NCBI GenBank assembly: GCA_036874045.1
Contig: CM072347.1
Location: forward strand, 6,264,501-6,328,500
From: Cymodocea nodosa
Lineage: Eukaryota > Streptophyta > Magnoliopsida > Alismatales > Cymodoceaceae
DNA length: 64,000 nt
Direction of reading: 5' to 3'
Every line of letters starts with the position of its first letter. Position 1 is the first letter of the stretch. Under the pieces are notes generated by a model. That model worked only from the letters and a program-made list of their open reading frames with translations. It had not been told where the DNA came from and searched no databases. This document shows positions 1 through 64,000 of the stretch, piece by piece. The translations under genes were made by a program, and so were the position numbers.

Positions 1-32
1 TAGGTCTAACAATTGGTATCAAAGCAAGGTTA
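1..32 (+). other. C3 5' LTR tail and primer-binding site
   Basis: Bases 1-11 match the 3' end of the LTR seen at 43403-43412 (…GGTCCTAACA). A TGGTATCAAAGC stretch follows at 14-25, the usual copia primer-binding site complementary to initiator methionine tRNA, with one base unlike the common TGGTATCAGAGC. This fixes the left edge of the C3 internal region. Confidence 0.8.
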
Positions 33-129
33 ATCTCGTTAATAGATTTAACCATCTGAGATCATGACTTTCCACATTGTAGAGGGTCAGAATATCCATT
101 GACCTTCCCTATTTGATGGTAGCAATTAT
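33..129 (+). pseudogene. C3 gag, first part (fossil)
   Basis: The reading from the ATG at 64 resembles the N-terminal gag wording of SIRE-type copia elements (a VEGQN stretch, then a Leu-Phe-Asp-Gly stretch). It stops where C2 is inserted at 130 and continues in kind at 35175. The last five bases, ATTAT (125-129), are repeated at 35175-35179 and are the target-site duplication of C2. Confidence 0.7.
125..129. repeat. Target-site duplication ATTAT of C2 (partner 35175-35179)
   Basis: ATTAT lies immediately outside both C2 LTR ends. A five-base duplication is what LTR retrotransposon integrase leaves, and it shows that C2 inserted into C3 gag. Confidence 0.85.
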
Positions 130-1139
130 TATTAGAATTGGAACGGATCGTTCAGTCAACTTTCTATGACACGATTCAAAAACACTCACCTCTAAACTCA
201 CTGAAACTGGAAGTGAAGAGTAAAAGAAGAAATAACACAATGAAGACACAGGATTTACGTGGTTCAGCAACAGCCTACGTTCACGGAGAGTTGAGGGTTC
301 TTCTATGAGCTTTGGTACAATCAACTGCAATGTTTTACAACATCATAAAGGTTTATATACTACCCAACTTAGGGTTTATAAACCTTTAATTACATACAAA
401 CCATTACAGTAGAGAAATAATGCTTCGGAGAAGGGACTCTCAATTTTAGAGCCTTATCTTCCTAACTTACCAAAATCTGCAACATTTTGAATAGTTACAG
501 ACTTAACTATCCGAAGAAATTCTTCTTTCTAACGGGCGGTACTGTAGTAGGCTAACTATCCGGAGAGATTCAGTATTTTGGACAGTTACAGACTTAACTG
601 TCCAAAAACCCACTTACTTCTCTCTCTTTGTTCTTTCGGAAGGTTCTATCGTTAACTCTCTGAAAACTACATGTCTTTCGGATAGTTACTGTCTTAACTA
701 TCTGAAAACTCACTTAAGTGTCTCTTCAGTCATTTCGGATGGTTCTGTCGTTAACCTTCCGAAAACTTATGATTTTCGGATAGTTACTACCTAACTATCC
801 GAAGATCCACTTAAGTCTCTACTTTTCGGATACTTGGCTTCTTAACTATCTAAAGATTCACTTAAGTGTCTGACTTTTGGATACTTAGCTTCTTAATTAT
901 CTGAACGTTTACTTAAGTGTCCTTTAAGTCATTCTAGATGGTTACAGCTAGTAACCCTCTGAAATCTTCTAACTTTCGGATAGTTAGTTCAAAGCCTTCG
1001 ATTGAAACTTTATTTTTAGATACTTAGGTCTGATAACCTACCGAAAATATAAATCTACCGGATACTTACTGTTAATAAGCTTCCGATTGAACCTGGACTT
1101 CTTATGGCATACTCCACACTTGTACTACTTGCCCTAACA
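130..1139 (-). repeat. C2 3' LTR (left copy)
   Basis: Pairs with 34174-35174. The right end is …CCCTAACA, followed directly by a pyrimidine-rich stretch (1140-1152) that reads as a polypurine tract on the - strand. About 500-1090 is a string of imperfect palindromes of the form GGATAGTTA…TAACTATCC, described separately. Confidence 0.88.
490..1090. repeat. String of ~12 hairpin-like GGATAGTTA/TAACTATCC units in C2 LTR
   Basis: About a dozen degenerate copies of a ~28-35 base unit, TCGGATAGTTAC, ~6 bases, TTAACTATCCGAA, follow one another with short spacers rich in CACTTAAGT. The two half-sites can pair as stems of about 9 bases with a short loop. Outer letters drift while the inner AGTTA and TAACT are best kept. 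The partner LTR carries the same string at about 34530-35125. The MYB-core-like GTTA half-sites suggest cis-regulation by analogy with repeated motifs in the tobacco Tto1 LTR; this is inference. Confidence 0.7.
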
Positions 1140-1301
1140 ATCTCCCACTTGGAGTTTAACACAATGATCGAAAGAAAAAATTAATCTCTACACTTGGCTT
1201 ATAATAATTGCAACAATTGCTCAAATAATCATCAACTCTTCATCTCCTTCTTCTTCTCAATTATTTAGGAGACCAATTAAGGCCATATAGAGCCTTAATT
1301 T
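1140..1301 (-). other. C2 polypurine tract and 3' untranslated stretch
   Basis: On the - strand the bases next to the left LTR read CCAAGTGGGAGAT, the usual copia polypurine tract. The remaining ~150 bases up to the RNase H region show no gene. Confidence 0.7.
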
Positions 1302-1796
1302 CTACAGATTTAGAACTTTGGTTAGCATATCTGTAGCATTTTCAGCTCCTGCATTCTTCTGCAGATCTAACTTGTTCTGCTCTATCTCTTCCCTTATGAA
1401 ATGAAATCTCATTCTCATATGTTTGGACCTTGAATGAAACTTCAGATTTTCAACTAAATAAATGACGCTTTGATTGTCACAAAACAGAATGCTTCTATTC
1501 TGTTTGTGCCTTAATTCGTCTAGTACATTCTCTAGCCAGATTCTTTCTTTAGCTGCCTCTGCTACTACAACATATTCATCTTCTGTGGTCGAGAGTGCAA
1601 CAATACTTTGCAGCTTGGATCTCCAGCTAATTGCAGTACTTTCTATGCAGAAAACATAGCCTGAAGTACTTTTGCTTTTATCCAACTCTCTTCCTAAATC
1701 AACATCACAGTAGCCAATCAATTTAACTAGTCCTTTCTTGAAATTCAGATCTACATCTAGGGAATATCTAAGTATCCATAGTACTGCGGACCAATG
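1302..1796 (-). pseudogene. C2 RNase H region (fossil)
   Basis: Copia RNase H wording on the - strand: a GYCDVDLG start, a KSTSGYVF stretch, ALSTTEDEY, CDNQSVI, and an HSRSKHM stretch near the end. This is the last pol domain of C2. Upstream it stops at the G1 insertion (1797-1801 target duplication) and the element resumes with RT sequence at 30785. Confidence 0.85.
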
Positions 1797-1801
1797 CTCA
1801 G
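1797..1801. repeat. Target-site duplication CTCAG of G1 (partner 30780-30784)
   Basis: CTCAG lies just outside both G1 LTR ends (TGTTTG… at 1802 and …AAACA at 30779). It shows that the G1 insertion, 1802-30779, lies in the C2 pol region. Confidence 0.88.
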
Positions 1802-3572
1802 TGTTTGTGTTTTCCTAGCACTACACTAGAAAAACTTGGATTTGTTACTTCTATTTTTACTTAGTTAATTTATCTTTACGCCCATTCTTTCTTTTAGAAG
1901 TAAACAAACAACCTTTAATACAATTTAGATATTAATTCCAATTTGTACTTTAACTGCAAGTGCACAGTGTCTATTGTATCAGTGTGCAAGTACAGGTCGA
2001 TCCTATAGGGAATTGCTGACGAATTTAAGAAATGTTTGATTGTGAACAATTCAAATTTATATTCGATAAGCACTCCGTTGAGTTACAGTTAACTCAACGA
2101 ACTATCCTCGTGGACTTAAGTTAACTCCACGAGCCTGTCTCTTCTTTATAATACTGCTATTTACAGAGGAATTCGGTCAACCATTGGGCGATTCCACAGA
2201 TTGTAAATAACATCAATTAAGCTTTTTAATGCTAGTTAACATTAGATTTATCATTAAGCAATACTAACATTCAGATGATTCAAACAGTCACCATTAAAAT
2301 CTTTAAGTTTTTTGTACGAACCAATTTTAGTAAACTGTAAAATTAAAACTAACATAAAACAATCATAAAACTAATACATATAACATTAATCACGATACAA
2401 CACAAACAATACAACACTCAAATACAACATACAAACAAAGATAAATTGTTTTTGGTATTTTTGTTTTGATGTGAACATGGAAATGGGCGAAAGGTGAAAT
2501 GTAAAGTAATCTCACTTGATAGTAAATACTTCTAACACTACTTGCAACGCGATTACACCACTGAAAATTAAACCACTTACAATTCTATCTCCTCTCCCTA
2601 TAGAATCGCGAGTCCAGAATTGCAAGATGATCTCCTCTTCAGCATACAGGCATCAACCCGAAGCCAAGGCTAAAAGCTTTACGTTCTCCTGAAATATGAG
2701 TCGACGCTTGGTGAAAATGGCTTCCCTTCCCGCGACGTGATCACTCCTCACAATGGTTGTCAGACACTGTGTTTGGCTCGGAATCGACCTGACATCAGGC
2801 AAGTATCCTCACAGACCTCCGATGATTGGTGATTATAGTGGTGATACGATGGTTGGTGTGATACTTCGAAGAATCGTCGAACTATCTGCAGAAAGCTCGG
2901 TGCTCCTCCTCTGTATACACTGGCCGTCCATTGATCACACTTTCTTCTTTTTTTCTTCTTTTCTTTTATATTTCTTTAGTAGTAACTGCTTCTGCTTGAA
3001 TGATTGGTTGGATTTCCTTCCTTCAGATCAACAGCGATGCTTCCTTCTCCATGCACGATTGAATTCCTGCATGATACGTGCAAACGTGGTTTTTCCTTCC
3101 AACTGTCTGTTCCTACAACCGCTACAGTGGCATTTTAGAAAATAACTATAAAATACATGCAATAAAGAAATAAGCCGCTAACCTAACGCATTACCTTAGT
3201 GTATATTCGTGTAACTCAACGCGTATAGTTATGCTAACTTAACGAGTTATAACTTAAGTAAATCTACCCGATCTCGACACGTGTCAGTAGCAGTTTAAAC
3301 ATAAAATAACATTTCGGAGAGTTACAGGTCTAACTATCTGATGCTCAGATGCATTTTCAGTTCATAACTTAAGAATTTCATAGCCTGCAACTTACCGACA
3401 GTTCATAAATGTACTAAATTAACATTAATTCCCCAAAATTAAGCAGATTTTTCAATTAAAGCATATAACGGTGCAATTATAACTTAATGGCTTAATTCTC
3501 ATATGATAAGCTAAAATTATGCAATTAACCATCATTTAACCGTTAATAATATGCACTTTTTCATTCTAAACA
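1802..3572 (-). repeat. G1 3' LTR (left copy)
   Basis: Starts TGTTTGTG and ends CTAAACA on the + strand, and pairs with 28993-30779. It contains the CTGCAAGTGCACAG motif followed by a TACAGGTCGATCC stretch that is common in plant Athila/Tat LTRs, one GTTGAGTTA…TAACTCAAC palindrome near 2070-2100, and a C/T-rich stretch near 2935-2990. The open reading frame at 2753-3145 recurs in every related LTR and is not considered a gene. Confidence 0.88.
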
Positions 3573-5267
3573 CTTCCCCCATACCTAAATTTTGCTAGTC
3601 CCTTAGCAAACTAAGATCTAATTAATTGGTCTTTCAAAAAGTGCTAGAATTAATTCTTCCCCTTTTGTTTTTTTTCTTCTGTTTAGCATAAACATATATT
3701 CTGTATGTTTTAGTAATCAACCTGCAAAGATATTTAGAATATATGTAAATTACGTACAAAGTATATCATCTTCATATAGGCGTTAATTATATTATAGTTT
3801 GTTCTTCTTTTCATCATCTGTAATCCTGAATTTTCCAATAAGTTTTCTAGAAGAAATTTCAACAACATACGAATCAAAGTACAATCCAATTCAATCTGAT
3901 TAAGACAAGTAGAATAAAGAATTGTATTTCCATTAAACAACTTCAAAAGTCAATTCCAGATTCATATTTCAGCAATTCTAGATAACAGAAAATATACTCG
4001 ATTGATAAGATATCTGTATTTCACAAAACACTTGTATCTTTTCAGAACAGTATATGTTTTTTTTTTTTTTTTGTACTTTAAAAGTTAATTTGACAAGCTT
4101 GAATCATACAAGAGCTTTCTAATGTACCCATGTAACGAGCTTTCAGTCAACAATCCCAGATCTGATCAGGATCTTAGGTTGCCAGATTTTCAGAGTCCTT
4201 TTTCAGGTCAACAATTCTTACATACCTATCTGCTCAAGTACAAAAGGCTCGCGATCAAACAAGTCAATAAACTCTCAAAGTTTTTTTTTAAAAAAAAAAA
4301 AATAAATGCACACACAAAACAAAGCATTAATCACATACTGTATATGCACGTATTTCATTAATACAGATGTAGTAAAACACCAATCTCATATAATCCTGCT
4401 TCTATCATTTACTAAAAATATGAATCCATAACAATAAGCTCAAACTTTATTTGTAGTTTAATAAGATCTACACATAAATCATTCTACAAGTTCAATCAGT
4501 CAAAGTAAATGTATCTTTCATCATATATGTTTCATTTAATCTAGAATTCATATCTCACCTCATTCAGGATTTCAGATAATTTTCTGATTAAGCATTAAAT
4601 ATTCTGATTTCATTTTAAAATCGTGAAACTGTTAAACTCATGAAATTCAGAAAAATCATAATATAACATTCAAGCAATTTATAAAAATTTTGCAGTCTCA
4701 ATTATCGGATAGTTACAGCAAGTTCATAAAAATTTTTCAATTTTCTCAAAACTTTGCAGTACCATTTTAATTCCTTTAATTAACAAACTTACATGACTGT
4801 TACTTTAATTACCTCCCCCCCATACCTACATTTTGCATTGTCCTCAATGTAAAAGATTTGACAATAAGTACAGTAATTGTAGCAGGCATAAATAAAGTTT
4901 TGTTTAATTTAAAATTCAGGATAAGTAATTGGTTACATACCTTGTTCCATTTGTATCTCTTTCTGCATATTCCGATTTTTGATTCTGAAAAACTTTTCAT
5001 TCCCAGATAAATACAGAATATAAAATAAAATAACATTTAATAGATATTAATAAATCAGTGTCTTGTGTGGAACCCAGGCTCCTATGCCTTTGGTGGCTCA
5101 CAAGCAAGCCAGTTGGTTTCCCAGAACAGATACCAACAAACTGGATTGATATTTTGTTTTGTTTGTTTGTTTTTTTTATAAAATGAACATGAAAAACTTC
5201 AAAATTCCTTTTTTTTTTTTCTAAAAATAAATGCAAAATACACATGTTAAACACACAAAATCACAGC
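3573..5267 (-). other. G1 3' untranslated region, no gene seen
   Basis: Begins with a polypurine tract next to the LTR (reads GGTATGGGGGAAG on the - strand, 3573-3585). The rest is AT-rich, with a poly-T run near 4055-4072 and a T9/A13 run near 4280. A 200-base module at 4081-4280 recurs in the copia element C1. A second pyrimidine-rich CCTCCCCCCCATACC stretch lies near 4811-4826 and resembles another polypurine tract. Bases 5050-5150 are less AT-rich and may be a coding remnant I do not recognise. Confidence 0.6.
4081..4280. repeat. 200-base module shared with C1 (copy at 20233-20432)
   Basis: Starts AAAGTTA and ends ACTCTCAAAG in both places, with the same length (200) and about 91% identity counted by eye. 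One copy is in a gypsy 3' untranslated region and the other in a copia element between gag and its 3' ORF, in the same orientation relative to the element. Weaker similarity seems to continue on the left side (3710-4080 versus 19870-20232). Confidence 0.75.
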
Positions 5268-6406
5268 TTAAGAACATGATTGAAAAGTAGAAACAAATGG
5301 AATAAATGTATCAGTCCAAGCAAACTTTTTAGGCATAGTTCTTCTTGCTATTAATTCTGTTTTAATGCAGTTCTTGTTTCTTTTTAATTTGTAAACATGC
5401 AATATATTATAAATTCCAAATATGAGTGTATTACCATTAATGATATGTAATGCAGAAAGGGATCCTTTTTGGTTCCAAGGTAATGTAGCAGTTTCTATTT
5501 CTACATCTATTTCAATATACTCCTCTTCCCACTTCCATTCATTCATGTCTTCCATAATCCATATTTAAAATTTTATCAGTTCATCCCACCATCTTATCAG
5601 ACATAAAGTAGGATCATCTTCTTCATTATACCACATTCCTATTTGAATTTCATTAAATTCTGCAGATGGTGGTTTAGCTATTTCACTTGGTACAGGTAAA
5701 ATTTCTATATAATCATCATAACTGTCTATGCTCACTATGTATAAATCAGATTTATATGCTATTGATATCTCCGTGACTAAATAGATATAACCATCAAGTA
5801 TGACATGTGTTTGGTTAATTAATGATTTCTGTCCTAGATATATTATAATGTTTTCATTCCAAGATCTGTTCAGAAAGTTATACACACTTAAGCGTAAATC
5901 TTCACCCCAATTTCCTGTAGGTCTCCAATAATATAATTTTTTAGGAATTGAAGAATTTTTATCAGAAAATATTAAAGCTGACCCACAATTTTTAGTTGGT
6001 GCTTCAAATATATTAGGTCTTCCTATATTCCATTCTTCTCTTGTTATAGGATTCTTATCAAAATATCAAGTAATGATAAACTTGCATACCTTGGTCTCGT
6101 CTTGTATATGATTAATCCTTCATCTATCCCCATGATATGACTCATTCCTTCTAATGCATTGGGTGGAATTCTAGTAGTTTCTTCCATAGCCAGATATTCA
6201 TGGGTATTTGAACTACAATTAAATGACCTCCATAAGAATCCATCTCTAATCTTAGTCATTTTTGCAGCTTGTAGTCCTTGAAAATATTTTTCTTCAATAC
6301 AGTCTTTAATTTCCTTTGATACACAACATAGCCTGCACAGATCTTTAGCTGACAAGTTACTTAGTATTTCCCTTAGTGCATCCAATGGTAATTGCATTAA
6401 TTCCAT
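5268..6406 (-). pseudogene. F-box protein gene copy inside G1 (decayed)
   Basis: The - strand starts with MELMQLPLDALREILSNL…, an F-box: a Leu-Pro start, an LREIL helix, and a CRLCCVSKEIKDCI end within the first ~40 residues. F-box proteins bind SKP1 and bring substrates to SCF ubiquitin ligases. The ~340 codons that follow, in three open segments (6406-6044, 5885-5565, 5555-5268), have Trp- and acid-rich wording like plant F-box-associated domains (GYIYLV, DLYIVSID, TLPWNQKGSLSALHI). The gene sits between the capsid gag and the 3' LTR of G1 in the same direction, so it looks like a host gene captured by the element. It is not intact. The family call for the C-terminal part is less certain than the F-box. 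Confidence 0.68.
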
Positions 6407-6545
6407 TTGTCGATTTTGTAAAATAAAAATAAAAATTTAGCAAAGATAAAAATTAACATAACTACTGCACACCCTCGTGGAGTTAAGGCATAACTCAACG
6501 GACTAAGTTTGTTGAGTTAAAAATTAACTCTACGATACTATTAAC
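6407..6545. other. Spacer with palindromic motif between F-box copy and gag
   Basis: Contains GTGGAGTTAAGGCATAACTCAACGG and a second GTTGAGTTA…TTAACTC pair (6478-6535), the same hairpin-like motif found in the LTRs, here inside the internal region. No gene. Confidence 0.6.
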
Positions 6546-7574
6546 TTAAAATAAAACATATATACATACAGATAGTTGCTTCAGATATGCTGCTTCATTT
6601 AGCTGCCCTCCTAGAAGAGGTATCAATTTCATTAACCGTTCTATTGACAAGATTAGGTATAGCTTGTATTGGCAATCCTCCAGTAGGTCTAACTTCCATT
6701 GGTTCCTTCTATCTAAGTGATATATTTCTATTCTGATTTTGATTTGCAGCATTTCCAAATATAAATTCTAGACGATTGTTTACTTGTTGGATTATCTTTT
6801 CTAATTTCTCTATTCTAGCTCCTTGTTCAATTAATACTTCATAACTTATGTTCTTCTCATTTATATTTTCTCCTCCCTGGAAATTGTTGTTTCTCCAAGA
6901 TAAATTCGGGTGATTTCTCCAATTAGGATTATAAGAATTTCCCAAGTTATCTCTCTAGTTTCTAGCATAAATAATATCTAAGTCATTTATGTTTGTATTC
7001 TTTTCTGCTAGCTTTTGATTTAATGATAACTCTTCTATTTTCTTTGTTAATTCATTTAATTTCACTTCAAGCATAGTATTGGAATCTATTTCATGCATTC
7101 CTCTTGGCAATAATCTTTTATCTGCAATAGCTTCAGCCGAATTTTCCCACTGTGTAGTTCTTTTTGCAAAATTTTCTAAATATGCCCATGCTTCTTCACT
7201 ACATAATTTTAAAAATCCATTTTGACAAGTAGATTCTAATAAAGATTTCGTTGAAACATCTATGTCTTCATAAATGATGCCTATTAATTGTGCTTTACTC
7301 ATTGCATGATGTGGACATTGAGTCAGTAAATCTTCAAATCTTTCAAAATATTTCCAGAATGATTCACCTTGTTTTTGGCTACACATTAATATTTCTTTCT
7401 TCTTTTTAATCGTTTGATGTGTTGGATAATATTTTTCCAGAAAAATAGAGCAAAATTCAGTCCATGTAGAAATTGAATCAGGCGACAAAGTATATAACCA
7501 TCTCTTAGTTGTATCTTTTAAAGCAAAAGGGATATATCTAAGTTTAATAGCATCTATACTCATGTTCGGCATTC
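6546..7574 (-). pseudogene. G1 capsid-type gag, C-terminal part (fossil)
   Basis: The - strand reads as the Retrotrans_gag capsid domain of Athila-type elements: an IKLRYIPFALKDTTKRWLY stretch, TWTEFCSIFLEKYYP, then GESFWKYFERFEDLLTQCPHH. Downstream is the typical YNPNWRNHPNLSWR motif (~6945-6880) and a coiled stretch. The N-terminal part lies at 22724-23081 on the other side of C1. It is broken, with a few breaks. Confidence 0.82.
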
Positions 7575-7579
7575 TCATC
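7575..7579. repeat. Target-site duplication TCATC of C1 (partner 22719-22723)
   Basis: TCATC flanks both ends of C1. The gag sequence of G1 lies on either side, so C1 inserted in G1 gag. Confidence 0.87.
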
Positions 7580-9160
7580 TGTAGGATCATATGGCTACAC
7601 AAGAGGGGGGTGAATTGTGTATCTTTAATATTTTCTGAAATATAATTGAAACTTTAAAACTCAAAAATAAGTGGAGACATTGTTTTCATAAAATCATTTT
7701 TATTCAAGGTTTCAATTACAATATACAATTCAATTCTCCTTAGAAATTGTAGATGCAATTATATTTCGATACCATGTATCATCTAAACAATTTCATAACT
7801 ACAAACAGAGAAAACTAATTTGCGGAATTTAAAACTTTTCTCCCTATTCGAGATCTTTCTTCTTCTTCTTTTTCTTCTTCAGCAATTCTTCAGTGACGAA
7901 TATCTTGTCTTTTCATGCTTCACCGAATTTGCTTTCTTCTGATACTTCAAATCTTCAGTGACGAAAATCTTACCTTTTTATGCTTCACTGAACTTTCTTC
8001 CACTTGAGAGATTTTCCCCAAGAAGGTGTTTTTGATCCCTGAAAAAGATTTTTCTTTTGGTGTGCAGTGATGGTTTGATCCTTAAAAAGATTTTTCATTT
8101 TGTGTGCAAGGATAGTTTGATCAACGAGAATTCTATGCCTTTTATACTGTATCTTCATTTCATGCATATCCTTCACGTTTAACCACTACCAGTTTTCCAC
8201 TTCTCCACGACTTTTCTTTTTTCTTCATAGAAACACACATGTTCTAACCCACGTTTATATTTCAAATTTTCTTTAATCATCAGTCCTGGATCTCTGAAAA
8301 ATTTCCTGCAAAATAAACTTTCTCGTCCAAAAATTTTTCATCAGTGTAATAAGAAGTCGTTACTTTAATGTTAACTAAACGAGTAACACAAGTATATATA
8401 TAACTTAACGTTTCTAACTTAACGAGTTCCTCATGTGCCATTTCACGTGACAAGTATTGTAGTTAACTCAACGAACTAAGTCCGTGGTGTTATGCTATCT
8501 CAACGAACCATCTCTGTTGTGTTATGATAACTCAACGAACCAGTAATAAACAAATGTTTTTATAATAAGAATTTTACCACGTGCAAAAATAACAACTTAA
8601 GTTTATAATGCTAACCTAATGCGTTGCCTTAGTGTTCAATATAGCAACTCAATATGTTTAGTTATGTTAACTTAACGAGTTAAACATGTGCACCTCACGT
8701 GATACAATACAACATTCGTAACTTATAATTTCACTACGTGTATAATACTAACTTAACGAGTTCGTCTCTTCTTTTACTCACTAACTTAACGAGTTATCAT
8801 GTGACCTATTTTAACCTTTAAGCCTCTAACTTAACGAGTTCTCACGTGACCTCTATACAAACAAAACTCTAACTTAACGAGTTGTCTAAACGTGCACTGT
8901 TCATGATACAGAAGATATAACATTAAAACATATCATGCTTTTTAATAAAAACACACGTTAACTTAACGTTTAGCTAAATGAGAAATTAATGCAACGAAAC
9001 GACTAGTTATTAACTTCAGATCCAATACAGACAAGTATTTATATCAGTAAGCTTTTTTTGTATTAATTGATGATTTTAATTTCTTTTCACAAGCAATAGT
9101 AATTGAGTAAATATGATTATTTTCATTCATCATACATCATCAAAACAAAAATACTCAACA
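7580..9160 (-). repeat. C1 3' LTR (left copy)
   Basis: Starts TGTAGGATC and ends ATACTCAACA; pairs with 21141-22718 and with the C4 LTRs. The half near the start is C/T-rich (TTCTTCTTC around 7860-7890). The other half (8345-8975) is a motif array. Confidence 0.88.
8345..8975. repeat. Array of ~12 TAACTTAACGAGTT units with CACGTG motifs in C1 LTR
   Basis: A degenerate TAACTTAACGAGTT (or TAACTCAACGAAC) recurs about a dozen times over 630 bases. Between the copies are repeated CACGTG or ACGTG cores (for example near 8440, 8580, 8695 and 8845), the plant G-box/ABRE core. The same array is in the other C1 LTR (about 21920-22535) and in C4 (about 43600-44340). Motif presence is seen; a role in stress- or ABA-responsive transcription is inference. 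Confidence 0.7.
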
Positions 9161-9775
9161 ATCTCCCCCTTTTTGATGATGACAAAACCATATTAAATCA
9201 ATTATGAAATATGTTTAACTCAACAAAGCACCTTCGTTGGGTTAACTTTTAATTCAACAAACTTGTTTGTTGACTTAAGTTCACTTAAGCTTATTTCTAT
9301 TATTTGTGTAAATTTTACCTCTCAGAACTAAAACTCTCAGATGTCAATAATTATATAAGTATCAGTTTTCTAATTATCATCTATCAGATTACAATAACCA
9401 TTTAAATAGCATCTCCTTTTATAATATATATATGCAATTAAGATCATAATCATCTTTTTATAATATTTCTCCCCCTTTTTATCATTAATCAAAAAGATAA
9501 TTACAGAGAATATATATATATATATATAAGAGATATAATTACAACAACTCTTTCTGTAAACAAGAATAATAATTGAAGACATTTACAGAAAAATGTATTG
9601 TTCAATCAAATCAAATAAGTAATACAAACATTACATTTTGTATTCAGAAACAAACAAAAATAGTTATCAACCCCTCCTAAGTATATCACTTATAGCATTA
9701 CATATTTTATCTCCTAGATGCCTAATATCATTTCTGATGTTGTTAAGCACTACATCTAAGTCAGGAGGTAGCTGG
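9161..9775 (-). pseudogene. C1 polypurine tract, 3' untranslated region and tail of 3' ORF
   Basis: 9161-9175 reads on the - strand as AAAAAGGGGGAGAT next to the LTR. The AT-rich stretch to ~9660 matches C4 51650-52145. About 9665-9775 matches the end of the C4 3' ORF, which in C4 follows a glutamine-rich stretch. The E insertion lies at its right edge, so the 3' ORF tail is split between here and 17187. Confidence 0.7.
9771..9775. repeat. Probable target-site duplication GCTGG/GTTGG of E (partner 17187-17191)
   Basis: GCTGG before 9776 and GTTGG after 17186 differ by one base. The uninterrupted C4 homologue (around 51540) has a single copy of this site, which supports one insertion event covering 9776-17186. 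Confidence 0.65.
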
Positions 9776-10183
9776 TGTTGAGCTATATTTTTAGCTCAAG
9801 CTTTACTGCAAGTGCACAGTTCTTTTGGTGTACATGGCAAATACAGGTCATTCTTCCACAAGGATTGTGTTTATGACTTAATCAACTATTACTCAACTTG
9901 TTCTTCAAGCTCTTAGGTATACTTCAGTAAATTAATGACATGTGAATGTAGAATAATCAAAGTTAACACAAGCTCACAAATCATGCAATTTCAAGGCAAT
10001 TTGTAGTGGAAAATGGTGATGTAAATCAATTTCTTTACTTGTAAATCTATCAACTCATTCAATTATAACATGCACACAAGTTCCACATGATTTCAGAAGT
10101 GATATCAATGCATCAATATTAAGGAAAGAAAAATAAAACAACAAGGTTCAATATAGACTATACTACTCTATTCTAATTTATAC
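9776..10183 (+). repeat. Left arm of 0.4-kb inverted repeat
   Basis: Its reverse complement is found at 10886-11291 with only scattered mismatches and small length differences. It starts with a small palindrome (TTGAGCTA…TAGCTCAA) and carries the CTGCAAGTGCACAG motif of Athila-type LTRs, so the arms are LTR ends and not transposon terminal repeats. Confidence 0.85.
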
Positions 10184-10885
10184 TAAATGCATGCAACTAT
10201 GCTATTTGCTAATCTAGCTAAACTATACTATACTACTTGCATTAGAAATTCTTTTTCTGAGATTGATTAGGACTAAATGTGATCTATATAAGATATAACA
10301 AAATCAATTAACTACTGAAATTAAAATTAACAACTAGATATAAGTGATAGGTTCTTCATTCAAATGAACATCAACACTTATTTTCTTCTTCTTTCAATTC
10401 ACAACTTCTTCTCAAATGCGCCAAGCCACCATTGATGAGTGTCATTCACTCGTGTGAAAGCCTCACCAACAGCCCCAACAATACACGTGAATAGAAGATG
10501 CAAATTAGAAGTTGAAAAGAAGAATTAAACATTCATATACATTCATTGAACTCTATCTAGCTAAGAAGACATATAATTGAGATGTTCACCACCATTTCTC
10601 ATTAATTCTTCCTTCTATACAAGAAAATAATAAACTCTAAGAGTTGTCACTACCTTAGGAGCTTCTTATCTTCTTCTCTAGAGCTTTGAATTCAATGGAA
10701 CTTGGCAGCAAATCCACCTCCAAGCTTGGACGTCTTCTCCTTAGCCCTTGGAATGGTGAATAGCATGAATGGATGGTCTCTCTTTGGAAGCACAAGCCTC
10801 ACCTCCAAGCTTCTTCTCCTCCTTCTTTCTCTCCTTGGAAACACCAAGTTCTTGGCCGAAATTCCTCTCCCCTTGTATTTATGTT
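10184..10885. other. Spacer between inverted arms, LTR-like, no gene
   Basis: About 700 bases, probably the continuation of the same LTR. The stretch 10690-10870 is rich in TCCACCTCCAAGCTT, like the promoter-distal part of many plant gypsy LTRs. A 64-codon frame at 10702-10896 is not supported as a gene. Confidence 0.55.
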
Positions 10886-11291
10886 GTATAAATTAGAATA
10901 GAGTAGTATAGTCTATTGAACCTTGTTGTTTTATTTTTCTTTCCTTAATATTGATGCATTGATATCACTTCTGAAATCATGTGGAACTTGTGTGCATGTT
11001 ATAATTGAATGAGTTGATAGATTTACAAGTAAAGAAATTGATTTACATCACCATTTTCCACTACAAATTGCCTTGAAATTGCATGATTTGTGAGCTTGTG
11101 TTAACTTTGATTATTCTACATTCACATGTCATTAATTTACTGAAGTATACCTAAGAGCTTGAAGAACAAGTTGAGTAATAGTTGATTAAGTCTTAAACAC
11201 AATCCTAGTGGAAGAATGACCTGTATTTGCCATGTACACCAAAAGAACTGTGCACTTGCAGTAAAGCTTGAGCTAAAAATATAGCTCAACA
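10886..11291 (-). repeat. Right arm of 0.4-kb inverted repeat
   Basis: Reverse complement of 9776-10183, ending …TAGCTCAACA. It abuts, without any duplication I can see, a G1-type LTR that is already 180 or so bases into its sequence (at AGTACAGGTC). Confidence 0.85.
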
Positions 11292-13858
11292 AGTACAGGT
11301 CAATCTCATAGAGAATTGAGCAAGAATTATGTATTATTCTGTTTTTAATAATGGAATTTATATATTCAGTAAGCACTCCATTGAGTTATAGCTAACTCAA
11401 CGAACTAACCTCATGGAATTGAATTAACTCAACGAAGCTATCTATCCAGTTTAATACTGCTATTTACAAAGAATTCGGCCAACCATTGGACAGTTCCACA
11501 AATTGTAAATAACATCAATTAAGCTCTTTAATGCTAGTTAATATTAGATTTATCATTCAGCAACACTAACATTCAGATATTTCAAATAGTAACCATTAAA
11601 ATCTTTAAGTATTAGGAACGATTCAATTTCAGTAAACTGTAAAACTATTTTCTATTTTCTAAATCAAACAAATATGAAACATTCAAAACACTAACAATGA
11701 TAACATTAATCACAATACAAAACAAACAATACAACACTCCAATACTAACTATAAACACAGATAAGTTGTTTTTAGTATTTTTGTTTTGATATGATCAGGA
11801 AAATGGGCGAAAGGTGAAATGTAAAAGTAATCTTTATCGATAGTAAAAACTTTATCGATAGTAAAAACTTCTGTCACTACATGTGACACGATTACATCAC
11901 TGAAAATTTAACCACTTACAATTCTGTCTCCTTTCCCTATAGAATCGTGAGTCCAGAATTACAAGTTGATCTCCTCTTCAGCATACTAGCATCAACTCGA
12001 AACCAAGGCTAGAAGCTTTACAATCTCTTGAGATATGAGTCGGTGCTTGGTGAAAATGGCTTCCCTTCCCACGACATGATCACTCCTCACAATGGTTGTC
12101 AGACACTGTGTTTAGCTCAGAATCGACCCGACATCAGGAAAGTATCCTCACAGACCTCTGATGGTTGGTGATTATGGTCATGGTGGTGATGGTAGTGTGG
12201 AACTTCCGGGAACTTTCGTCGCTACCTGCAATTAGCGTAGTCCTCCTCCTCTGCACACACATTGGCCACCCTCTTCTTCGTTTTTTCTCCTTTTCTTTTA
12301 TATTTCTTAGTAGTAACTGCTTCTGCTTCGATGATCAATTGGATTTCCTTCGTTCATATCAATGATGGTGATTTCTTCTTCCTTCCATGAGCGATTTCCT
12401 ACATGATACGTGCAATCGTGGTTTTCCTTCGAATGTCATGTTTTCATAACCGCTATAGCGGCATATTAGAAAATAACTGGTTTGTGAAGTTATAGATAAC
12501 TCAACAGACTTACTTCGTTGATTTAACTATAAAACACGTGTACTAAAGAAATAAGCTGCTAACCTAACTCATTACCTTAGTGTGTATTCATGTAACTCAA
12601 CGCGTACAGTTATGCTAAGTTAACGAGTCATACATGTGCATCTCATGTGATATACTAAAGCATTTAAATTCAACATGTGTCCTCCTCCTCTGCACACACA
12701 TTGGCCACCCTCTTCTTCGTTTTTTCTCTTTTTCTTTTATATTTCTTAGTAGTAACTGCTTCTGCTTCGATGATCAATTGGATTTCCTTCGTTTATATCA
12801 ATGATGGTGATTTCTTCTTCCTTCCATGAGCGATTTCCTACATGATACGTGCAATCGTGGTTTTCCTTCGAATGTCATGTTTCCGTAACCGCTATAGCGG
12901 CATATTAGAAAATAACTGGTTTGTGAAGTTATAGATAACTCAATAGACTTACTTCTTTGATTTAACTATAAAACACGTGTACTAAAGAAATAAGCTGCTA
13001 ACCTAACTCATTACCTTAGTGTGTATTCATGTAACTCAACGCGTACAGTTATGCTAAGTTAACGAGTTATACATGTGCATCTCATGTGATATACTAAAGC
13101 ATTTAAATTCAACACGTGTCCTCCTCCTCTGCACACACATTGGCCACCCTCTTCTTCATTTTTTCTCCTTTTCTTTTATATTTCTTAGTAGTAACTGCTT
13201 CTGCTTCGATGATCAATTGGATTTCCTTCGTTCATATCAATGATGGTGATTTTTTCTTCCTTCCATGAGCGATTTCCTACATGATACGTGCAATCGTGGT
13301 TTTCCTTCGAATGTCATGTTTCCGTAACCGCTATAGCGGCATATTAGAAAATAACTGGTTTGTGAAGTTATAGATAACTCAACAGACTTACTTCGTTGAT
13401 TTAATTATAAAACACGTGTACTAAAGAAATAAGCTGCTAACCTAACACATTACCTTAGTGTGCATTCATGTAACTCAACGTGTACAGTTATACTAAGTTA
13501 ACGAGTTATACATGTGCATCTCATGTAATATACTAAAGCATTTAAATTCAACACGTGTAATCTAGGAAATTATAAAATATTCTTTAAGCATTTAAAACAT
13601 AATTGTCTAGTACATTAAACATAACTCTTCGAAATAACAGAAAATTTGGATACTAAAGAGTTTCATAGCCTGCAATTTACCGACAGTTCATAAATGTACT
13701 AAATTAATGCTAATTTCTTGGAATTATGCAGATTCTTTCGTTAAAGCATATAATAGTGCAATTATAACATAATGACTTAATTTTCATATGATAACTAAAA
13801 ATTATGTAATTAACCATCATTTAATCGTTAATATTATGCACTTTTTCGTTCTAAACAC
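11292..13858 (-). repeat. Partial G1-type gypsy LTR with internal triplication
   Basis: Similar to the G1 LTR from its TACAGGTC motif to its CTAAACA end (13858), so the outer ~180 bases at the left are not present. It includes the TAACTCAACG palindrome near 11390-11430 and three copies of a 439-base unit (12241-13557). Confidence 0.8.
12241..13557. repeat. Tandem triplication, 3 x 439 bases
   Basis: Copies start at 12241, 12680 and 13119, each with TCCTCCTCCTCTGCACACAC and each ending at an ACACGTGT or ACATGTGT site. They are nearly identical (a few single-base differences). The unit includes the C/T-rich stretch, a GATACGTGCAATCGTGG stretch and the TAACTCAAC motif, so it triples a presumably regulatory part of the LTR. 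Confidence 0.9.
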
Positions 13859-14169
13859 TTTCCCCATACTTAAATTTTGCTAGTCCCTTAGCAAACTAAG
13901 ATCTAACTAATTAGTCTTTCTAAAGTGCTAGATTTAATTCTTCATTTCGTTCTTCTTCAGAATAATAAATTAGATTACTATATAGATAATCTGTATGCTT
14001 TAGTAATCTATTTTAACTTTGTTTTCTCCTCTTCAACCTGCAAATATATTTAGAATATATGTAAATTACATACAAAATATATCAGCATCACATAGGTGTT
14101 AATTATATTATCATTTTTTTTTCTTTTCAGCATTTGTCATCTTGAATTTTTTAATATGATTTCCAGAAT
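13859..14169 (-). other. Gypsy polypurine tract and 3' untranslated fragment in E
   Basis: Starts CTTTCCCCATAC, and continues TTTTGCTAGTCCCTTAGCAAACTAAG, matching the G1 stretch next to its 3' LTR (3573-3850). No gene. Confidence 0.7.
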
Positions 14170-15190
14170 TGTAGGATCCTATGGCTACACAAGAGGGGGG
14201 TGAATTGTATATTTTTAATATTTTCTGAAATATAATTGAAACTTTAAAACTCAAAAACAAGTCGAGATATTGTTTTCATAAAATCATTTTTATTCAAGGT
14301 TTCAATTACAATATACAATTCAATTCTCCTTAGGAATTGTAGATGCAATTATATTTCGATACCATGTTTCATCTATACAATTTCATAACTACAAATAGAG
14401 AAAACTAATTTGCGGAATTTAAAACATTTCTTCTAGTTTGAGATCTTCCTTCTTCTTCTTCTTTCTTTTTCAGCAATTCTTCAGTGACGAATATCTTGTC
14501 TTTTTATACTTCACCGAATTTGCTTTCTTCTGATACTTCAAATCTTCAATGATGAAAATCTTACCTTTTTATGCTTCACAGAATTTTCTTCCACTTAAGA
14601 GATTTTGCCCGAAGAGGTGTTTTTAATCCCTAAAAAAGATTTTTCTTTTAGTGTGTAGGAATGGTTTGATCCTTGAAAAGATTTTTCATTTTGTGTGCAA
14701 GGATGGTTTGATCAACGAGAACTCTATGCCTTTTATACTGTATCTTCATTTCATGCATATCCTCCACATTTAATCACTACTAGTTTTCCACTTCTCGACA
14801 TCTTTTCTTTTTCCTTCATCGAAACACACATGTTCCAACCCACGTTTATATTTCGAATTTCCTTTAATCATCAGTCTTGGATCTCTAAAAAATTTCCTGC
14901 AAAATAAACTTTCTCATCCAAAAATTTTTCAACAGTGTAATAAGAAGTCGTTACTTTAATGTTAACTAAATGAGTAACACAAGTATATATATATATAACT
15001 TAACGTTTCTAACTTAACGAGTTCCTCATGTGTCATTTCACGTGACAAGTACTGTAGTTAACTCAACGAACTAAGTCTGTGGTGTTATGCTAACTCAACG
15101 AACCAGCTTAACCTTTCTTTCAGAAGGTTAAACAATAACTCATCGAAAACAGTTTAAGTTTCGGATAGTTACAGATGTAAGTCACTGAAA
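14170..15190 (-). repeat. Partial C1/C4-type copia LTR in E
   Basis: Starts TGTAGGATCCTATGGC like the C1 LTR and follows it through the C/T-rich half and the first TAACTTAACGAG motifs. It then follows the C4 variant (CTTAACCTTTC…GAAAGGTTAA and a GGATAGTTAC hairpin). It ends before the LTR terminus; its last ~115 bases are also the first part of the 775-bp tandem unit. Confidence 0.72.
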
Positions 15191-17186
15191 AACTCTTTAT
15201 ATTATAAAACTAGTGAGACACGTGTCAAAGGTTAATTTTTTTCTTTATATTCTATGAATAAGATGCCATAGATCTAGGAGGGCCAACAAGGTGTTGGCAT
15301 GTCCTCTTCTTTAAAGTTTAGTCCACCAACTTTTGATTCTTTACATCTTCTTTGGTCTTTTGCATTAAGCTCCTCCCATATATATGTTACCTACAATTAA
15401 TGGAAGTTGAACTCCAAGAGACGTTAGCCAACATAGGACATGCAAAATAAATCAATGTGTTCCATGTAAAATTATATCCAATGGGGGATGCACTTGTTAA
15501 TTAAATTTCTATATTACACTATATTTCAAGACTTATATTACCCATAATTAATATCATTTATCCATCATAGATATATAATATCATGCAAAATTACTTATAA
15601 AATTCATTAAAAATGGGCAAAATTAAAGCTTGAACACCCCCCCACACTTAAACTTTGCTAGTCCTCTGGCAAAATTTAAGAAGAAAAGATTAAGGAACCC
15701 CTTTTAAACAAACAAACACAATAAAGAAAATTAAGGCAAATTAAATTCTCATTAAGTAATGCAACAATACTTATAGATAATCTCCACTCACAAGGTGAGT
15801 TCTTGTAATGGTGAGGAATATAGAATAGACATCTAATGCCAACCTAATAGTCTGTGGTGTTATGCTAACTCAACGAACCAGCTTAACCTTTCTTTTAGAA
15901 GGTTAAACAATAACTCACCGAAAACAGTTTAAGTTTCAGATAGGTACAGATGTAAGTCACTGAAAAACTCTTTATATTATAAAACTAGTGAGACACGTGT
16001 CAAAGGTTAATTTTTTTCTTTATATTCTATGAATAAGATGCCATAGATCTAGGAGGGCCAATAAGGTGTTGGCATGTCCTCTTCTTTAAAGTTTAGTCCA
16101 CCAACTTTTGATTCTTTACATCTTCTTTGGTCTTTTGCATTAAGCTCCTCCCATATATATGTTACCTACAATTAATGGAAGTTGAACTCCAAGAGACGTT
16201 AGCCAACATAGGACATGCAAAATAAATCAATGTGTTCCATGTAAAATTATATCCAATGGGGGATGCACTTGTTAATTAAATTTCTATATTACACTATATT
16301 TCAAGACTTATATTACCCATAATTAATATCATTTATCCATCATAGATATATAATATCATGCAAAATTACTTATAAAATTCATTAAAAATGGGCAAAATTA
16401 AAGCTTGAACACCCCCCCACACTTAAACTTTGCTAGTCCTCTGGCAAAATTTAAGAAGAAAAGATTAAGGAACCCCTTTTAAACAAACAAACACAATAAA
16501 GAAAATTAAGGCAAATTAAATTCTCATTAAGTAATGCAACAATACTTATAGATAATCTCCACTCACAAGGTGAGTTCATGTAATGGTGAGGAATATAGAA
16601 TAGACATTTAATGCCAACCTAATAGTCTGTGGTGTTATGCTAACTCAACGAACCAGCTTAACCTTTCTTTCAGAAGGTTAAACAATAACTCACCGAAAAC
16701 AGTTTAAGTTTCGGATAGTTACAGATGTAAGTCACTGAAAAACTCTTTATATTATAAAACTAGTGAGACACGTGTCAAAGGTTAATTTTTTTCTTTATAT
16801 TCTATGAATAAGATGCCATAGATCTAGGAGGGCCAATAAGGTGTTGGCATGTCCTCTTCTTTAAAGTTTAGTCCACCAACTTTTGATTCTTTACATCTTC
16901 TTTGGTCTTTTGCATTAAGCTCCTCCCATATATATGTTACCTACAATTAATGGAAGTTGAACTCCAAGAGACGTTAGCCAACATAGGACATGCAAAATAA
17001 ATCAATGTGTTCCATGTAAAATTATATCCAATGGGGGATGCACTTGTTAATTAAATTTCTATATTACACTATATTTCAAGACTTATATTACCCATAATTA
17101 ATATCATTTATCCATCATAGATATATAATATCATGCAAAATTACTTACAAAATTCATTAAAAATGGGTAAAATTAAAGCTTGAACA
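15075..17186. repeat. Tandem array, 2.7 copies of a 775-base chimeric unit
   Basis: Units start at 15075, 15850 and 16625 (at GTCTGTGGTGTTATGC); the third stops after 562 bases at the LTR end CTTGAACA. Each full unit joins ~115 bases of copia LTR to ~445 bases of another family's LTR end, then a C8-rich polypurine-tract complement and ~210 bases of its untranslated region. Copies differ at only about ten sites in 560, so the array is younger than the elements around it. Confidence 0.88.
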
Positions 17187-17346
17187 GTTGGGTTTGCTGT
17201 TCTGCTTGAACTGAATAACTTTGTTGTTGTTGTTGTATATGGTCTGTATCAGGTTGTTGTTGTTGTTGTCATTGAGGTTTATGCATGGCCTGGAATTTTT
17301 GCAAATATTTGACACTAGATGCTCTCATGCCTTTAGTTTCAGAGGG
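17187..17346 (-). pseudogene. C1 3' ORF, glutamine-rich part (fossil)
   Basis: CAA/TTG-type triplet runs (TTGTTGTTG near 17221-17270) encode glutamines on the - strand, matching the Q-rich tail in C4 at 51460-51540. It borders the E insertion. Confidence 0.65.
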
Positions 17347-19371
17347 CTAGTCGGATAAAGTCAATTGGCTTGCAAGGATTCTACATACAGCATCACCATA
17401 AAACAACTTTGAACTCATATGCTGTAGTTGAGACATAAAAACATCAAACCAATTGATTTGAAGTCTATTCAGCAGGCCATAAGTTGCATATAAACAACTT
17501 CTGCTGACTTCCAAATTGTGTCCAACTCTCTGAAATAAATTTGCATGCAATATATTTGCAATAAACCTTGCCTCTGCATTCAGATTTTCCATTAATCTTA
17601 TTTCAGAATATACATCTGGAATTTTTGATAAAGACTGAATGTTCCATTCCAATTGTCTTATTATGTCAAATCTGTTGGTAACAACAACACCTTCATTCTT
17701 TAATCCTAAAACTTCAAAAATTAACTCAGGAGACAACATAAACTCCTGTTCATTTATTTTAGTTTTCAGAAAATTTCCATTCTTGACCAGATTGCTATAA
17801 AAAGCTGCAATAAGCTTTGTGTATTGCTTCCATTTCGTTCCTACTGGCAAGAATTTAATGAGGCCTTGAAACTCAAACAGATCTCTTATTTCCATCAAAT
17901 TTTTTAATTTTATTGGACGAGCATGCAGAATTTGACATGTAATCAGATTATTGTATATCTGCAATGCTTCTTCAGATCTAAAATGAATTGCATTACCTTG
18001 AATTTTTAATATTGTACACAAAGAAGGTGATACCTGAAGCCGTGATTCAGAGTTTAATTCATCTTCAGGAACCTCTTCTTCAAAATGAATATCAAGTTAT
18101 TCCTCTTCCAAAATATTATCTTGAAGCTGCTCAGGTAAGCTTGATTCTTCAGCTTCAACAGTGTTAGGAACATTGTCAATATGCTCAACATTCATCTGTT
18201 CAGTCTCTATAGAATGGTCAGAGTACAATTTTTCCACAAATTCTACAGCCGGTGTATCTGTTTTTAATTGTTCATTTTGTTCAACAGATAATTCAATTGA
18301 TTCATGCTGTGAATTCTCAGATGCTGCTTCTATAGATTCTGTAGAAGGCTGGTTAACTTTTAGCTCTTCTAGAGTCTTAACAATTTCAATATCTACTACT
18401 CTAGACAATTCAGCCTTTGAACTAGTTACTGCTTCAACATTGTCAATTATATTTGCAATAACTTGTTCAATGTTAGGTGCCTGATGCTTTGATTTGTCAA
18501 TTTCTGCATCATCAGGACTTGTACTAATAGAAAAACTTGAGCTCATATTTGACTTGGATTTCTTCTCAAGTTTTCTAGCAAGGGAAAATAAAGTCTCATT
18601 ATCTTCATTAGTTTCAGTGTGTTCGAAACTGATGAGTTTATCAGATGCACAATAAGGTACAATGTCTAGACATACATTGTCCTTTGGAAATAAATTTTCG
18701 TTTGATTTTCCTTTTTCAATAGACTTTCTTTCCTTAGACATAATTTTTCTGACTTTCCTTCTTCTATAACATTTTTGTTTCTCCTTTTCAAGTATTGCTG
18801 TTTTCTTTTCAAATTGCTCCATAAAAGTTTTCTGCTTTAATTCTTCTAAGGCACTTTCTATTGCAACGGCCTTTCGAAGACTGTCAACTTTTGTTTTGTC
18901 TACAGCAATATCTGATTCTACTTGCTTTGAATATAAAGGAGTAGGGATAACTGATTCATGCTCTTCCTCAAATGCATGTAGTCTTGTACCGTTTATAGGA
19001 GTTTGAGGAGTTCTATTTGATGAATCTACACCTTTTTCCAAATATTTTGCATACTGTTCCAAAAATGCAATCTCAGCACATTTCATTCTGTATTCTTTAT
19101 CATATTTACTTCGAATACCCATGTATGTAATACTTGCATCAGTATGTTGAAGTTCTTGTCTAACTTCATCTAATATTCCCTGAGGAAAGAAGTAATCTCT
19201 ATAAAGTTCTGCTAACCTTTTGTCCACTCGAAATATTTTCTTGAACCAAGTACGTGGAACTTCATCATTCTCTATTTCTTTTCCTTTTGCATCTCTTCTG
19301 CTTTTGCCTTTTCCTTTGCCACGACCTTTGTAGAACTTGGAGACCATCGTCGCAAGTTGTAACAGCAACAA
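17347..19371 (-). pseudogene. C1 3' ORF, retrotransposon-borne protein of unknown role
   Basis: Two long open segments on the - strand (19371-18097 and 18021-17347). The conserved start is probably the Met at 19347 (MVSKFYKG…, also in C4). Layout: a basic N-terminus (KGRGKGKGKSRRDAKGK), a long acidic and coiled region with a KR-rich patch, then a helical C-terminal domain (LIKFLPVGTKWKQYTKLIAA, a FYSNLVKN stretch, LSPELIFEVLGLKNEG) and a glutamine-rich tail. That domain resembles the plant 'putative plant transposon protein' family (Transposase_32-like in Pfam) from memory, not searched. It sits where SIRE elements carry an env-like ORF, but I see no signal peptide or membrane segment. Confidence 0.68.
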
Positions 19372-20490
19372 GTGGGAAATATTTTCTTGACAAGGTTTAC
19401 AAATAACCTAAGTCCATGTGTAATAAGTGTTTAAATAGGGTTTTTAGGCGTATAACTCAACATGAAGAGAAGTCGGGTTTAAAAATTAAATAAATATTAA
19501 ATAAAGTTTATTTAATCAAGGTACCTGAAATATTCAAGTATAACTCGTTGAGTTAACTAACCTAATGAGTAAAATACTATCTAGAGGTAGTTTTACACGT
19601 TTCCTTATCTAACATAACGTCTAGTTAGTACACTTAAAACAATTTTCAGATGCTTCCAACTGAAACGTTCCGAAAACAATGCACATGCTAAACTTAACAT
19701 TATCTTGAGAACATTGTAAACTATTTGAACATTTTGTCCTTTGAATCTAAAATAGTTTATTTGTCTTTTTAAATTATTTCATCAAGATTTTAAGAGGACA
19801 TTAATTCAGATTAACTAAGATTTGTATTCTAAATTATATTAATCTATTTTCGACATTGTTAATCCTCCCCCTACAAATATACTTCAAATATATTCAATCA
19901 AAATACAAAATATACTTGTAGTGACAATAGATTTTAAGAATAACTATACTTTTACATTTTCTTTTCAGAGACTTCCGTTATCCTGACATCATCAAAAATG
20001 ATTTCGAGAATCAATTCCTACTGTATATGAATCAAAACACAACTTTGAACTCAATTCGATTAATTCAAGGAGAATAAAAGAATGTATCTCAAATAAATGT
20101 TTTCAAAAGTACTAATGTTGATTCAATAAATCATTAGTCATATTGGTATAAACTATATGCGATTCAAAGATATCTGTAATTAATGAAACAACTTTTTCTT
20201 TTCAAAATAGTAAATATTGATAATTTTCTTTAAAAGTTAGTTTGAAAAGCTTGAATCATACAAGAGCTTTCTAATGTACCCATGTAATGAGCTTTCAGTC
20301 AACAATCCTAGATTTGATCAGGACCTTAGGTTGCCAGATTTAAAGAATCCTTTTTCAGGACAACAATCCTTACATACCTATCTGCTCAAGTACAAAAGGC
20401 TCATGATCAAATTGATCAATAAACTCTCAAAGATTTTTACTTTGTAAGCACTTTTCATTTTAAGCACAGTATATATGTATTCCATTAATC
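19372..20490 (-). other. C1 stretch between gag and 3' ORF, no gene
   Basis: AT-rich. 19380-19910 matches C4 48830-49410 (including the GATTAACAATGTCG stretch), with TAACTCGTTGAGTTAACTAACCTAACGAG motifs near 19540-19570. 20233-20432 is the 200-base module shared with G1. The pol genes expected here in an autonomous element are not seen. Confidence 0.7.
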
Positions 20491-20940
20491 TCAGAAATCA
20501 AGAAATCTGGAAAACATCTCAGAAATATTTTCGTCTTCATGCATCTTAAAGAGTTCATACTTATGAATCAATATGTTTATTTTTGTCTCTTTAACTTGAG
20601 AAGTACCTTCATGTGAAACTTCTAATGCATGCCACACCTCATAAGCAGATTTATATGCCGACACTTTACTGAACTGTTCATAACTCAATGCACAAAATAA
20701 AATATTTAAGCCCTTAGCATTTAGAGTTTCATTTTCTTTTTCAGTAATTGTCCAAGTATTATAAGGAGTAGTTAACGGAGTATTTGGTTTAGAAATCATG
20801 AACCACAATTTATGATCTATACTTTGAAGAAAAAAAGTCATCCTATATTTCCAATATTCAAAATGTATTCCATCAAATAAAGGAGGACGATTAAGATTTT
20901 GGCCTTCATATAAAGAAAAATTACCATTTCCAGTAGCCAT
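20491..20940 (-). pseudogene. C1 gag, N-terminal part (fossil)
   Basis: MATGNGNFSLYEGQNLNRPP… followed by the LFDGIHFEYWKYRM and YEVWHALEVSHEGTSQVKETKI stretches typical of SIRE-type gag (DUF4219/UBN2 wording). It is nearly identical to the C4 gag at 45315, which confirms the family. Only about half of a full gag is present. Confidence 0.85.
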
Positions 20941-21140
20941 TTTACCTTAGATTTTTCAACCTATTTGATTTTAAATAGTCTATAAACTTTAAAACAACTT
21001 GAGCCTTAAATCAAGAAAGTTAAACGTATGCTCAGATATTAATTTCTGTTTAAAAACAAGGAAGGTAGAATAAACAATGATATTAAATAAGTTGGTATCG
21101 ATTTTATATCAAAGATTATTAACAAAGCTCTGATACCACT
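20941..21140 (-). other. C1 leader and primer-binding site
   Basis: CTCTGATACCACT at 21128-21140 reads AGTGGTATCAGAG on the - strand, adjacent to the LTR end at 21141: a methionine initiator tRNA binding site. The rest matches the C4 leader. Confidence 0.85.
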
Positions 21141-22718
21141 TGTAATATCGTATGGCTACACAAGAGGGTGGTGAATTGTGTATCTTTAATATTTTCTGAA
21201 ATATAATTGAAACTTTAAAACTCAAAAACAAGTCGAGACATTGTTTTCATAAAATCATTTTTATTCAAGGTTTCAATTACAATATACAATTCAATTCTCC
21301 TCAGAAATTGTAGATGCAATTATATTTCGATACCATGTATCATCTAAACAATTTCATAACTACAAATAGAGAAAACTAATTTGCGGAATTTAGAACTTTT
21401 CTCCCTATTTGAGATATTTCTTCTTCTTCTTTTTCTTCTTCAGCAATTCTTCAGTGATGAATATCTTGTCTTTTCATGCTTCATTGAATTTGCTTTCTTC
21501 TGATACTTCAAATCTTCAGTGACGAAAATCTTACCTTTTTATGCTTCACTGAACTTTCTTCCACTTGAGAGATTTTCCCCGAGAAGGTGTTTTTGATCAC
21601 TGAAAATGATTTTTCTTTTGGTGTGCAGGGATGGTTTGATCCTTGAAAAGATTTTTCGTTTTGTGTGCAAGGATAGTTTGATCAACGAGAATTCTATGCC
21701 TTTTATACTGTATCTTCATTTCATGCATATCCTTCACGTTTAACCACTACCAGTTTTCCACTTCTCCACGTCTTTTCTTTTTCCTTCATCGAAACACACG
21801 TTCTAACCCACGTTTATATTTCGAATTTTCTTTAATCATTAGTCTTGAATCTCTGAAAAATTTCCTGCAAAATAAACTTTCTTGTCTAAAAATTTTTCAT
21901 CATTGTAATAATAAGTCGTTACTTTAATGTTAACTAAACGAGTAACACAAGTATATATATAACTTAACGTTTCTAACTTAACGAGTTCCTCATGTGCCAT
22001 TTCACGTGACAAGTACTGTAGTTAACTCAACGAACTAAGTCTGTGGTGTTATGCTATCTTAACGAACCATCTCCATTGTGTTATGATAACTCAACGAACC
22101 AGTAATAAACAAATGTTTTTATAATAAGAATTTTACCACGTGTAAAAATAACAACTTAAGTTTATAACGCTAACCTAACGCGCTGCCTTAGTGTTCAATA
22201 TAGCAACTCAATGCGTTTAGTTATGTTAACTTAACGAGTTAAACATGTGCACCTCACGTGATACAATACAACGTTCATAACTTATAATTTCACCACGTGT
22301 ATAACACTAACTTAACGAGTTCGTCTCTTCTTTTACTCACTAACTTAACGAGTTATCACGTGACCTATTTTAACCTTTAACCCTTTAACTTAAGGAGTTC
22401 TCACGTGACCTCTATACAAACAATACTCTAACTTAACGAGTTGTCTAAACGTGCACTGTTCATGATACAGAAGATATAACATTAAAACATATCATGCTTT
22501 CAATAAAAACACACGTTAACTTAACGCTTAGCTAAATGAGAAATTAATGCAACGAAACGACTAGTTATTAACTTTAGATCCAATACAGACAAGTATTTAT
22601 ATTAGTAAGCTTTTTCTGTATTAATTGATGATTTTAATTTCTTTTCACAAGCAATAGTAATTGAGCAAATATGATTATTTTCATTCAGCACACATCATCA
22701 AAACAAAAATACTCAACA
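21141..22718 (-). repeat. C1 5' LTR (right copy)
   Basis: Starts TGTAATATCG, ends ATACTCAACA; pairs with 7580-9160. The motif array lies at about 21920-22535. Confidence 0.88.
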
Positions 22719-22723
22719 TCATC

Positions 22724-23081
22724 ATTTGAAAACTTCGTTAAATTCTCTAAAGAAATAATAGGCATCCTCTCTTTCTAATCCATGAAAATGTGGCAATTGA
22801 CTAATATAATTAGATTTCAGTTCAAACCTATCTCCCTCAAAGTTTGGCAATCGAATACATGAAGGTTCATCAATTAATACAGGATACAGAATTTCTCCTA
22901 ATGGTTTTTCTACTAGGGCAGCCATCTCTATGTTCTCTTTTAAAGAAAGGTTAGCTACAGCCCAAAGAATTTCGTTAAAATTCAGTTCAGAAAATTTTTC
23001 AATACTCCTCTGCAATGAAAATTCTTGGGTAGGTGTTCTTACTAATCATTTAGTGCTTAGAGAACGAGTCCTTGTGCTCAT
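22724..23081 (-). pseudogene. G1 capsid-type gag, N-terminal part (fossil)
   Basis: A candidate start ATG is at 23081 (MSTRTRSLS…). The stretch EPSCIRLPNFEGDRFELKSN then QLPHFHGLEREDAYYFFREF is the classic start of the Athila gag capsid region. It ends at the C1 insertion, and the same domain continues in kind at 7574. Confidence 0.82.
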
Positions 23082-24240
23082 AAACAAATAGCAGAAGGTT
23101 AATTACATACCAGTCTGTAGCTTTCCATTCTATAAATATTTGTTGTCGGATGAAGGTTGAATCAGCTGCTTCTCCTTCCAGTTCCTCCAACGCTATCTCC
23201 TTTCTTTTAAAAGTGTTGGTAACTCGTAAATAACATTCTGTTTCATATATATACTACGCATCCATAAAGTGAATAAATCTCGTTGCAAGAACGTGGCTTG
23301 CAACATGCATCGTGGTTCCTATTTTTATGGGTACGTGTACCACTACTAATTTCAAATTTTGGTAACCGCTAAACCGACGAAGTTTCGTTTGTGGTTAAAA
23401 GAATAACCGTTCTGCTTAATCCACGAACTAACCTCGTTGAGTTACAGATTACTCAACGGAGCACAGTCGGTTACTGTTGCTAACTCCACGGAGTAACTTC
23501 GTTGAGTTACAGATAACTCTACGGAGTGACCTTATATTATATTATTGACCTCGTGGAGTTATGTTTAACTCAACGAACTTACTTCGTTGAGTTAACACTT
23601 CGCAACATCTAAGTTTCACTATCGTAAGTTTTCTATTCTATTTTTTTATCAGTTTAACCGATACTACGCTTCGGTCAGACCTAAATATTTTTTATTCTTT
23701 TACTTTTCTTTCGGTTGGACTGATACTATGTTTCAGTAAAACCAATATTTTTTTCTGAAAATTAATATACAATTTTTTTTCCTGTTTAACCAATACTATG
23801 CTTCGGTCAAACCTAAATATTTTTTATTTTTTTACTTTTCTTTCGGTTGAACCGATACTATGTTTCGGTAAAACCAATATTTTTTTTTGAAAATTAATAT
23901 ACAATTTTTTTTCCGGTTTAACCGATACTATGCTTCGGTCAGACCTAAATATTTTTTATTTTTTTACTTTTCTTTCGGTTGAACCGATACTATGTTTCGG
24001 TAAAACCAATATTTTTTTCTGAATATTAATATACAATTTTTTTCCGGTTTAACCGATACTACGCTTCGGTCAGACCTAAATATTTTTTAATTTCCCGGTC
24101 ATACTGATGGATCTAGTCGGTTGAACCGCAACTATTTTTATGTTTTATATATATTTTTAATGTTGTTGTTTTTTTTTTATATATAAATAAACATAAAAAC
24201 TGATTTCTTACTAAATAAAGCTCGAGAAGTCCTCTACTCT
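23082..24240 (-). other. G1 stretch between integrase and capsid gag
   Basis: No gene. 23400-23610 carries several GTTGAGTTAC/TAACTC(A/T)ACGGA palindromes. 23640-24110 is a ~132-base tandem repeat. Similar CGGTT…AACCG sequence follows integrase in G2 (56120-56460) and G3 (59160-59300), so this is the 3' untranslated region of the pol block. Confidence 0.7.
23640..24110. repeat. ~132-base minisatellite, about 3.5 copies
   Basis: GTTTAACCGATACTATGCTTCGGTC recurs at 23652, 23784, 23916 and 24047 (spacing 132, 132, 131). Each unit holds two half-units, one TTTAACCG/CGGTCAGACC and one CGGTTGAACCG/CGGTAAAACC, separated by T-rich runs. Confidence 0.88.
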
Positions 24241-25506
24241 AACTTCTTCTATAATTCCAAAGGAGTTTTTTGGTGTTTTCAGAATAGGTTTAAGTCTTTG
24301 TCCATTTACTTTAAATATATTCTGATTTTTAGGATTTTCAATTTCAATAGCTCCATAAGGATAAACATTTCAAACTATGTAAGGTCCTGCCCATCTAGAT
24401 CTTAATTTTCCTAGTTGGTTATGGAGTCTAGCTAGATAAAGATATACTTCTTGTCCTATTTCAAAGCTTTTAGGAATAATTTTTCTATCATGCCAAAATT
24501 TAATTTTCTCTTTTTCTCTTACAGTCTTCGAATAAGCTTCATTTCTAAATTCTTCTAATTCAATTAGTTGCATTTTCCTATTTTCAGTAGCTTGATTTAA
24601 ATTAGTGTTCAGAGTTTTTAATGCCCAATAAGCTTTATGTTCTATTTCAGCAGGTAAATGACAACGTTTTCCATATACTAGCCTAAAAGGTGACAAACCT
24701 AAGCTCATTTCATAAGCAGTTCTATAAGCCCAAAGTGTATCTATGAATCTATTAGCTCAATCTGTTCTAGTAGGATTTACTATTTTTTCTAAGATTAATT
24801 TAATTTGTTTGTTTGCACTTTCTACTTGTCCACTTGTTTGCAGATGATATGATGTTGCAATTTTGTGGTTTACTCCATATTTCTTCATTAAGGCTTCAAA
24901 ACTTCTATTACAGAAATGAGTTCCTCTATCACTGATAATAGCTTTAGGTATTCCAAATCTGGCAAATATATTTGTTCTTATAAATTGTATTACAACTTTG
25001 TTATCATTAGTTTTTGTAGGAATAGCTTCTATCCATTTAGATACATAATCCACCCCCAACAATATGTAATTAAATTGATTAGACATAGGAAATGGACCCA
25101 TAAAATCTATTCCCCACACATCAAAGATTTCAACCTCAACAATAGGATTAAGAGGCATCATATTCCTCTTTGATATTCTTCCTATTTGTTGACATCTTAA
25201 ACAACTTAAGCAATATTTATGAGCATCTTTGAATAGTGTTGGCCAATAAAACCCACATTGCAGAATTTTTGCAGTAGTTTTCCCTGAACCAAAATGTCCT
25301 CCACAAGCTTGGTCATGACAGAAAGACAATATACTCGAATATTCAGTTTTTGGAACACACCTCCTTAAAACCAGATCAGGACATTTCTTAAATAAGTAAG
25401 GGTCTTTCCAATAGTAATATTTTACTCTTGAGAAAAACAATTTCTTATCCTGTCTATTCCAATCCTTAGGTGTTAAACCAATAACTAAGTAATTAACTGT
25501 CTGCAT
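24241..25506 (-). pseudogene. G1 integrase region (fossil)
   Basis: From right to left: a zinc-binding HHCC module (HDQACGGHFG … [12 protein letters not shown]), the core with [20 protein letters not shown] and [10 protein letters not shown] giving the D, D, E catalytic set, then AYWALKTLN and the C-terminal stretch LHNQLGKLRSRWAGPYIV, ending in an untranslated stretch. Athila-like wording. It is broken by a small number of breaks. G2 and G3 carry close relatives. Confidence 0.88.
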
Positions 25507-26653
25507 ACCAAGGCATTGTGTTGATGGTCATTAATTGTTCATCAGGAAAATTATCCTTAATTTCAATATTTGATTTTTCTATTTGTAATCTTGATAAATG
25601 GTCTGCTACTACATTCTCACAACCTTTTTTATCTTTAATTTCTAAATCCAATTCTTGCAATAATAATATCCATCGGATCAATCTAGGTTTAGTTTCTTTT
25701 TTCTTTATTAGATGTTTTAGAGCTGAATGATCCGTGTATACTATTACTTTAGCTCCAATCAGATATGATCTAAACTTTTCTAAAGCAAACACAATAGCTA
25801 ATAATTCTTTTTCAGTAGTTGTGTAATTAACTTGAGCATCATTTAAGGTTTTGCTTGCATAATGAATCACTCTAGGAGATTTTTCTATCTTCTGTCCTAA
25901 CACTGATCCTACAGCAAAATCAGAAGCATTGCACATTAATTCAAATGGATGGTTCCAATTAGGTGCTTGAATTATAGGAGTTGAAATTAAGCTAGTCTTA
26001 AGTCTGAAAAATGCTTCCTTGCAATTTTTATCAAAGTTAAATGGAACATCTTTTAATAGATTAGTTAAAGGTCTAGCTATCTTGCTAAAGTCTTTAATAA
26101 ATCTTCTATAAAAACCAGCATGTCCTAGAAATGATCTAATATCTTTTACTGATTTAGGTTCTAGTAGATTAGAAATTACTTCTATTTTAGCTTTATCTAC
26201 TTCCAACCCTTTTTTAGAAACAACATGCCCTAAGATTATTCCTTGTTTAACCATGAAGTGACATTTTTCCAAATTTAAAACCAGATTTTTTTCCACACAG
26301 CGTTTTAATATTTGGTCTAAATTGCTTAAACACACTTCATATGAGTTGCCATATACAGTAAAATCATCTATAAATATTTCTAAAAATTCTTTAGTCATTC
26401 CAATAAATATGCCCTGCACACACCTTTGAAAGGTAGCTGGCGCATTGCATAATCTGAATGACATTCTTTTAAAAGCATAAGTTCCATTAGGACAGGTGAA
26501 AGTTGTTTTCTCTTGATCCTCTAATGCTACTGGAATTTGATTATACCCTGAATACCCGTCTACGAAACAAAAATATTCTTGCCCTGCTAATCTTTCCAGC
26601 ATTTGATCTATAAAAGGTAAGGGAAAATGATCTTTCCTAGTCACAACATTCAT
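25493..26653 (-). pseudogene. G1 reverse transcriptase and RNase H (fossil)
   Basis: An open stretch of 386 codons: [29 protein letters not shown], a [10 protein letters not shown] stretch, the FIDDF catalytic motif (YIDD-type), [20 protein letters not shown], then RNase H with [36 protein letters not shown] and [11 protein letters not shown]. It is among the best preserved coding pieces in the window. The lineage is Athila by the wording around [10 protein letters not shown]. Confidence 0.9.
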
Positions 26654-27880
26654 CTTTCTATAGTCTATACATACTCTCTAGCCTGATTGAATTCTAGTAG
26701 GTATCAAGTCTTGACTTTCATTCCTAATAACTATTAATCCTGATTTCTTGGGAACTACATGGATTGGACTAACCCACGAGCTATCAGAAATTGGATAAAT
26801 TATATCATTATCTAACCATTTAACTATTTCTTTCCTAACTACTTCTTTAAGGTTTGGATTTAATCTCCTCTCAGGAATTCTAACAGGTTTAGCATTCTCT
26901 TCTAAATATATGTGGTGACAGCATAAAGTTGAACTTAACCCTTTTATATTAGTCATAGTCCATCCTATTGCTTCTTTATAACTTTTTACTACATCTTTTA
27001 ATTTAGCTATTTGATCCTCTTTTAAATCTGAAGCAATAATAATTGGACAGGTCCGTTTATCTTCCAGAAATATATAGGTTAATTTAGGAGGTAAAGGTTT
27101 TAATTCTAAATGCTGCCCATAAGAAGCTAGAGCTCCTAATTGAACATCATCATTTTTTAAATTAATTTCTTCCTGATCTCCTTCTATATTTATACTTTCA
27201 CTTTCTTCTAAAGTTTCAGAATTGATTTGCCTATTTAATTCTTCTTGAATCACATCATCTAACATATCTCCTTCATCCTCTAAAAATTCTATGGTATGTA
27301 AGGACATTTCTAACTCCTCAAACCTTTCTAGTTTGAAAATATTTAATTGAGTATCCTCATTACCATATGCTAACTTCATTACTCCAGTTTTACAATTTAT
27401 AACAGCCTCTGATGTTGCTAAAAATGGCCTTCCCAAAATTAAAGATGTATCACTATTTTTATGCTTAATTTGTTGAGAATCCAAAATTACAATATCAATA
27501 GGATATATAAAATTCTTGATTTTAATTAAGACATCCTCTATTTTTCCTCTATGGTATCTTATACTTCTATCAGCTAATTGAATAACTGTACTAGTAGGAG
27601 TTAAGCCTTCTAATCCTAAGGATGCAAATATATCACTTGGCATAACATTTATACCTACACCTAAGTCTATTAAGGTTCTTTCTAGAATGGTATTTCCTAT
27701 GGCGCATGATATAACAAGGATTCCAGGATCAGATAACTTTTTAGGAATTTGTGGCAGAAATAGGGAACTACTTTGCTCAGCTAAAAAGACCTTTCTAAGA
27801 ACTTTTCGCTCTCTTTTCTTAGTACACCAATCTTTTAGAAATTTAGCACAAGGTGGCATATTCTGCAATAGATCTAACAA
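26654..27880 (-). pseudogene. G1 protease and RT N-terminal region (fossil)
   Basis: An open stretch of 400 codons. The protease has IDLGVGINVMP (a D-Leu-Gly type active site as in Athila/Tat) and LILGRPFLATS, then a long acidic linker. RT begins with KRTCPIIIASDLKEDQ, WTMTNIKGLSSTLCCHHIYLEE and SSWVSPIHVVPKKSG. Confidence 0.88.
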
Positions 27881-28854
27881 AGGAATGTTAACTTGTACTT
27901 TTTCAAAAATTTCTCTGATTTTTTCTTATTTTTTAGGAATTGTTTGTTGTAATCTTTCAAGATAGGGTGCTAAAGATTTTGATTTCAAAGACTCTTTTTC
28001 TTTCAGTTGATTTGTTTGATCATTTTTAGCTTCAATTGCAGATTCAGATTGTTCTTCAGCGATTTCTAGATTTTCAGCTATTACATTTTCATTATCATTT
28101 TGATTTTTACTCTTGTCCACCTTCATATCATTTTCATTTTGAGTTCTTGGTGGTATATTAGTTCCAGATCTTAATGTTACACATACATCTTCCAGATTTT
28201 CGTTACTTTCATGATATTTTTGTATATCATTTTCGTGATTATGATCTTCAATTATTTTTAGTTTTAAAGTGCATTCTTTAAATTCTCTTGCATTAGTGTT
28301 TTCTGTTTGCTGTATATTTTGCAAGTTGTGTAGGTTTATAACATTATAATTTTCATTGTCCTGTTGCAAAACTTGTATTTTCATTACATTTTTGTCTAAT
28401 GCTTTTAATTTTGTTTCTAGATCATCTAATTTCATTGCATTCAATTTTTGATCAATTTTCTTTATGGCTTTTTCAGTTTCGTAAATTATATCCTGTTTAG
28501 GTTCTGAATATGCCTCCCTATAGTTTAACCGGTTAACTTCTTGTTGTTGACACACAAAGTATTCTAGTTTGTCCAGATTTTGCTCTATACTATGCTCCAG
28601 TCTGTCATAGCTATCCCAAACTTTAGTGTCTCTCATCATATTACACATTCTATACTGACCATCAGTTGGGTAAACTATAGGATTCTCATACTCGACTCTA
28701 TTATATTGAGGATAATTCATTTGTTGTTCATGGGATCTAACAATCTGTAAATGTCTCAATTTCAAACAATCAGAAATGTCGTGTCCTTCAGAATTGCAGA
28801 ATTCACATATGCTAATTAAAGGTTTCGAAAATCTTTAAGCATAAGCATATGCCA
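27881..28854 (-). pseudogene. G1 zinc-knuckle gag part fused to pol (fossil)
   Basis: A candidate start ATG at 28854 is followed closely by a CX2CX4HX4C zinc knuckle (CEFCNSEGHDISDC, 28806-28766), a coiled Gln/Lys-rich region, and CVTLRSGTNIPPRTQ, the wording that precedes protease in Athila gag. No capsid domain lies upstream: only ~110 bases separate this start from the primer-binding site. The capsid gag of the same element is downstream of pol. Confidence 0.78.
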
Positions 28855-28992
28855 TATTCTCAATTACAGAAGAAAACACAACTCTGGCTATTAAAACGAA
28901 ACAGCTCTAATAGTTGCTTATATCTATTCAATTCAATTCAATTCACTTCGACTCAATTCAATTCAATTCCCCAACAACAGTGCCATAAAACT
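28855..28992 (-). other. G1 leader and Asp-tRNA-type primer-binding site
   Basis: 28967-28985 reads TGGCACTGTTGTTGGGG on the - strand, seven bases from the LTR. It resembles the tRNA-Asp binding site used by Athila/Tat elements, with some transitions. A short AATTC repeat run (28930-28970) fills the leader. Confidence 0.75.
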
Positions 28993-30779
28993 TGTTTGTG
29001 TTTTCCCAGCACTACACTAGAAAAACTTGGATTTGTTACTTCTATTTTTACTTAGTTAATTTATCTTTACGCCTATTCTTTCTTTTAGAAGTAAACAAAC
29101 AACCTTTAATACAATTTAGATATTAATTCCAATTTGTACTTTAACTGCAAGTGCACAATGTCTATTGTATCAGTGTGCAAGTATAGGTCGATCCCATAGG
29201 GAATTGCTGATGAATTTAAGAAATGTTTGATCGTGAACAATTCAAATTTATATTCAATAAGCATTCCGTTGAGTTACAGTTAACTCAACGGACTAAGTTC
29301 GTTGAGTTATGGCTAACTCAACGGACTATCCTCGTGGACTTAAGTTAACTCCATGAGCCTGTCTCTTCTTTATAATACTGCTATTTACAAAGGAATTCGG
29401 CCAACCATTGGGCGATTCCACAGATTGTAAATAATATCAATTAAGCTTTTTAATGCTAGATAACATTGGATTTATCATTAAGCAATACTAATATTCAAAT
29501 GATTCAAACAGTCACCATTAAAATCTTTAAGTTTTTTATACGAACCAATTTCAGTAAACTGTAAAATTAAAACTAACATAAAACAATCATAAAACTGATA
29601 CAGATAACATTAATCACGATACAACACTCAAATACAACATACAAACAAAGATAAATTGTTTTTGGTATTTTTATTTTGATGTGAACATGGAAATGGGCGA
29701 AAGGGGAAATGTAAAGTAATCTCACTTGACAGTAAATACTTCCAACACTACTTGCAACGCGATTACACCACTGAAAATTAAACCACTTACAATTCTGTCT
29801 CCTCTCCCTATAGAATCGTGAGTCCAGAATTGCAAGATGATCTCCTCTTTAGCATACAGGCATCAACCCGAAGCCAAGGCTAAAAGCTTTACGTTCTCCT
29901 GAAATATGAGTCGGTGCTTGGTGAAAATGGCTTCCCTTCTCGCGACGCGATCACTCCTCGTAGTGGTTGTCAGGCACTGTGTTTGGCTCGGAATCGACCC
30001 GACATCAGGCAAGTATCCTCACAGACCTTCGATGATTGGTGATTATGGTGGTGATACGATGGTTGGTGTGATACTTCGGAGAATCGCCGAACTGTCTGCA
30101 GAAAGCTCGGTGCTCCTCCTCTGTATACACTGGTCGTCCATCGATCACACTTTCTTCTTTTTTTCTTCTTTTCTTTTATATTTCTTCAGTAGTAACTGCT
30201 TCTGCTTGAATGATCGGTTGGATTTCCTTCCTTCAGATCAATGGCGATGCTTCCTTCTCCATGCACGATTGAATTCATGCGTGATACGTGCAAACGTGGT
30301 TTTTCCTTCCAACTGTCTATTCCTGCAACTGCTACAGTGGCATTTTAGAAAATAACTATAAAATACATGCAATAAAGAAATAAGCCGCTAACCTAACATG
30401 TTATCTTAGTGTATATTCGTGTAACTCAACGCATACAGTTTTGCTAACTTAACGAGTTATAACTTAAGTAAATCTACCAGATCTCGACACGTGTCAACAG
30501 CAGTTTAAATATAAAATAACATTTCGGAGAGTTACAGGTCTAACTATCTGATGCTCAGATGCATTTTCGGATACTTAAGAATTTCACAACCTGCAACTTA
30601 CCGACAGTTCATAAATGTACTAAATTAACATTAATTCCCCAAAATTAAGCAGATTTTTCAATTAAAGCATATAACAATGCAATTATAACATAATGGCTTA
30701 ATTCTCATATGATAAGCTAAATATTATGCAATTAACCATCATTTAACCGTTAATAATATGCACTTTTTCATTCTAAACA
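28993..30779 (-). repeat. G1 5' LTR (right copy)
   Basis: Starts TGTTTGTG, ends CTAAACA; pairs with 1802-3572. It contains two GTTGAGTTA…TAACTCAACGG units (29268-29325) where the left LTR has one. The 149-codon frame at 29906-30355 recurs in related LTRs and is not counted as a gene. Confidence 0.88.
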
Positions 30780-30784
30780 CTCAG

Positions 30785-31673
30785 CTCCTGGATCTGCCAT
30801 ATATCTATTGATCACTCCCACTACATGAGATATATCAGGTCTTGTGCATATCATGACATACATTAAACTTCTCAATACTGAAGCATATAGTATTTTAGAC
30901 ATTTTTGTCCTTTCTTCTTCAGTCTTAGCTGACTTATCTTTGGATAACTTGAAGTGGGGTCCGAGAGGTAGTTCAGTCTTCCTCTCATTTGAAATATTAA
31001 ATCTCCTTAGTACCTTTTCTAGATACTTCTTCTAATTTAATCTCAAAGTGCTTGCCACTCTATCTCGGATAATTCTCATACCCAAGATTTGCTTGGCTTC
31101 TCCCATATCCTTCATGTTAAATTCTTTTGACAGTTGTCTCTTTAATTACTTAATCTGTTCCATACTAGAACAAGCAATTAACATATCATCTACATAAATC
31201 AGTAGAATAATGAAGCAATCATTAAACAGTTTTATGTAGCAGCAATAGTCTGTATCACATCTTTTGAAGCCTAGGGTACAGATAAAGGTATAAAATCTCT
31301 TATACCATTGTCGTGGTGCTTGCTTCAAACCATACAAACTTTTCAGCAATCTACATATTGTCTTTCTTTTCTTGCCAGCTACTGCAAATCCTTCTGGTTG
31401 CATCATGTAGAGTTCTTCCTACAAGTCACCATGTAGGAATGATGTCTTTACATCCATTTGCTCTAAAAGCAAATTTTCTACAACAATAATGCTTAAGACT
31501 ATTCTTATAATATTCATCTTCACAACAGGAGAGAATACTTCTATATAGTCTATGTCTTGAATTTGCTGAAAACCCTTGATGACAAGTTTGGCTTTATATT
31601 TCTTGCTGTCATCTAGTTGTTCTTTCATCCTAAACACCCACTTGTTTCCTAGGATTTTCTTTCCTTCTAGCAA
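30785..31673 (-). pseudogene. C2 reverse transcriptase region (fossil)
   Basis: Copia RT wording on the - strand: NKWVFRMKEQ, MDVKTSFLHGDL, EGFAVAGKK, LKSLYGLKQAPRQWYKRF and the YVDDML catalytic motif. It ends at the G1 insertion; the element continues with RNase H at 1796. Several breaks. Confidence 0.88.
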
Positions 31674-33300
31674 TGAAGTTAGCTCCTAAGTATTATTCTT
31701 CTCTAGGGACCTCATTTCTTCTTTCATTGATAACTCCCATTTGTGTGCATCACTTGCACAGATTACTTTCTGATATGTTTTAGGTTCACCATCATTCGTT
31801 AGTAACAGATAATTGAATGATGGTACATACCTTTCAAGTTGTCTGGAAACTCTTCCAGATCTTCTAAGTTGTTTAGTGACAACTTCATCTTCTTGATCAT
31901 CTAGATGTTCTTGATGTTTAGCCTCTAGAAGCTGAATTTCTTCTACAGGTTCTTTCTAAGGTTGTTCAACATCATTATTTAGACTGATCTCAGTAGTACT
32001 TTTAGACTAAAGCTCTAACTGTTATTCATTTGCACTTTCTTTGTACTTGTACATCTTGGATTCAATAAACATGACATCTTTTGCATAGATTATTTTCTTG
32101 GTTTCTTCTACCAAGAATCTGTAACCAAAATAATCCTTACCATAGCCAATGAAATAACATTTCTGTGATTTTGAATCTAGCTTGTCTCTTTTGTCACTAT
32201 TCAAGTGGATAAATGACTTGGATCCAAAGACTTTTAAGTGAGCATAGTTGACCTCTTTCCTTGTCCACAATTATTCAGGGTTTTTGAGCTCCATTGGGAC
32301 AAATGGTCTTCTATTTATCAGATAGGCGACTGTATTGACAGCTTCTGCTCAGAATGACTTGGGAAAACCTGCATGTAGTCTCATGCATCTTGCCCGTTCA
32401 TTCAAGGTCTTGTTCATCCTTTCAGCAACTCCATTTTGTTGTGGAGTTCTAGCTACAGTCCTCTGCCTTCTAGTCCCTTACTCCTCACAGTAAACTTTAA
32501 ATTCATGGCTATCATATTCTCCTCCATTATCTAACCTAATGGATTTGATTTTTCTTCTACTTTGATTTTCCACTTCTACCTTCCATTTCTTGAAGACTTG
32601 GAAAACTTCAGATTTCTGTTTCAGAAAATAAACCCATACCTTCCTTGTACTGTCATCAATGAATGTGACATAATAGAGAGCACCTCCTAAAGAACTGATA
32701 GGGGCAGACCCCTACACATCCGTGTGAACCAGCTCCAATTTCTGTGACTTAAGATCATGAGGAGTCCTAGCAAAGTTAACTTTCTTTTGCTTTCCCTTAA
32801 TGTAGTCCTCACATATCCCTAAATTGACATTCTTCAGCTTAGGAATTTTCTCTTCTGCCACTAAAACTTTCAGTCCATTCTCACTGAGGTGTCTTAGTCT
32901 TTTATGCCATAAGTTAGTGTCTTCAGTATCACTAACTACTACAATAGAGTCATCTTGATCTGATGTTAGATATAAGGTGCCATTCCTCTATCCTGAGGCA
33001 ATAATTCTTGCACCTTTGGTTACCTTCCATTTTCCTACATCAAAGGCAATATGATAACCATCATTGTCTAGGGAACTTATGGAAATTAATTGTTTTGCAA
33101 GATTAGGAACATATCTGACTTCTTGCAATTTCCATATCCCTTGTTTTGTTTTTATGTGTACCTCTCCTATTCCCAACACATCCAAACTTGTGTTGTTAGC
33201 TAGGTACACCTTTTTCACAGGAGTTGCACGATAAGTGTGCAACAAATCCTTCCTATAAGTAGTGTGGAATGAAACTCCTGAGTCTAGTACCCATGAGTCA
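31674..33300 (-). pseudogene. C2 protease and integrase region (fossil)
   Basis: Pre-integrase/protease wording around 33245-32988 (VYLANNTSLDVLGIGEVHIKT), then copia integrase in scattered open stretches (32900-32280) and its C-terminal part at 32270-32022 (HLKVFGSKSFIHL, KCYFIGYGKDYFGYRF), typical of Tork-lineage elements. Heavily broken. Confidence 0.8.
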
Positions 33301-34156
33301 TTTGAACTATCTACACAGCATACTAGGGCATCATCTGAATCATAGGAGACAACATTTGCAACTGCTCCTTCTGATTCCTTCCCTTTGCTGTCTTTCTTGG
33401 GAGCCTTACACTATGACTTGAAGTGCCCTCATTGATTACAGTTTTAGCATTTGATATCTAATCTCACTTTACTGGTACCTCTAGACTTTGACCTTCCTTT
33501 GGATTTAAATTGTTTTGATTTACTTCTCCCTCTAATTTCAACACTAAGGGCAGAAGTTGAAGTTGACAATTCACTTTTTCTGCGAATGTCCTCACTCAAA
33601 ATTAAATCCTGGATGTCACTCATCTTGAGCTTCTCATGACCTAGTGAACTACTTACACTAGTCACGATAGTAGACCAACTTTCTGGTAATGAGGATAATA
33701 AAATCAAGGCCCTAACTTCATCATTAAATACTATATCTACTTAATGTAGTTGATTCAAAATAGTATTTAGCTCATTAACGTGGTCTATTACATTTCCACT
33801 TTCATGCATTTTCAGATTAAATAATCTACGCATGAGAAATACCTTGTTGGCGATTGCTGGCTTCTCATATATGTTGGACAAAGCTTTCATCAAGTTAGCT
33901 GTTGTTTTCACCTTGGCAACGTTAGAATGAATGTTCCTTGCCAATGACAACCTGACGAGACCTAGAGCTTTTCTACCTAGAAACTCCCACTCTTCCTGAT
34001 CCATCTTCTCTGGTTTTCTTTTGAACAGAGGTTGATGAAGATCCTTCTGATACAAACAGTCTTCAATCTGAGACCTCTAGTATCCAAAATCTTTACCATC
34101 AAACTTCTCGATCCTGAGCTTTCTATCGTCTGCCATTCTGTTAAACTGAAGAACAT
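33301..34156 (-). pseudogene. C2 gag (fossil)
   Basis: Tork-type gag wording (a KALGLVRLSLARN stretch, VFLMRRLFNLKM, VNELNTILNQL) at 34055-33741. A second open segment at 33707-33444 is basic near its end (RSKSKQFKSKGRSKSRG), with a zinc-knuckle-like stretch after it. It starts a short distance from the primer-binding site. Confidence 0.83.
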
Positions 34157-34173
34157 TCGGCTCTGATACCAGT
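34157..34173 (-). other. C2 primer-binding site
   Basis: Reads ACTGGTATCAGAGCCGA on the - strand, adjacent to the LTR: the methionine initiator tRNA site of copia elements. Confidence 0.85.
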
Positions 34174-35174
34174 TGTTAGAATTGGAATGGATTGTTCAGT
34201 CAACTTTCTATGACACGATTCAGAAACACTCACCTCTAAACTCACCGAAACTGGAAGTGAAGAGTAAAAGAAGAAATAACACAATGAAGACATAGGATTT
34301 ACGTGGTTCAGCAACAGCCTACGTCCACAGAGAGTTGAGGGTTCTTCTTCGACACAATCAATTGCAATGTTTTACAACATCATAAAGGTATATATACTAC
34401 CCAACTTAGGGTTTATAAACCTTTAATTACATACAAGCCATTAGAGTAGAGAAATAATGCTTCAGAGAAGGGACTTTCAATTTCAGAGCCTTATTTTCCT
34501 AACTTAGCGAAATCTACAACATTTTGGATAGTTACAAACTTAACTATTCGAAGAAATTCTTCTTTCTAACGGGTGGTACTGTAGTAGGCTAACTGTTCGA
34601 AGAGATTTGGTATTTCAAATAGTTACAGACTTAACTGTCTGAAAACCTACTTCTCTCTCTATCCTTTCGGAAGGTTCTATCGTTAACTCTCCAAAAAACT
34701 GCATGTCTTTCGGATAGTTACTACTATCTTAATTATCCGAAAACTCACTTAAGTGTCTCTTTAGTCATTTCGAAAGGTTCTGCAGTTAGCCTTCCGAAAA
34801 CTTATGATTTTCGGATAGTTACTGCCTAACTATTTGAAGATCCACTTAAGTCTCTACTTTTCGGATACTTGGCTTTTTAACTATCTGAAGATCCACTTAA
34901 GTGTCTGACTTTCAGATACTTAGTTTCTTAACTATTTGAATGTCCACTTAAGTATCCTTTAAGTCATTCCAGATGGTTACAGCTAGTAACCCTTTGAAAT
35001 CTTTTAACTTTCGGATAGTTAGTTCAAAGCCTCCGACTGAAACTTTATTTTCGGATACTTAGGTCTGATAACCTATCGAAAATATAAATCTACCAGATAC
35101 TTACTATTAATAAGCTTCCGATTGAACCTGGACTTCTTGTGGCATACTCCACACCTGTACTACTTGCCCTAACA
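34174..35174 (-). repeat. C2 5' LTR (right copy)
   Basis: Starts TGTTAGAATTGG, ends CCCTAACA; pairs with 130-1139. The palindrome string lies at about 34530-35125. Confidence 0.88.
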
Positions 35175-36330
35175 ATTATAGCTATTGGAAAAATAGGATG
35201 GAGTGTTTTCTCAAGAGTATTGATGTAAAACTCTAGAGAATAGTTGTACATGGTACACCACTACCAATCAGTCATGAAAGTGATTGGTTTGAGGAGGATG
35301 AAAGAATCATCCAGATGGATGCTTGTGGGTTAAACTCAATCTACCATGCATTGACTGGTGAACAGTATAACAAAATATTTGCCTGTAAATCTTCTCATGA
35401 GGCTTGGAAAACTCTTCAAATCACATATGAAGGAACCAGCCAAGTAAAAGATACAAAGATTAGCATTTTGTTAAGAAAATATGAATTATTCAATATACTT
35501 GATAAAGAAAGTATTACTGAAATGTTTTCTAGATTCATAGAAATTATAAATGAACTAAGAGGTCTTGGAAGGGACTTTTCTAATCGTGAATAGGTACAAA
35601 AGATCCTAAGAAGCCTGATAGTTGAATGGAAGCAGAAATCTACTTCCATACAAGACTCAAAAGATTTAAACAATTATTCAATTGAAGATCTGTTGGGAAA
35701 TCTTCTTGCTCATGAAGTTCAGATGAAGGAATGGAAAGAAGAAGAAGGAGTCATTGAAAGAAAGGCTAAGAAAAAGAAAGAACTAGCCTTTCCTTCAACA
35801 AAAGACCAACCAAGCTCGGATGATGAGACAAGGAGGCAAAACTAGCTCCTCAATATCAAAAGTCCCTACATGCTACAAGTGCAAAAAATTAGGACACATT
35901 CAACTTTACTGTCCTTTTCTACAGGAGGAGGACAAACAAAAATGGAAGAGGAAGAATAAGAAGAAAATGGCCTTGAAAGCCACATGGGTTGACAGTAGTT
36001 CATCCAGTAGTTCATCAGACTTAGAGGAAGAGGCATCTGCAAATGTGTGCTTTACTACACAAGAGGTATGTTCTACATCTCCTGATTACTCAGAAAAGGA
36101 AAATGATGATTTAGATGTAGATAGTCTTCTTTGTACAGTAGATAAGTTATATGTAAAATGTAAAAATTATAAGAAAGAATTAAAGAGTTTAAATTCTTAT
36201 CTAGAAGATGTCTTTGTTGAATTAGAAAAAGCCCTAGTGGATAATAGAGAATTAAAAACTAAAATGGATAGCTATAGTTGTAAAAATTTTGATCTGAAAT
36301 AAGAAAATAAAAATCTATTATCTAAAATTA
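35175..36330 (+). pseudogene. C3 gag, main part (fossil)
   Basis: SIRE-type gag: ALTGEQYNKIFACKSSHEAWKTL, TYEGTSQVKDTKISILL, a zinc knuckle CYKCKKLGHIQLYC (about 35873-35914), a KKKMALKATW stretch, then a run of serines and acidic residues. C3 is interrupted by C2 just upstream. Confidence 0.86.
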
Positions 36331-37690
36331 CTAATTTGAAGAACACTATATATAAATTTACCAAAGGTGAAAACAGTCTAAATAAAATCATAGGATCCCA
36401 AAGAACAGGAACAAATAAATTTGGCCTAGAGTATGCTATACCATAGGAAATTTCTTACTGTGGTGGAAAGATTAGATCTTACAGAGATGGCACAACTGTG
36501 TTTGTCATTAAGAGGAGATCTACTTCTATATGGCTACCAAAAGGCAACAAGTTCAATATACAAAGGACTAACATTGATGGACCCAAGAAAATATGGGTAC
36601 CAAAAGTCTTAATTTCAACATGATTTGCAGGACTACATGGACAAGGAAGCTCAAACGTCCAAGTGGATTATTGACAGTGGATGCTCAAAGCATATGACAG
36701 GTAAGAAAAGATTTCTGGAATCTGTTAAATCAATAAATTTAGGATCTATTAAGTTTGGTAATAATGAAAAATGTAGAATTACTGCTGTAGGAAATGTTGC
36801 ATCTAAAAATGGAAAAATAGAGAATATGTTACATGTAAATGGTTTAAAATAGAATCTACTAAGTGTAGGTCAATTATGTGACAAAGGTTACAATATACTC
36901 TTTACTACAAAAAATTGCTTTATATTACAACAGGATACACATGAAATCAAATTTACTGGATTAAAGATAATTCAATTTATGCTTTGGAATTTCCATTTGA
37001 TAATATATCTAGTGATGCATGTTTAGTTGCTTCTAATGAAGATGAATGGTTATAGCATAAAAGATTAAATCATGCGAACATGAGACTCCTAAGAAAATTG
37101 ACCAAACATGATCTTGTTAGAGGTGTGCCTAAACTCAAATTCAAGGGAGATAAATTCTGTAGTGATTGTACAATTGGAAAACAAAAGAAGTCAGTACACA
37201 AGAGTATTGAAGACATTGTGCCACAAGTCAGCCATTAGATCTACTACATATGGACCTATTTGGTCCTACACAGACAGCCAGTTTAGGAGGAAGAAAATAT
37301 ACCTTAGTGGTAGTTGATGATTATTCAAAATTCACTTAGGTTATTTTCTTAACACACAAGAATGAAGCCTACTATGAATTCAAATATCTCTGTATTAGAA
37401 TTCAAAATGAAAAAGAATCGACTGTGAAGAAGATCAGAAGTGATCATGGAGGTGAATTTGAAAATTCTAAATTTGAAGAATTATGTAATTCCTTTGGCAT
37501 ACTGCATGAATTTTCATGTCCAAGAACTCCTACATAGAATGGAGTTGTAGAAAGGAAAAATAGATCAGTACAAGAAATGGCAAGAACAATTCTTAATGCA
37601 TCTGATCTATCAAAGTCTTTACGGGCTGAAGTTGTAAATACTACATGTTATTCAATAAACATAACTCATCTTTAGCCTATCTTGCATAAG
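36331..37690 (+). pseudogene. C3 protease and integrase region (fossil)
   Basis: The protease site WIIDSGCSKHMTG lies at about 36660-36700. The pre-integrase zinc stretch (HKRLNHANMRLL … CSDCTIGKQKK) is at 37057-37190. Integrase core wording follows (LLHMDLFGP-like at 37240, SDHGGEFENSKFEELC at 37440-37490, a GVVERKNRSVQEMART stretch near 37545). Many breaks. Confidence 0.83.
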
Positions 37691-38230
37691 ACACCTTTTG
37701 AATTATGGTATGGTAAAACACCAAATGTTGGATACTTCAAAGTCTTTGGATCAAGATGTTTTGTACTTAATACTAGGGATCAAAAGGACAAATTTGATGC
37801 AAAGTCTGATCCTACTCTACTTGTTGGATACTCTTCGAGAAGTAAGGCTTATAGGGTCTATTTTGAATATGAAAGAAGAGTAGAAGAGTCAATGAATGTA
37901 TCTTTTGATGAAGACATAGTAGGAAAATTGAAGAAGCTAAAAATAGATAGTGAAAGTGAAAGTGAATCAGTAAATCATAAAATTCTTTAGAAAAAGGATA
38001 GTTCAACACTGCCTGCACCTATTGTGATAGAAAAAGCATGGAAGACAAAGTCTGTACATCCCATTGCACAAATTATTGGGAATATAAATCAAGGTGTTCA
38101 AACAAGAAGCAAAATTCAAAATATTTGTAATTATTGTGCTTTTGTGTTTGAACTTGAACCTACAACAATTGAAGAAGCCTGCATTGATGAATACTAGATT
38201 ATGGCCATGCAAGAGGAACTAAATCAGTTC
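37691..38230 (+). pseudogene. C3 integrase C-terminal part and linker (fossil)
   Basis: HKTPFELWYGKTPNVGYFKVFGSRCFVLN then KFDAKSDPTLLVGYSSRSKAYRVY, standard copia integrase C-terminal wording, followed by an acidic linker leading to RT. Confidence 0.85.
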
Positions 38231-38905
38231 AAGAAAAATGAAGTCTGAAATTTAATTGAAAGGCCCATCGAAAAATCAATTATTGGAACTAGATGGGTGT
38301 TTAAGAATAAACTTGATAATAATAGCAGTATTATCAGAAATAAAGCTAGACTTGTTGCTTAGGGATACAACCAACAGGAAGGAATCGATTATGAAGAAAC
38401 TTTTGCACTTGTTGCAAGACTTGAAGTAATTAGAATGTTGCTTGCCTTTGCAAGCAGTATGAAAATCAAGCTTTATCAGATGGATGTTAAAAGTGCCTTT
38501 CTTAATGACATTTTGCAAGAAGAAGTATATGTAGAACAACCACCAGGTTTTGAAGATGAAGAAAGACCAAGCCATGTATACAAATTGAATAAAGCTCTTT
38601 ATGGTCTGAAGCAAGCACCACGTGCATGGTATGATAAACTAAAGAGTTTCCTTCTTGAGAATCAGTTTAACATAGGAACTGCAGACAACACTTTATTTAT
38701 CAAATCAAAAGGTTCTCATATGTTGATTATTCAGATCTACGTGGATGATATCATTTTTGGTGCTACACATAAGAAACTATGTCATGATTTTCAAATCTTA
38801 ATGAAGAATGAATTTGAAATGAGTCTAATGGGAGAATTAAAATTCTTTCTAGGATTACAAATTCATCAACTTTAGCATTACATCTTTCTGAATCAAGAAA
38901 AATTT
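38231..38905 (+). pseudogene. C3 reverse transcriptase (fossil)
   Basis: GTRWVFKNKLD-type start, MDVKSAFLNDILQEEVYVEQ, NKALYGLKQAPRAWYDKL, the YVDDIIFG catalytic motif and ELKFFLGLQIHQL. It closely follows SIRE RT wording. Confidence 0.88.
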
Positions 38906-39690
38906 TGCAAAGAGATTCTCTTGAAATTTGGTATGGATAAATCCAAAGCAGCAAATACACCTATGAACTCAAATGAAAAACTTCATAAGGACATCTCTAG
39001 CAATTCAGTAGATCAAAAGAAATACAAAGGCATGAGTGGATCACTTCTGTATCTAACAGCTAGTAGACCAGACATAATGTTCAGTGTTTGTGCTTGTGCA
39101 AGATATCAAGCATCTCCAAAAGCATCACATTTAAAAGTAGTTAAACGTATATTTAAATATCTACAGGGTACCAAAGATTTTGGCTTATTTTATTCTTCAT
39201 AGAATCATTTGATATTAGCAGGATACAGTGATGCAGATTATGTAGGATGCAAATTAGATCGAAAAAGCACTAGTGGTACATGTTAGTTGCTTGGTCACTC
39301 ACTTGTTTCTTGGTTCAGCAGGAAACAAAATTCTATAGCTCTATCTACCACTGAAGTTGAATACATGGCAGCAGGCCTATGTTGTGCACAGATTTTATGG
39401 ATGCAACAAACCTTGGTAGATTATAAGCTTAATTTTTAGAATACCATTATTTACTGTGACAGTAGTAGTGCCATCAATTTCTCTAAAAATACAGTTCTAC
39501 ACTCTAGAGCAAAACATATCGAGATTAGACACCACTTTCTAAGAGACCATGTTGAAAAAGGTCATATTTCTTTAGAATATGTCTCTACTAAAGAACAACT
39601 TGCAGATATTTTCACCAAACCATTATCTAAATCTGCATTTAATCATATTAGACGAAATTTAGGGATTTATTCTTTATATGATTTATAATT
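38906..39690 (+). pseudogene. C3 RNase H (fossil)
   Basis: MSGSLLYLTASRPDIMFSVC, HLKVVKRIFKYLQGT, then LAGYSDADYVGCKLDRKST, ALSTTEVEYMAAGLCCAQILW, YCDSSSAINFSKN and the ADIFTKPLS end. The domain order is normal; no extra 3' ORF follows. Confidence 0.86.
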
Positions 39691-40031
39691 TCATATCTCT
39701 CTACTCTCCAAGCTCACAACTAGGAGCTTGTTGTATTAACATCTCTGTTTTGTAGCAACTTAGCCATTTGTTTTGGATAACCAGCAATAATTGCTCCACC
39801 AAGTCAGTATCTTACTTCTCACTCCTTTTGACAATTGACAAAAAAGGGGGAGAAAGACCATATTTTGGTAGTAGGCTGCAATAAAGTAGGGGGAGTAATC
39901 TCAGAAAAATAGGGGGAGTTTCTCAATTTCAATATTTTGTATTCTTTGTGTGATTTTCTGTATAGATATATAGGGAGAGAAATACATGTAATATATTGTA
40001 AGGTTTTTGCCATTATCAAAAAGGGGGAGAT
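39691..40031 (+). other. C3 3' untranslated region and polypurine tract
   Basis: Several AAAAAGGGGGAGA tracts (39840-39915 and 40018-40031); the last abuts the LTR. No gene. Confidence 0.8.
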
Positions 40032-43000
40032 TGAAAGGACCTCTAAATTTTGATAATGCAAAAATCAATGTGAGGAATCAAATTGTATTTCTCAGGCTTA
40101 ACAGTCAGTAAGAGAGCAGAAGTTGATACAAACAGTTCAAAGTGTGCTGCAAGTGATAAAAAGGATTTCAGAAGGTTACCAGGCTTAACTATCTGGAAGA
40201 GATATATTTTCGATGAGTTACTAGTCTAAGTATCCGAAAGGTAGCATAAAGCAGTAGCAACACTATCGCATAGTTAGAAGATTAAGTATTCGAAAGTAGA
40301 AGGCTTTTGGAGAGTTAGAAAGATGGATGTATGAAGAATCAGAAAGTTACTGTAGCTAACTATATGAAACTTAAGTCATTGAATTTCGCATGTGTAGAAA
40401 TCCAAATAGAAGTTTAAAAGAAGAATCGAAAAGTTACTAGAGCTAACTATCTGAAATTTGAAGAGTTTTGGTGAGTTATAGGTATAACCATCCGAAACTT
40501 AAGTTAGTCTATTATGCACGTGCTGAATTAAATAAAGCAGTTGGAAACTTAACGAAGGATTTCGGAGGGTTACTGTAGCTAACTATCCGATAGTTAAATA
40601 ACAATTCGATAAGTTACAACTACAAGTATTCGATTGAATGACAGCTCTTATGTACGATTTGAAATCCTACATGGCAGAAAGACTTTGGTGACTTGTTTAG
40701 AATGAAAAAGTGCATAATATTAACAGTTAAATGATGGTTAATTACATAATATTTAGCTTATCATATGAGAATTAAGCCATTATGTTATAATTACACTATT
40801 ATATGCTTTAATGAAAGAATCTGCATAATTTCAAGGAATTAATGTTAATTTAGTACATTTCTGAACTGTTAGTAAATTGCACGTTGTGAAATTCTTAAGT
40901 ATCTGAATTTTCTATTATTTTAGAGAGTTATGTTTAATGTACTGGATAGTTATGTTTTAAAGAATATTTTAATAGTTCCTGAAGTATACGTGTTGAAACC
41001 ATAATGCATGACTTAAGTGGATTTTCGGTAAGTTATCTGTTAACTATCCGAAATGCATCTGGGCATTGGATAGTTAGGTTCGTAAGTGTTCGAAATATAT
41101 GAACTTATTAAGTTAGAATTATGCACATGTTGAATTTAAATGCCTTAGTATATCACATGAGATGCACATGTTTAACTCATTAAGTTAGCATAACTGTACG
41201 CATTAAGTTACATGAATACACACTAAGGTAACGCGTTATGTTAGCAGCTTATTTCTTTAATGCACATGTTTTATAGTTAAATCAACAAAGTAAGTCTATT
41301 GAGTTATTTGTAACTCCACGGACCATTTAACTTCTAATATGCCACTGTAGCAGTTATAGAAATAGGACATTCGAAGGAAAGCCACGATTGCACGTATCAC
41401 ATAGGAATTCACTCGTGGAAGGGAGAAGAAATCACCATTGTTGATCTGAATGAAGGAAATCCAACCGATCATTTAAAGTAGAAGCAATTACTACTGAAGA
41501 AATATAAAAGAAGAGGAGAAAAAATGAGGAAGGTGTGGTTGGTGGTGTGTGGCAGTGTGTGTAAAGGTGGAGGACCACGCTAACTACAGACAACATCGGA
41601 AGTTCACTAAATCATCCACACCATCACCAACAATTCACCAACATCACCAATATTACCATAATCACCAACCATCAAAGGTCTGTGAGGATACTTTCTTGAA
41701 GTCGAGTCGATTCCGAGCCAAACACAGTGCCTAACAACCACTGTGAGGAGTGATCGCATCGTGGGAATGGAAGCCATTTTCACCAAGCACCAACTCATAT
41801 CTCAAGAGATCGTAAAGCTTCTAGCCTTGGTTTCAGGTTGATGCTAGTATGTTGAAGAGGAGATCATCTTGCAATTCTGGACTCGTAATTCTATAGGGAG
41901 AGGAGGTAGAATTGTAAGTGATTAAGTTTGTAGTGGTGTAATCGTGTAACATGTAGTGACGGAAGTATTTACTATTGATAGAGATTTTTACATTTCACCT
42001 TTCACCCATTTTCAAGAACATCTCAAAACAAAAATACCAAAAACAACAACTTATCTGAGTTTATATTTAGTATTTTAGTGTTGTATTGTTTGTTTTGTAT
42101 TGTGATTAAAGTTATTATTGTTAGTATTGTGAATGTTTTGTGTTTGTTTGTTTCAGAAAATAGAAAATAGTATTATAGTTTATTGAAATCGATTATTTTG
42201 GATACTTAAAGATTTTAATGGTTACTGTTTGAAATATTTGAATGTTAGTGTTGCTTAATGATAAATCTAATATTCACTAGCATTAAAGAGCTCAATTGAT
42301 GTTATTTACAATTTGTGAAACCGCTCAATGGTTGGCCGAATTCCTCTATAAATAGTAGTATTAAACTGAAAAGATAGGCTCGTGGAGTTAACTTAAGTCC
42401 ACGAGATTAGTCTTTTGTGTTAACTATAACTCAACAGAGGGATTACTGAACACATTAAGTATATTATAAAAAACAGAATAGTACACAATTCTTACTCAAT
42501 TTCTTTGTGAGATCGACTTGTACTTGCACACAAATACAATATACACTATGCACTTGTAGTTAAAATACAAATTGGAATTAATATCTAATTTGTGTGGAAG
42601 GTTGTTTGTTTTCTTCTAAAAAGGAATTACTGATAAGCATAAAGACAAATTAACTAAGTTAAAAACAGAAGTTAACAAATACAAGTTATTTAGTGTTGTT
42701 CCCTGGGAACCAATACAAGTTCTCTAGTGCCACCTAAAGCAACCTGAACATGACTTTTCGGTAAGTTACAAGTATTTTTCGGAGAGTTACATGGCTAAGC
42801 CTCCGAAAAACCCAAGAAATCGGAAGGGTATCTTGAAATATCTCCCTAAATAGTAACTTACCATATTTGGGATTGAAATCTTACCAAATACAGTAGAATA
42901 CATCTGTTGGAAGAAAAATATGATCGTTCCACATGTTTAGTATATATATAAGCAACAGACAACAGAATCAGATAGCTTTTGCTCATTCAAATATTTACGC

Positions 43001-43412
43001 CAAGCTCAATAGAAGAAAGCCTTTGAGATCAAATCATCTTTAGCATATACAGACTCAATTTTTAGAAGCTCATCATGCACTCAACTCTAATACTTTCAAG
43101 CAAGTGTTTTACTAAAGTACATGGATCAAAAACTTCAAAGAAAGATTAGTTGGAGCTATGACCTGAAAGCTCAATCAGATTGGTTGGTTCTTGCTTTAAC
43201 CTTAAAGCAAGTGATTGTAAGTTTGTGAAAGTTTAGTGAAGCCCAAGTATCCCTTAGGGGTGGACTAGCCATTAATGGTGAACCACCTAAAAATCTTGTG
43301 TGTATTACTTTTATCTTGTGCTTGCTAATTCTTCATATCAATCAACCATTAAATTGTTAAGAAACAAATTATTACCATTCACCCCCCTTTGGTAAGCCAT
43401 CAGGTCCTAACA
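40032..43412 (+). repeat. C3 3' LTR, split by a gypsy LTR
   Basis: Starts TGAAAGGACCTC and ends GGTCCTAACA. About 40150-40690 holds ~9 units of the AGTTA…TAACTATCCGAAA hairpin motif. 40694-42717 is a G1-type gypsy LTR. The remaining ~700 bases end in the TTCACCCCCC stretch common at copia LTR ends. Confidence 0.8.
40694..42717 (+). mobile_element. G4: solo gypsy LTR (G1 family) inside the C3 LTR
   Basis: Starts TGTTTAGAATGAAAAAGTGC, the sense-strand start of the G1 LTR, and follows it to a CTGGGAACCAATACA end. No internal gypsy sequence adjoins it. It is ~2.0 kb against ~1.79 kb in G1. I see no clear target-site duplication (TGACT on the left, AGTTC on the right), so the right end is uncertain by some bases. 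Confidence 0.75.
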
Positions 43413-43425
43413 GTTAGTCCATTGA
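43413..43425. other. Short spacer between C3 and C4
   Basis: Thirteen bases (GTTAGTCCATTGA) lie between the C3 LTR end and the C4 LTR start. This is the only sequence in the left 61 kb outside a recognised element; it could be flanking genomic DNA. Confidence 0.5.
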
Positions 43426-45117
43426 TGTTGAGTATTTTTGTTTTGATGATGTGTGCTGAATGAAAATAATCATATTTGCTCAATTACTATTGCTTGTGAA
43501 AAGAAATTAAAATCATCAATTTATACAGAAAAAGCTTACTAATATAAATACTTGTCTGTATTGGATCTTAAGTTAATAACTAGTCGTTTCGTTGCATTAA
43601 TTTCTCATTTAGCTAAATGTTAAGTTAACGTGTGTTTTTATTGAAAAGCATGACATGTTTTAAATTTATATCTTCTATATCATGAACAGTGCACATTTAG
43701 ACAACTCATTAAGTTAGAGTTTTGTTTGTATAGAGGTCACGTGAGAACTCGTTAAGTTAGAGGCTTAAAGGTTAAAATGGGTCACGTGATAACTCGTTAA
43801 GTTAGTGAGTAAAAAAAGAGACGAATTCATTAAGTTAGTGCTATACACGTAGTGAAATTATAAGTTACGAATGTTATATTGTATCACGTGAGGTGCACAT
43901 GTTTAACTCGTTAAGTTAACATAACTAAACGTGTTGAGTTGCTATATTGAACACTAAGGCAACGCGTTAGGTTAGCGTTATAAACTTAAGTTGTTATTTT
44001 TGCATGTGGTAAAATTCTTATTATAAAAACATTTGTTTATTATTGAATCAGTGAGTTAAAGCTTTTTTCGATGACTTACAATCGTAACTATCCGAAACTT
44101 AAACTGTGTTCGGTGAGTTATCGTTTAACCTTTCGAAAGAAAGGTTAAGCTGGTTCGTTGAGTTAGCATAACACCACAGACTTAGTTCATTGAGTTAGCA
44201 TAACACCACGGACTTAGTTCATTGAGTTAGCTACAGTACTTGTCACGTGAAACGGCACATGAGGAACTTGTTAAGTTAGAAACGTTAAGTTATATATATA
44301 TACTTGTGTTACTCGTTTAGTTAACATTAAAGTAACGACTTCTTATTACACTAATGAAAAATTTTTGGACGTGAAAGTTTATTTTGCAATAAATTTTTCA
44401 GAGATCCAAGACTGATGATTAAAAAAAATTTGAAATATAAACATGGGTTAGAACGTGTGTGTTTCGATGAAGGAAAAAGAGAAGACGTGGAGAAGTGGAA
44501 AACTGGTAGTGGTTAAACGTGAAGGATATGCATGAAATGAAGATATAGTATAAAAGGTATAGAATTCTCATTGATCAAACCATCCTTGCACACAAAACAA
44601 AAAATCTTTTCAAGGATCAAACCATCCCTGCACACCAAAAGAAAATTTTTTTTTTGGGGATCAAAAACACCTTCTCGGGCAAAATCTCTCAAGTGAAAGA
44701 AAATTTAGTGAAGCAGAAAAGGTTAAATTTATGTCGTTGAAGATTTGAAGTATCAAGTGAAAGAAAATTCGATGAAGCAGAGAAAGACAAGATATTCATC
44801 ACTGAAGAATTACTGAAGAAGAAAAAGAAGAAGAAGAAAGATCTCAAACAGGGAGAAATGTTTTAAATTCCACAAATTAGTTTTCTCTATTTGTAGTTAT
44901 GAAATTATTTAGATGATACATGGTATCGAAATATAATTGCATCTACAATTTCTGAGGAGAATTGAATTGTATATTGTAATTGAAACCTTGAATAAAAATG
45001 ATTTTATGAAAATAATGTCTCGACTTATTTTTGAGTTTTAAAGTTTCAATTATATTTCAGAAAATATTAAAAATACACAATTCACCCCCCTCTTGTGTAG
45101 CCATACGATCCTAGAAG
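43426..45117 (+). repeat. C4 5' LTR
   Basis: Starts TGTTGAGTATTTTTG and ends CATACGATCCTAGA before the primer-binding site. Array of GTTAAGTTA/AACTCG units with CACGTG cores at about 43600-44340. A GGATAGTT/AACTATCCGAAA unit and a CTTTCGAAAG palindrome lie near 44080-44150. A C/T-rich complement (GAAGAAGAAAAAG) lies near 44810. Confidence 0.87.
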
Positions 45118-45314
45118 TGGTATCAGAGCTTTGTTAATAATCTTTGATATAAAATCGATACCTACTTATTAAATATCATTGCTTATTCTGCCTTCCTCGT
45201 TTTTAAACAGACATTAATATCTGAGCATACATTTAACTTCCTTGATTTAAGGCTCAAGTTGTTTTAAAGTTTTAGACTATTTGAAATCAAATAGGTTGAA
45301 AAATCTAAGGTAAG
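45118..45314 (+). other. C4 primer-binding site and leader
   Basis: AGTGGTATCAGAGC directly follows the LTR (methionine initiator tRNA site). The leader, ~180 bases, has no gene. Confidence 0.87.
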
Positions 45315-46499
45315 ATGGCTACTGGAAATGGTAATTTTTCTTTATATGAAGGCCAAAATCTTAATCGTCCTCCTTTATTTGATGGAATACATTTTGAATA
45401 TTGGAAATATAGGATGACTGTTTTTCTTCAAAGTATAGATCATAAGTTGTGGTTCATGATTTCTAAACCATATACTTCGTTAACTACTCCTTATAATACT
45501 TGGACAATTACTGAAAAAGAAAATGAAACTCTGAATGCTAAGGGCTTAAATATTTTATTTTGTGCATTGAGTTATGAACAGTTCAGTAAAGTGTCGGCAT
45601 ATAAATCTGCTTATGAGGTGTGGCATGCATTAGAAGTTTCACATGAAGGTACTTCTCAAGTTAAAGAGACTAAAATAAACATGTTGATTCATAAGTATGA
45701 ACTCTTTAAGACGCATGAAGACGAAAATGTTTCTGAGATGTTTTCCAAATTTCTTGATATCATAAACTCTTTAAAATGTTTAGGAAAGAATTTTGAACAG
45801 AAGGATTTGGCGAGGAAAATTCTCAGATCCCTAATTTCTAAATGGTCTCAGAAAGTAACATCAATTGAGGAATCACGAGATTTAAATGTTTATACTATGA
45901 ATGAACTTATAGGAAATTTAACAGCTTATGAAGTTCAATTAAATGAATCACTAAGTCACAACAAACTAAAAATGAAGAAAGAAATAGCCTTCAAAATTAA
46001 TTCAGATTCTGATATATCTACTGATTCTGACGAGGATTTGATTTTGCTAACTAGGAAATTCAAGAAAGCATGGAAATCTAGGAAACACCAAAGGAACAAA
46101 AATGATAAACCCTCAACGTCAAAATCATTGAATGACAAGAATTCTTCATCTAGAAAGTATGTAAGTTACAATTGTAAGAAACCTGGACATCTTTCTCCAG
46201 ATTGTCCTATGAGGAAAAATAAAAAGCATAGTAGGATAAATTAGAAGAAGACAGCTCAGGAAACTTAGAAAAAGTTTTACAAGAAAAAGGCTTTGAAGGT
46301 CACTTGGGATGACACATCTAAAGAGTTTGAATTTGAAGAATTATCATCAAAATCTTCACATTCAGAAGGAGAACAAGAGTTAGAAGACGTTGCTCACGTG
46401 TGCTTCATGGCAGATGAGTCTGAGGTAATATCTGATCTTGAAAGTCATTCAGATTTCAACTTTGTTGAATTATTATGTGCTTATCATGCATTATTATAA
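45315..46499 (+). pseudogene. C4 gag (fossil)
   Basis: An open stretch of 309 codons (MATGNGNFSLYEGQN … YEVWHALEVSHEGTSQVKETK … LIGNLTAYEVQLNE) with a zinc-knuckle-like YNCKKPGHLSPDC stretch and then a KKKALKVTWDD-type acidic region at 46290-46499. The SIRE-type gag is nearly complete. Confidence 0.87.
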
Positions 46500-47609
46500 A
46501 AACTTAAAGTATGTAAACTAGAAAATAAGAATATAAGAAAATCTTCATCCATTATGGAAGAAGAAAATTGTTTCCTATCTACTACCTTAGAAAAGTTTAA
46601 ATGTGATAATGAAAATCATGCTAGAGATTTGCAAAAATTTAGATTTAATGAATGTATCTTGCATGAACAAATACAGAATATAAATGCTGAAAAATTAAAG
46701 ATAGAATCTGAAAATGAAATGTTGAGAAACAATATAAATGAACTTGAATTAGAGATAGATAAATTAAAACTGAGAGAGCAACATTTAAATTCTACCATTG
46801 AGAAATGGAATTTAAGTCAAACTAAGTTAGACAAACTAATTAGTACCCCTGCGGTGTCTTATAAATTTGGCTTAGGATTTGATTATCCTGAATATCCTGA
46901 ATCACAAGCTAATAAAGGATTTATTAGTTGCAGTTCAAGTAAATCTAAGACTAAAATTCCTTTTATTATGAAATAAGGTAATAAATATGTAGAAGTAGGT
47001 ACTTCAAGGGATGAATCATGTAGTAATAATATAAATCAATGTGATTTGTCAAATTGTACTTCTAACATGACTATAAATGTTTCTAAAAATCTTGTTTCTT
47101 GTTTTGGAAATTCAGTTTCTAATGTTTCTAAAATTTCAAACAATTGTAATAAACTGAAAATTCAGAAACCTAAGCATGTAATTCAATACACTAGTATTAG
47201 ACCAATTACTCATTCTACATGTGATAAAACTAAAAATTCTTATGCAGAAAAAGATTTTGTATGTACGGAAAATGTTAATACAAGTACAAAATCTTGGTAT
47301 GAACTTACTGAAATGTATGAGCATGACCAAAATAAATTAACATCTCATAAAAATCTGTTTGGTCTTGATTATACTACATCTGAAAACAAAAAGAATGATT
47401 GTAAAAGCAATAATGTTATATGTGAGTATGAAGCTAATGATAAATCAATAGTACTTACAACTAATAAGAATATAAATGATAATGTTAAATTATTTTTAAA
47501 CAAAAAGAAGAAATATGCGTTTAATGAACTTGGTCCTCAACAACATTGGGTACCAAGAAAAAGTTTTTCTTAATTTGTGTTTCAGGAGGAAACAACATCA
47601 AAATAGATC
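46500..47609 (+). pseudogene. C4 gag-pol linker region (fossil)
   Basis: A coiled, Asn/Glu/Lys-rich stretch (46554-46976: LEKFKCDNENHARDL … NELELEIDKLKLREQ) and an Asn/Ser/Lys-rich stretch (47046-47573) ending in GPQQHWVPRK, the wording that precedes the protease site in SIRE elements. Confidence 0.75.
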
Positions 47610-47849
47610 TTGGACAGTGGAGCGTCAAGTCACATGACTGGACAGAAAAGTCTATTACAAAATTTTACAAATACCATAAAAGGAAGTGTAACATTTGGAA
47701 ACAAAAGCAAAGATAAAATCATAGGTATGGGCAATGTTCAAATAATTCCTACTTGTGTTATTTCGAATGCACTATATGTAGAAAACCTAGGATTTAATTT
47801 GCTGAGTGTCATAAAACTAACTGAAAATGGATATTAATGTGTAGATGAA
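47610..47849 (+). pseudogene. C4 protease region (fossil)
   Basis: MDSGASSHMTGQKSLLQNF: a DSGAS aspartic protease site followed by the HMTG stretch, then GSVTFGNKSKDKIIGMG, SNALYVENLGFNLLSV. Standard copia wording. Confidence 0.85.
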
Positions 47850-48623
47850 ATGCTTAAGAAATTTAATTTTAATGATACAAGGATTCGAGTAACTCCTATG
47901 AGTACTACTTTAAAGTTAGATATTGATGACATAGGAAAATCTATAGACCAAAAAAAATATAGAAGTATGATTGGTTCTTTACTTTATTTAACTACTAGTA
48001 GACCTGATATTATATTTGCTATGTGTGTTTGTGCTAGATTTCAATCTAATCCTAAAGAATCACACTTAATTGCAGTTAAAAGAATATTTAGATATATACA
48101 AGGAACTAAAAATTTCAGACTATATTATTCTAAGGATAGTTCAATAGATCTTATAGGATATACTGATGTTGATTAGGTAGGATCTAAATCTGATAGAAAG
48201 AGTACCAATGGAACATGTCAATTATTGGGAAATAATTTGGTGTCATGGTTTAGTAAAAAGCAAAACTGTGTAGCACTTTCTACTACAGAAGCTGAATATG
48301 TTGCTGCTGCACTGTGTTGCACTCAGATTCTATGGATAAGGCAAACTTTAGAAGATTTTGGATTATCTTATGATACAATTGAGATTTATTGTGACAGTAG
48401 TTCTGCAATAAATCTTTCCAAAAATCCTGTATTACATTCAAGAGCAAAGCATATAGTGGTTAGACGTCATTTTCTAAGAGATAACGTAATTAAAGGAAAA
48501 ATTAAATTAGAATTTGTGTCTAGTAAAAATCAATTAGCTGATATATTTACAAAACCTCTAGACGAAAATACATTCTGCAACATTAGATTAAATTTAGGTA
48601 TTTGTAGGCTATGTGATGTGTAA
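47850..48623 (+). pseudogene. C4 RNase H region (fossil)
   Basis: TPMSTTLKLDID … MIGSLLYLTTSRPDIIFAMCVCARFQ, HLIAVKRIFRYIQGT, ALSTTEAEYVAAALCCTQILW, YCDSSSAINLSKNP, HSRAKHIVVRRHFLRD, ADIFTKPLDE. It comes shortly after the protease region, so little of integrase or RT is represented. Confidence 0.86.
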
Positions 48624-49409
48624 AATGCTTAAACTCCACATAAAAAGATAAATATTATTGATGATGTTGTTCACCTCATAGATATTATATACTTATTATA
48701 AATATCTAAAGTAATATCTAAACTAATGCTTAAGATACTATGTATTTATTGTAAAATCATAATAGTATCTTATTGATTTTTAAGTAGTTTATCAATTTTA
48801 ATAGTTTTTACGATTTTAATAGTTTATCTATTGTCACTACAAGTATATTTTGTATTTTGATTGAATATATTTGAAGTATATTTTTAAGGGAGGATTAACA
48901 ATGTCGAAAATAGATTAATATAATTTGGAATACAAATCTTAGTTAATCTGAATTAATGTCCTCTTAAAATCTTGAAGAAATAATTTAAAAAGACAAATAA
49001 ACTATTTTAGATTCAAAGGAAAAAATGTTCAAATAGCTTACAATGTTCTCAAGATAATGTTAAGTTTAGCATGTGTGTTGTTTTCAGAACGCTTTAGTTG
49101 GAAGCATTCGAAAATTGTTTTAAGTGTACTAACTAGACGTTATGTTAGATAAGGTAATGTGTATGACTACCTCTAGACAGCGTTTTACTCGTTAGGTTAG
49201 TTAACTCAACGAGTTATACTTGAATATTTCGGGTACCTTGATTGAATAAACATTATTCAATATTTATTTAATTTCTAAACCTGACTTCTCTTCACGTTGA
49301 ATTATACGCCTAAAAACCCTATTTAAACACTTATTACACGGGCACTTAGGTTATTTGTAAACTTTGTCGATAAAATCTTTCCTGCTTGTTGCTATAACAA
49401 CCTGTGACG
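48624..49409 (+). other. C4 stretch between RNase H and 3' ORF, no gene
   Basis: AT-rich; 48830-49409 is the counterpart of C1 19380-19910. It includes GTTAGGTTAGTTAACTCAACGAG (49194-49215) and ends just before the ATG at 49410. This could be where a spliced or internal start for the 3' ORF would lie; no splice site was tested. Confidence 0.65.
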
Positions 49410-51650
49410 ATGGTCTCCAAGTTCTACAAAGGTCGTGGCAGAGGAAAAGGCAAAAGCAGAAGAGATGCAAAAGGAAAAGAAATAGAGAATGATGAAGTTC
49501 CACGTACTTGGTTCAAGAAAATATTTCGAGTGGGGTATATTAGATGAAGTTAGACAAGAACTTCAACATACTAATGCAAATATTACGTACATGGGTATTC
49601 GTAGTAAATTTGATAGAGAATACAGAATGAAATGTATTGAGATTGCATTTTTAGAATAGTATGCAAAATATTTGGAAAAAGGTGTAGGTTCATCAAATAG
49701 AACTCCACAAACTCCTATAAATGGTACAAGACTACATGCATTTGAGGAAGAGCATGAATCAGCTATCCTTACTCCTTTATATTCAAAACAAGTAGAATCA
49801 AATATTGCTATAGACAAAACAAAAGTTGACAGTCTTCAAAAGACCATTGCAATAGAAAGTGCCTTAGAAGAATTAAAGTAGAAAACTTTTATGGAGCAAT
49901 TTGAAAAGAAAACAGCAATACTTGAAAAGGAGAAACAGAAATGTTATAGAAGAAGGAAATTCAGAAAAATTATGTCTAAGGAAAAGAAGTCTATTAAAAA
50001 AGGACAATCAGATGAAAATTTATTTCCAAAGGACAATGTATGTCTAGACATTGTACCTTATTGTGCATCTGATAAACTCATCAGTTTCGAACACACTAAA
50101 ACTGATGAAGATAATGAGACTTTATTTTCCCTTGTTAGAAAGCTTGAGAAGAAATACAAGTCAAATATGAGCTCAAGTTTTTCTATTAGTACAAGTCCTA
50201 ATGATGCAGAAATTGACAAATCAGAGCATCAGACACCTGACATTGAACAAGTTATTGCAAATATAATTGACAATGTTGAAGTAGTAACTAGTTCAAAGGC
50301 TGAATTGTCTAGAGTAGCAGATATTGAAAATGTTAAGACTCCAGAAGAGCTAAAAGTTAACTAGCCTTCTACAGAATCTATAGAATCAGAGTCTGAGAAT
50401 TCACAACATGAATCAATGGAATTATCTATTGAACAAAATGAACAATTACAGACAGATACACTAGCTGTAGAATTTGTGGAAAAATTGAACTCTGAACATT
50501 CTATAGAGACTAAACAGATGAATGTTGAGCATATTGACAATGTTCCTAACACTGTAGAAGCTAAAGAAACAAGCTTACCTGAGCAGCTTCAAGATAATAT
50601 TTTGGAATAGGAATAACATGACATTGATTTTGAAGAAGAGGTTCCTGAAGATGAATTAAACTCTGAATCACGGCTTCAGGTATCACCTTCTTTGTGTACA
50701 ATATTAAACATTCAAGGTAATGCAATTCATTTTAGATCTGAAGAAGCATTATAGAAATACAATAATCATTGCAGAAATACAATAATCTGATTACATGTCA
50801 GATTCTACATGCTCGTCCAATAAAATTCAGAAATTTGATGGAAATAAGAGATCTGCTTGAGTTTGAAGGCCTCATTAAATTCTTGCCAGTAGGAACGAAA
50901 TGGAAGCAATACATAGAGCTTATTGCAGCTTTTTATAGCAATCTGGTCAAGAATGAAAATTTTCTGAAAACTCAAATAAATGAACAAGAGTTTATATTGT
51001 CTCTTGAGTTAATTTTTGAAGTTTTAGGATTAAAGAATGAAGGTGTTGTTGTTACCAACAGATTTGACATGATAAGACAACTAGAATAGAACATTCAGTC
51101 TTTATCAAAAATTCCAGATGTATATTCTGAAATGAGATTAATGGAAAATCTGAATGCAGAGGCAAGGTTTATTGTAAATATATTGCATGCAAATTTATTT
51201 CAAAGAGTTGGACATAATTTGGAAGTCAGCAGAAGTTGTTTATATGCAACTTATGGCCTACTGAATAGAATTCAAATAAATTGGTTTGATGTTTTTATGT
51301 CTCAACTACAGCATGAGTTCAAAGTTATTTTATGGTGATGCTGTATGTAGAATCCTTGCAAGCCAATTGACTTTATCCGACTGACCCTTTGAAACTAAAG
51401 GCATGAGAGCATTTAGTGTTAAAGATTTGCAAAAATTCCATGCCATGCATAAACCTCAACGATAACAACAACAACAACCTAATATAGACCATATACAACA
51501 ACAACAACAAAGTTATTTAGTTCAAGCAGAACAGCAAACCCAACTACCTCCTGACTTAGATGTAGTGTTTAATGACATCAAAAATGATATTAGGCATCTA
51601 GGAGATAAAATATATTATGCTATAAGTGATATACTTAGGAGGGGTCGGTA
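49410..51650 (+). pseudogene. C4 3' ORF, same family as in C1 (fossil)
   Basis: Starts MVSKFYKGRGRGKGKSRRDAKGK at 49410. An acidic/coiled region (49672-50610) follows, then a helical domain (ILHARPIKFRNLMEIRDL … SLELIFEVLGLKNEGVVV … RSCLYATYGLLNRIQINWF, about 50770-51340). At the end come a glutamine-rich run coded by CAA repeats (51460-51510) and an amphipathic end around LDVVFNDIKNDIRHLGDKI (51560-51625). No transmembrane segment is evident. It is broken, with several breaks. Being kept in both C1 and C4 suggests the protein mattered to the family. Confidence 0.7.
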
Positions 51651-52145
51651 ACTGTTTTTGTTTGTTTCTGAATACAAAATGTAATGTTTGTATTACTTGT
51701 TTGATTCATTGAACAATACATTTTTCTGTAAATGTGTTCAATTATTATTCTTGTTTACAGAAAGAGTTGTTGTAATTCTCTTATATATATATATATTCTC
51801 TATAATTATCTTTTTGATTAATGACAAAAAGGGGGAGAAATATTATAAAAAGATGATTATGATCTTAATTGCATATATATATTATAAAAGGAGATGCTAT
51901 TTAAATGGTTATTGTAATCTAACAGATGATAATTAGAAAATTGATACTTATATAATTATTGACATCTAAGAGTTTTAGTTCTGAGAGGTGATATTTACAT
52001 AAACAATAGAAATAAGCTTAAGTGAACTTAAGTCAACAAACTTGTTTGTTGAATGAAAAGTTAACCCAACGAAGGTGCTTTGTTGAGTTAAATATATTTC
52101 ATACTTGATTTAATATGGTTTTGTCATCATCAAAAAGGGGGAGAT
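51651..52145 (+). other. C4 3' untranslated region and polypurine tract
   Basis: AT-rich with a (TA)n run at 51783-51797, AAAAAGGGGGAG tracts near 51828 and at 52132-52145, the last abutting the LTR. No gene. Confidence 0.8.
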
Positions 52146-52682
52146 TGTTGAGTATTTTTGTTTTGATGATGTGTGTTGAATGAAAATAATCATATTTGCT
52201 CAATTACTATTGCTTGTGAAAAGAAATTAAAATCATCAATTTATACAGAAAAAGCTTACTGATATAAATACTTGTCTGTATTAGATCTGAAGTTAATAAC
52301 TAGTCGTTTCGTTGCATTAATTTCTCATTTAGCTAAACATTAAGTTAACGTGTGTTTTTATTGAAAAGCATGATATGTTTTAAAGTTATATCTTCTGTAT
52401 CATGAACAGTGCACATTTAGACAACTCGTTAAGTTAGAGTTTTGTTTGTATAGAGGTCACGTGAGAACTCGTTAAGATAGAGGCTTAAAGGTTAAAATAG
52501 GTCACATGATAACTCGTTAAGTTAGTGAGTAAAAGAAGAGACGAACTCGTTAAGTTAGTGTTATACACGTGGTGAAATTATAAGTTACGAATGTTGTATT
52601 GTATCACGTGAGGTGCACATGTTTAACTCGTTAAGTTAAGATAACTAAACGCATTGAGTTGCTATATTGAACACTAAGGCAA
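52146..52682 (+). repeat. C4 3' LTR, first part
   Basis: Matches the first ~540 bases of the 5' LTR, including the motif array, up to AACACTAAGGCAA. Gypsy gag-pol sequence of G2 then begins abruptly, with no LTR end or duplication. Confidence 0.86.
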
Positions 52683-53692
52683 ATGAAAACTTTAATGTTA
52701 TAGATTTGCATAATTTGCAAGATATACAGACAAAAGAAAATACCAATGTAATAGAATTTAAAAAATGCAATTTAAAACTAAAAACAGTTGAAGATTATAA
52801 GCACGAAAATGAAATACAACAACATCATGTAAGTAATGAAAATCTAGAAGATGTATGTATAACATTAAGATCTAGAACTAATATACCACCAAGAATTCAA
52901 AAAGAAAATAATATGAAAGTGGATAAGAACAAAAATCAAAATGATAATAAAAATGTAATATCTGAAAATTTAGAAATCAATGAAGAAAAATCTGAATCTG
53001 AAAATGAGACTAAAAATGATCAAACAAATGAAATGAAAGAAAAAGAATCTTGTAAATCACAACCATTAGCACCCTATCCTAAAAGATTACAACAAACATT
53101 TCCTGTAAAACAAGAAAAAATTAGAGAAATTTTTGAAAAAGTATAAGTTAACATTCCTTTGTTAAACTTATTGCATAAAATGCCAACTTGTGCTAAATTT
53201 CTTAAGGATTGGTGTACTAAGAAAAGAGAGCGAAATGTTTTAAGAAAAGTCTTTTTAGTTGAGCAAAGTAGTTCCCTATTTCTGCCACAAATTCCTAAAA
53301 AGTTATTTAATCCTAGAATTCCTATTATATCATGCACCATAGGAAATACCATTCTAGAAAGAACCTTAATAGACCTAGGTGTAGGTATAAATGTTATGCC
53401 GAGTGATATATTTGCATCCTTAGGATTAGAAGACTTAATTCCTACTAGGACTATTATTCAATTAGTTGATAGAAGTATAAGATACCTTAGAGGAAAAATA
53501 GAGGACGTCCTAATTAAAATAAAAAACTTCATATATCCTATTGATATTGTCATTTTGGATTCCCAACAAATTAAGCATCAAAATCATAACACATCTTTAA
53601 TTTTGGGAAGGCCATTCTTAGCAACATCAGGGGTTGTTATAAATTGTAAAATTGGAGTAATGAAGTTAGCATATGGTAATGAGGATACTTAA
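52683..53692 (+). pseudogene. G2 gag tail and protease (fossil)
   Basis: Begins inside the coiled part of the zinc-knuckle gag seen in G1. The Asn/Glu/Lys-rich linker, the LRSRTNIPP stretch and the protease with its D-Leu-Gly site are recognisable. Confidence 0.84.
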
Positions 53693-54815
53693 TTAAACAT
53701 TTTCAAATCAGAAAAATTTGAGGAGTTAGAAATGTTCTTACATACTATAGACTTTTTAGAGAATGAAGGAGATATGCTAGATGATCAAGAAGAACTCAAT
53801 AGGCAACTAAATTCTGAAAATTTAGGAGAAAGTGAAAAGCATAAATGTAGAAGGAGATCAAGAAGAGATTAATATAGAAAATGAAAATGTTCAACTAGGA
53901 GCTCTAGCTTCTAATGGTCAACATTTAGATTTAAAACCTTTACCTCCTAAATTAACCTATATATTTCTAGAAGAAAAACGAACATGTCCAATCATTATTG
54001 CTTCAGATTTAAAACATGATCAAATTGCTAAATTAACAGATGTAGTAAAAACTTATAAAGAAGCAATAGGATGGACTATGACAGATATAAAAGGGTTAAG
54101 TGCAACTTTATGCTATCACCACATATATTTAGAAGAGAATGCTAAACCTATTAGAATTCCTGAGAAGAGATTGAATCCAAACCTTAAAGAAGTAGTTAGG
54201 AAGGAAATAATGAAATGGTTAGATAATGATATAATTTATCCGATTTTTGATAGCTCATGGGTTAGTCCAATCCATGTAGTTCCTAAGAAATCAGGATTAA
54301 CAATTATTAGAAATAAAAGTCAGGACTTAATACCTACTAGAATTCAATCAGGCTGGAGAGTGTGTATAGACTATAGGAAGCTAAATGTTGTGACTAGGAA
54401 AGATCATTTTCCCTTACCTTTTATAGATCAAATGCTAGAGAAATTAGTAGGGCAAGAATATTTTTGTTTCCTAGACGGGTATTCAGGATATAACCAAGTT
54501 CCAGTAGCATTAGAGGATTAAGAGAAAACAACTTTCACCTGTCCTAATGGAACTTATGCTTTTAAGAGAATGCCATTTGGATTATGCAATGCACCAGCCA
54601 CCTTTCAAAGGTGTATGCAAGGAATATTTATTAGAATGACTGAAGATTTTTTAGAAATATTTATGGATGATTTTACTATTTATGGAACTTCATATGAAGT
54701 ATGTTTAAACAATTTAGACCAAGTATTAAAACGCTGTGTGGAAAAAAGTCTGATTCTAAATTGGGAAAAATGTTACTTCATGGTTAAGCAAGGAATAGTC
54801 TTGATGAACAATTAA
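53693..54815 (+). pseudogene. G2 reverse transcriptase (fossil)
   Basis: [62 protein letters not shown] and the catalytic FMDDF are present. The RNase H part is not represented. Confidence 0.85.
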
Positions 54816-56060
54816 TGACCATCAACACAATGCCTTGGTATGCAGATATAGTTAATTACTTAGTTACTGGTTTAACACCTAAGGATTGGAATAGACAGGA
54901 TAAGAAATTATTCTTTTCACGAGTAAAATATTACTATTGGGAAGACCTATACTTATTTAAGAAATGTCTTGATCTAGTTTTAAGGAGGTGTGTTCCAGAA
55001 ACTGAATATCAAAGCATATTGTCGTTCTGCCATGACCAAGCATGTGGAGGGTATTTTGGTTTCGGGAAAACTATTGCCAAAATTCTACAATGTGATTTTT
55101 ATTGGCCAACACTATTCAAAGATGCATTTAAATCCTATTGTTGAGGTTGAAATCTTTGATGTGTGTGGAATAGATTTTATGGGTCAATTTCCTATGTCTA
55201 ATCAATTTAATTATATATTGTTAGGGTGGATTATGTATCTAAGTGGATAGAAGCTATTCGTACAAAAACTAATGACAACAAAGTGGTAATACATTTTATA
55301 AGAACTAATATAATTGCTAGATTTGGAATACTTAAAGTTATTATCAGTGATAGAGGAACTCATTTCTGTAATAGAAGTTTTGAAGCCTTAATGAAGAAAT
55401 ATGGAGTAAACCACAAAATTGCAACATCATATCATCCGCAAATAAGTGGACAAGTAGAAAGTGCAAACAAACAAATTAAGTTAATCTTAGAAAAAGTAGT
55501 AAATCCTACTAGAAAAGATTGGGCTAATGTATTCATAAATGCACTTTGAGCTTATAGAACTGCTTATAAGACAAGCTTAGGTATGTCACCTTTTAAACTA
55601 GTATATGGAAAAAGTTGTCATTTACTAGTTGAAATTAAACATAAAGCTTATTGGGCATTAAAAACTCTAAACAATAATTTAAATCAAGCTGCTGAAAACA
55701 GGAAAATGCAATTGATTGAACTAGAAGAATTTAGGAATGAAGCTTATCCGAAAACTGTAAGAGAAAAAAAGAAAATGAAGTTCTGGCATGACAAGAAAAT
55801 TATTCCAAAAACCTTTGAAATAGGACAAGAAGTATATCTTTACATGACTAGACTCCATAACCATCTAGGAAAATTAAGATCTAGATGGGTAGGACCTTAT
55901 ATAATTTGAAATATTTATTCGTATGGAGTTATTGAAATTGAAAATCCTAAAAATCAGAATATATTTAAAGTAAATGGACAAAGACTTAGACCTGTTTTAA
56001 AAATACCAAAAAGTTCCTTTAGAATTGTAGAAGAAGTAAGAGTAGAGGACTACTCGAGCT
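54816..56060 (+). pseudogene. G2 integrase region (fossil)
   Basis: FCHDQACGGYFG zinc-module start, [69 protein letters not shown] and the C-terminal LHNHLGKLRSRWVGPY. It closely matches G1 and G3. Confidence 0.86.
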
Positions 56061-56460
56061 TTATTTAGTAAGAAATTACCTAAGTGTGTGATATATATAT
56101 ATATATATATATAAACTTATTTAAACATAGTCACAGTTCAACCGAAAGGAATTATCGATTTTATTGAAACATATATTAAAAGAAAAAAAATCGTTGCAGT
56201 TCAACTGATAGGATCCATCGGTCTGATCGAAACATAAAAACATAAAAAAAATCTATATAATATATTAAGTAAAATGTCAGTTTTACCGAAGCATAGTATC
56301 GGTTCAACCGATAGAAGAAAAAAAGAGAGTATTTAATTTCGATTCAACTGAGGAATATAATGGTTTGATTGAAATGCTAAAATGTTGAAAAATTAAGATT
56401 CGGTTAGATCGGAAATTCTTCGATCTTGACCGAAGAAAAATTATTATTATAAGTATTTTT
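56061..56460 (+). other. G2 3' untranslated stretch with CGGTT/AACCG motifs
   Basis: A (TA)n run at 56084-56112, then degenerate CGGTTCAACCGA / TTTCGATT repeats, the counterpart of the G1 132-base minisatellite but here not in clean tandem copies. No gene. Confidence 0.7.
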
Positions 56461-57233
56461 ATTAGTGATAATTGTACGGGAAGTTTGTTGAGTTACGCTT
56501 AACTCAACGAACTTACTCCATTAAGTCTAGGATAAGTTAGCAAGCTTACGCCGTTGAGTTAACTTAACTCCACGGAGAGGTGAGCGAGAGTGTGAGAGTT
56601 TGCGTAGAAAAATGACCTAATTACCTGCTAAAAACTTAGGGCATATTTATACTAAACTTAGGATTTGGGGGCATTATCCGTAGACTCATTTAAAACTTAG
56701 AATAGTAGAGATTAGAGCGATTCCATTCCATTCCATTACTCCACGATGACAAAGATGACACTAGAGTTCTCGGAGGGAGTAGTTGACACATCAGAATTTC
56801 TTAAATATTCGGAAGAATGACACATAAGGTAGAAGATCAGAAATACAATGAGGGAAAAAGAACTACAAAAGGTAGAATCTGACCTTTTCTACTAGAGAAA
56901 AGTGTTAGTGGATTGAGGCATAAAAATGCCTTAAATTATGGAAACAGGAATTAGAGTAGCTACGGAAGTTGCTGTAAATAGAGAAAGATGAATCATGCCA
57001 AATAATGAAGTTGCCCTAGAATTGATCCAACATAAGTCCCACCTCTGGTTCAAAAGACGCATAGGTAGACGGGTTCAGTGGGCAATTTGGGAGCAATAGA
57101 GGAAAGGAAATGAAGAACATGCAATTTAAGAGCAAGAGGAATCGATTATTGAAAGACCTGTCCCTAAGGAACAGCAGCCAGGACCTTTAGTTTAGCTAAT
57201 AGAACCATTATCACGAATAGCATTTATGGGGCC
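56461..57233. other. Unassigned stretch between G2 and G3
   Basis: 56480-56585 holds GTTGAGTTAcgctTAACTCAAC and CCGTTGAGTTAACTTAACTCCACGG palindromes. From 56600 the sequence becomes less AT-rich and purine-rich, with a CCATT repeat near 56725. Parts of 56740-57230 look once-coding on the + strand (a stretch reading LELIQHKSHLWFKRRIGRRV), but I recognise no family. It may be a remnant of another element or of a host gene. Confidence 0.4.
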
Positions 57234-58900
57234 TGTATGGATTTTCCCAGCACAACACTAGAAAAACTTCGATTTGCTACTTCTATTTTTACTTAGTTAA
57301 TTTATCTTTATGCCTATTCTTTTTTAGAAGTAAACAAACAACCTTTAATACAATTTAGATATTAACTCCAATTTGTACTTTAACTGCAAGTGCACAGTGT
57401 CTATTGTATCAGTGTGCAAGTATAGGTCGATCCCACAGGGAATTACTGAAGAACTTCAGAACTGTTCGTTTGTTAACAATCAAATTTGTAAATTCAATAA
57501 GCTCTCCGTTGAATTACAGTTAACTCAACAGACAAAGTTCGTTGAGTTATGGCTAACTCAACGGACTAACCTCGTGGACTTAAGTTAACTCCATGAGCCT
57601 GTCTTTTGTTTTTAATACTGCTATTTACAGAGGAATTCGGCCAACCATTGGGTGATTCCACAGATTGTAAATAACATCAATACAACTCTTTAATGTTAGT
57701 AAACATTGGATTTATCATTAAGCAATACTAACATTTAGATAATTCAAATAGTAACCATTAAAATTTTTAAGTCTTTTGAACGAACCAATTTCAGTAAATT
57801 GTAAAACTAAAACTAACATAAAACAATCACAACACTGATAAAGATAACATTAATCACGATACAATACAAACAATACAACACTCAAATACAAAATACAACA
57901 AAGATAAATTGTTTTTGGTATTTTTGTTTTAATATGAACATGGAAATGGGTGAAAGGTGAATTGTAAAGTAATCTCAATCGATAGTAAATACTTCCGTCA
58001 CTACTTGCAACGTGATTACACCACTGAAAATTAAACCACTTACAATTCTGTCTCCTCTCCCTATATAATTGTGAGTCCAAAATTGCAAGATGATCTCCTC
58101 TTCAGCATACAGGCATCAACTCGAAGCCAAGGCTAAAAGCTTTTCGATCTCCTAAAATATGAGTCGGCATTTGGTGAAAATGGCTTCCCTTTCCGCGACG
58201 CGATCGATCCTCACAGTGGTTGTCAAGCACCGTGTTTGGCTCGGAATCGACCCGACATCAAGAAAGTATTTTCACAGACCTCCGATGGTTGGTGATTGTG
58301 GTGGTGGTAACGATGGTTGGTGTAGTACTTTGGAGAATTGCTGATACTACCTGCAGAAAGCTCAGTGCTCCTCCTCTGTACACTAGCCGTCCATCGATCA
58401 CACACTTTTCTTCTTTTTCTTCTTTTCTTTCATATTTCTTCAGTAGTAACTACTTCTGCTTGAATTGTCGGTTGGATTTCCTTCATTTGTATCAACGGCG
58501 ATGATTTCTTCTCCCTGTGCGATACGTGCAAATGTGGTTTTTCTCTTCCAACTGTCTGTTCCTACAACCGCTACAGTAGCATATTAGAAAATAAATAGTC
58601 TGTGGAGTTACAGATAACTCAACAAACTTTCTTCGTTGATTTAAGTATAAAACACGTGCATGAATTTAACTATCCGATGCTCAGGTGCATTTCGGATACT
58701 TACAAACTTGACTATCTAATGCTTAGATGCATTTTAGATAGTTACAGATAACTCACCGATATATAACTTAAATAAATCTACCAGATCTCGACACGTGTCA
58801 GTAGTAGTTTAATCATAAAATAAACATTTCGGAGAGTTACAGAGTTAACTATCCGATGCTCAGATGCATTTCGGATAGTTAGAGATAGGTCACCGAAAAT
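57234..58900 (-). repeat. G3 3' LTR (right end uncertain)
   Basis: Follows the G1 LTR from its CCCAGCAC…ACACTAGAAAAACTT start through CTGCAAGTGCACAG, two GTTGAGTTA…TAACTCAACGG units (57505-57565), and the C/T-rich stretch, to the CGACACGTGTCAG region. The CTAAACA end of G1 is not found; instead hairpin motif units continue to ~59110. Confidence 0.75.
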
Positions 58901-59110
58901 CCACTTAAGTCACTTTCCCAGAACATGACACGTGTCCTCAGCTATTTTATAAATAAAAAGAGATTTCGGAGAGTTACAAGTCTAACTATTCGATGCCTAG
59001 CTACAATTTCGGATAGTTAGAGATAACTCACCGAAAGTTCACTTAAAAATAAGCTCGTTGACTAACTTAAGACTCAACGGAGTAAGCTCGTTGAGTTAAG
59101 CATAACTCAA
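58650..59110. repeat. Mixed array of GGATAGTTA and GTTGAGTTA hairpin units in G3
   Basis: Repeated AACTATCCGATGCTCAG…TTTCGGATAGTTA units (58667-59030) followed by CTCGTTGAGTTAAGCATAACTCAACGGA (59090-59115). This places both motif classes, otherwise typical of copia and gypsy LTRs respectively, side by side in one gypsy element. Confidence 0.68.
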
Positions 59111-59385
59111 CGGACTCCCTGTACAAACAGATATAATAATAAAAATACTATAGATAATAGTTTTCTATTTTTTTTACCGATTTAACCGATACTATGTTTC
59201 GGTTAGACATTATTTTTTTTTGAAAATTAATATACATAATTTTTTATGTTCCTGTCATATAGATGGATCCAATCGATTGAACCGCAACGATTTTTATATT
59301 ATATATATATATATATATTTTTAATATTTTATATATATATATATATATATTTTTTTTATTATATAAACATAAAATTGATTTCTTA
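59111..59385 (-). other. G3 3' untranslated stretch
   Basis: One TTTAACCGATACTATGTTTCGG unit (59182-59205) where G1 has three to four, then long (TA)n runs (59297-59352). No gene. Confidence 0.7.
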
Positions 59386-60560
59386 CTATGTAAAGCTCGA
59401 GTAGTCCTCTACTCTTACTTCTTCTATAATTCCAAAGGAGCTTTTTGGTGTTTTCAAAATAGGTTTCAGTCTTTGTCCATTTACTTTAAATATATTCTTA
59501 TTTTTAGGATTTTCAATTTCAATAACTCTATAAGGATAAATATTTCGAACTATGTAAGGTCTTGCCCATCTAGATCTTAACTTTCCTAGATGGTTATGGA
59601 GTCTAGCCATATAAAGATATACTTCTTGTCCTATTTCAAAGCTTTTTGGAATAATTTTTCTATCATGCTAGAATTTAATTTTCTCTTTTTCTCTTACAGT
59701 CTTCGAATAAGCTTCATTTCTAAATTCTTCTAATTTAATTAATTGCATTTTTCTATTTTCAACAGCTTGATTTAAATTAGTGTTTAGAGTTTTTAATGCC
59801 CAATAAGCTTTATGTTCTATTTCAGTAGGTAAATGACAACTTTTTCCATATACTAGCCTAAAAGGTGACATACCTAAGCTCGTCTTATAAGCAGTTCTAT
59901 AAGCCCAAAGTGCATCTACCAATCTATTAGCCCAATCTGTTCTAGTAGGATTTACTACTTTTCCTAAGATTAACTTAATTTGTTTGTTTGCACTTTCTAC
60001 TTGTCCACTTGTTTGCGGATGATATGATGTTGCAATTTTGTGGTTTACTCCATATTTTTTCATTAAGGCTTCAAAACGTCTATTATAGAAATGAGTTCCT
60101 CTATCACTGATAATAGCTTTAGGTATTCCAAATCTGGCAAATATATTTGTTCTTATAAATTGTATTACCACTTTGTTGTCATTAGTTTTTATAAGAATAG
60201 CTTCTATCCATTTAGATACATAATCCACCCCCAACAATATGCAATTAAATTGATTAGACATAGGAAATGGACCCATAAAATCTATTCCCCACGCATCAAA
60301 AATTTCAACCTCAACAGTAGGATTAAGAGGCATCATATTCCTTTTTGATATTCTTCCTATTTGTTGACATCTTAAAGCGCTTAAGCAACATTTATGAGCA
60401 TCTTTGAATAGTGTTGGCCAATAAAATCCACATTGTAGAATTTTTGCAGTAGTTTTCCTTGAACCAAAATGCCCTCCACAAACTTGGTCATGACAGAAAG
60501 ACAATATGCTCGGATATTCAGTTTCTGGAACACACCTCCTTAAAACCAGATCAAAACATT
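59386..60560 (-). pseudogene. G3 integrase region (fossil)
   Basis: An open stretch of 278 codons at 60504-59668 with [60 protein letters not shown] and [15 protein letters not shown]. The C-terminal part is at 59610-59386 (LHNHLGKLRSRWARPY). Very close to G1. Confidence 0.87.
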
Positions 60561-61030
60561 TCTTAAATAAGTATGGATTTTCCTAATAGTAATATTTTAC
60601 TCTTGAGAAAAACAATTTCTTATCTTGTCTATTCTAATCCTTAGGTGTTAGACTAGTAACTAAATAATTAACTATGTCTGCATACCAAGGTATTGTGTCG
60701 ATGGTCATTAATTGTTCATCAAGAAAATTATCTTTAATTTTAATATTTGATTTTTCTATTTGTAATCTTGATAAATGATCTGCTACTACATTCCCACAAC
60801 CTTTTTTATCTTTAATTTCTAGATCAAATTCTTGTAATAATAATATCCATCGGATCAATCTAGGCTTAGTCTCTTTTTTCTTTATTAGATGTTTTAAAGT
60901 TGAATGATCTGTGTATACTATTACTTCAGCTCCAATCAGATATGATCTAAACTTTTCTAAAGTAAACACAACAACTAATAATTCTTTTTCAGTAATTATA
61001 TAATTAACTTGAACATCATTTAAGGTTTTG
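60561..61030 (-). pseudogene. G3 RNase H region, cut at the mitochondrial join (fossil)
   Basis: [32 protein letters not shown] then [33 protein letters not shown], as in G1. The match to G1 continues to the KTLND codons and stops at 61030. Confidence 0.86.
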
Positions 61031-61031
61031 A
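61030..61031. other. Join between gypsy and mitochondrial DNA
   Basis: Left of it the sequence matches G1 (…CATTTAAGGTTTTG); right of it nothing matches gypsy, base composition shifts to richer G+C, and atp9 follows within 250 bases. No LTR end, duplication or filler is evident. Confidence 0.8.
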
Positions 61032-61271
61032 TAGAAAATGATTCCCTCTGGACAGGCCTTATCTCGCTTCGTAAACTCCGCTCGATCCTTCCTGTACGAG
61101 TTTTGAAGAACTATAGAGAGCTGTGGTTGGTTGTTGACCAACGGAAAGCAAGCATGGGAGTTGTTTTGTTGGGAAATGAAGGGGGGCCCCCCTCACCACT
61201 CCCCTTCCCCCGCCCCGGAAACACTTCGGAGTGGCACCCCCAGAACGAGCTCCTCAGAGGGGGCTCGGGAT
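61031..61271. other. Mitochondrial spacer 3' of atp9
   Basis: Contains the perfect palindrome GGGGGGCCCCCC (61181-61192) and C-rich runs. A 101-codon frame at 61028-61333 spans the join and runs antisense into atp9, so it is not a gene. Confidence 0.65.
61246..61267 (-). terminator. Possible stem-loop just after the atp9 stop
   Basis: CGAGC and GCTCG face each other four bases beyond the stop, with partial pairing further in (weaker on the transcribed strand because two pairs become mismatches). Plant mitochondrial mRNAs often have 3' stem-loops that mark processed ends; whether this is one is inference. Confidence 0.35.
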
Positions 61272-61496
61272 TTAGAAAACGAATGAGATTAAAAATGCCA
61301 TCATTGGGGCAAACAAAGCAATTGCTTCGGTGAGGGCAAAGCCCAAAATGGCATAACCAAATAATTGTTTAGCTAATGAAGGATTTCTTGCTACGGCATG
61401 AATCAATGAGCTGAAGACATTTCCAATGCCGACAGCTGCGCCTGCTAAAGCAATGGTAGCCGCTCCCGCTCCTATTAATTTGGCCCCCTCCAACAT
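61272..61496 (-). CDS. atp9: ATP synthase subunit 9 (F0 subunit c)
   Basis: 74 residues, full length for plant mitochondrial ATP9. Subunit c forms the proton-driven rotor ring of F1F0 ATP synthase in the inner membrane. Visible are the N-terminal [13 protein letters not shown], a Gly-rich first helix ([17 protein letters not shown]), the polar loop ARNPSL that contacts the central stalk, and the second helix with the proton-carrying Glu57 in ALTEAI. Codons for Pro64 and Ser71 sit where plant ATP9 usually becomes Leu by C-to-U RNA editing, so this is an unedited genomic copy; other common editing positions (7, 17, 61) are already Leu. The frame is uninterrupted and ends in TAA. Identity is certain; whether it is expressed depends on whether this segment is mitochondrial or a nuclear copy. 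Confidence 0.97.
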
Positions 61497-62197
61497 ATCT
61501 TTCTGATCTGATCAGACGCTTGCTTTTCTTCTTCTTAGTTAAGTTCTTCTTGAAGTTCTTAGTTAAGTTATTCTTGAAGTTATTAAGTTAAGGTCTTTTC
61601 CTTGTGGAATGGCGTGTAGATAGATTTCGGCTGAAAGTCTCCAGTATTCTCAATTCTCTCTCGAGCATGAATTCCAGCAATAAGGTTCCTAAGAGCGTAC
61701 CTATCATCCCTCTCTTAATTTCATAAGGGGTAGCTACTATACTAGCCTTTCCAAAAAACCTCCATGCAAGGATAGGATATTCCCGATTTTCAACCCCTGT
61801 ATTTGTCAGGGGACCGTACTCGCCCGCCGGGTGGGGAATGGGATTGAGAAGCAGTCTCAGCCCTTCATCCCCGCCCTATCTTTTAAATGGATGGATTCTC
61901 TTGGAGGGGGAGGTAAGGCAATTCCGAATTCAAAGTATCCTCTTTCCCGGATGAGAGAAAGGGGATATTGACTTTCTCCAGTAGGGGTAGGGGCCATTCC
62001 ATTAAGCCTTTTCAGCTGTTCTTCTGCCCTATGCCCTGTTTGTTTGCTTATGAGAGTACTGCCCTTCTTCGTGCTATCGATACCAATTCATCTCGATGCG
62101 TGGCTTGCTACAAGCTGGGCGATGGGGCCATTGATTGAAAGGGGGTCATAGGGGGTCGTCAGCTCGTTCTTGACAGATCCGATCGGGTGTGAAGGAG
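61497..62197. other. Mitochondrial spacer between atp9 and trnQ
   Basis: Near 61535-61590 GAAGTTCTTAGTTAAGTT repeats in imperfect tandem. On the - strand an open stretch of over 90 codons ends at 61588 (it reads …EYGPLTNTGVENREYPILAWRF…), with no good start and no family I recognise. A frame at 62088-62270 overlaps trnQ. I do not call a gene here; the atp9 promoter presumably lies in this stretch. Confidence 0.5.
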
Positions 62198-62269
62198 ATG
62201 GAGTAAAAGGATTCGAACCTTTGCATGCCGGTACCAAAAACCGATGCCTTACCACTTGGCTATACTCCA
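62198..62269 (-). tRNA. trnQ: tRNA-Gln(UUG), mitochondrial type
   Basis: 72 bases on the - strand. The acceptor arms TGGAGTA (5') and TACTCCA (3') pair fully; the discriminator base reads T. The D-arm is GCCAAGTGGTAAGGC. The anticodon loop TTTTGGT carries TTG (complement of 62235-62237). The T-arm is AAAGG TTCGAAT CCTTT. The sequence agrees with the native plant mitochondrial trnQ as I remember it, and not with the plastid one. It looks intact. Confidence 0.93.
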
Positions 62270-63465
62270 TACGGTCAGTCAGTCCCTGGAGAGATAATTC
62301 ACTAATAGACCGGAGGATGAAAAAGTCCTGCTTAGCCCTTATTTACTTTATTACTTTGAGTTGCTTGCTGGTTCAATTCCATCTTTGAATCTGAAGGGAT
62401 CGAAGATCATCGTTTCAGTAAGCGGTTGGGGATGAAGGGAAGGTGGATTGCTCAATTCACTCAACAAGAAGGGCGGGGAAAGAGATGAGGTACTTCCAAC
62501 TTTACCCTTTCGTCTGACGTACGGATCAGATACCGAACCCTCCGTGCCAGCTCTTGGGCAAAGTTCAGTAAAGTCAGTGGAGCTTGTTGTTTGCTTGAGG
62601 CCTACAGTTCCATCCCGAGGGAAGGTCGTATAAATCCGCGGGACGATGCTTTTTGTTTTATGTTACCTAGCCCTCCGAGAATTGGAGTCCATGGTAGAAA
62701 AAAACTGGGCAAGGGGATCAGAAAAGAGAGAATCCTATTTCCTCCCGGCCAAAAGGGCTGTAGTCAATTCATATCTCATTTGACCTTCTCCGTAGTCCGT
62801 AGTCTTTGGCTGGCTCTTTTAAGTGACGCTCTTTATTGAAACTAAGCCGTAGAACTCCCTCCGGTACGGGGGGAGAGTCACTTCAACCCTTTTCCAAGCT
62901 TGTCGTCCTTCTCCTCTGCTGCATTCCGCTGCTTTTCCGCCGGTAGTGCAGGGGAGATCATTCCTTATTCCTCAACATTCCTCAACCCGGGGCGGAGGGG
63001 CGTATTATTATAGAAAACTTGCCGGCCTTTCCATCGTCTCATTCCATCCATGATCGGCTTTATGTGGGGGAGTGTCCCCCCGGTCCGGCCGGACCGGACG
63101 TCGAAGTCTTTGGTCGGGCCGGCCGTAATGAATGATCGTTGTTCGGGAACAAAACAAGAGGAGGGATCGAGCGTAGTCAACGGAGCGAGATAAGGAACCG
63201 GCAGTTATTATTATCACTTCGCTCTTCGATCGCCCTCTTCGCCGCAAGGGGGAAGTTACTTCGTTCCCTCGCTCAGCTGCTTCGCGTCTCCCGAAAGCTG
63301 TATTGCCCGAAGGGGGCATGCTTGATGCAAGAGCGTAGCGTAGGTGAGTGGTAAGCGTAGGAGGCGTGCCCGAAGGGCTGCGGCTGCAGTGTGGTTCCAG
63401 GTGCCGTCGCGTCATTGAGATCCGCAGGGTGGCGGGACTTCGACTGGATTATTCAGTTGGGGTGG
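62270..63465. other. Mitochondrial spacer between trnQ and trnI
   Basis: No gene recognised. Frames at 62448-62633 and 62591-62839 (+) are unsupported. 63020-63300 is GC-rich with several palindromes, including GGGGGAGTGTCCCCC (63066-63080) and an 18-base palindrome. The stretch 63225-63400 has CTTCG/CGAAG and AAGGGGG elements typical of plant mitochondrial spacers. Confidence 0.6.
63066..63097. repeat. GC-rich double palindrome
   Basis: GGGGG-AGTGT-CCCCC (63066-63080) runs into CCGGTCCGGCCGGACCGG (63080-63097), a perfect 18-base palindrome. A GGCCGGCC core follows near 63117-63123. This could form strong hairpins; a function is not known. Confidence 0.75.
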
Positions 63466-63539
63466 TAGGCTTAGTAGGGCTCGAACCTACAATATCCCCG
63501 TTATGAGCGGTACGTTTTAACCAATTAAACTATAAGCCC
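63466..63539 (-). tRNA. trnI: tRNA-Ile(CAU), mitochondrial type
   Basis: 74 bases on the - strand. The acceptor GGGCTTA pairs with TAAGCCT (one G-U), discriminator A. The T-arm is GTAGG TTCGAGC CCTAC. The anticodon loop CTCATAA carries CAT (complement of 63503-63505). In plant mitochondria this anticodon's C is modified to lysidine so that the tRNA reads AUA as isoleucine. One A-G opposition lies in the anticodon stem (TACCG against CGGGG), which I do not remember from other plants. It is otherwise complete. Confidence 0.9.
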
Positions 63540-64000
63540 CTACCAAGATTCAAAATACTTAAAGCAACTTTCTTAGGCCCTTATTACTTTGAATTCAACG
63601 AGTTACAGCGCAAGTTATTATGAGGAGAGCTTTCTTACTTTCATCCGGCAAGCAAGGGATTCAACCAGCTAATAGCGCGCCATTATTACTTTTTTACCCC
63701 GCCCCAACTCTTCCACGACATGCGGGAAGAGCAAAGACGAGTCCCCCACCCGGAAGCACTTGACGGAGCTAATCTCACTCGAGACCTCCCGGGGCGGCAG
63801 GGGAGGTGACCTTCGAAACACTTGCCATTGGGCAACGGCTTAACGAGGGTTCTTAGCCACCTCCGGCTTTCGTGAAAGAGCACCTTTGGGCAGCAGCTAC
63901 TATTCGGATCCAATTCCGAAATCCAATTTCCACTCTGAAAGTGCTCTATCTAAATCATTTCTCTTTACGCGTTACGCGATACGAAAAGTTACGATCTTTT
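63540..64000. other. Mitochondrial spacer to the window end
   Basis: No gene recognised. A 75-codon frame at 63686-63913 (-) has no known domain. 63870-63900 has a GGCTTTCGTGAAAGAGCACC stretch that could be part of a structured intron or tRNA-like remnant, but I could not assign it. The last 40 bases contain ACGCGTTACGCGATACG. Confidence 0.5.

Follow-up and report, generated by a model that had tools for sequence, protein, structure and literature searches.

A 64,000-nucleotide stretch of Cymodocea nodosa DNA, here called the window, contains strings of short units in which AGTTA faces TAACT, located in the long terminal repeats (LTRs) of unrelated retrotransposons. These strings raise the question of why copia and gypsy elements should carry the same box. 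A preliminary description of the window suggested a common binding factor, a common RNA structure, or exchange between families. The observation of hairpin units is confirmed with corrections and lies far beyond chance, and a common DNA-binding factor appears to be the best fit of the three causes.

Plant LTR retrotransposons are nested within one another in the window (Table 1). Boxes are borne by a copia family (E1), two Sirevirus-type copia families (C3 and S) and a gypsy family (G), which may be of the Athila/Tat type. E1 is on the minus strand and is nested within C3, which is on the plus strand. The two E1 LTRs (34173-35176 and 133-1141) are 90.7% identical, ATTAT flanks the insertion when read by eye, and the primer site adjoining the 5' LTR is one that we take to be of the tRNA-Met type. 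The stretches at 490-1090 and 34530-35125, previously treated as separate, are the two LTRs of one copia insertion, as indicated by orientation, ends and flanks. E1 has CTCCCACT at the position where Sireviruses carry AGGGGGAG, and poly-C is absent from its LTR end as read; these two missing hallmarks are the basis for regarding E1 as a putative non-Sirevirus copia.

C3 and S are of the Sirevirus type according to hallmarks given in the available part of a published survey (PMC2829016). C3 has four AGGGGGAG tracts (39845-40022) and an RVT_2 domain (38363-38875), and its 3' LTR is interrupted by a gypsy LTR (40694-42712), around which inspection by eye revealed no matching target-site duplication. 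S is represented by five LTR stretches. Its 5' LTR (43424..45114) is accompanied by a primer site, TGGTATCAGAGC, at 45118 and a gag ORF at 45309-46244, for which 70 protein matches have at most 51% identity. The G family also comprises five LTR stretches, and Pfam domains of gypsy-type RT, RNaseH and integrase occur at 24757-26677. The best 120 of 7990 protein matches to this RT have 58-72% identity, and the named organisms are plants. A clear TATA (TATAAATAG, 42347) is found right before the gypsy start-region boxes in Gd only.

Table 1. Positions of LTRs, paired boxes and the shared U3 segment in the window
Feature	Position	Strand	Remarks
E1 3' LTR	133..1141	-	box array ~484-1090, TATA-like ~353-359; half-sites at LTR 74-670, TATA at 783
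E1 5' LTR, same insertion	34173..35177	-	box array ~34521-35125
C3 3' LTR, first part	40034..40693	+	array 40160-40640, 7 facing core pairs
C3 LTR, second part	42712..43414	+	follows the gypsy LTR insertion; additional paired box 42776-42809, TATA ~42941
S 5' LTR (Sd)	43424..45114	+	half-sites 43577-44323 mostly same direction, chosen TATA ~44549
S LTR copy	7580..9160	-	96% to 21141-22718, ~92-95% to 43426-45113
S LTR copy, partial	14170..15199	-	sequence comparison within window
S LTR copy	21141..22718	-	sequence comparison within window
S LTR copy, partial	52146..52682	+	sequence comparison within window
Gypsy G LTR Ga	1802..3574	-	93% to 28993-30781; purine tract read alongside
Gypsy G 5' LTR Gc	28993..30781	-	adjoins ORFs for gypsy RT/RNaseH/integrase (24757-26677), with more ORFs up to 28834
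Gypsy G LTR variant Gb	11290..13860	-	has 439-bp triplication
Gypsy G LTR Gd	40694..42712	+	inside C3 LTR
Gypsy G LTR Ge	57234..59170	-	array 58590-59120, both arm types
Gypsy paired boxes near start region	29263..29359	-	CGTTGAGTTA and CTCGTGGACTTA types; equivalents 42377-42407, 57536-57599
Paired boxes 3' of gypsy pol	23434..23594		similar clusters 6475-6535, 56485-56575
Homologous U3 segment, gypsy copy (Gd 400-552)	41093..41245	+	162-column alignment, 72% to S 43815-43976
Homologous U3 segment, S copy (Sd 392-553)	43815..43976	+	counterpart of gypsy 41093..41245

The repeated unit is larger than the AGTTA core, and consists of the half-site TCGNNNAGTTA. The top over-represented 10-mers on both strands include CGTTGAGTTA (35 versus 0.1 expected), CGTTAAGTTA (27 versus 0.1) and CGGATAGTTA (19 versus 0.1), all three being instances of CGNNNAGTTA. 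The plus strand of the window has 14 copies of GGATAGTTA, 8 of TAACTATCC, 14 of GTTGAGTTA, 31 of TAACTCAAC and 6 of TAACTTAACGAGTTA. When all 400 AGTTA sequences of both strands are considered with any preceding letters, T, C and G occupy positions -6, -5 and -4 in 54, 45 and 45% of cases, and the three positions after TCG are less fixed. Within 107 half-sites having at most one mismatch, these three letters (NNN) are most commonly TTG (23), GAT (22), TGG (11) and TTA (10); the position matrix of these 107 is sharper, although the choice of sites for the fixed letters of the half-site accounts for its invariant positions.

The AGTTA/TAACT core is constant, as the preliminary description stated. 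Its further claim that only the outer arm differs does not hold, because TCG is shared across families. Arm types are also not split by family: both the G class of CGG.. arms (CGGAT, CGGAG, CGGTG) and the T class of CGT.. arms (CGTTG, CGTTA, CGTGG) are found within single LTRs, namely gypsy Ge and S-type Sd. The coordinates that it gave for gypsy and E1 units (E1 was then called C2) are correct. The C3 stretch at 40150-40690 has one exact TAACTATCC and no exact GGATAGTTA, its units being diverged, and TAACTTAACGAGTTA, presented as the string of families labelled C1 and C4, is present in gypsy LTRs too (3235, 30445).

Several other repeats occur in the window. A 439-bp unit is present in three tandem copies (12240-13558) inside a gypsy LTR, with CCGCTATAGCGG in each, and a 775-bp tandem unit (15074-17186, 98-99% identity) combines a portion of an S LTR with other sequence. 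An inverted repeat of 421 bp and 98% identity is located at 9776-10196 and 10873-11291, its copies being about 0.7 kb apart. Tandem repeats 3' of the gypsy pol contain CGGTTNAACCG palindromes (five copies plus one, at 23629-24128 and 56300), which are similar to Sirevirus RM boxes in the literature, for example CGGTCTGACCG. An F-box ORF on the minus strand (6044-6436, Pfam E 2e-11) has paired half-sites (6475-6535) just upstream on its strand; a homology search for this ORF scored 0 of 8 candidates.

Half-sites and hairpins are both in excess within the window. Hairpins with an arm score of at least 9 and a loop of 3-14 number 42, whereas three local dinucleotide shuffles give 11, 10 and 6. 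The U3 stretches contain CGNNNAGTTA 6 times in E1a, 7 in C3, 10 in Sd, 4 in Gd, 11 in Ge, 6 in Gb and 3 in Gc; close to the gypsy start there are 4 more, and 23380-23640 has 7. None of 500 dinucleotide shuffles reaches the count in any of these seven U3 stretches, at the gypsy start or at 23380-23640, and CGNNNAGTTA is absent from seven internal coding-type control stretches (20.8 kb). Strict facing pairs taken alone are weak in Sd (one, reached by 19 of 500 shuffles) and Gc (one, reached by 5 of 500), and the count of AGTTA alone in Gc is reached by 40 of 500. Because the half-site was defined on the same window as was tested, these enrichments are exploratory.

The boxes are not limited to this locus. 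A scan of the host assembly (374.6 Mb, 28 contigs) found 421 exact 24-bp GGATAGTTACNNNNTTAACTATCC boxes and no occurrence of the reversed pattern, and independent insertions of the same families carry the array. The expectation in the preliminary description that the core would be enriched beyond a few copies is thus borne out. Among 28 sampled box loci (the first 8, plus 20 picked among 100 listed of the 421), 15 are E1-type, 12 are gypsy-type, and one, L057, is neither. For 20 of the 28 loci (11 gypsy, 8 E1 and 1 neither) the position of the box itself was determined, and the other 8 were assigned by locus content, including two (L055 and L056) in which both E1 and gypsy sequence is present.

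Twenty evenly spaced 10-kb samples of contig C1 contain 160 half-sites versus 20 in reversed form. These 160 comprise 127 in sequence that matches window LTRs, 15 in other window-like sequence and 18 remaining, 11 of which make up a single array in locus L072. The nine samples with window-type LTRs have 157 copies of CGNNNAGTTA versus 12 reversed. In the 11 samples (110 kb) without these LTRs, CGNNNAGTTA is not enriched (3 versus 8 reversed). In this sample of contig C1, the half-site is a feature of transposable elements. A generic host promoter element is unsupported by the 11 LTR-free samples, all of them from contig C1, whether genic or not.

Searches beyond this genome gave no matches for either of two palindromes in IMG/VR. 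One palindrome matched 33 stretches of prokaryote genomes, 26 of them archaeal by title, and these were set aside as unrelated. In one archaeal MAG (L018), the palindrome occurs twice (383-410 and 586-613) as a terminal-type hairpin by the end of an apparent transposase-type gene; this likeness is probably a coincidence.

Facing AGTTA..TAACT pairs occur at gaps of 3, 4, 5, 6 and 7 nt in 7, 16, 5, 9 and 2 cases, with 0.63 expected for each, such that gaps of 3-7 account for 39 facing pairs versus about 3 expected. There are none at gaps of 8-15, and 4 in all at 8-20. Further peaks correspond to the overlapping form AGTTAACT (16) and to gaps of 30, 31 and 36 (8, 5 and 10), which are probably distances between neighbouring units. 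Facing pairs are many in E1, C3 and Ge; C3 has 8 facing core pairs and E1a has 7, and Sd has 4 pairs though it has 18 half-sites. The claim that AGTTA always faces TAACT fails in S, in which 38 of 45 half-sites (at most one mismatch) point in one direction (Sa 12 of 13, Sc 12 of 14, Sd 14 of 18).

Two other short sequences accompany the half-sites. In 9 of 23 cases, ACTTAAGT is located exactly 6 nt outside a half-site, and these cases are in copia E1 (both LTRs) and in gypsy Ga, Gc and Gd; a further four copies overlap half-sites and two are at a distance of 1 nt. Of 35 CACGTG copies, 31 lie at most 60 nt from a half-site, compared with 20% for random positions. The U3 stretches of E1 and Gd lack CACGTG, so that some arrays do without it.

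Arrays precede the TATA in E1 and C3, and precede the chosen TATA in S. In C3, half-sites span LTR positions 178-802 and the TATA is at about 889. In S they span 152-891, with the chosen TATA at 1012-1126 and other TATA-like strings at 120, 599 and 868-872. Gypsy boxes are found downstream of a TATA as well. The ratio of observed to expected CpG is 0.9-1.5 in arrays, whose motif itself contains CG, versus 0.13-0.29 in four internal controls, and array G+C is 0.33-0.43.

We consider it probable, from these sequence patterns, that the arrays are DNA-level cis-regulatory U3 boxes that are read by a shared protein. A single sequence-specific protein, or one family of such proteins, would bind the half-site TCGNNNAGTTA, in many cases with one molecule on each of two facing half-sites spaced by 3-7 bp. 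Half-sites would be combined with the neighbouring ACTTAAGT and CACGTG palindromes. Binding would switch on the downstream TATA promoter, or keep it unsilenced. Unrelated families may exploit the same factor mostly through arrays that grew independently and, in a single instance, through a U3 segment that passed between a gypsy element and a Sirevirus-type copia. A bolder proposal, to be held only tentatively, is that one trans-acting factor serves unrelated copia and gypsy lineages that have converged on and traded arrays restricted to transposable elements, and that their activity or escape from silencing is co-regulated. The AGTTA/TAACT core presumably resembles MYB sites, and a MYB protein, as put forward in the preliminary description, would be one candidate for the factor. 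MYB24 is among many factors named in the available part of a survey of binding sites in plant LTRs (PMC11656987).

Some observations count against a shared protein. Variation of the loop between 3 and 7 nt is unusual for a rigid dimer, and a typical host factor would have genic sites too, yet no excess of these was found in the sample. Also, covariation of the arms is not required by a pure half-site model. The outer arms match their own partner at 266 of 450 positions, versus 223.4 (sd 8.7) in array-wise permutations, and none of 5000 permutations reaches this value; the test used 50 non-redundant pairs of 78, with one copy per family and 28 dropped, and the C3 pair at 42776 was counted in the Gd group. 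For the NNN letters, covariation is seen when pairs are permuted within arrays (p 0.003) and is lost inside a single arm class (p 0.33), where positions -4 to -9 retain it (p 0.006). In 15 E1 LTR sequences (2 from the window and 13 of 15 fetched, 2 having been dropped for length), there are 1087 Watson-Crick cells versus 1072.5 (sd 6.5) under permutation, and 33 double changes versus 25.9 (sd 3.2; 4 of 300 permutations), in statistics that ignore kinship. The covariation implies that symmetry is favoured or renewed.

Such symmetry could instead reflect nucleic-acid hairpins, with U3 transcripts forming rows of stem-loops that supply the production of small RNAs or control the RNA. We regard this alternative as unlikely, although the sharp window of 3-7 nt gaps, with zero at 8-15, is in its favour along with the covarying arms. 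Predicted folding is strong in E1 and Ge (z of -7 to -9), as the idea of RNA structure in the preliminary description would have it: on the two strands, z scores against 60 shuffles are -7.4/-8.5 for E1a, -9.1/-9.2 for Ge, -10.3/-8.8 for 23425-23605 and -3.8/-3.1 for C3, compared with -1.5 to 0 for three controls. However, the antisense strand folds about as strongly, with no clear preference for the transcript strand, and the S array hardly folds (-1.9/-1.1) despite 15 relaxed half-sites. Mismatches between arms in the window show no strand bias, with 69 G.T versus 71 A.C and 186 other in 847 cells (77 of 78 pairs); the 15 E1 LTR sequences have a mild lean to G.U (109 versus 85 A.C). The lack of covariation of NNN inside an arm class likewise argues against hairpins. 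Structure at the transcript level is therefore not upheld in the window.

Published work on maize is close to this hairpin and small-RNA reading. According to the available parts of two reports, the LTRs of maize Ji, Opie and Giepum have a palindrome-rich regulatory region, as do the LTRs here, and the palindrome regions show an excess of small RNAs (PMC5311732, PMC10760457), being described as small-RNA hotspots (PMC5311732). The maize palindrome is also the commonest motif of structured regions in Helitrons, which offers a precedent for sharing among unrelated transposable elements (PMC10760457). The maize palindromes have another sequence (CACCGGACNNNGTCCGGTG), and the available text of these reports does not mention sharing with gypsy elements (PMC5311732, PMC10760457).

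The absence of strand bias and the mainly same-direction half-sites of S suggest that recognition of DNA by a protein fits best. Moreover, the direct repeats and weak folding of S imply that the half-site, not the hairpin, is what all families have in common. The hairpin as the sole explanation is rejected on the strand symmetry in the window and on the S array. We take the arrays to be dyads at the DNA level; in some families a hairpin role is possible. The E1 LTR pair differs by 79 substitutions, of which 74 are transitions, and differences are more frequent in half-sites (0.113; NNN 0.179) than outside (0.065). This indicates decay after insertion, with no sign that resident copies were kept.

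Another form of protein recognition would be by an anti-silencing or silencing factor that targets the boxes and acts in trans on unrelated families; such a factor could be encoded by a transposable element and similar to VANC. The confinement of half-sites to LTR-bearing samples of contig C1 is consistent with this idea, as are the short motif and the non-coding, CpG-rich arrays. There is also a precedent: VANC6 motifs (AGTTGTCC/AGTTGTAC) of VANDAL elements are found in the unrelated element AT9TSD1, which responds, according to the available part of the report (PMC5735166). Like the arrays here, VANC targets are arrays of short motifs in non-coding DNA of transposable elements and are shared with an unrelated element; they differ in being tandem arrays of DNA transposons that are bound by the transposons' own protein (PMC5735166). 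However, a position before the TATA is equally that of a plain enhancer, and we judge a dedicated factor of this kind to be quite unlikely.

Exchange between families, the third suggested cause, probably accounts for one case. Gypsy and S U3 regions align over 74-162 nt at 72-84% identity. When motifs are kept and spacers are shuffled, the alignments of Gd-Sd, Gc-Sd, Gb-Sd and Gd-Sc beat all shuffles (0 of 100 reach each), in comparisons of plus strands only; the segment is not seen in Ge, where 60 of 100 shuffles reach the score. With motifs masked, the G-S match is the sole one between families at E 0.01, besides that of a gypsy LTR to an internal cluster. Two superfamilies thus have one U3 segment of common descent, for which exchange is the simplest account; a transfer, in whichever direction, is what the alignment suggests.

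It is very unlikely that exchange alone explains the sharing, with every common box descending from transferred LTR segments. Apart from the clearly homologous G-S segment, 9 of 11 other pairs are within the motif-kept shuffles of same-strand alignments (at least 6 of 100), and the E1 and C3 sequences, when masked, match no other family at E 0.01. E1b-C3 (2 of 100) and E1a-Ge (4 of 100) are borderline. These two pairs, and the shuffle tests of L057 with C3 (1 of 60) and of L072 with Sd (2 of 60), reveal some similarity beyond motifs that counts against independent growth under a shared factor. L057 gives 5 of 60 with Sd and at least 9 of 60 with the others, and the slice of L072 includes a gypsy LTR body, so its 0 of 60 with Gd is no test of boxes. 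Exchange as the sole explanation is rejected on the masked BLAST comparison and the spacer shuffles, and most other pairs do not need it. The remaining sharing amounts to a common motif vocabulary, with E1-C3 and E1-Ge borderline.

The two loci just mentioned extend the set of arrays. In L057, about 420 bp hold 7 facing core pairs, in an array at 1219-1755, and the sequence has no BLAST match to the LTR families of the window at E 1e-15; what reads like a gypsy primer-binding site is located about 0.6 kb from its array. Direct half-site repeats of the CGGATAGTTAA type occur at 1937-2290 of L072, in the apparent start of another copia LTR.

A neutral origin, whereby functionless palindromes are made and kept symmetric by template switching in replication and by tandem growth, suits the covarying arms and the E1 spacers that look duplicated by eye, but is extremely improbable, because it leaves unexplained why unrelated families share the same half-site and the 6-nt composite spacing, and why the boxes are placed before the TATA and are absent from internal DNA.

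A shared protein acting on U3 boxes can also be set beside known systems. The 13-bp LTR repeats of Tto1 and the boxes of Tnt1 are repeated U3 elements that act as enhancers, and presumably the arrays here are alike in this respect. Sirevirus RM boxes are described, in the available part of the report, as high-copy, CpG-rich palindromes that precede the TATA within the U3 half of the LTR; many elements have additional copies ahead of the ENV gene (Bousios et al. 2010, PMC2829016). That part gives one RM per element, all built on a CGG-CCG core, regards RMs as specific to Sireviruses and lacking in classic copia, and identifies no binding factor and no common site for a single factor (PMC2829016). 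The arrays here are like RM boxes in U3 place and palindromy, and in CpG richness as far as the observed-to-expected ratio goes, their G+C of 0.33-0.43 being low beside the CpG islands that RM boxes form; the Osr9 RM, TTTTCGGACWTRTCCGAAAA, is close to a CGG-class box such as TTTTCGGATAGTTA...TAACTATCCGAAGA at 773-805 (PMC2829016).

Dyad symmetry of the RM type, with facing pairs and covarying arms, is found in E1, C3, Ge and Gc but not in S, and the G class fits the CGG-CCG core whereas the T class does not. RM copy number is at least 8 per element; counted per LTR, C3 reaches this number in facing pairs, and E1a and Sd have fewer. Placement in the upper LTR half before the TATA is shared by E1, C3 and S. 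Unlike RM boxes as described in that source, one half-site with an inner AGTTA is common here to Sireviruses, another copia and a gypsy; one class has CGT rather than CGG; and the half-sites of S are mainly direct. The restriction to Sireviruses thus does not extend to these boxes, which are present in gypsy G and E1.

Among the open-licence papers listed for these subjects, none is recognisable by title or abstract as describing the half-site TCGNNNAGTTA or a box shared by copia and gypsy, and none of the listed papers that match the motif letters is about LTRs by title. The arrays are a real, genome-wide, cross-family form of a known kind of LTR box, with a mechanism that we infer. A half-site common to copia and gypsy, together with a traceable segment, makes the identity of the protein that reads the boxes testable, and likewise the joint switching of unrelated elements. 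The shared segment suggests that promoter segments of LTRs are able to pass from one superfamily to another, a point of importance where families are defined by LTR similarity.
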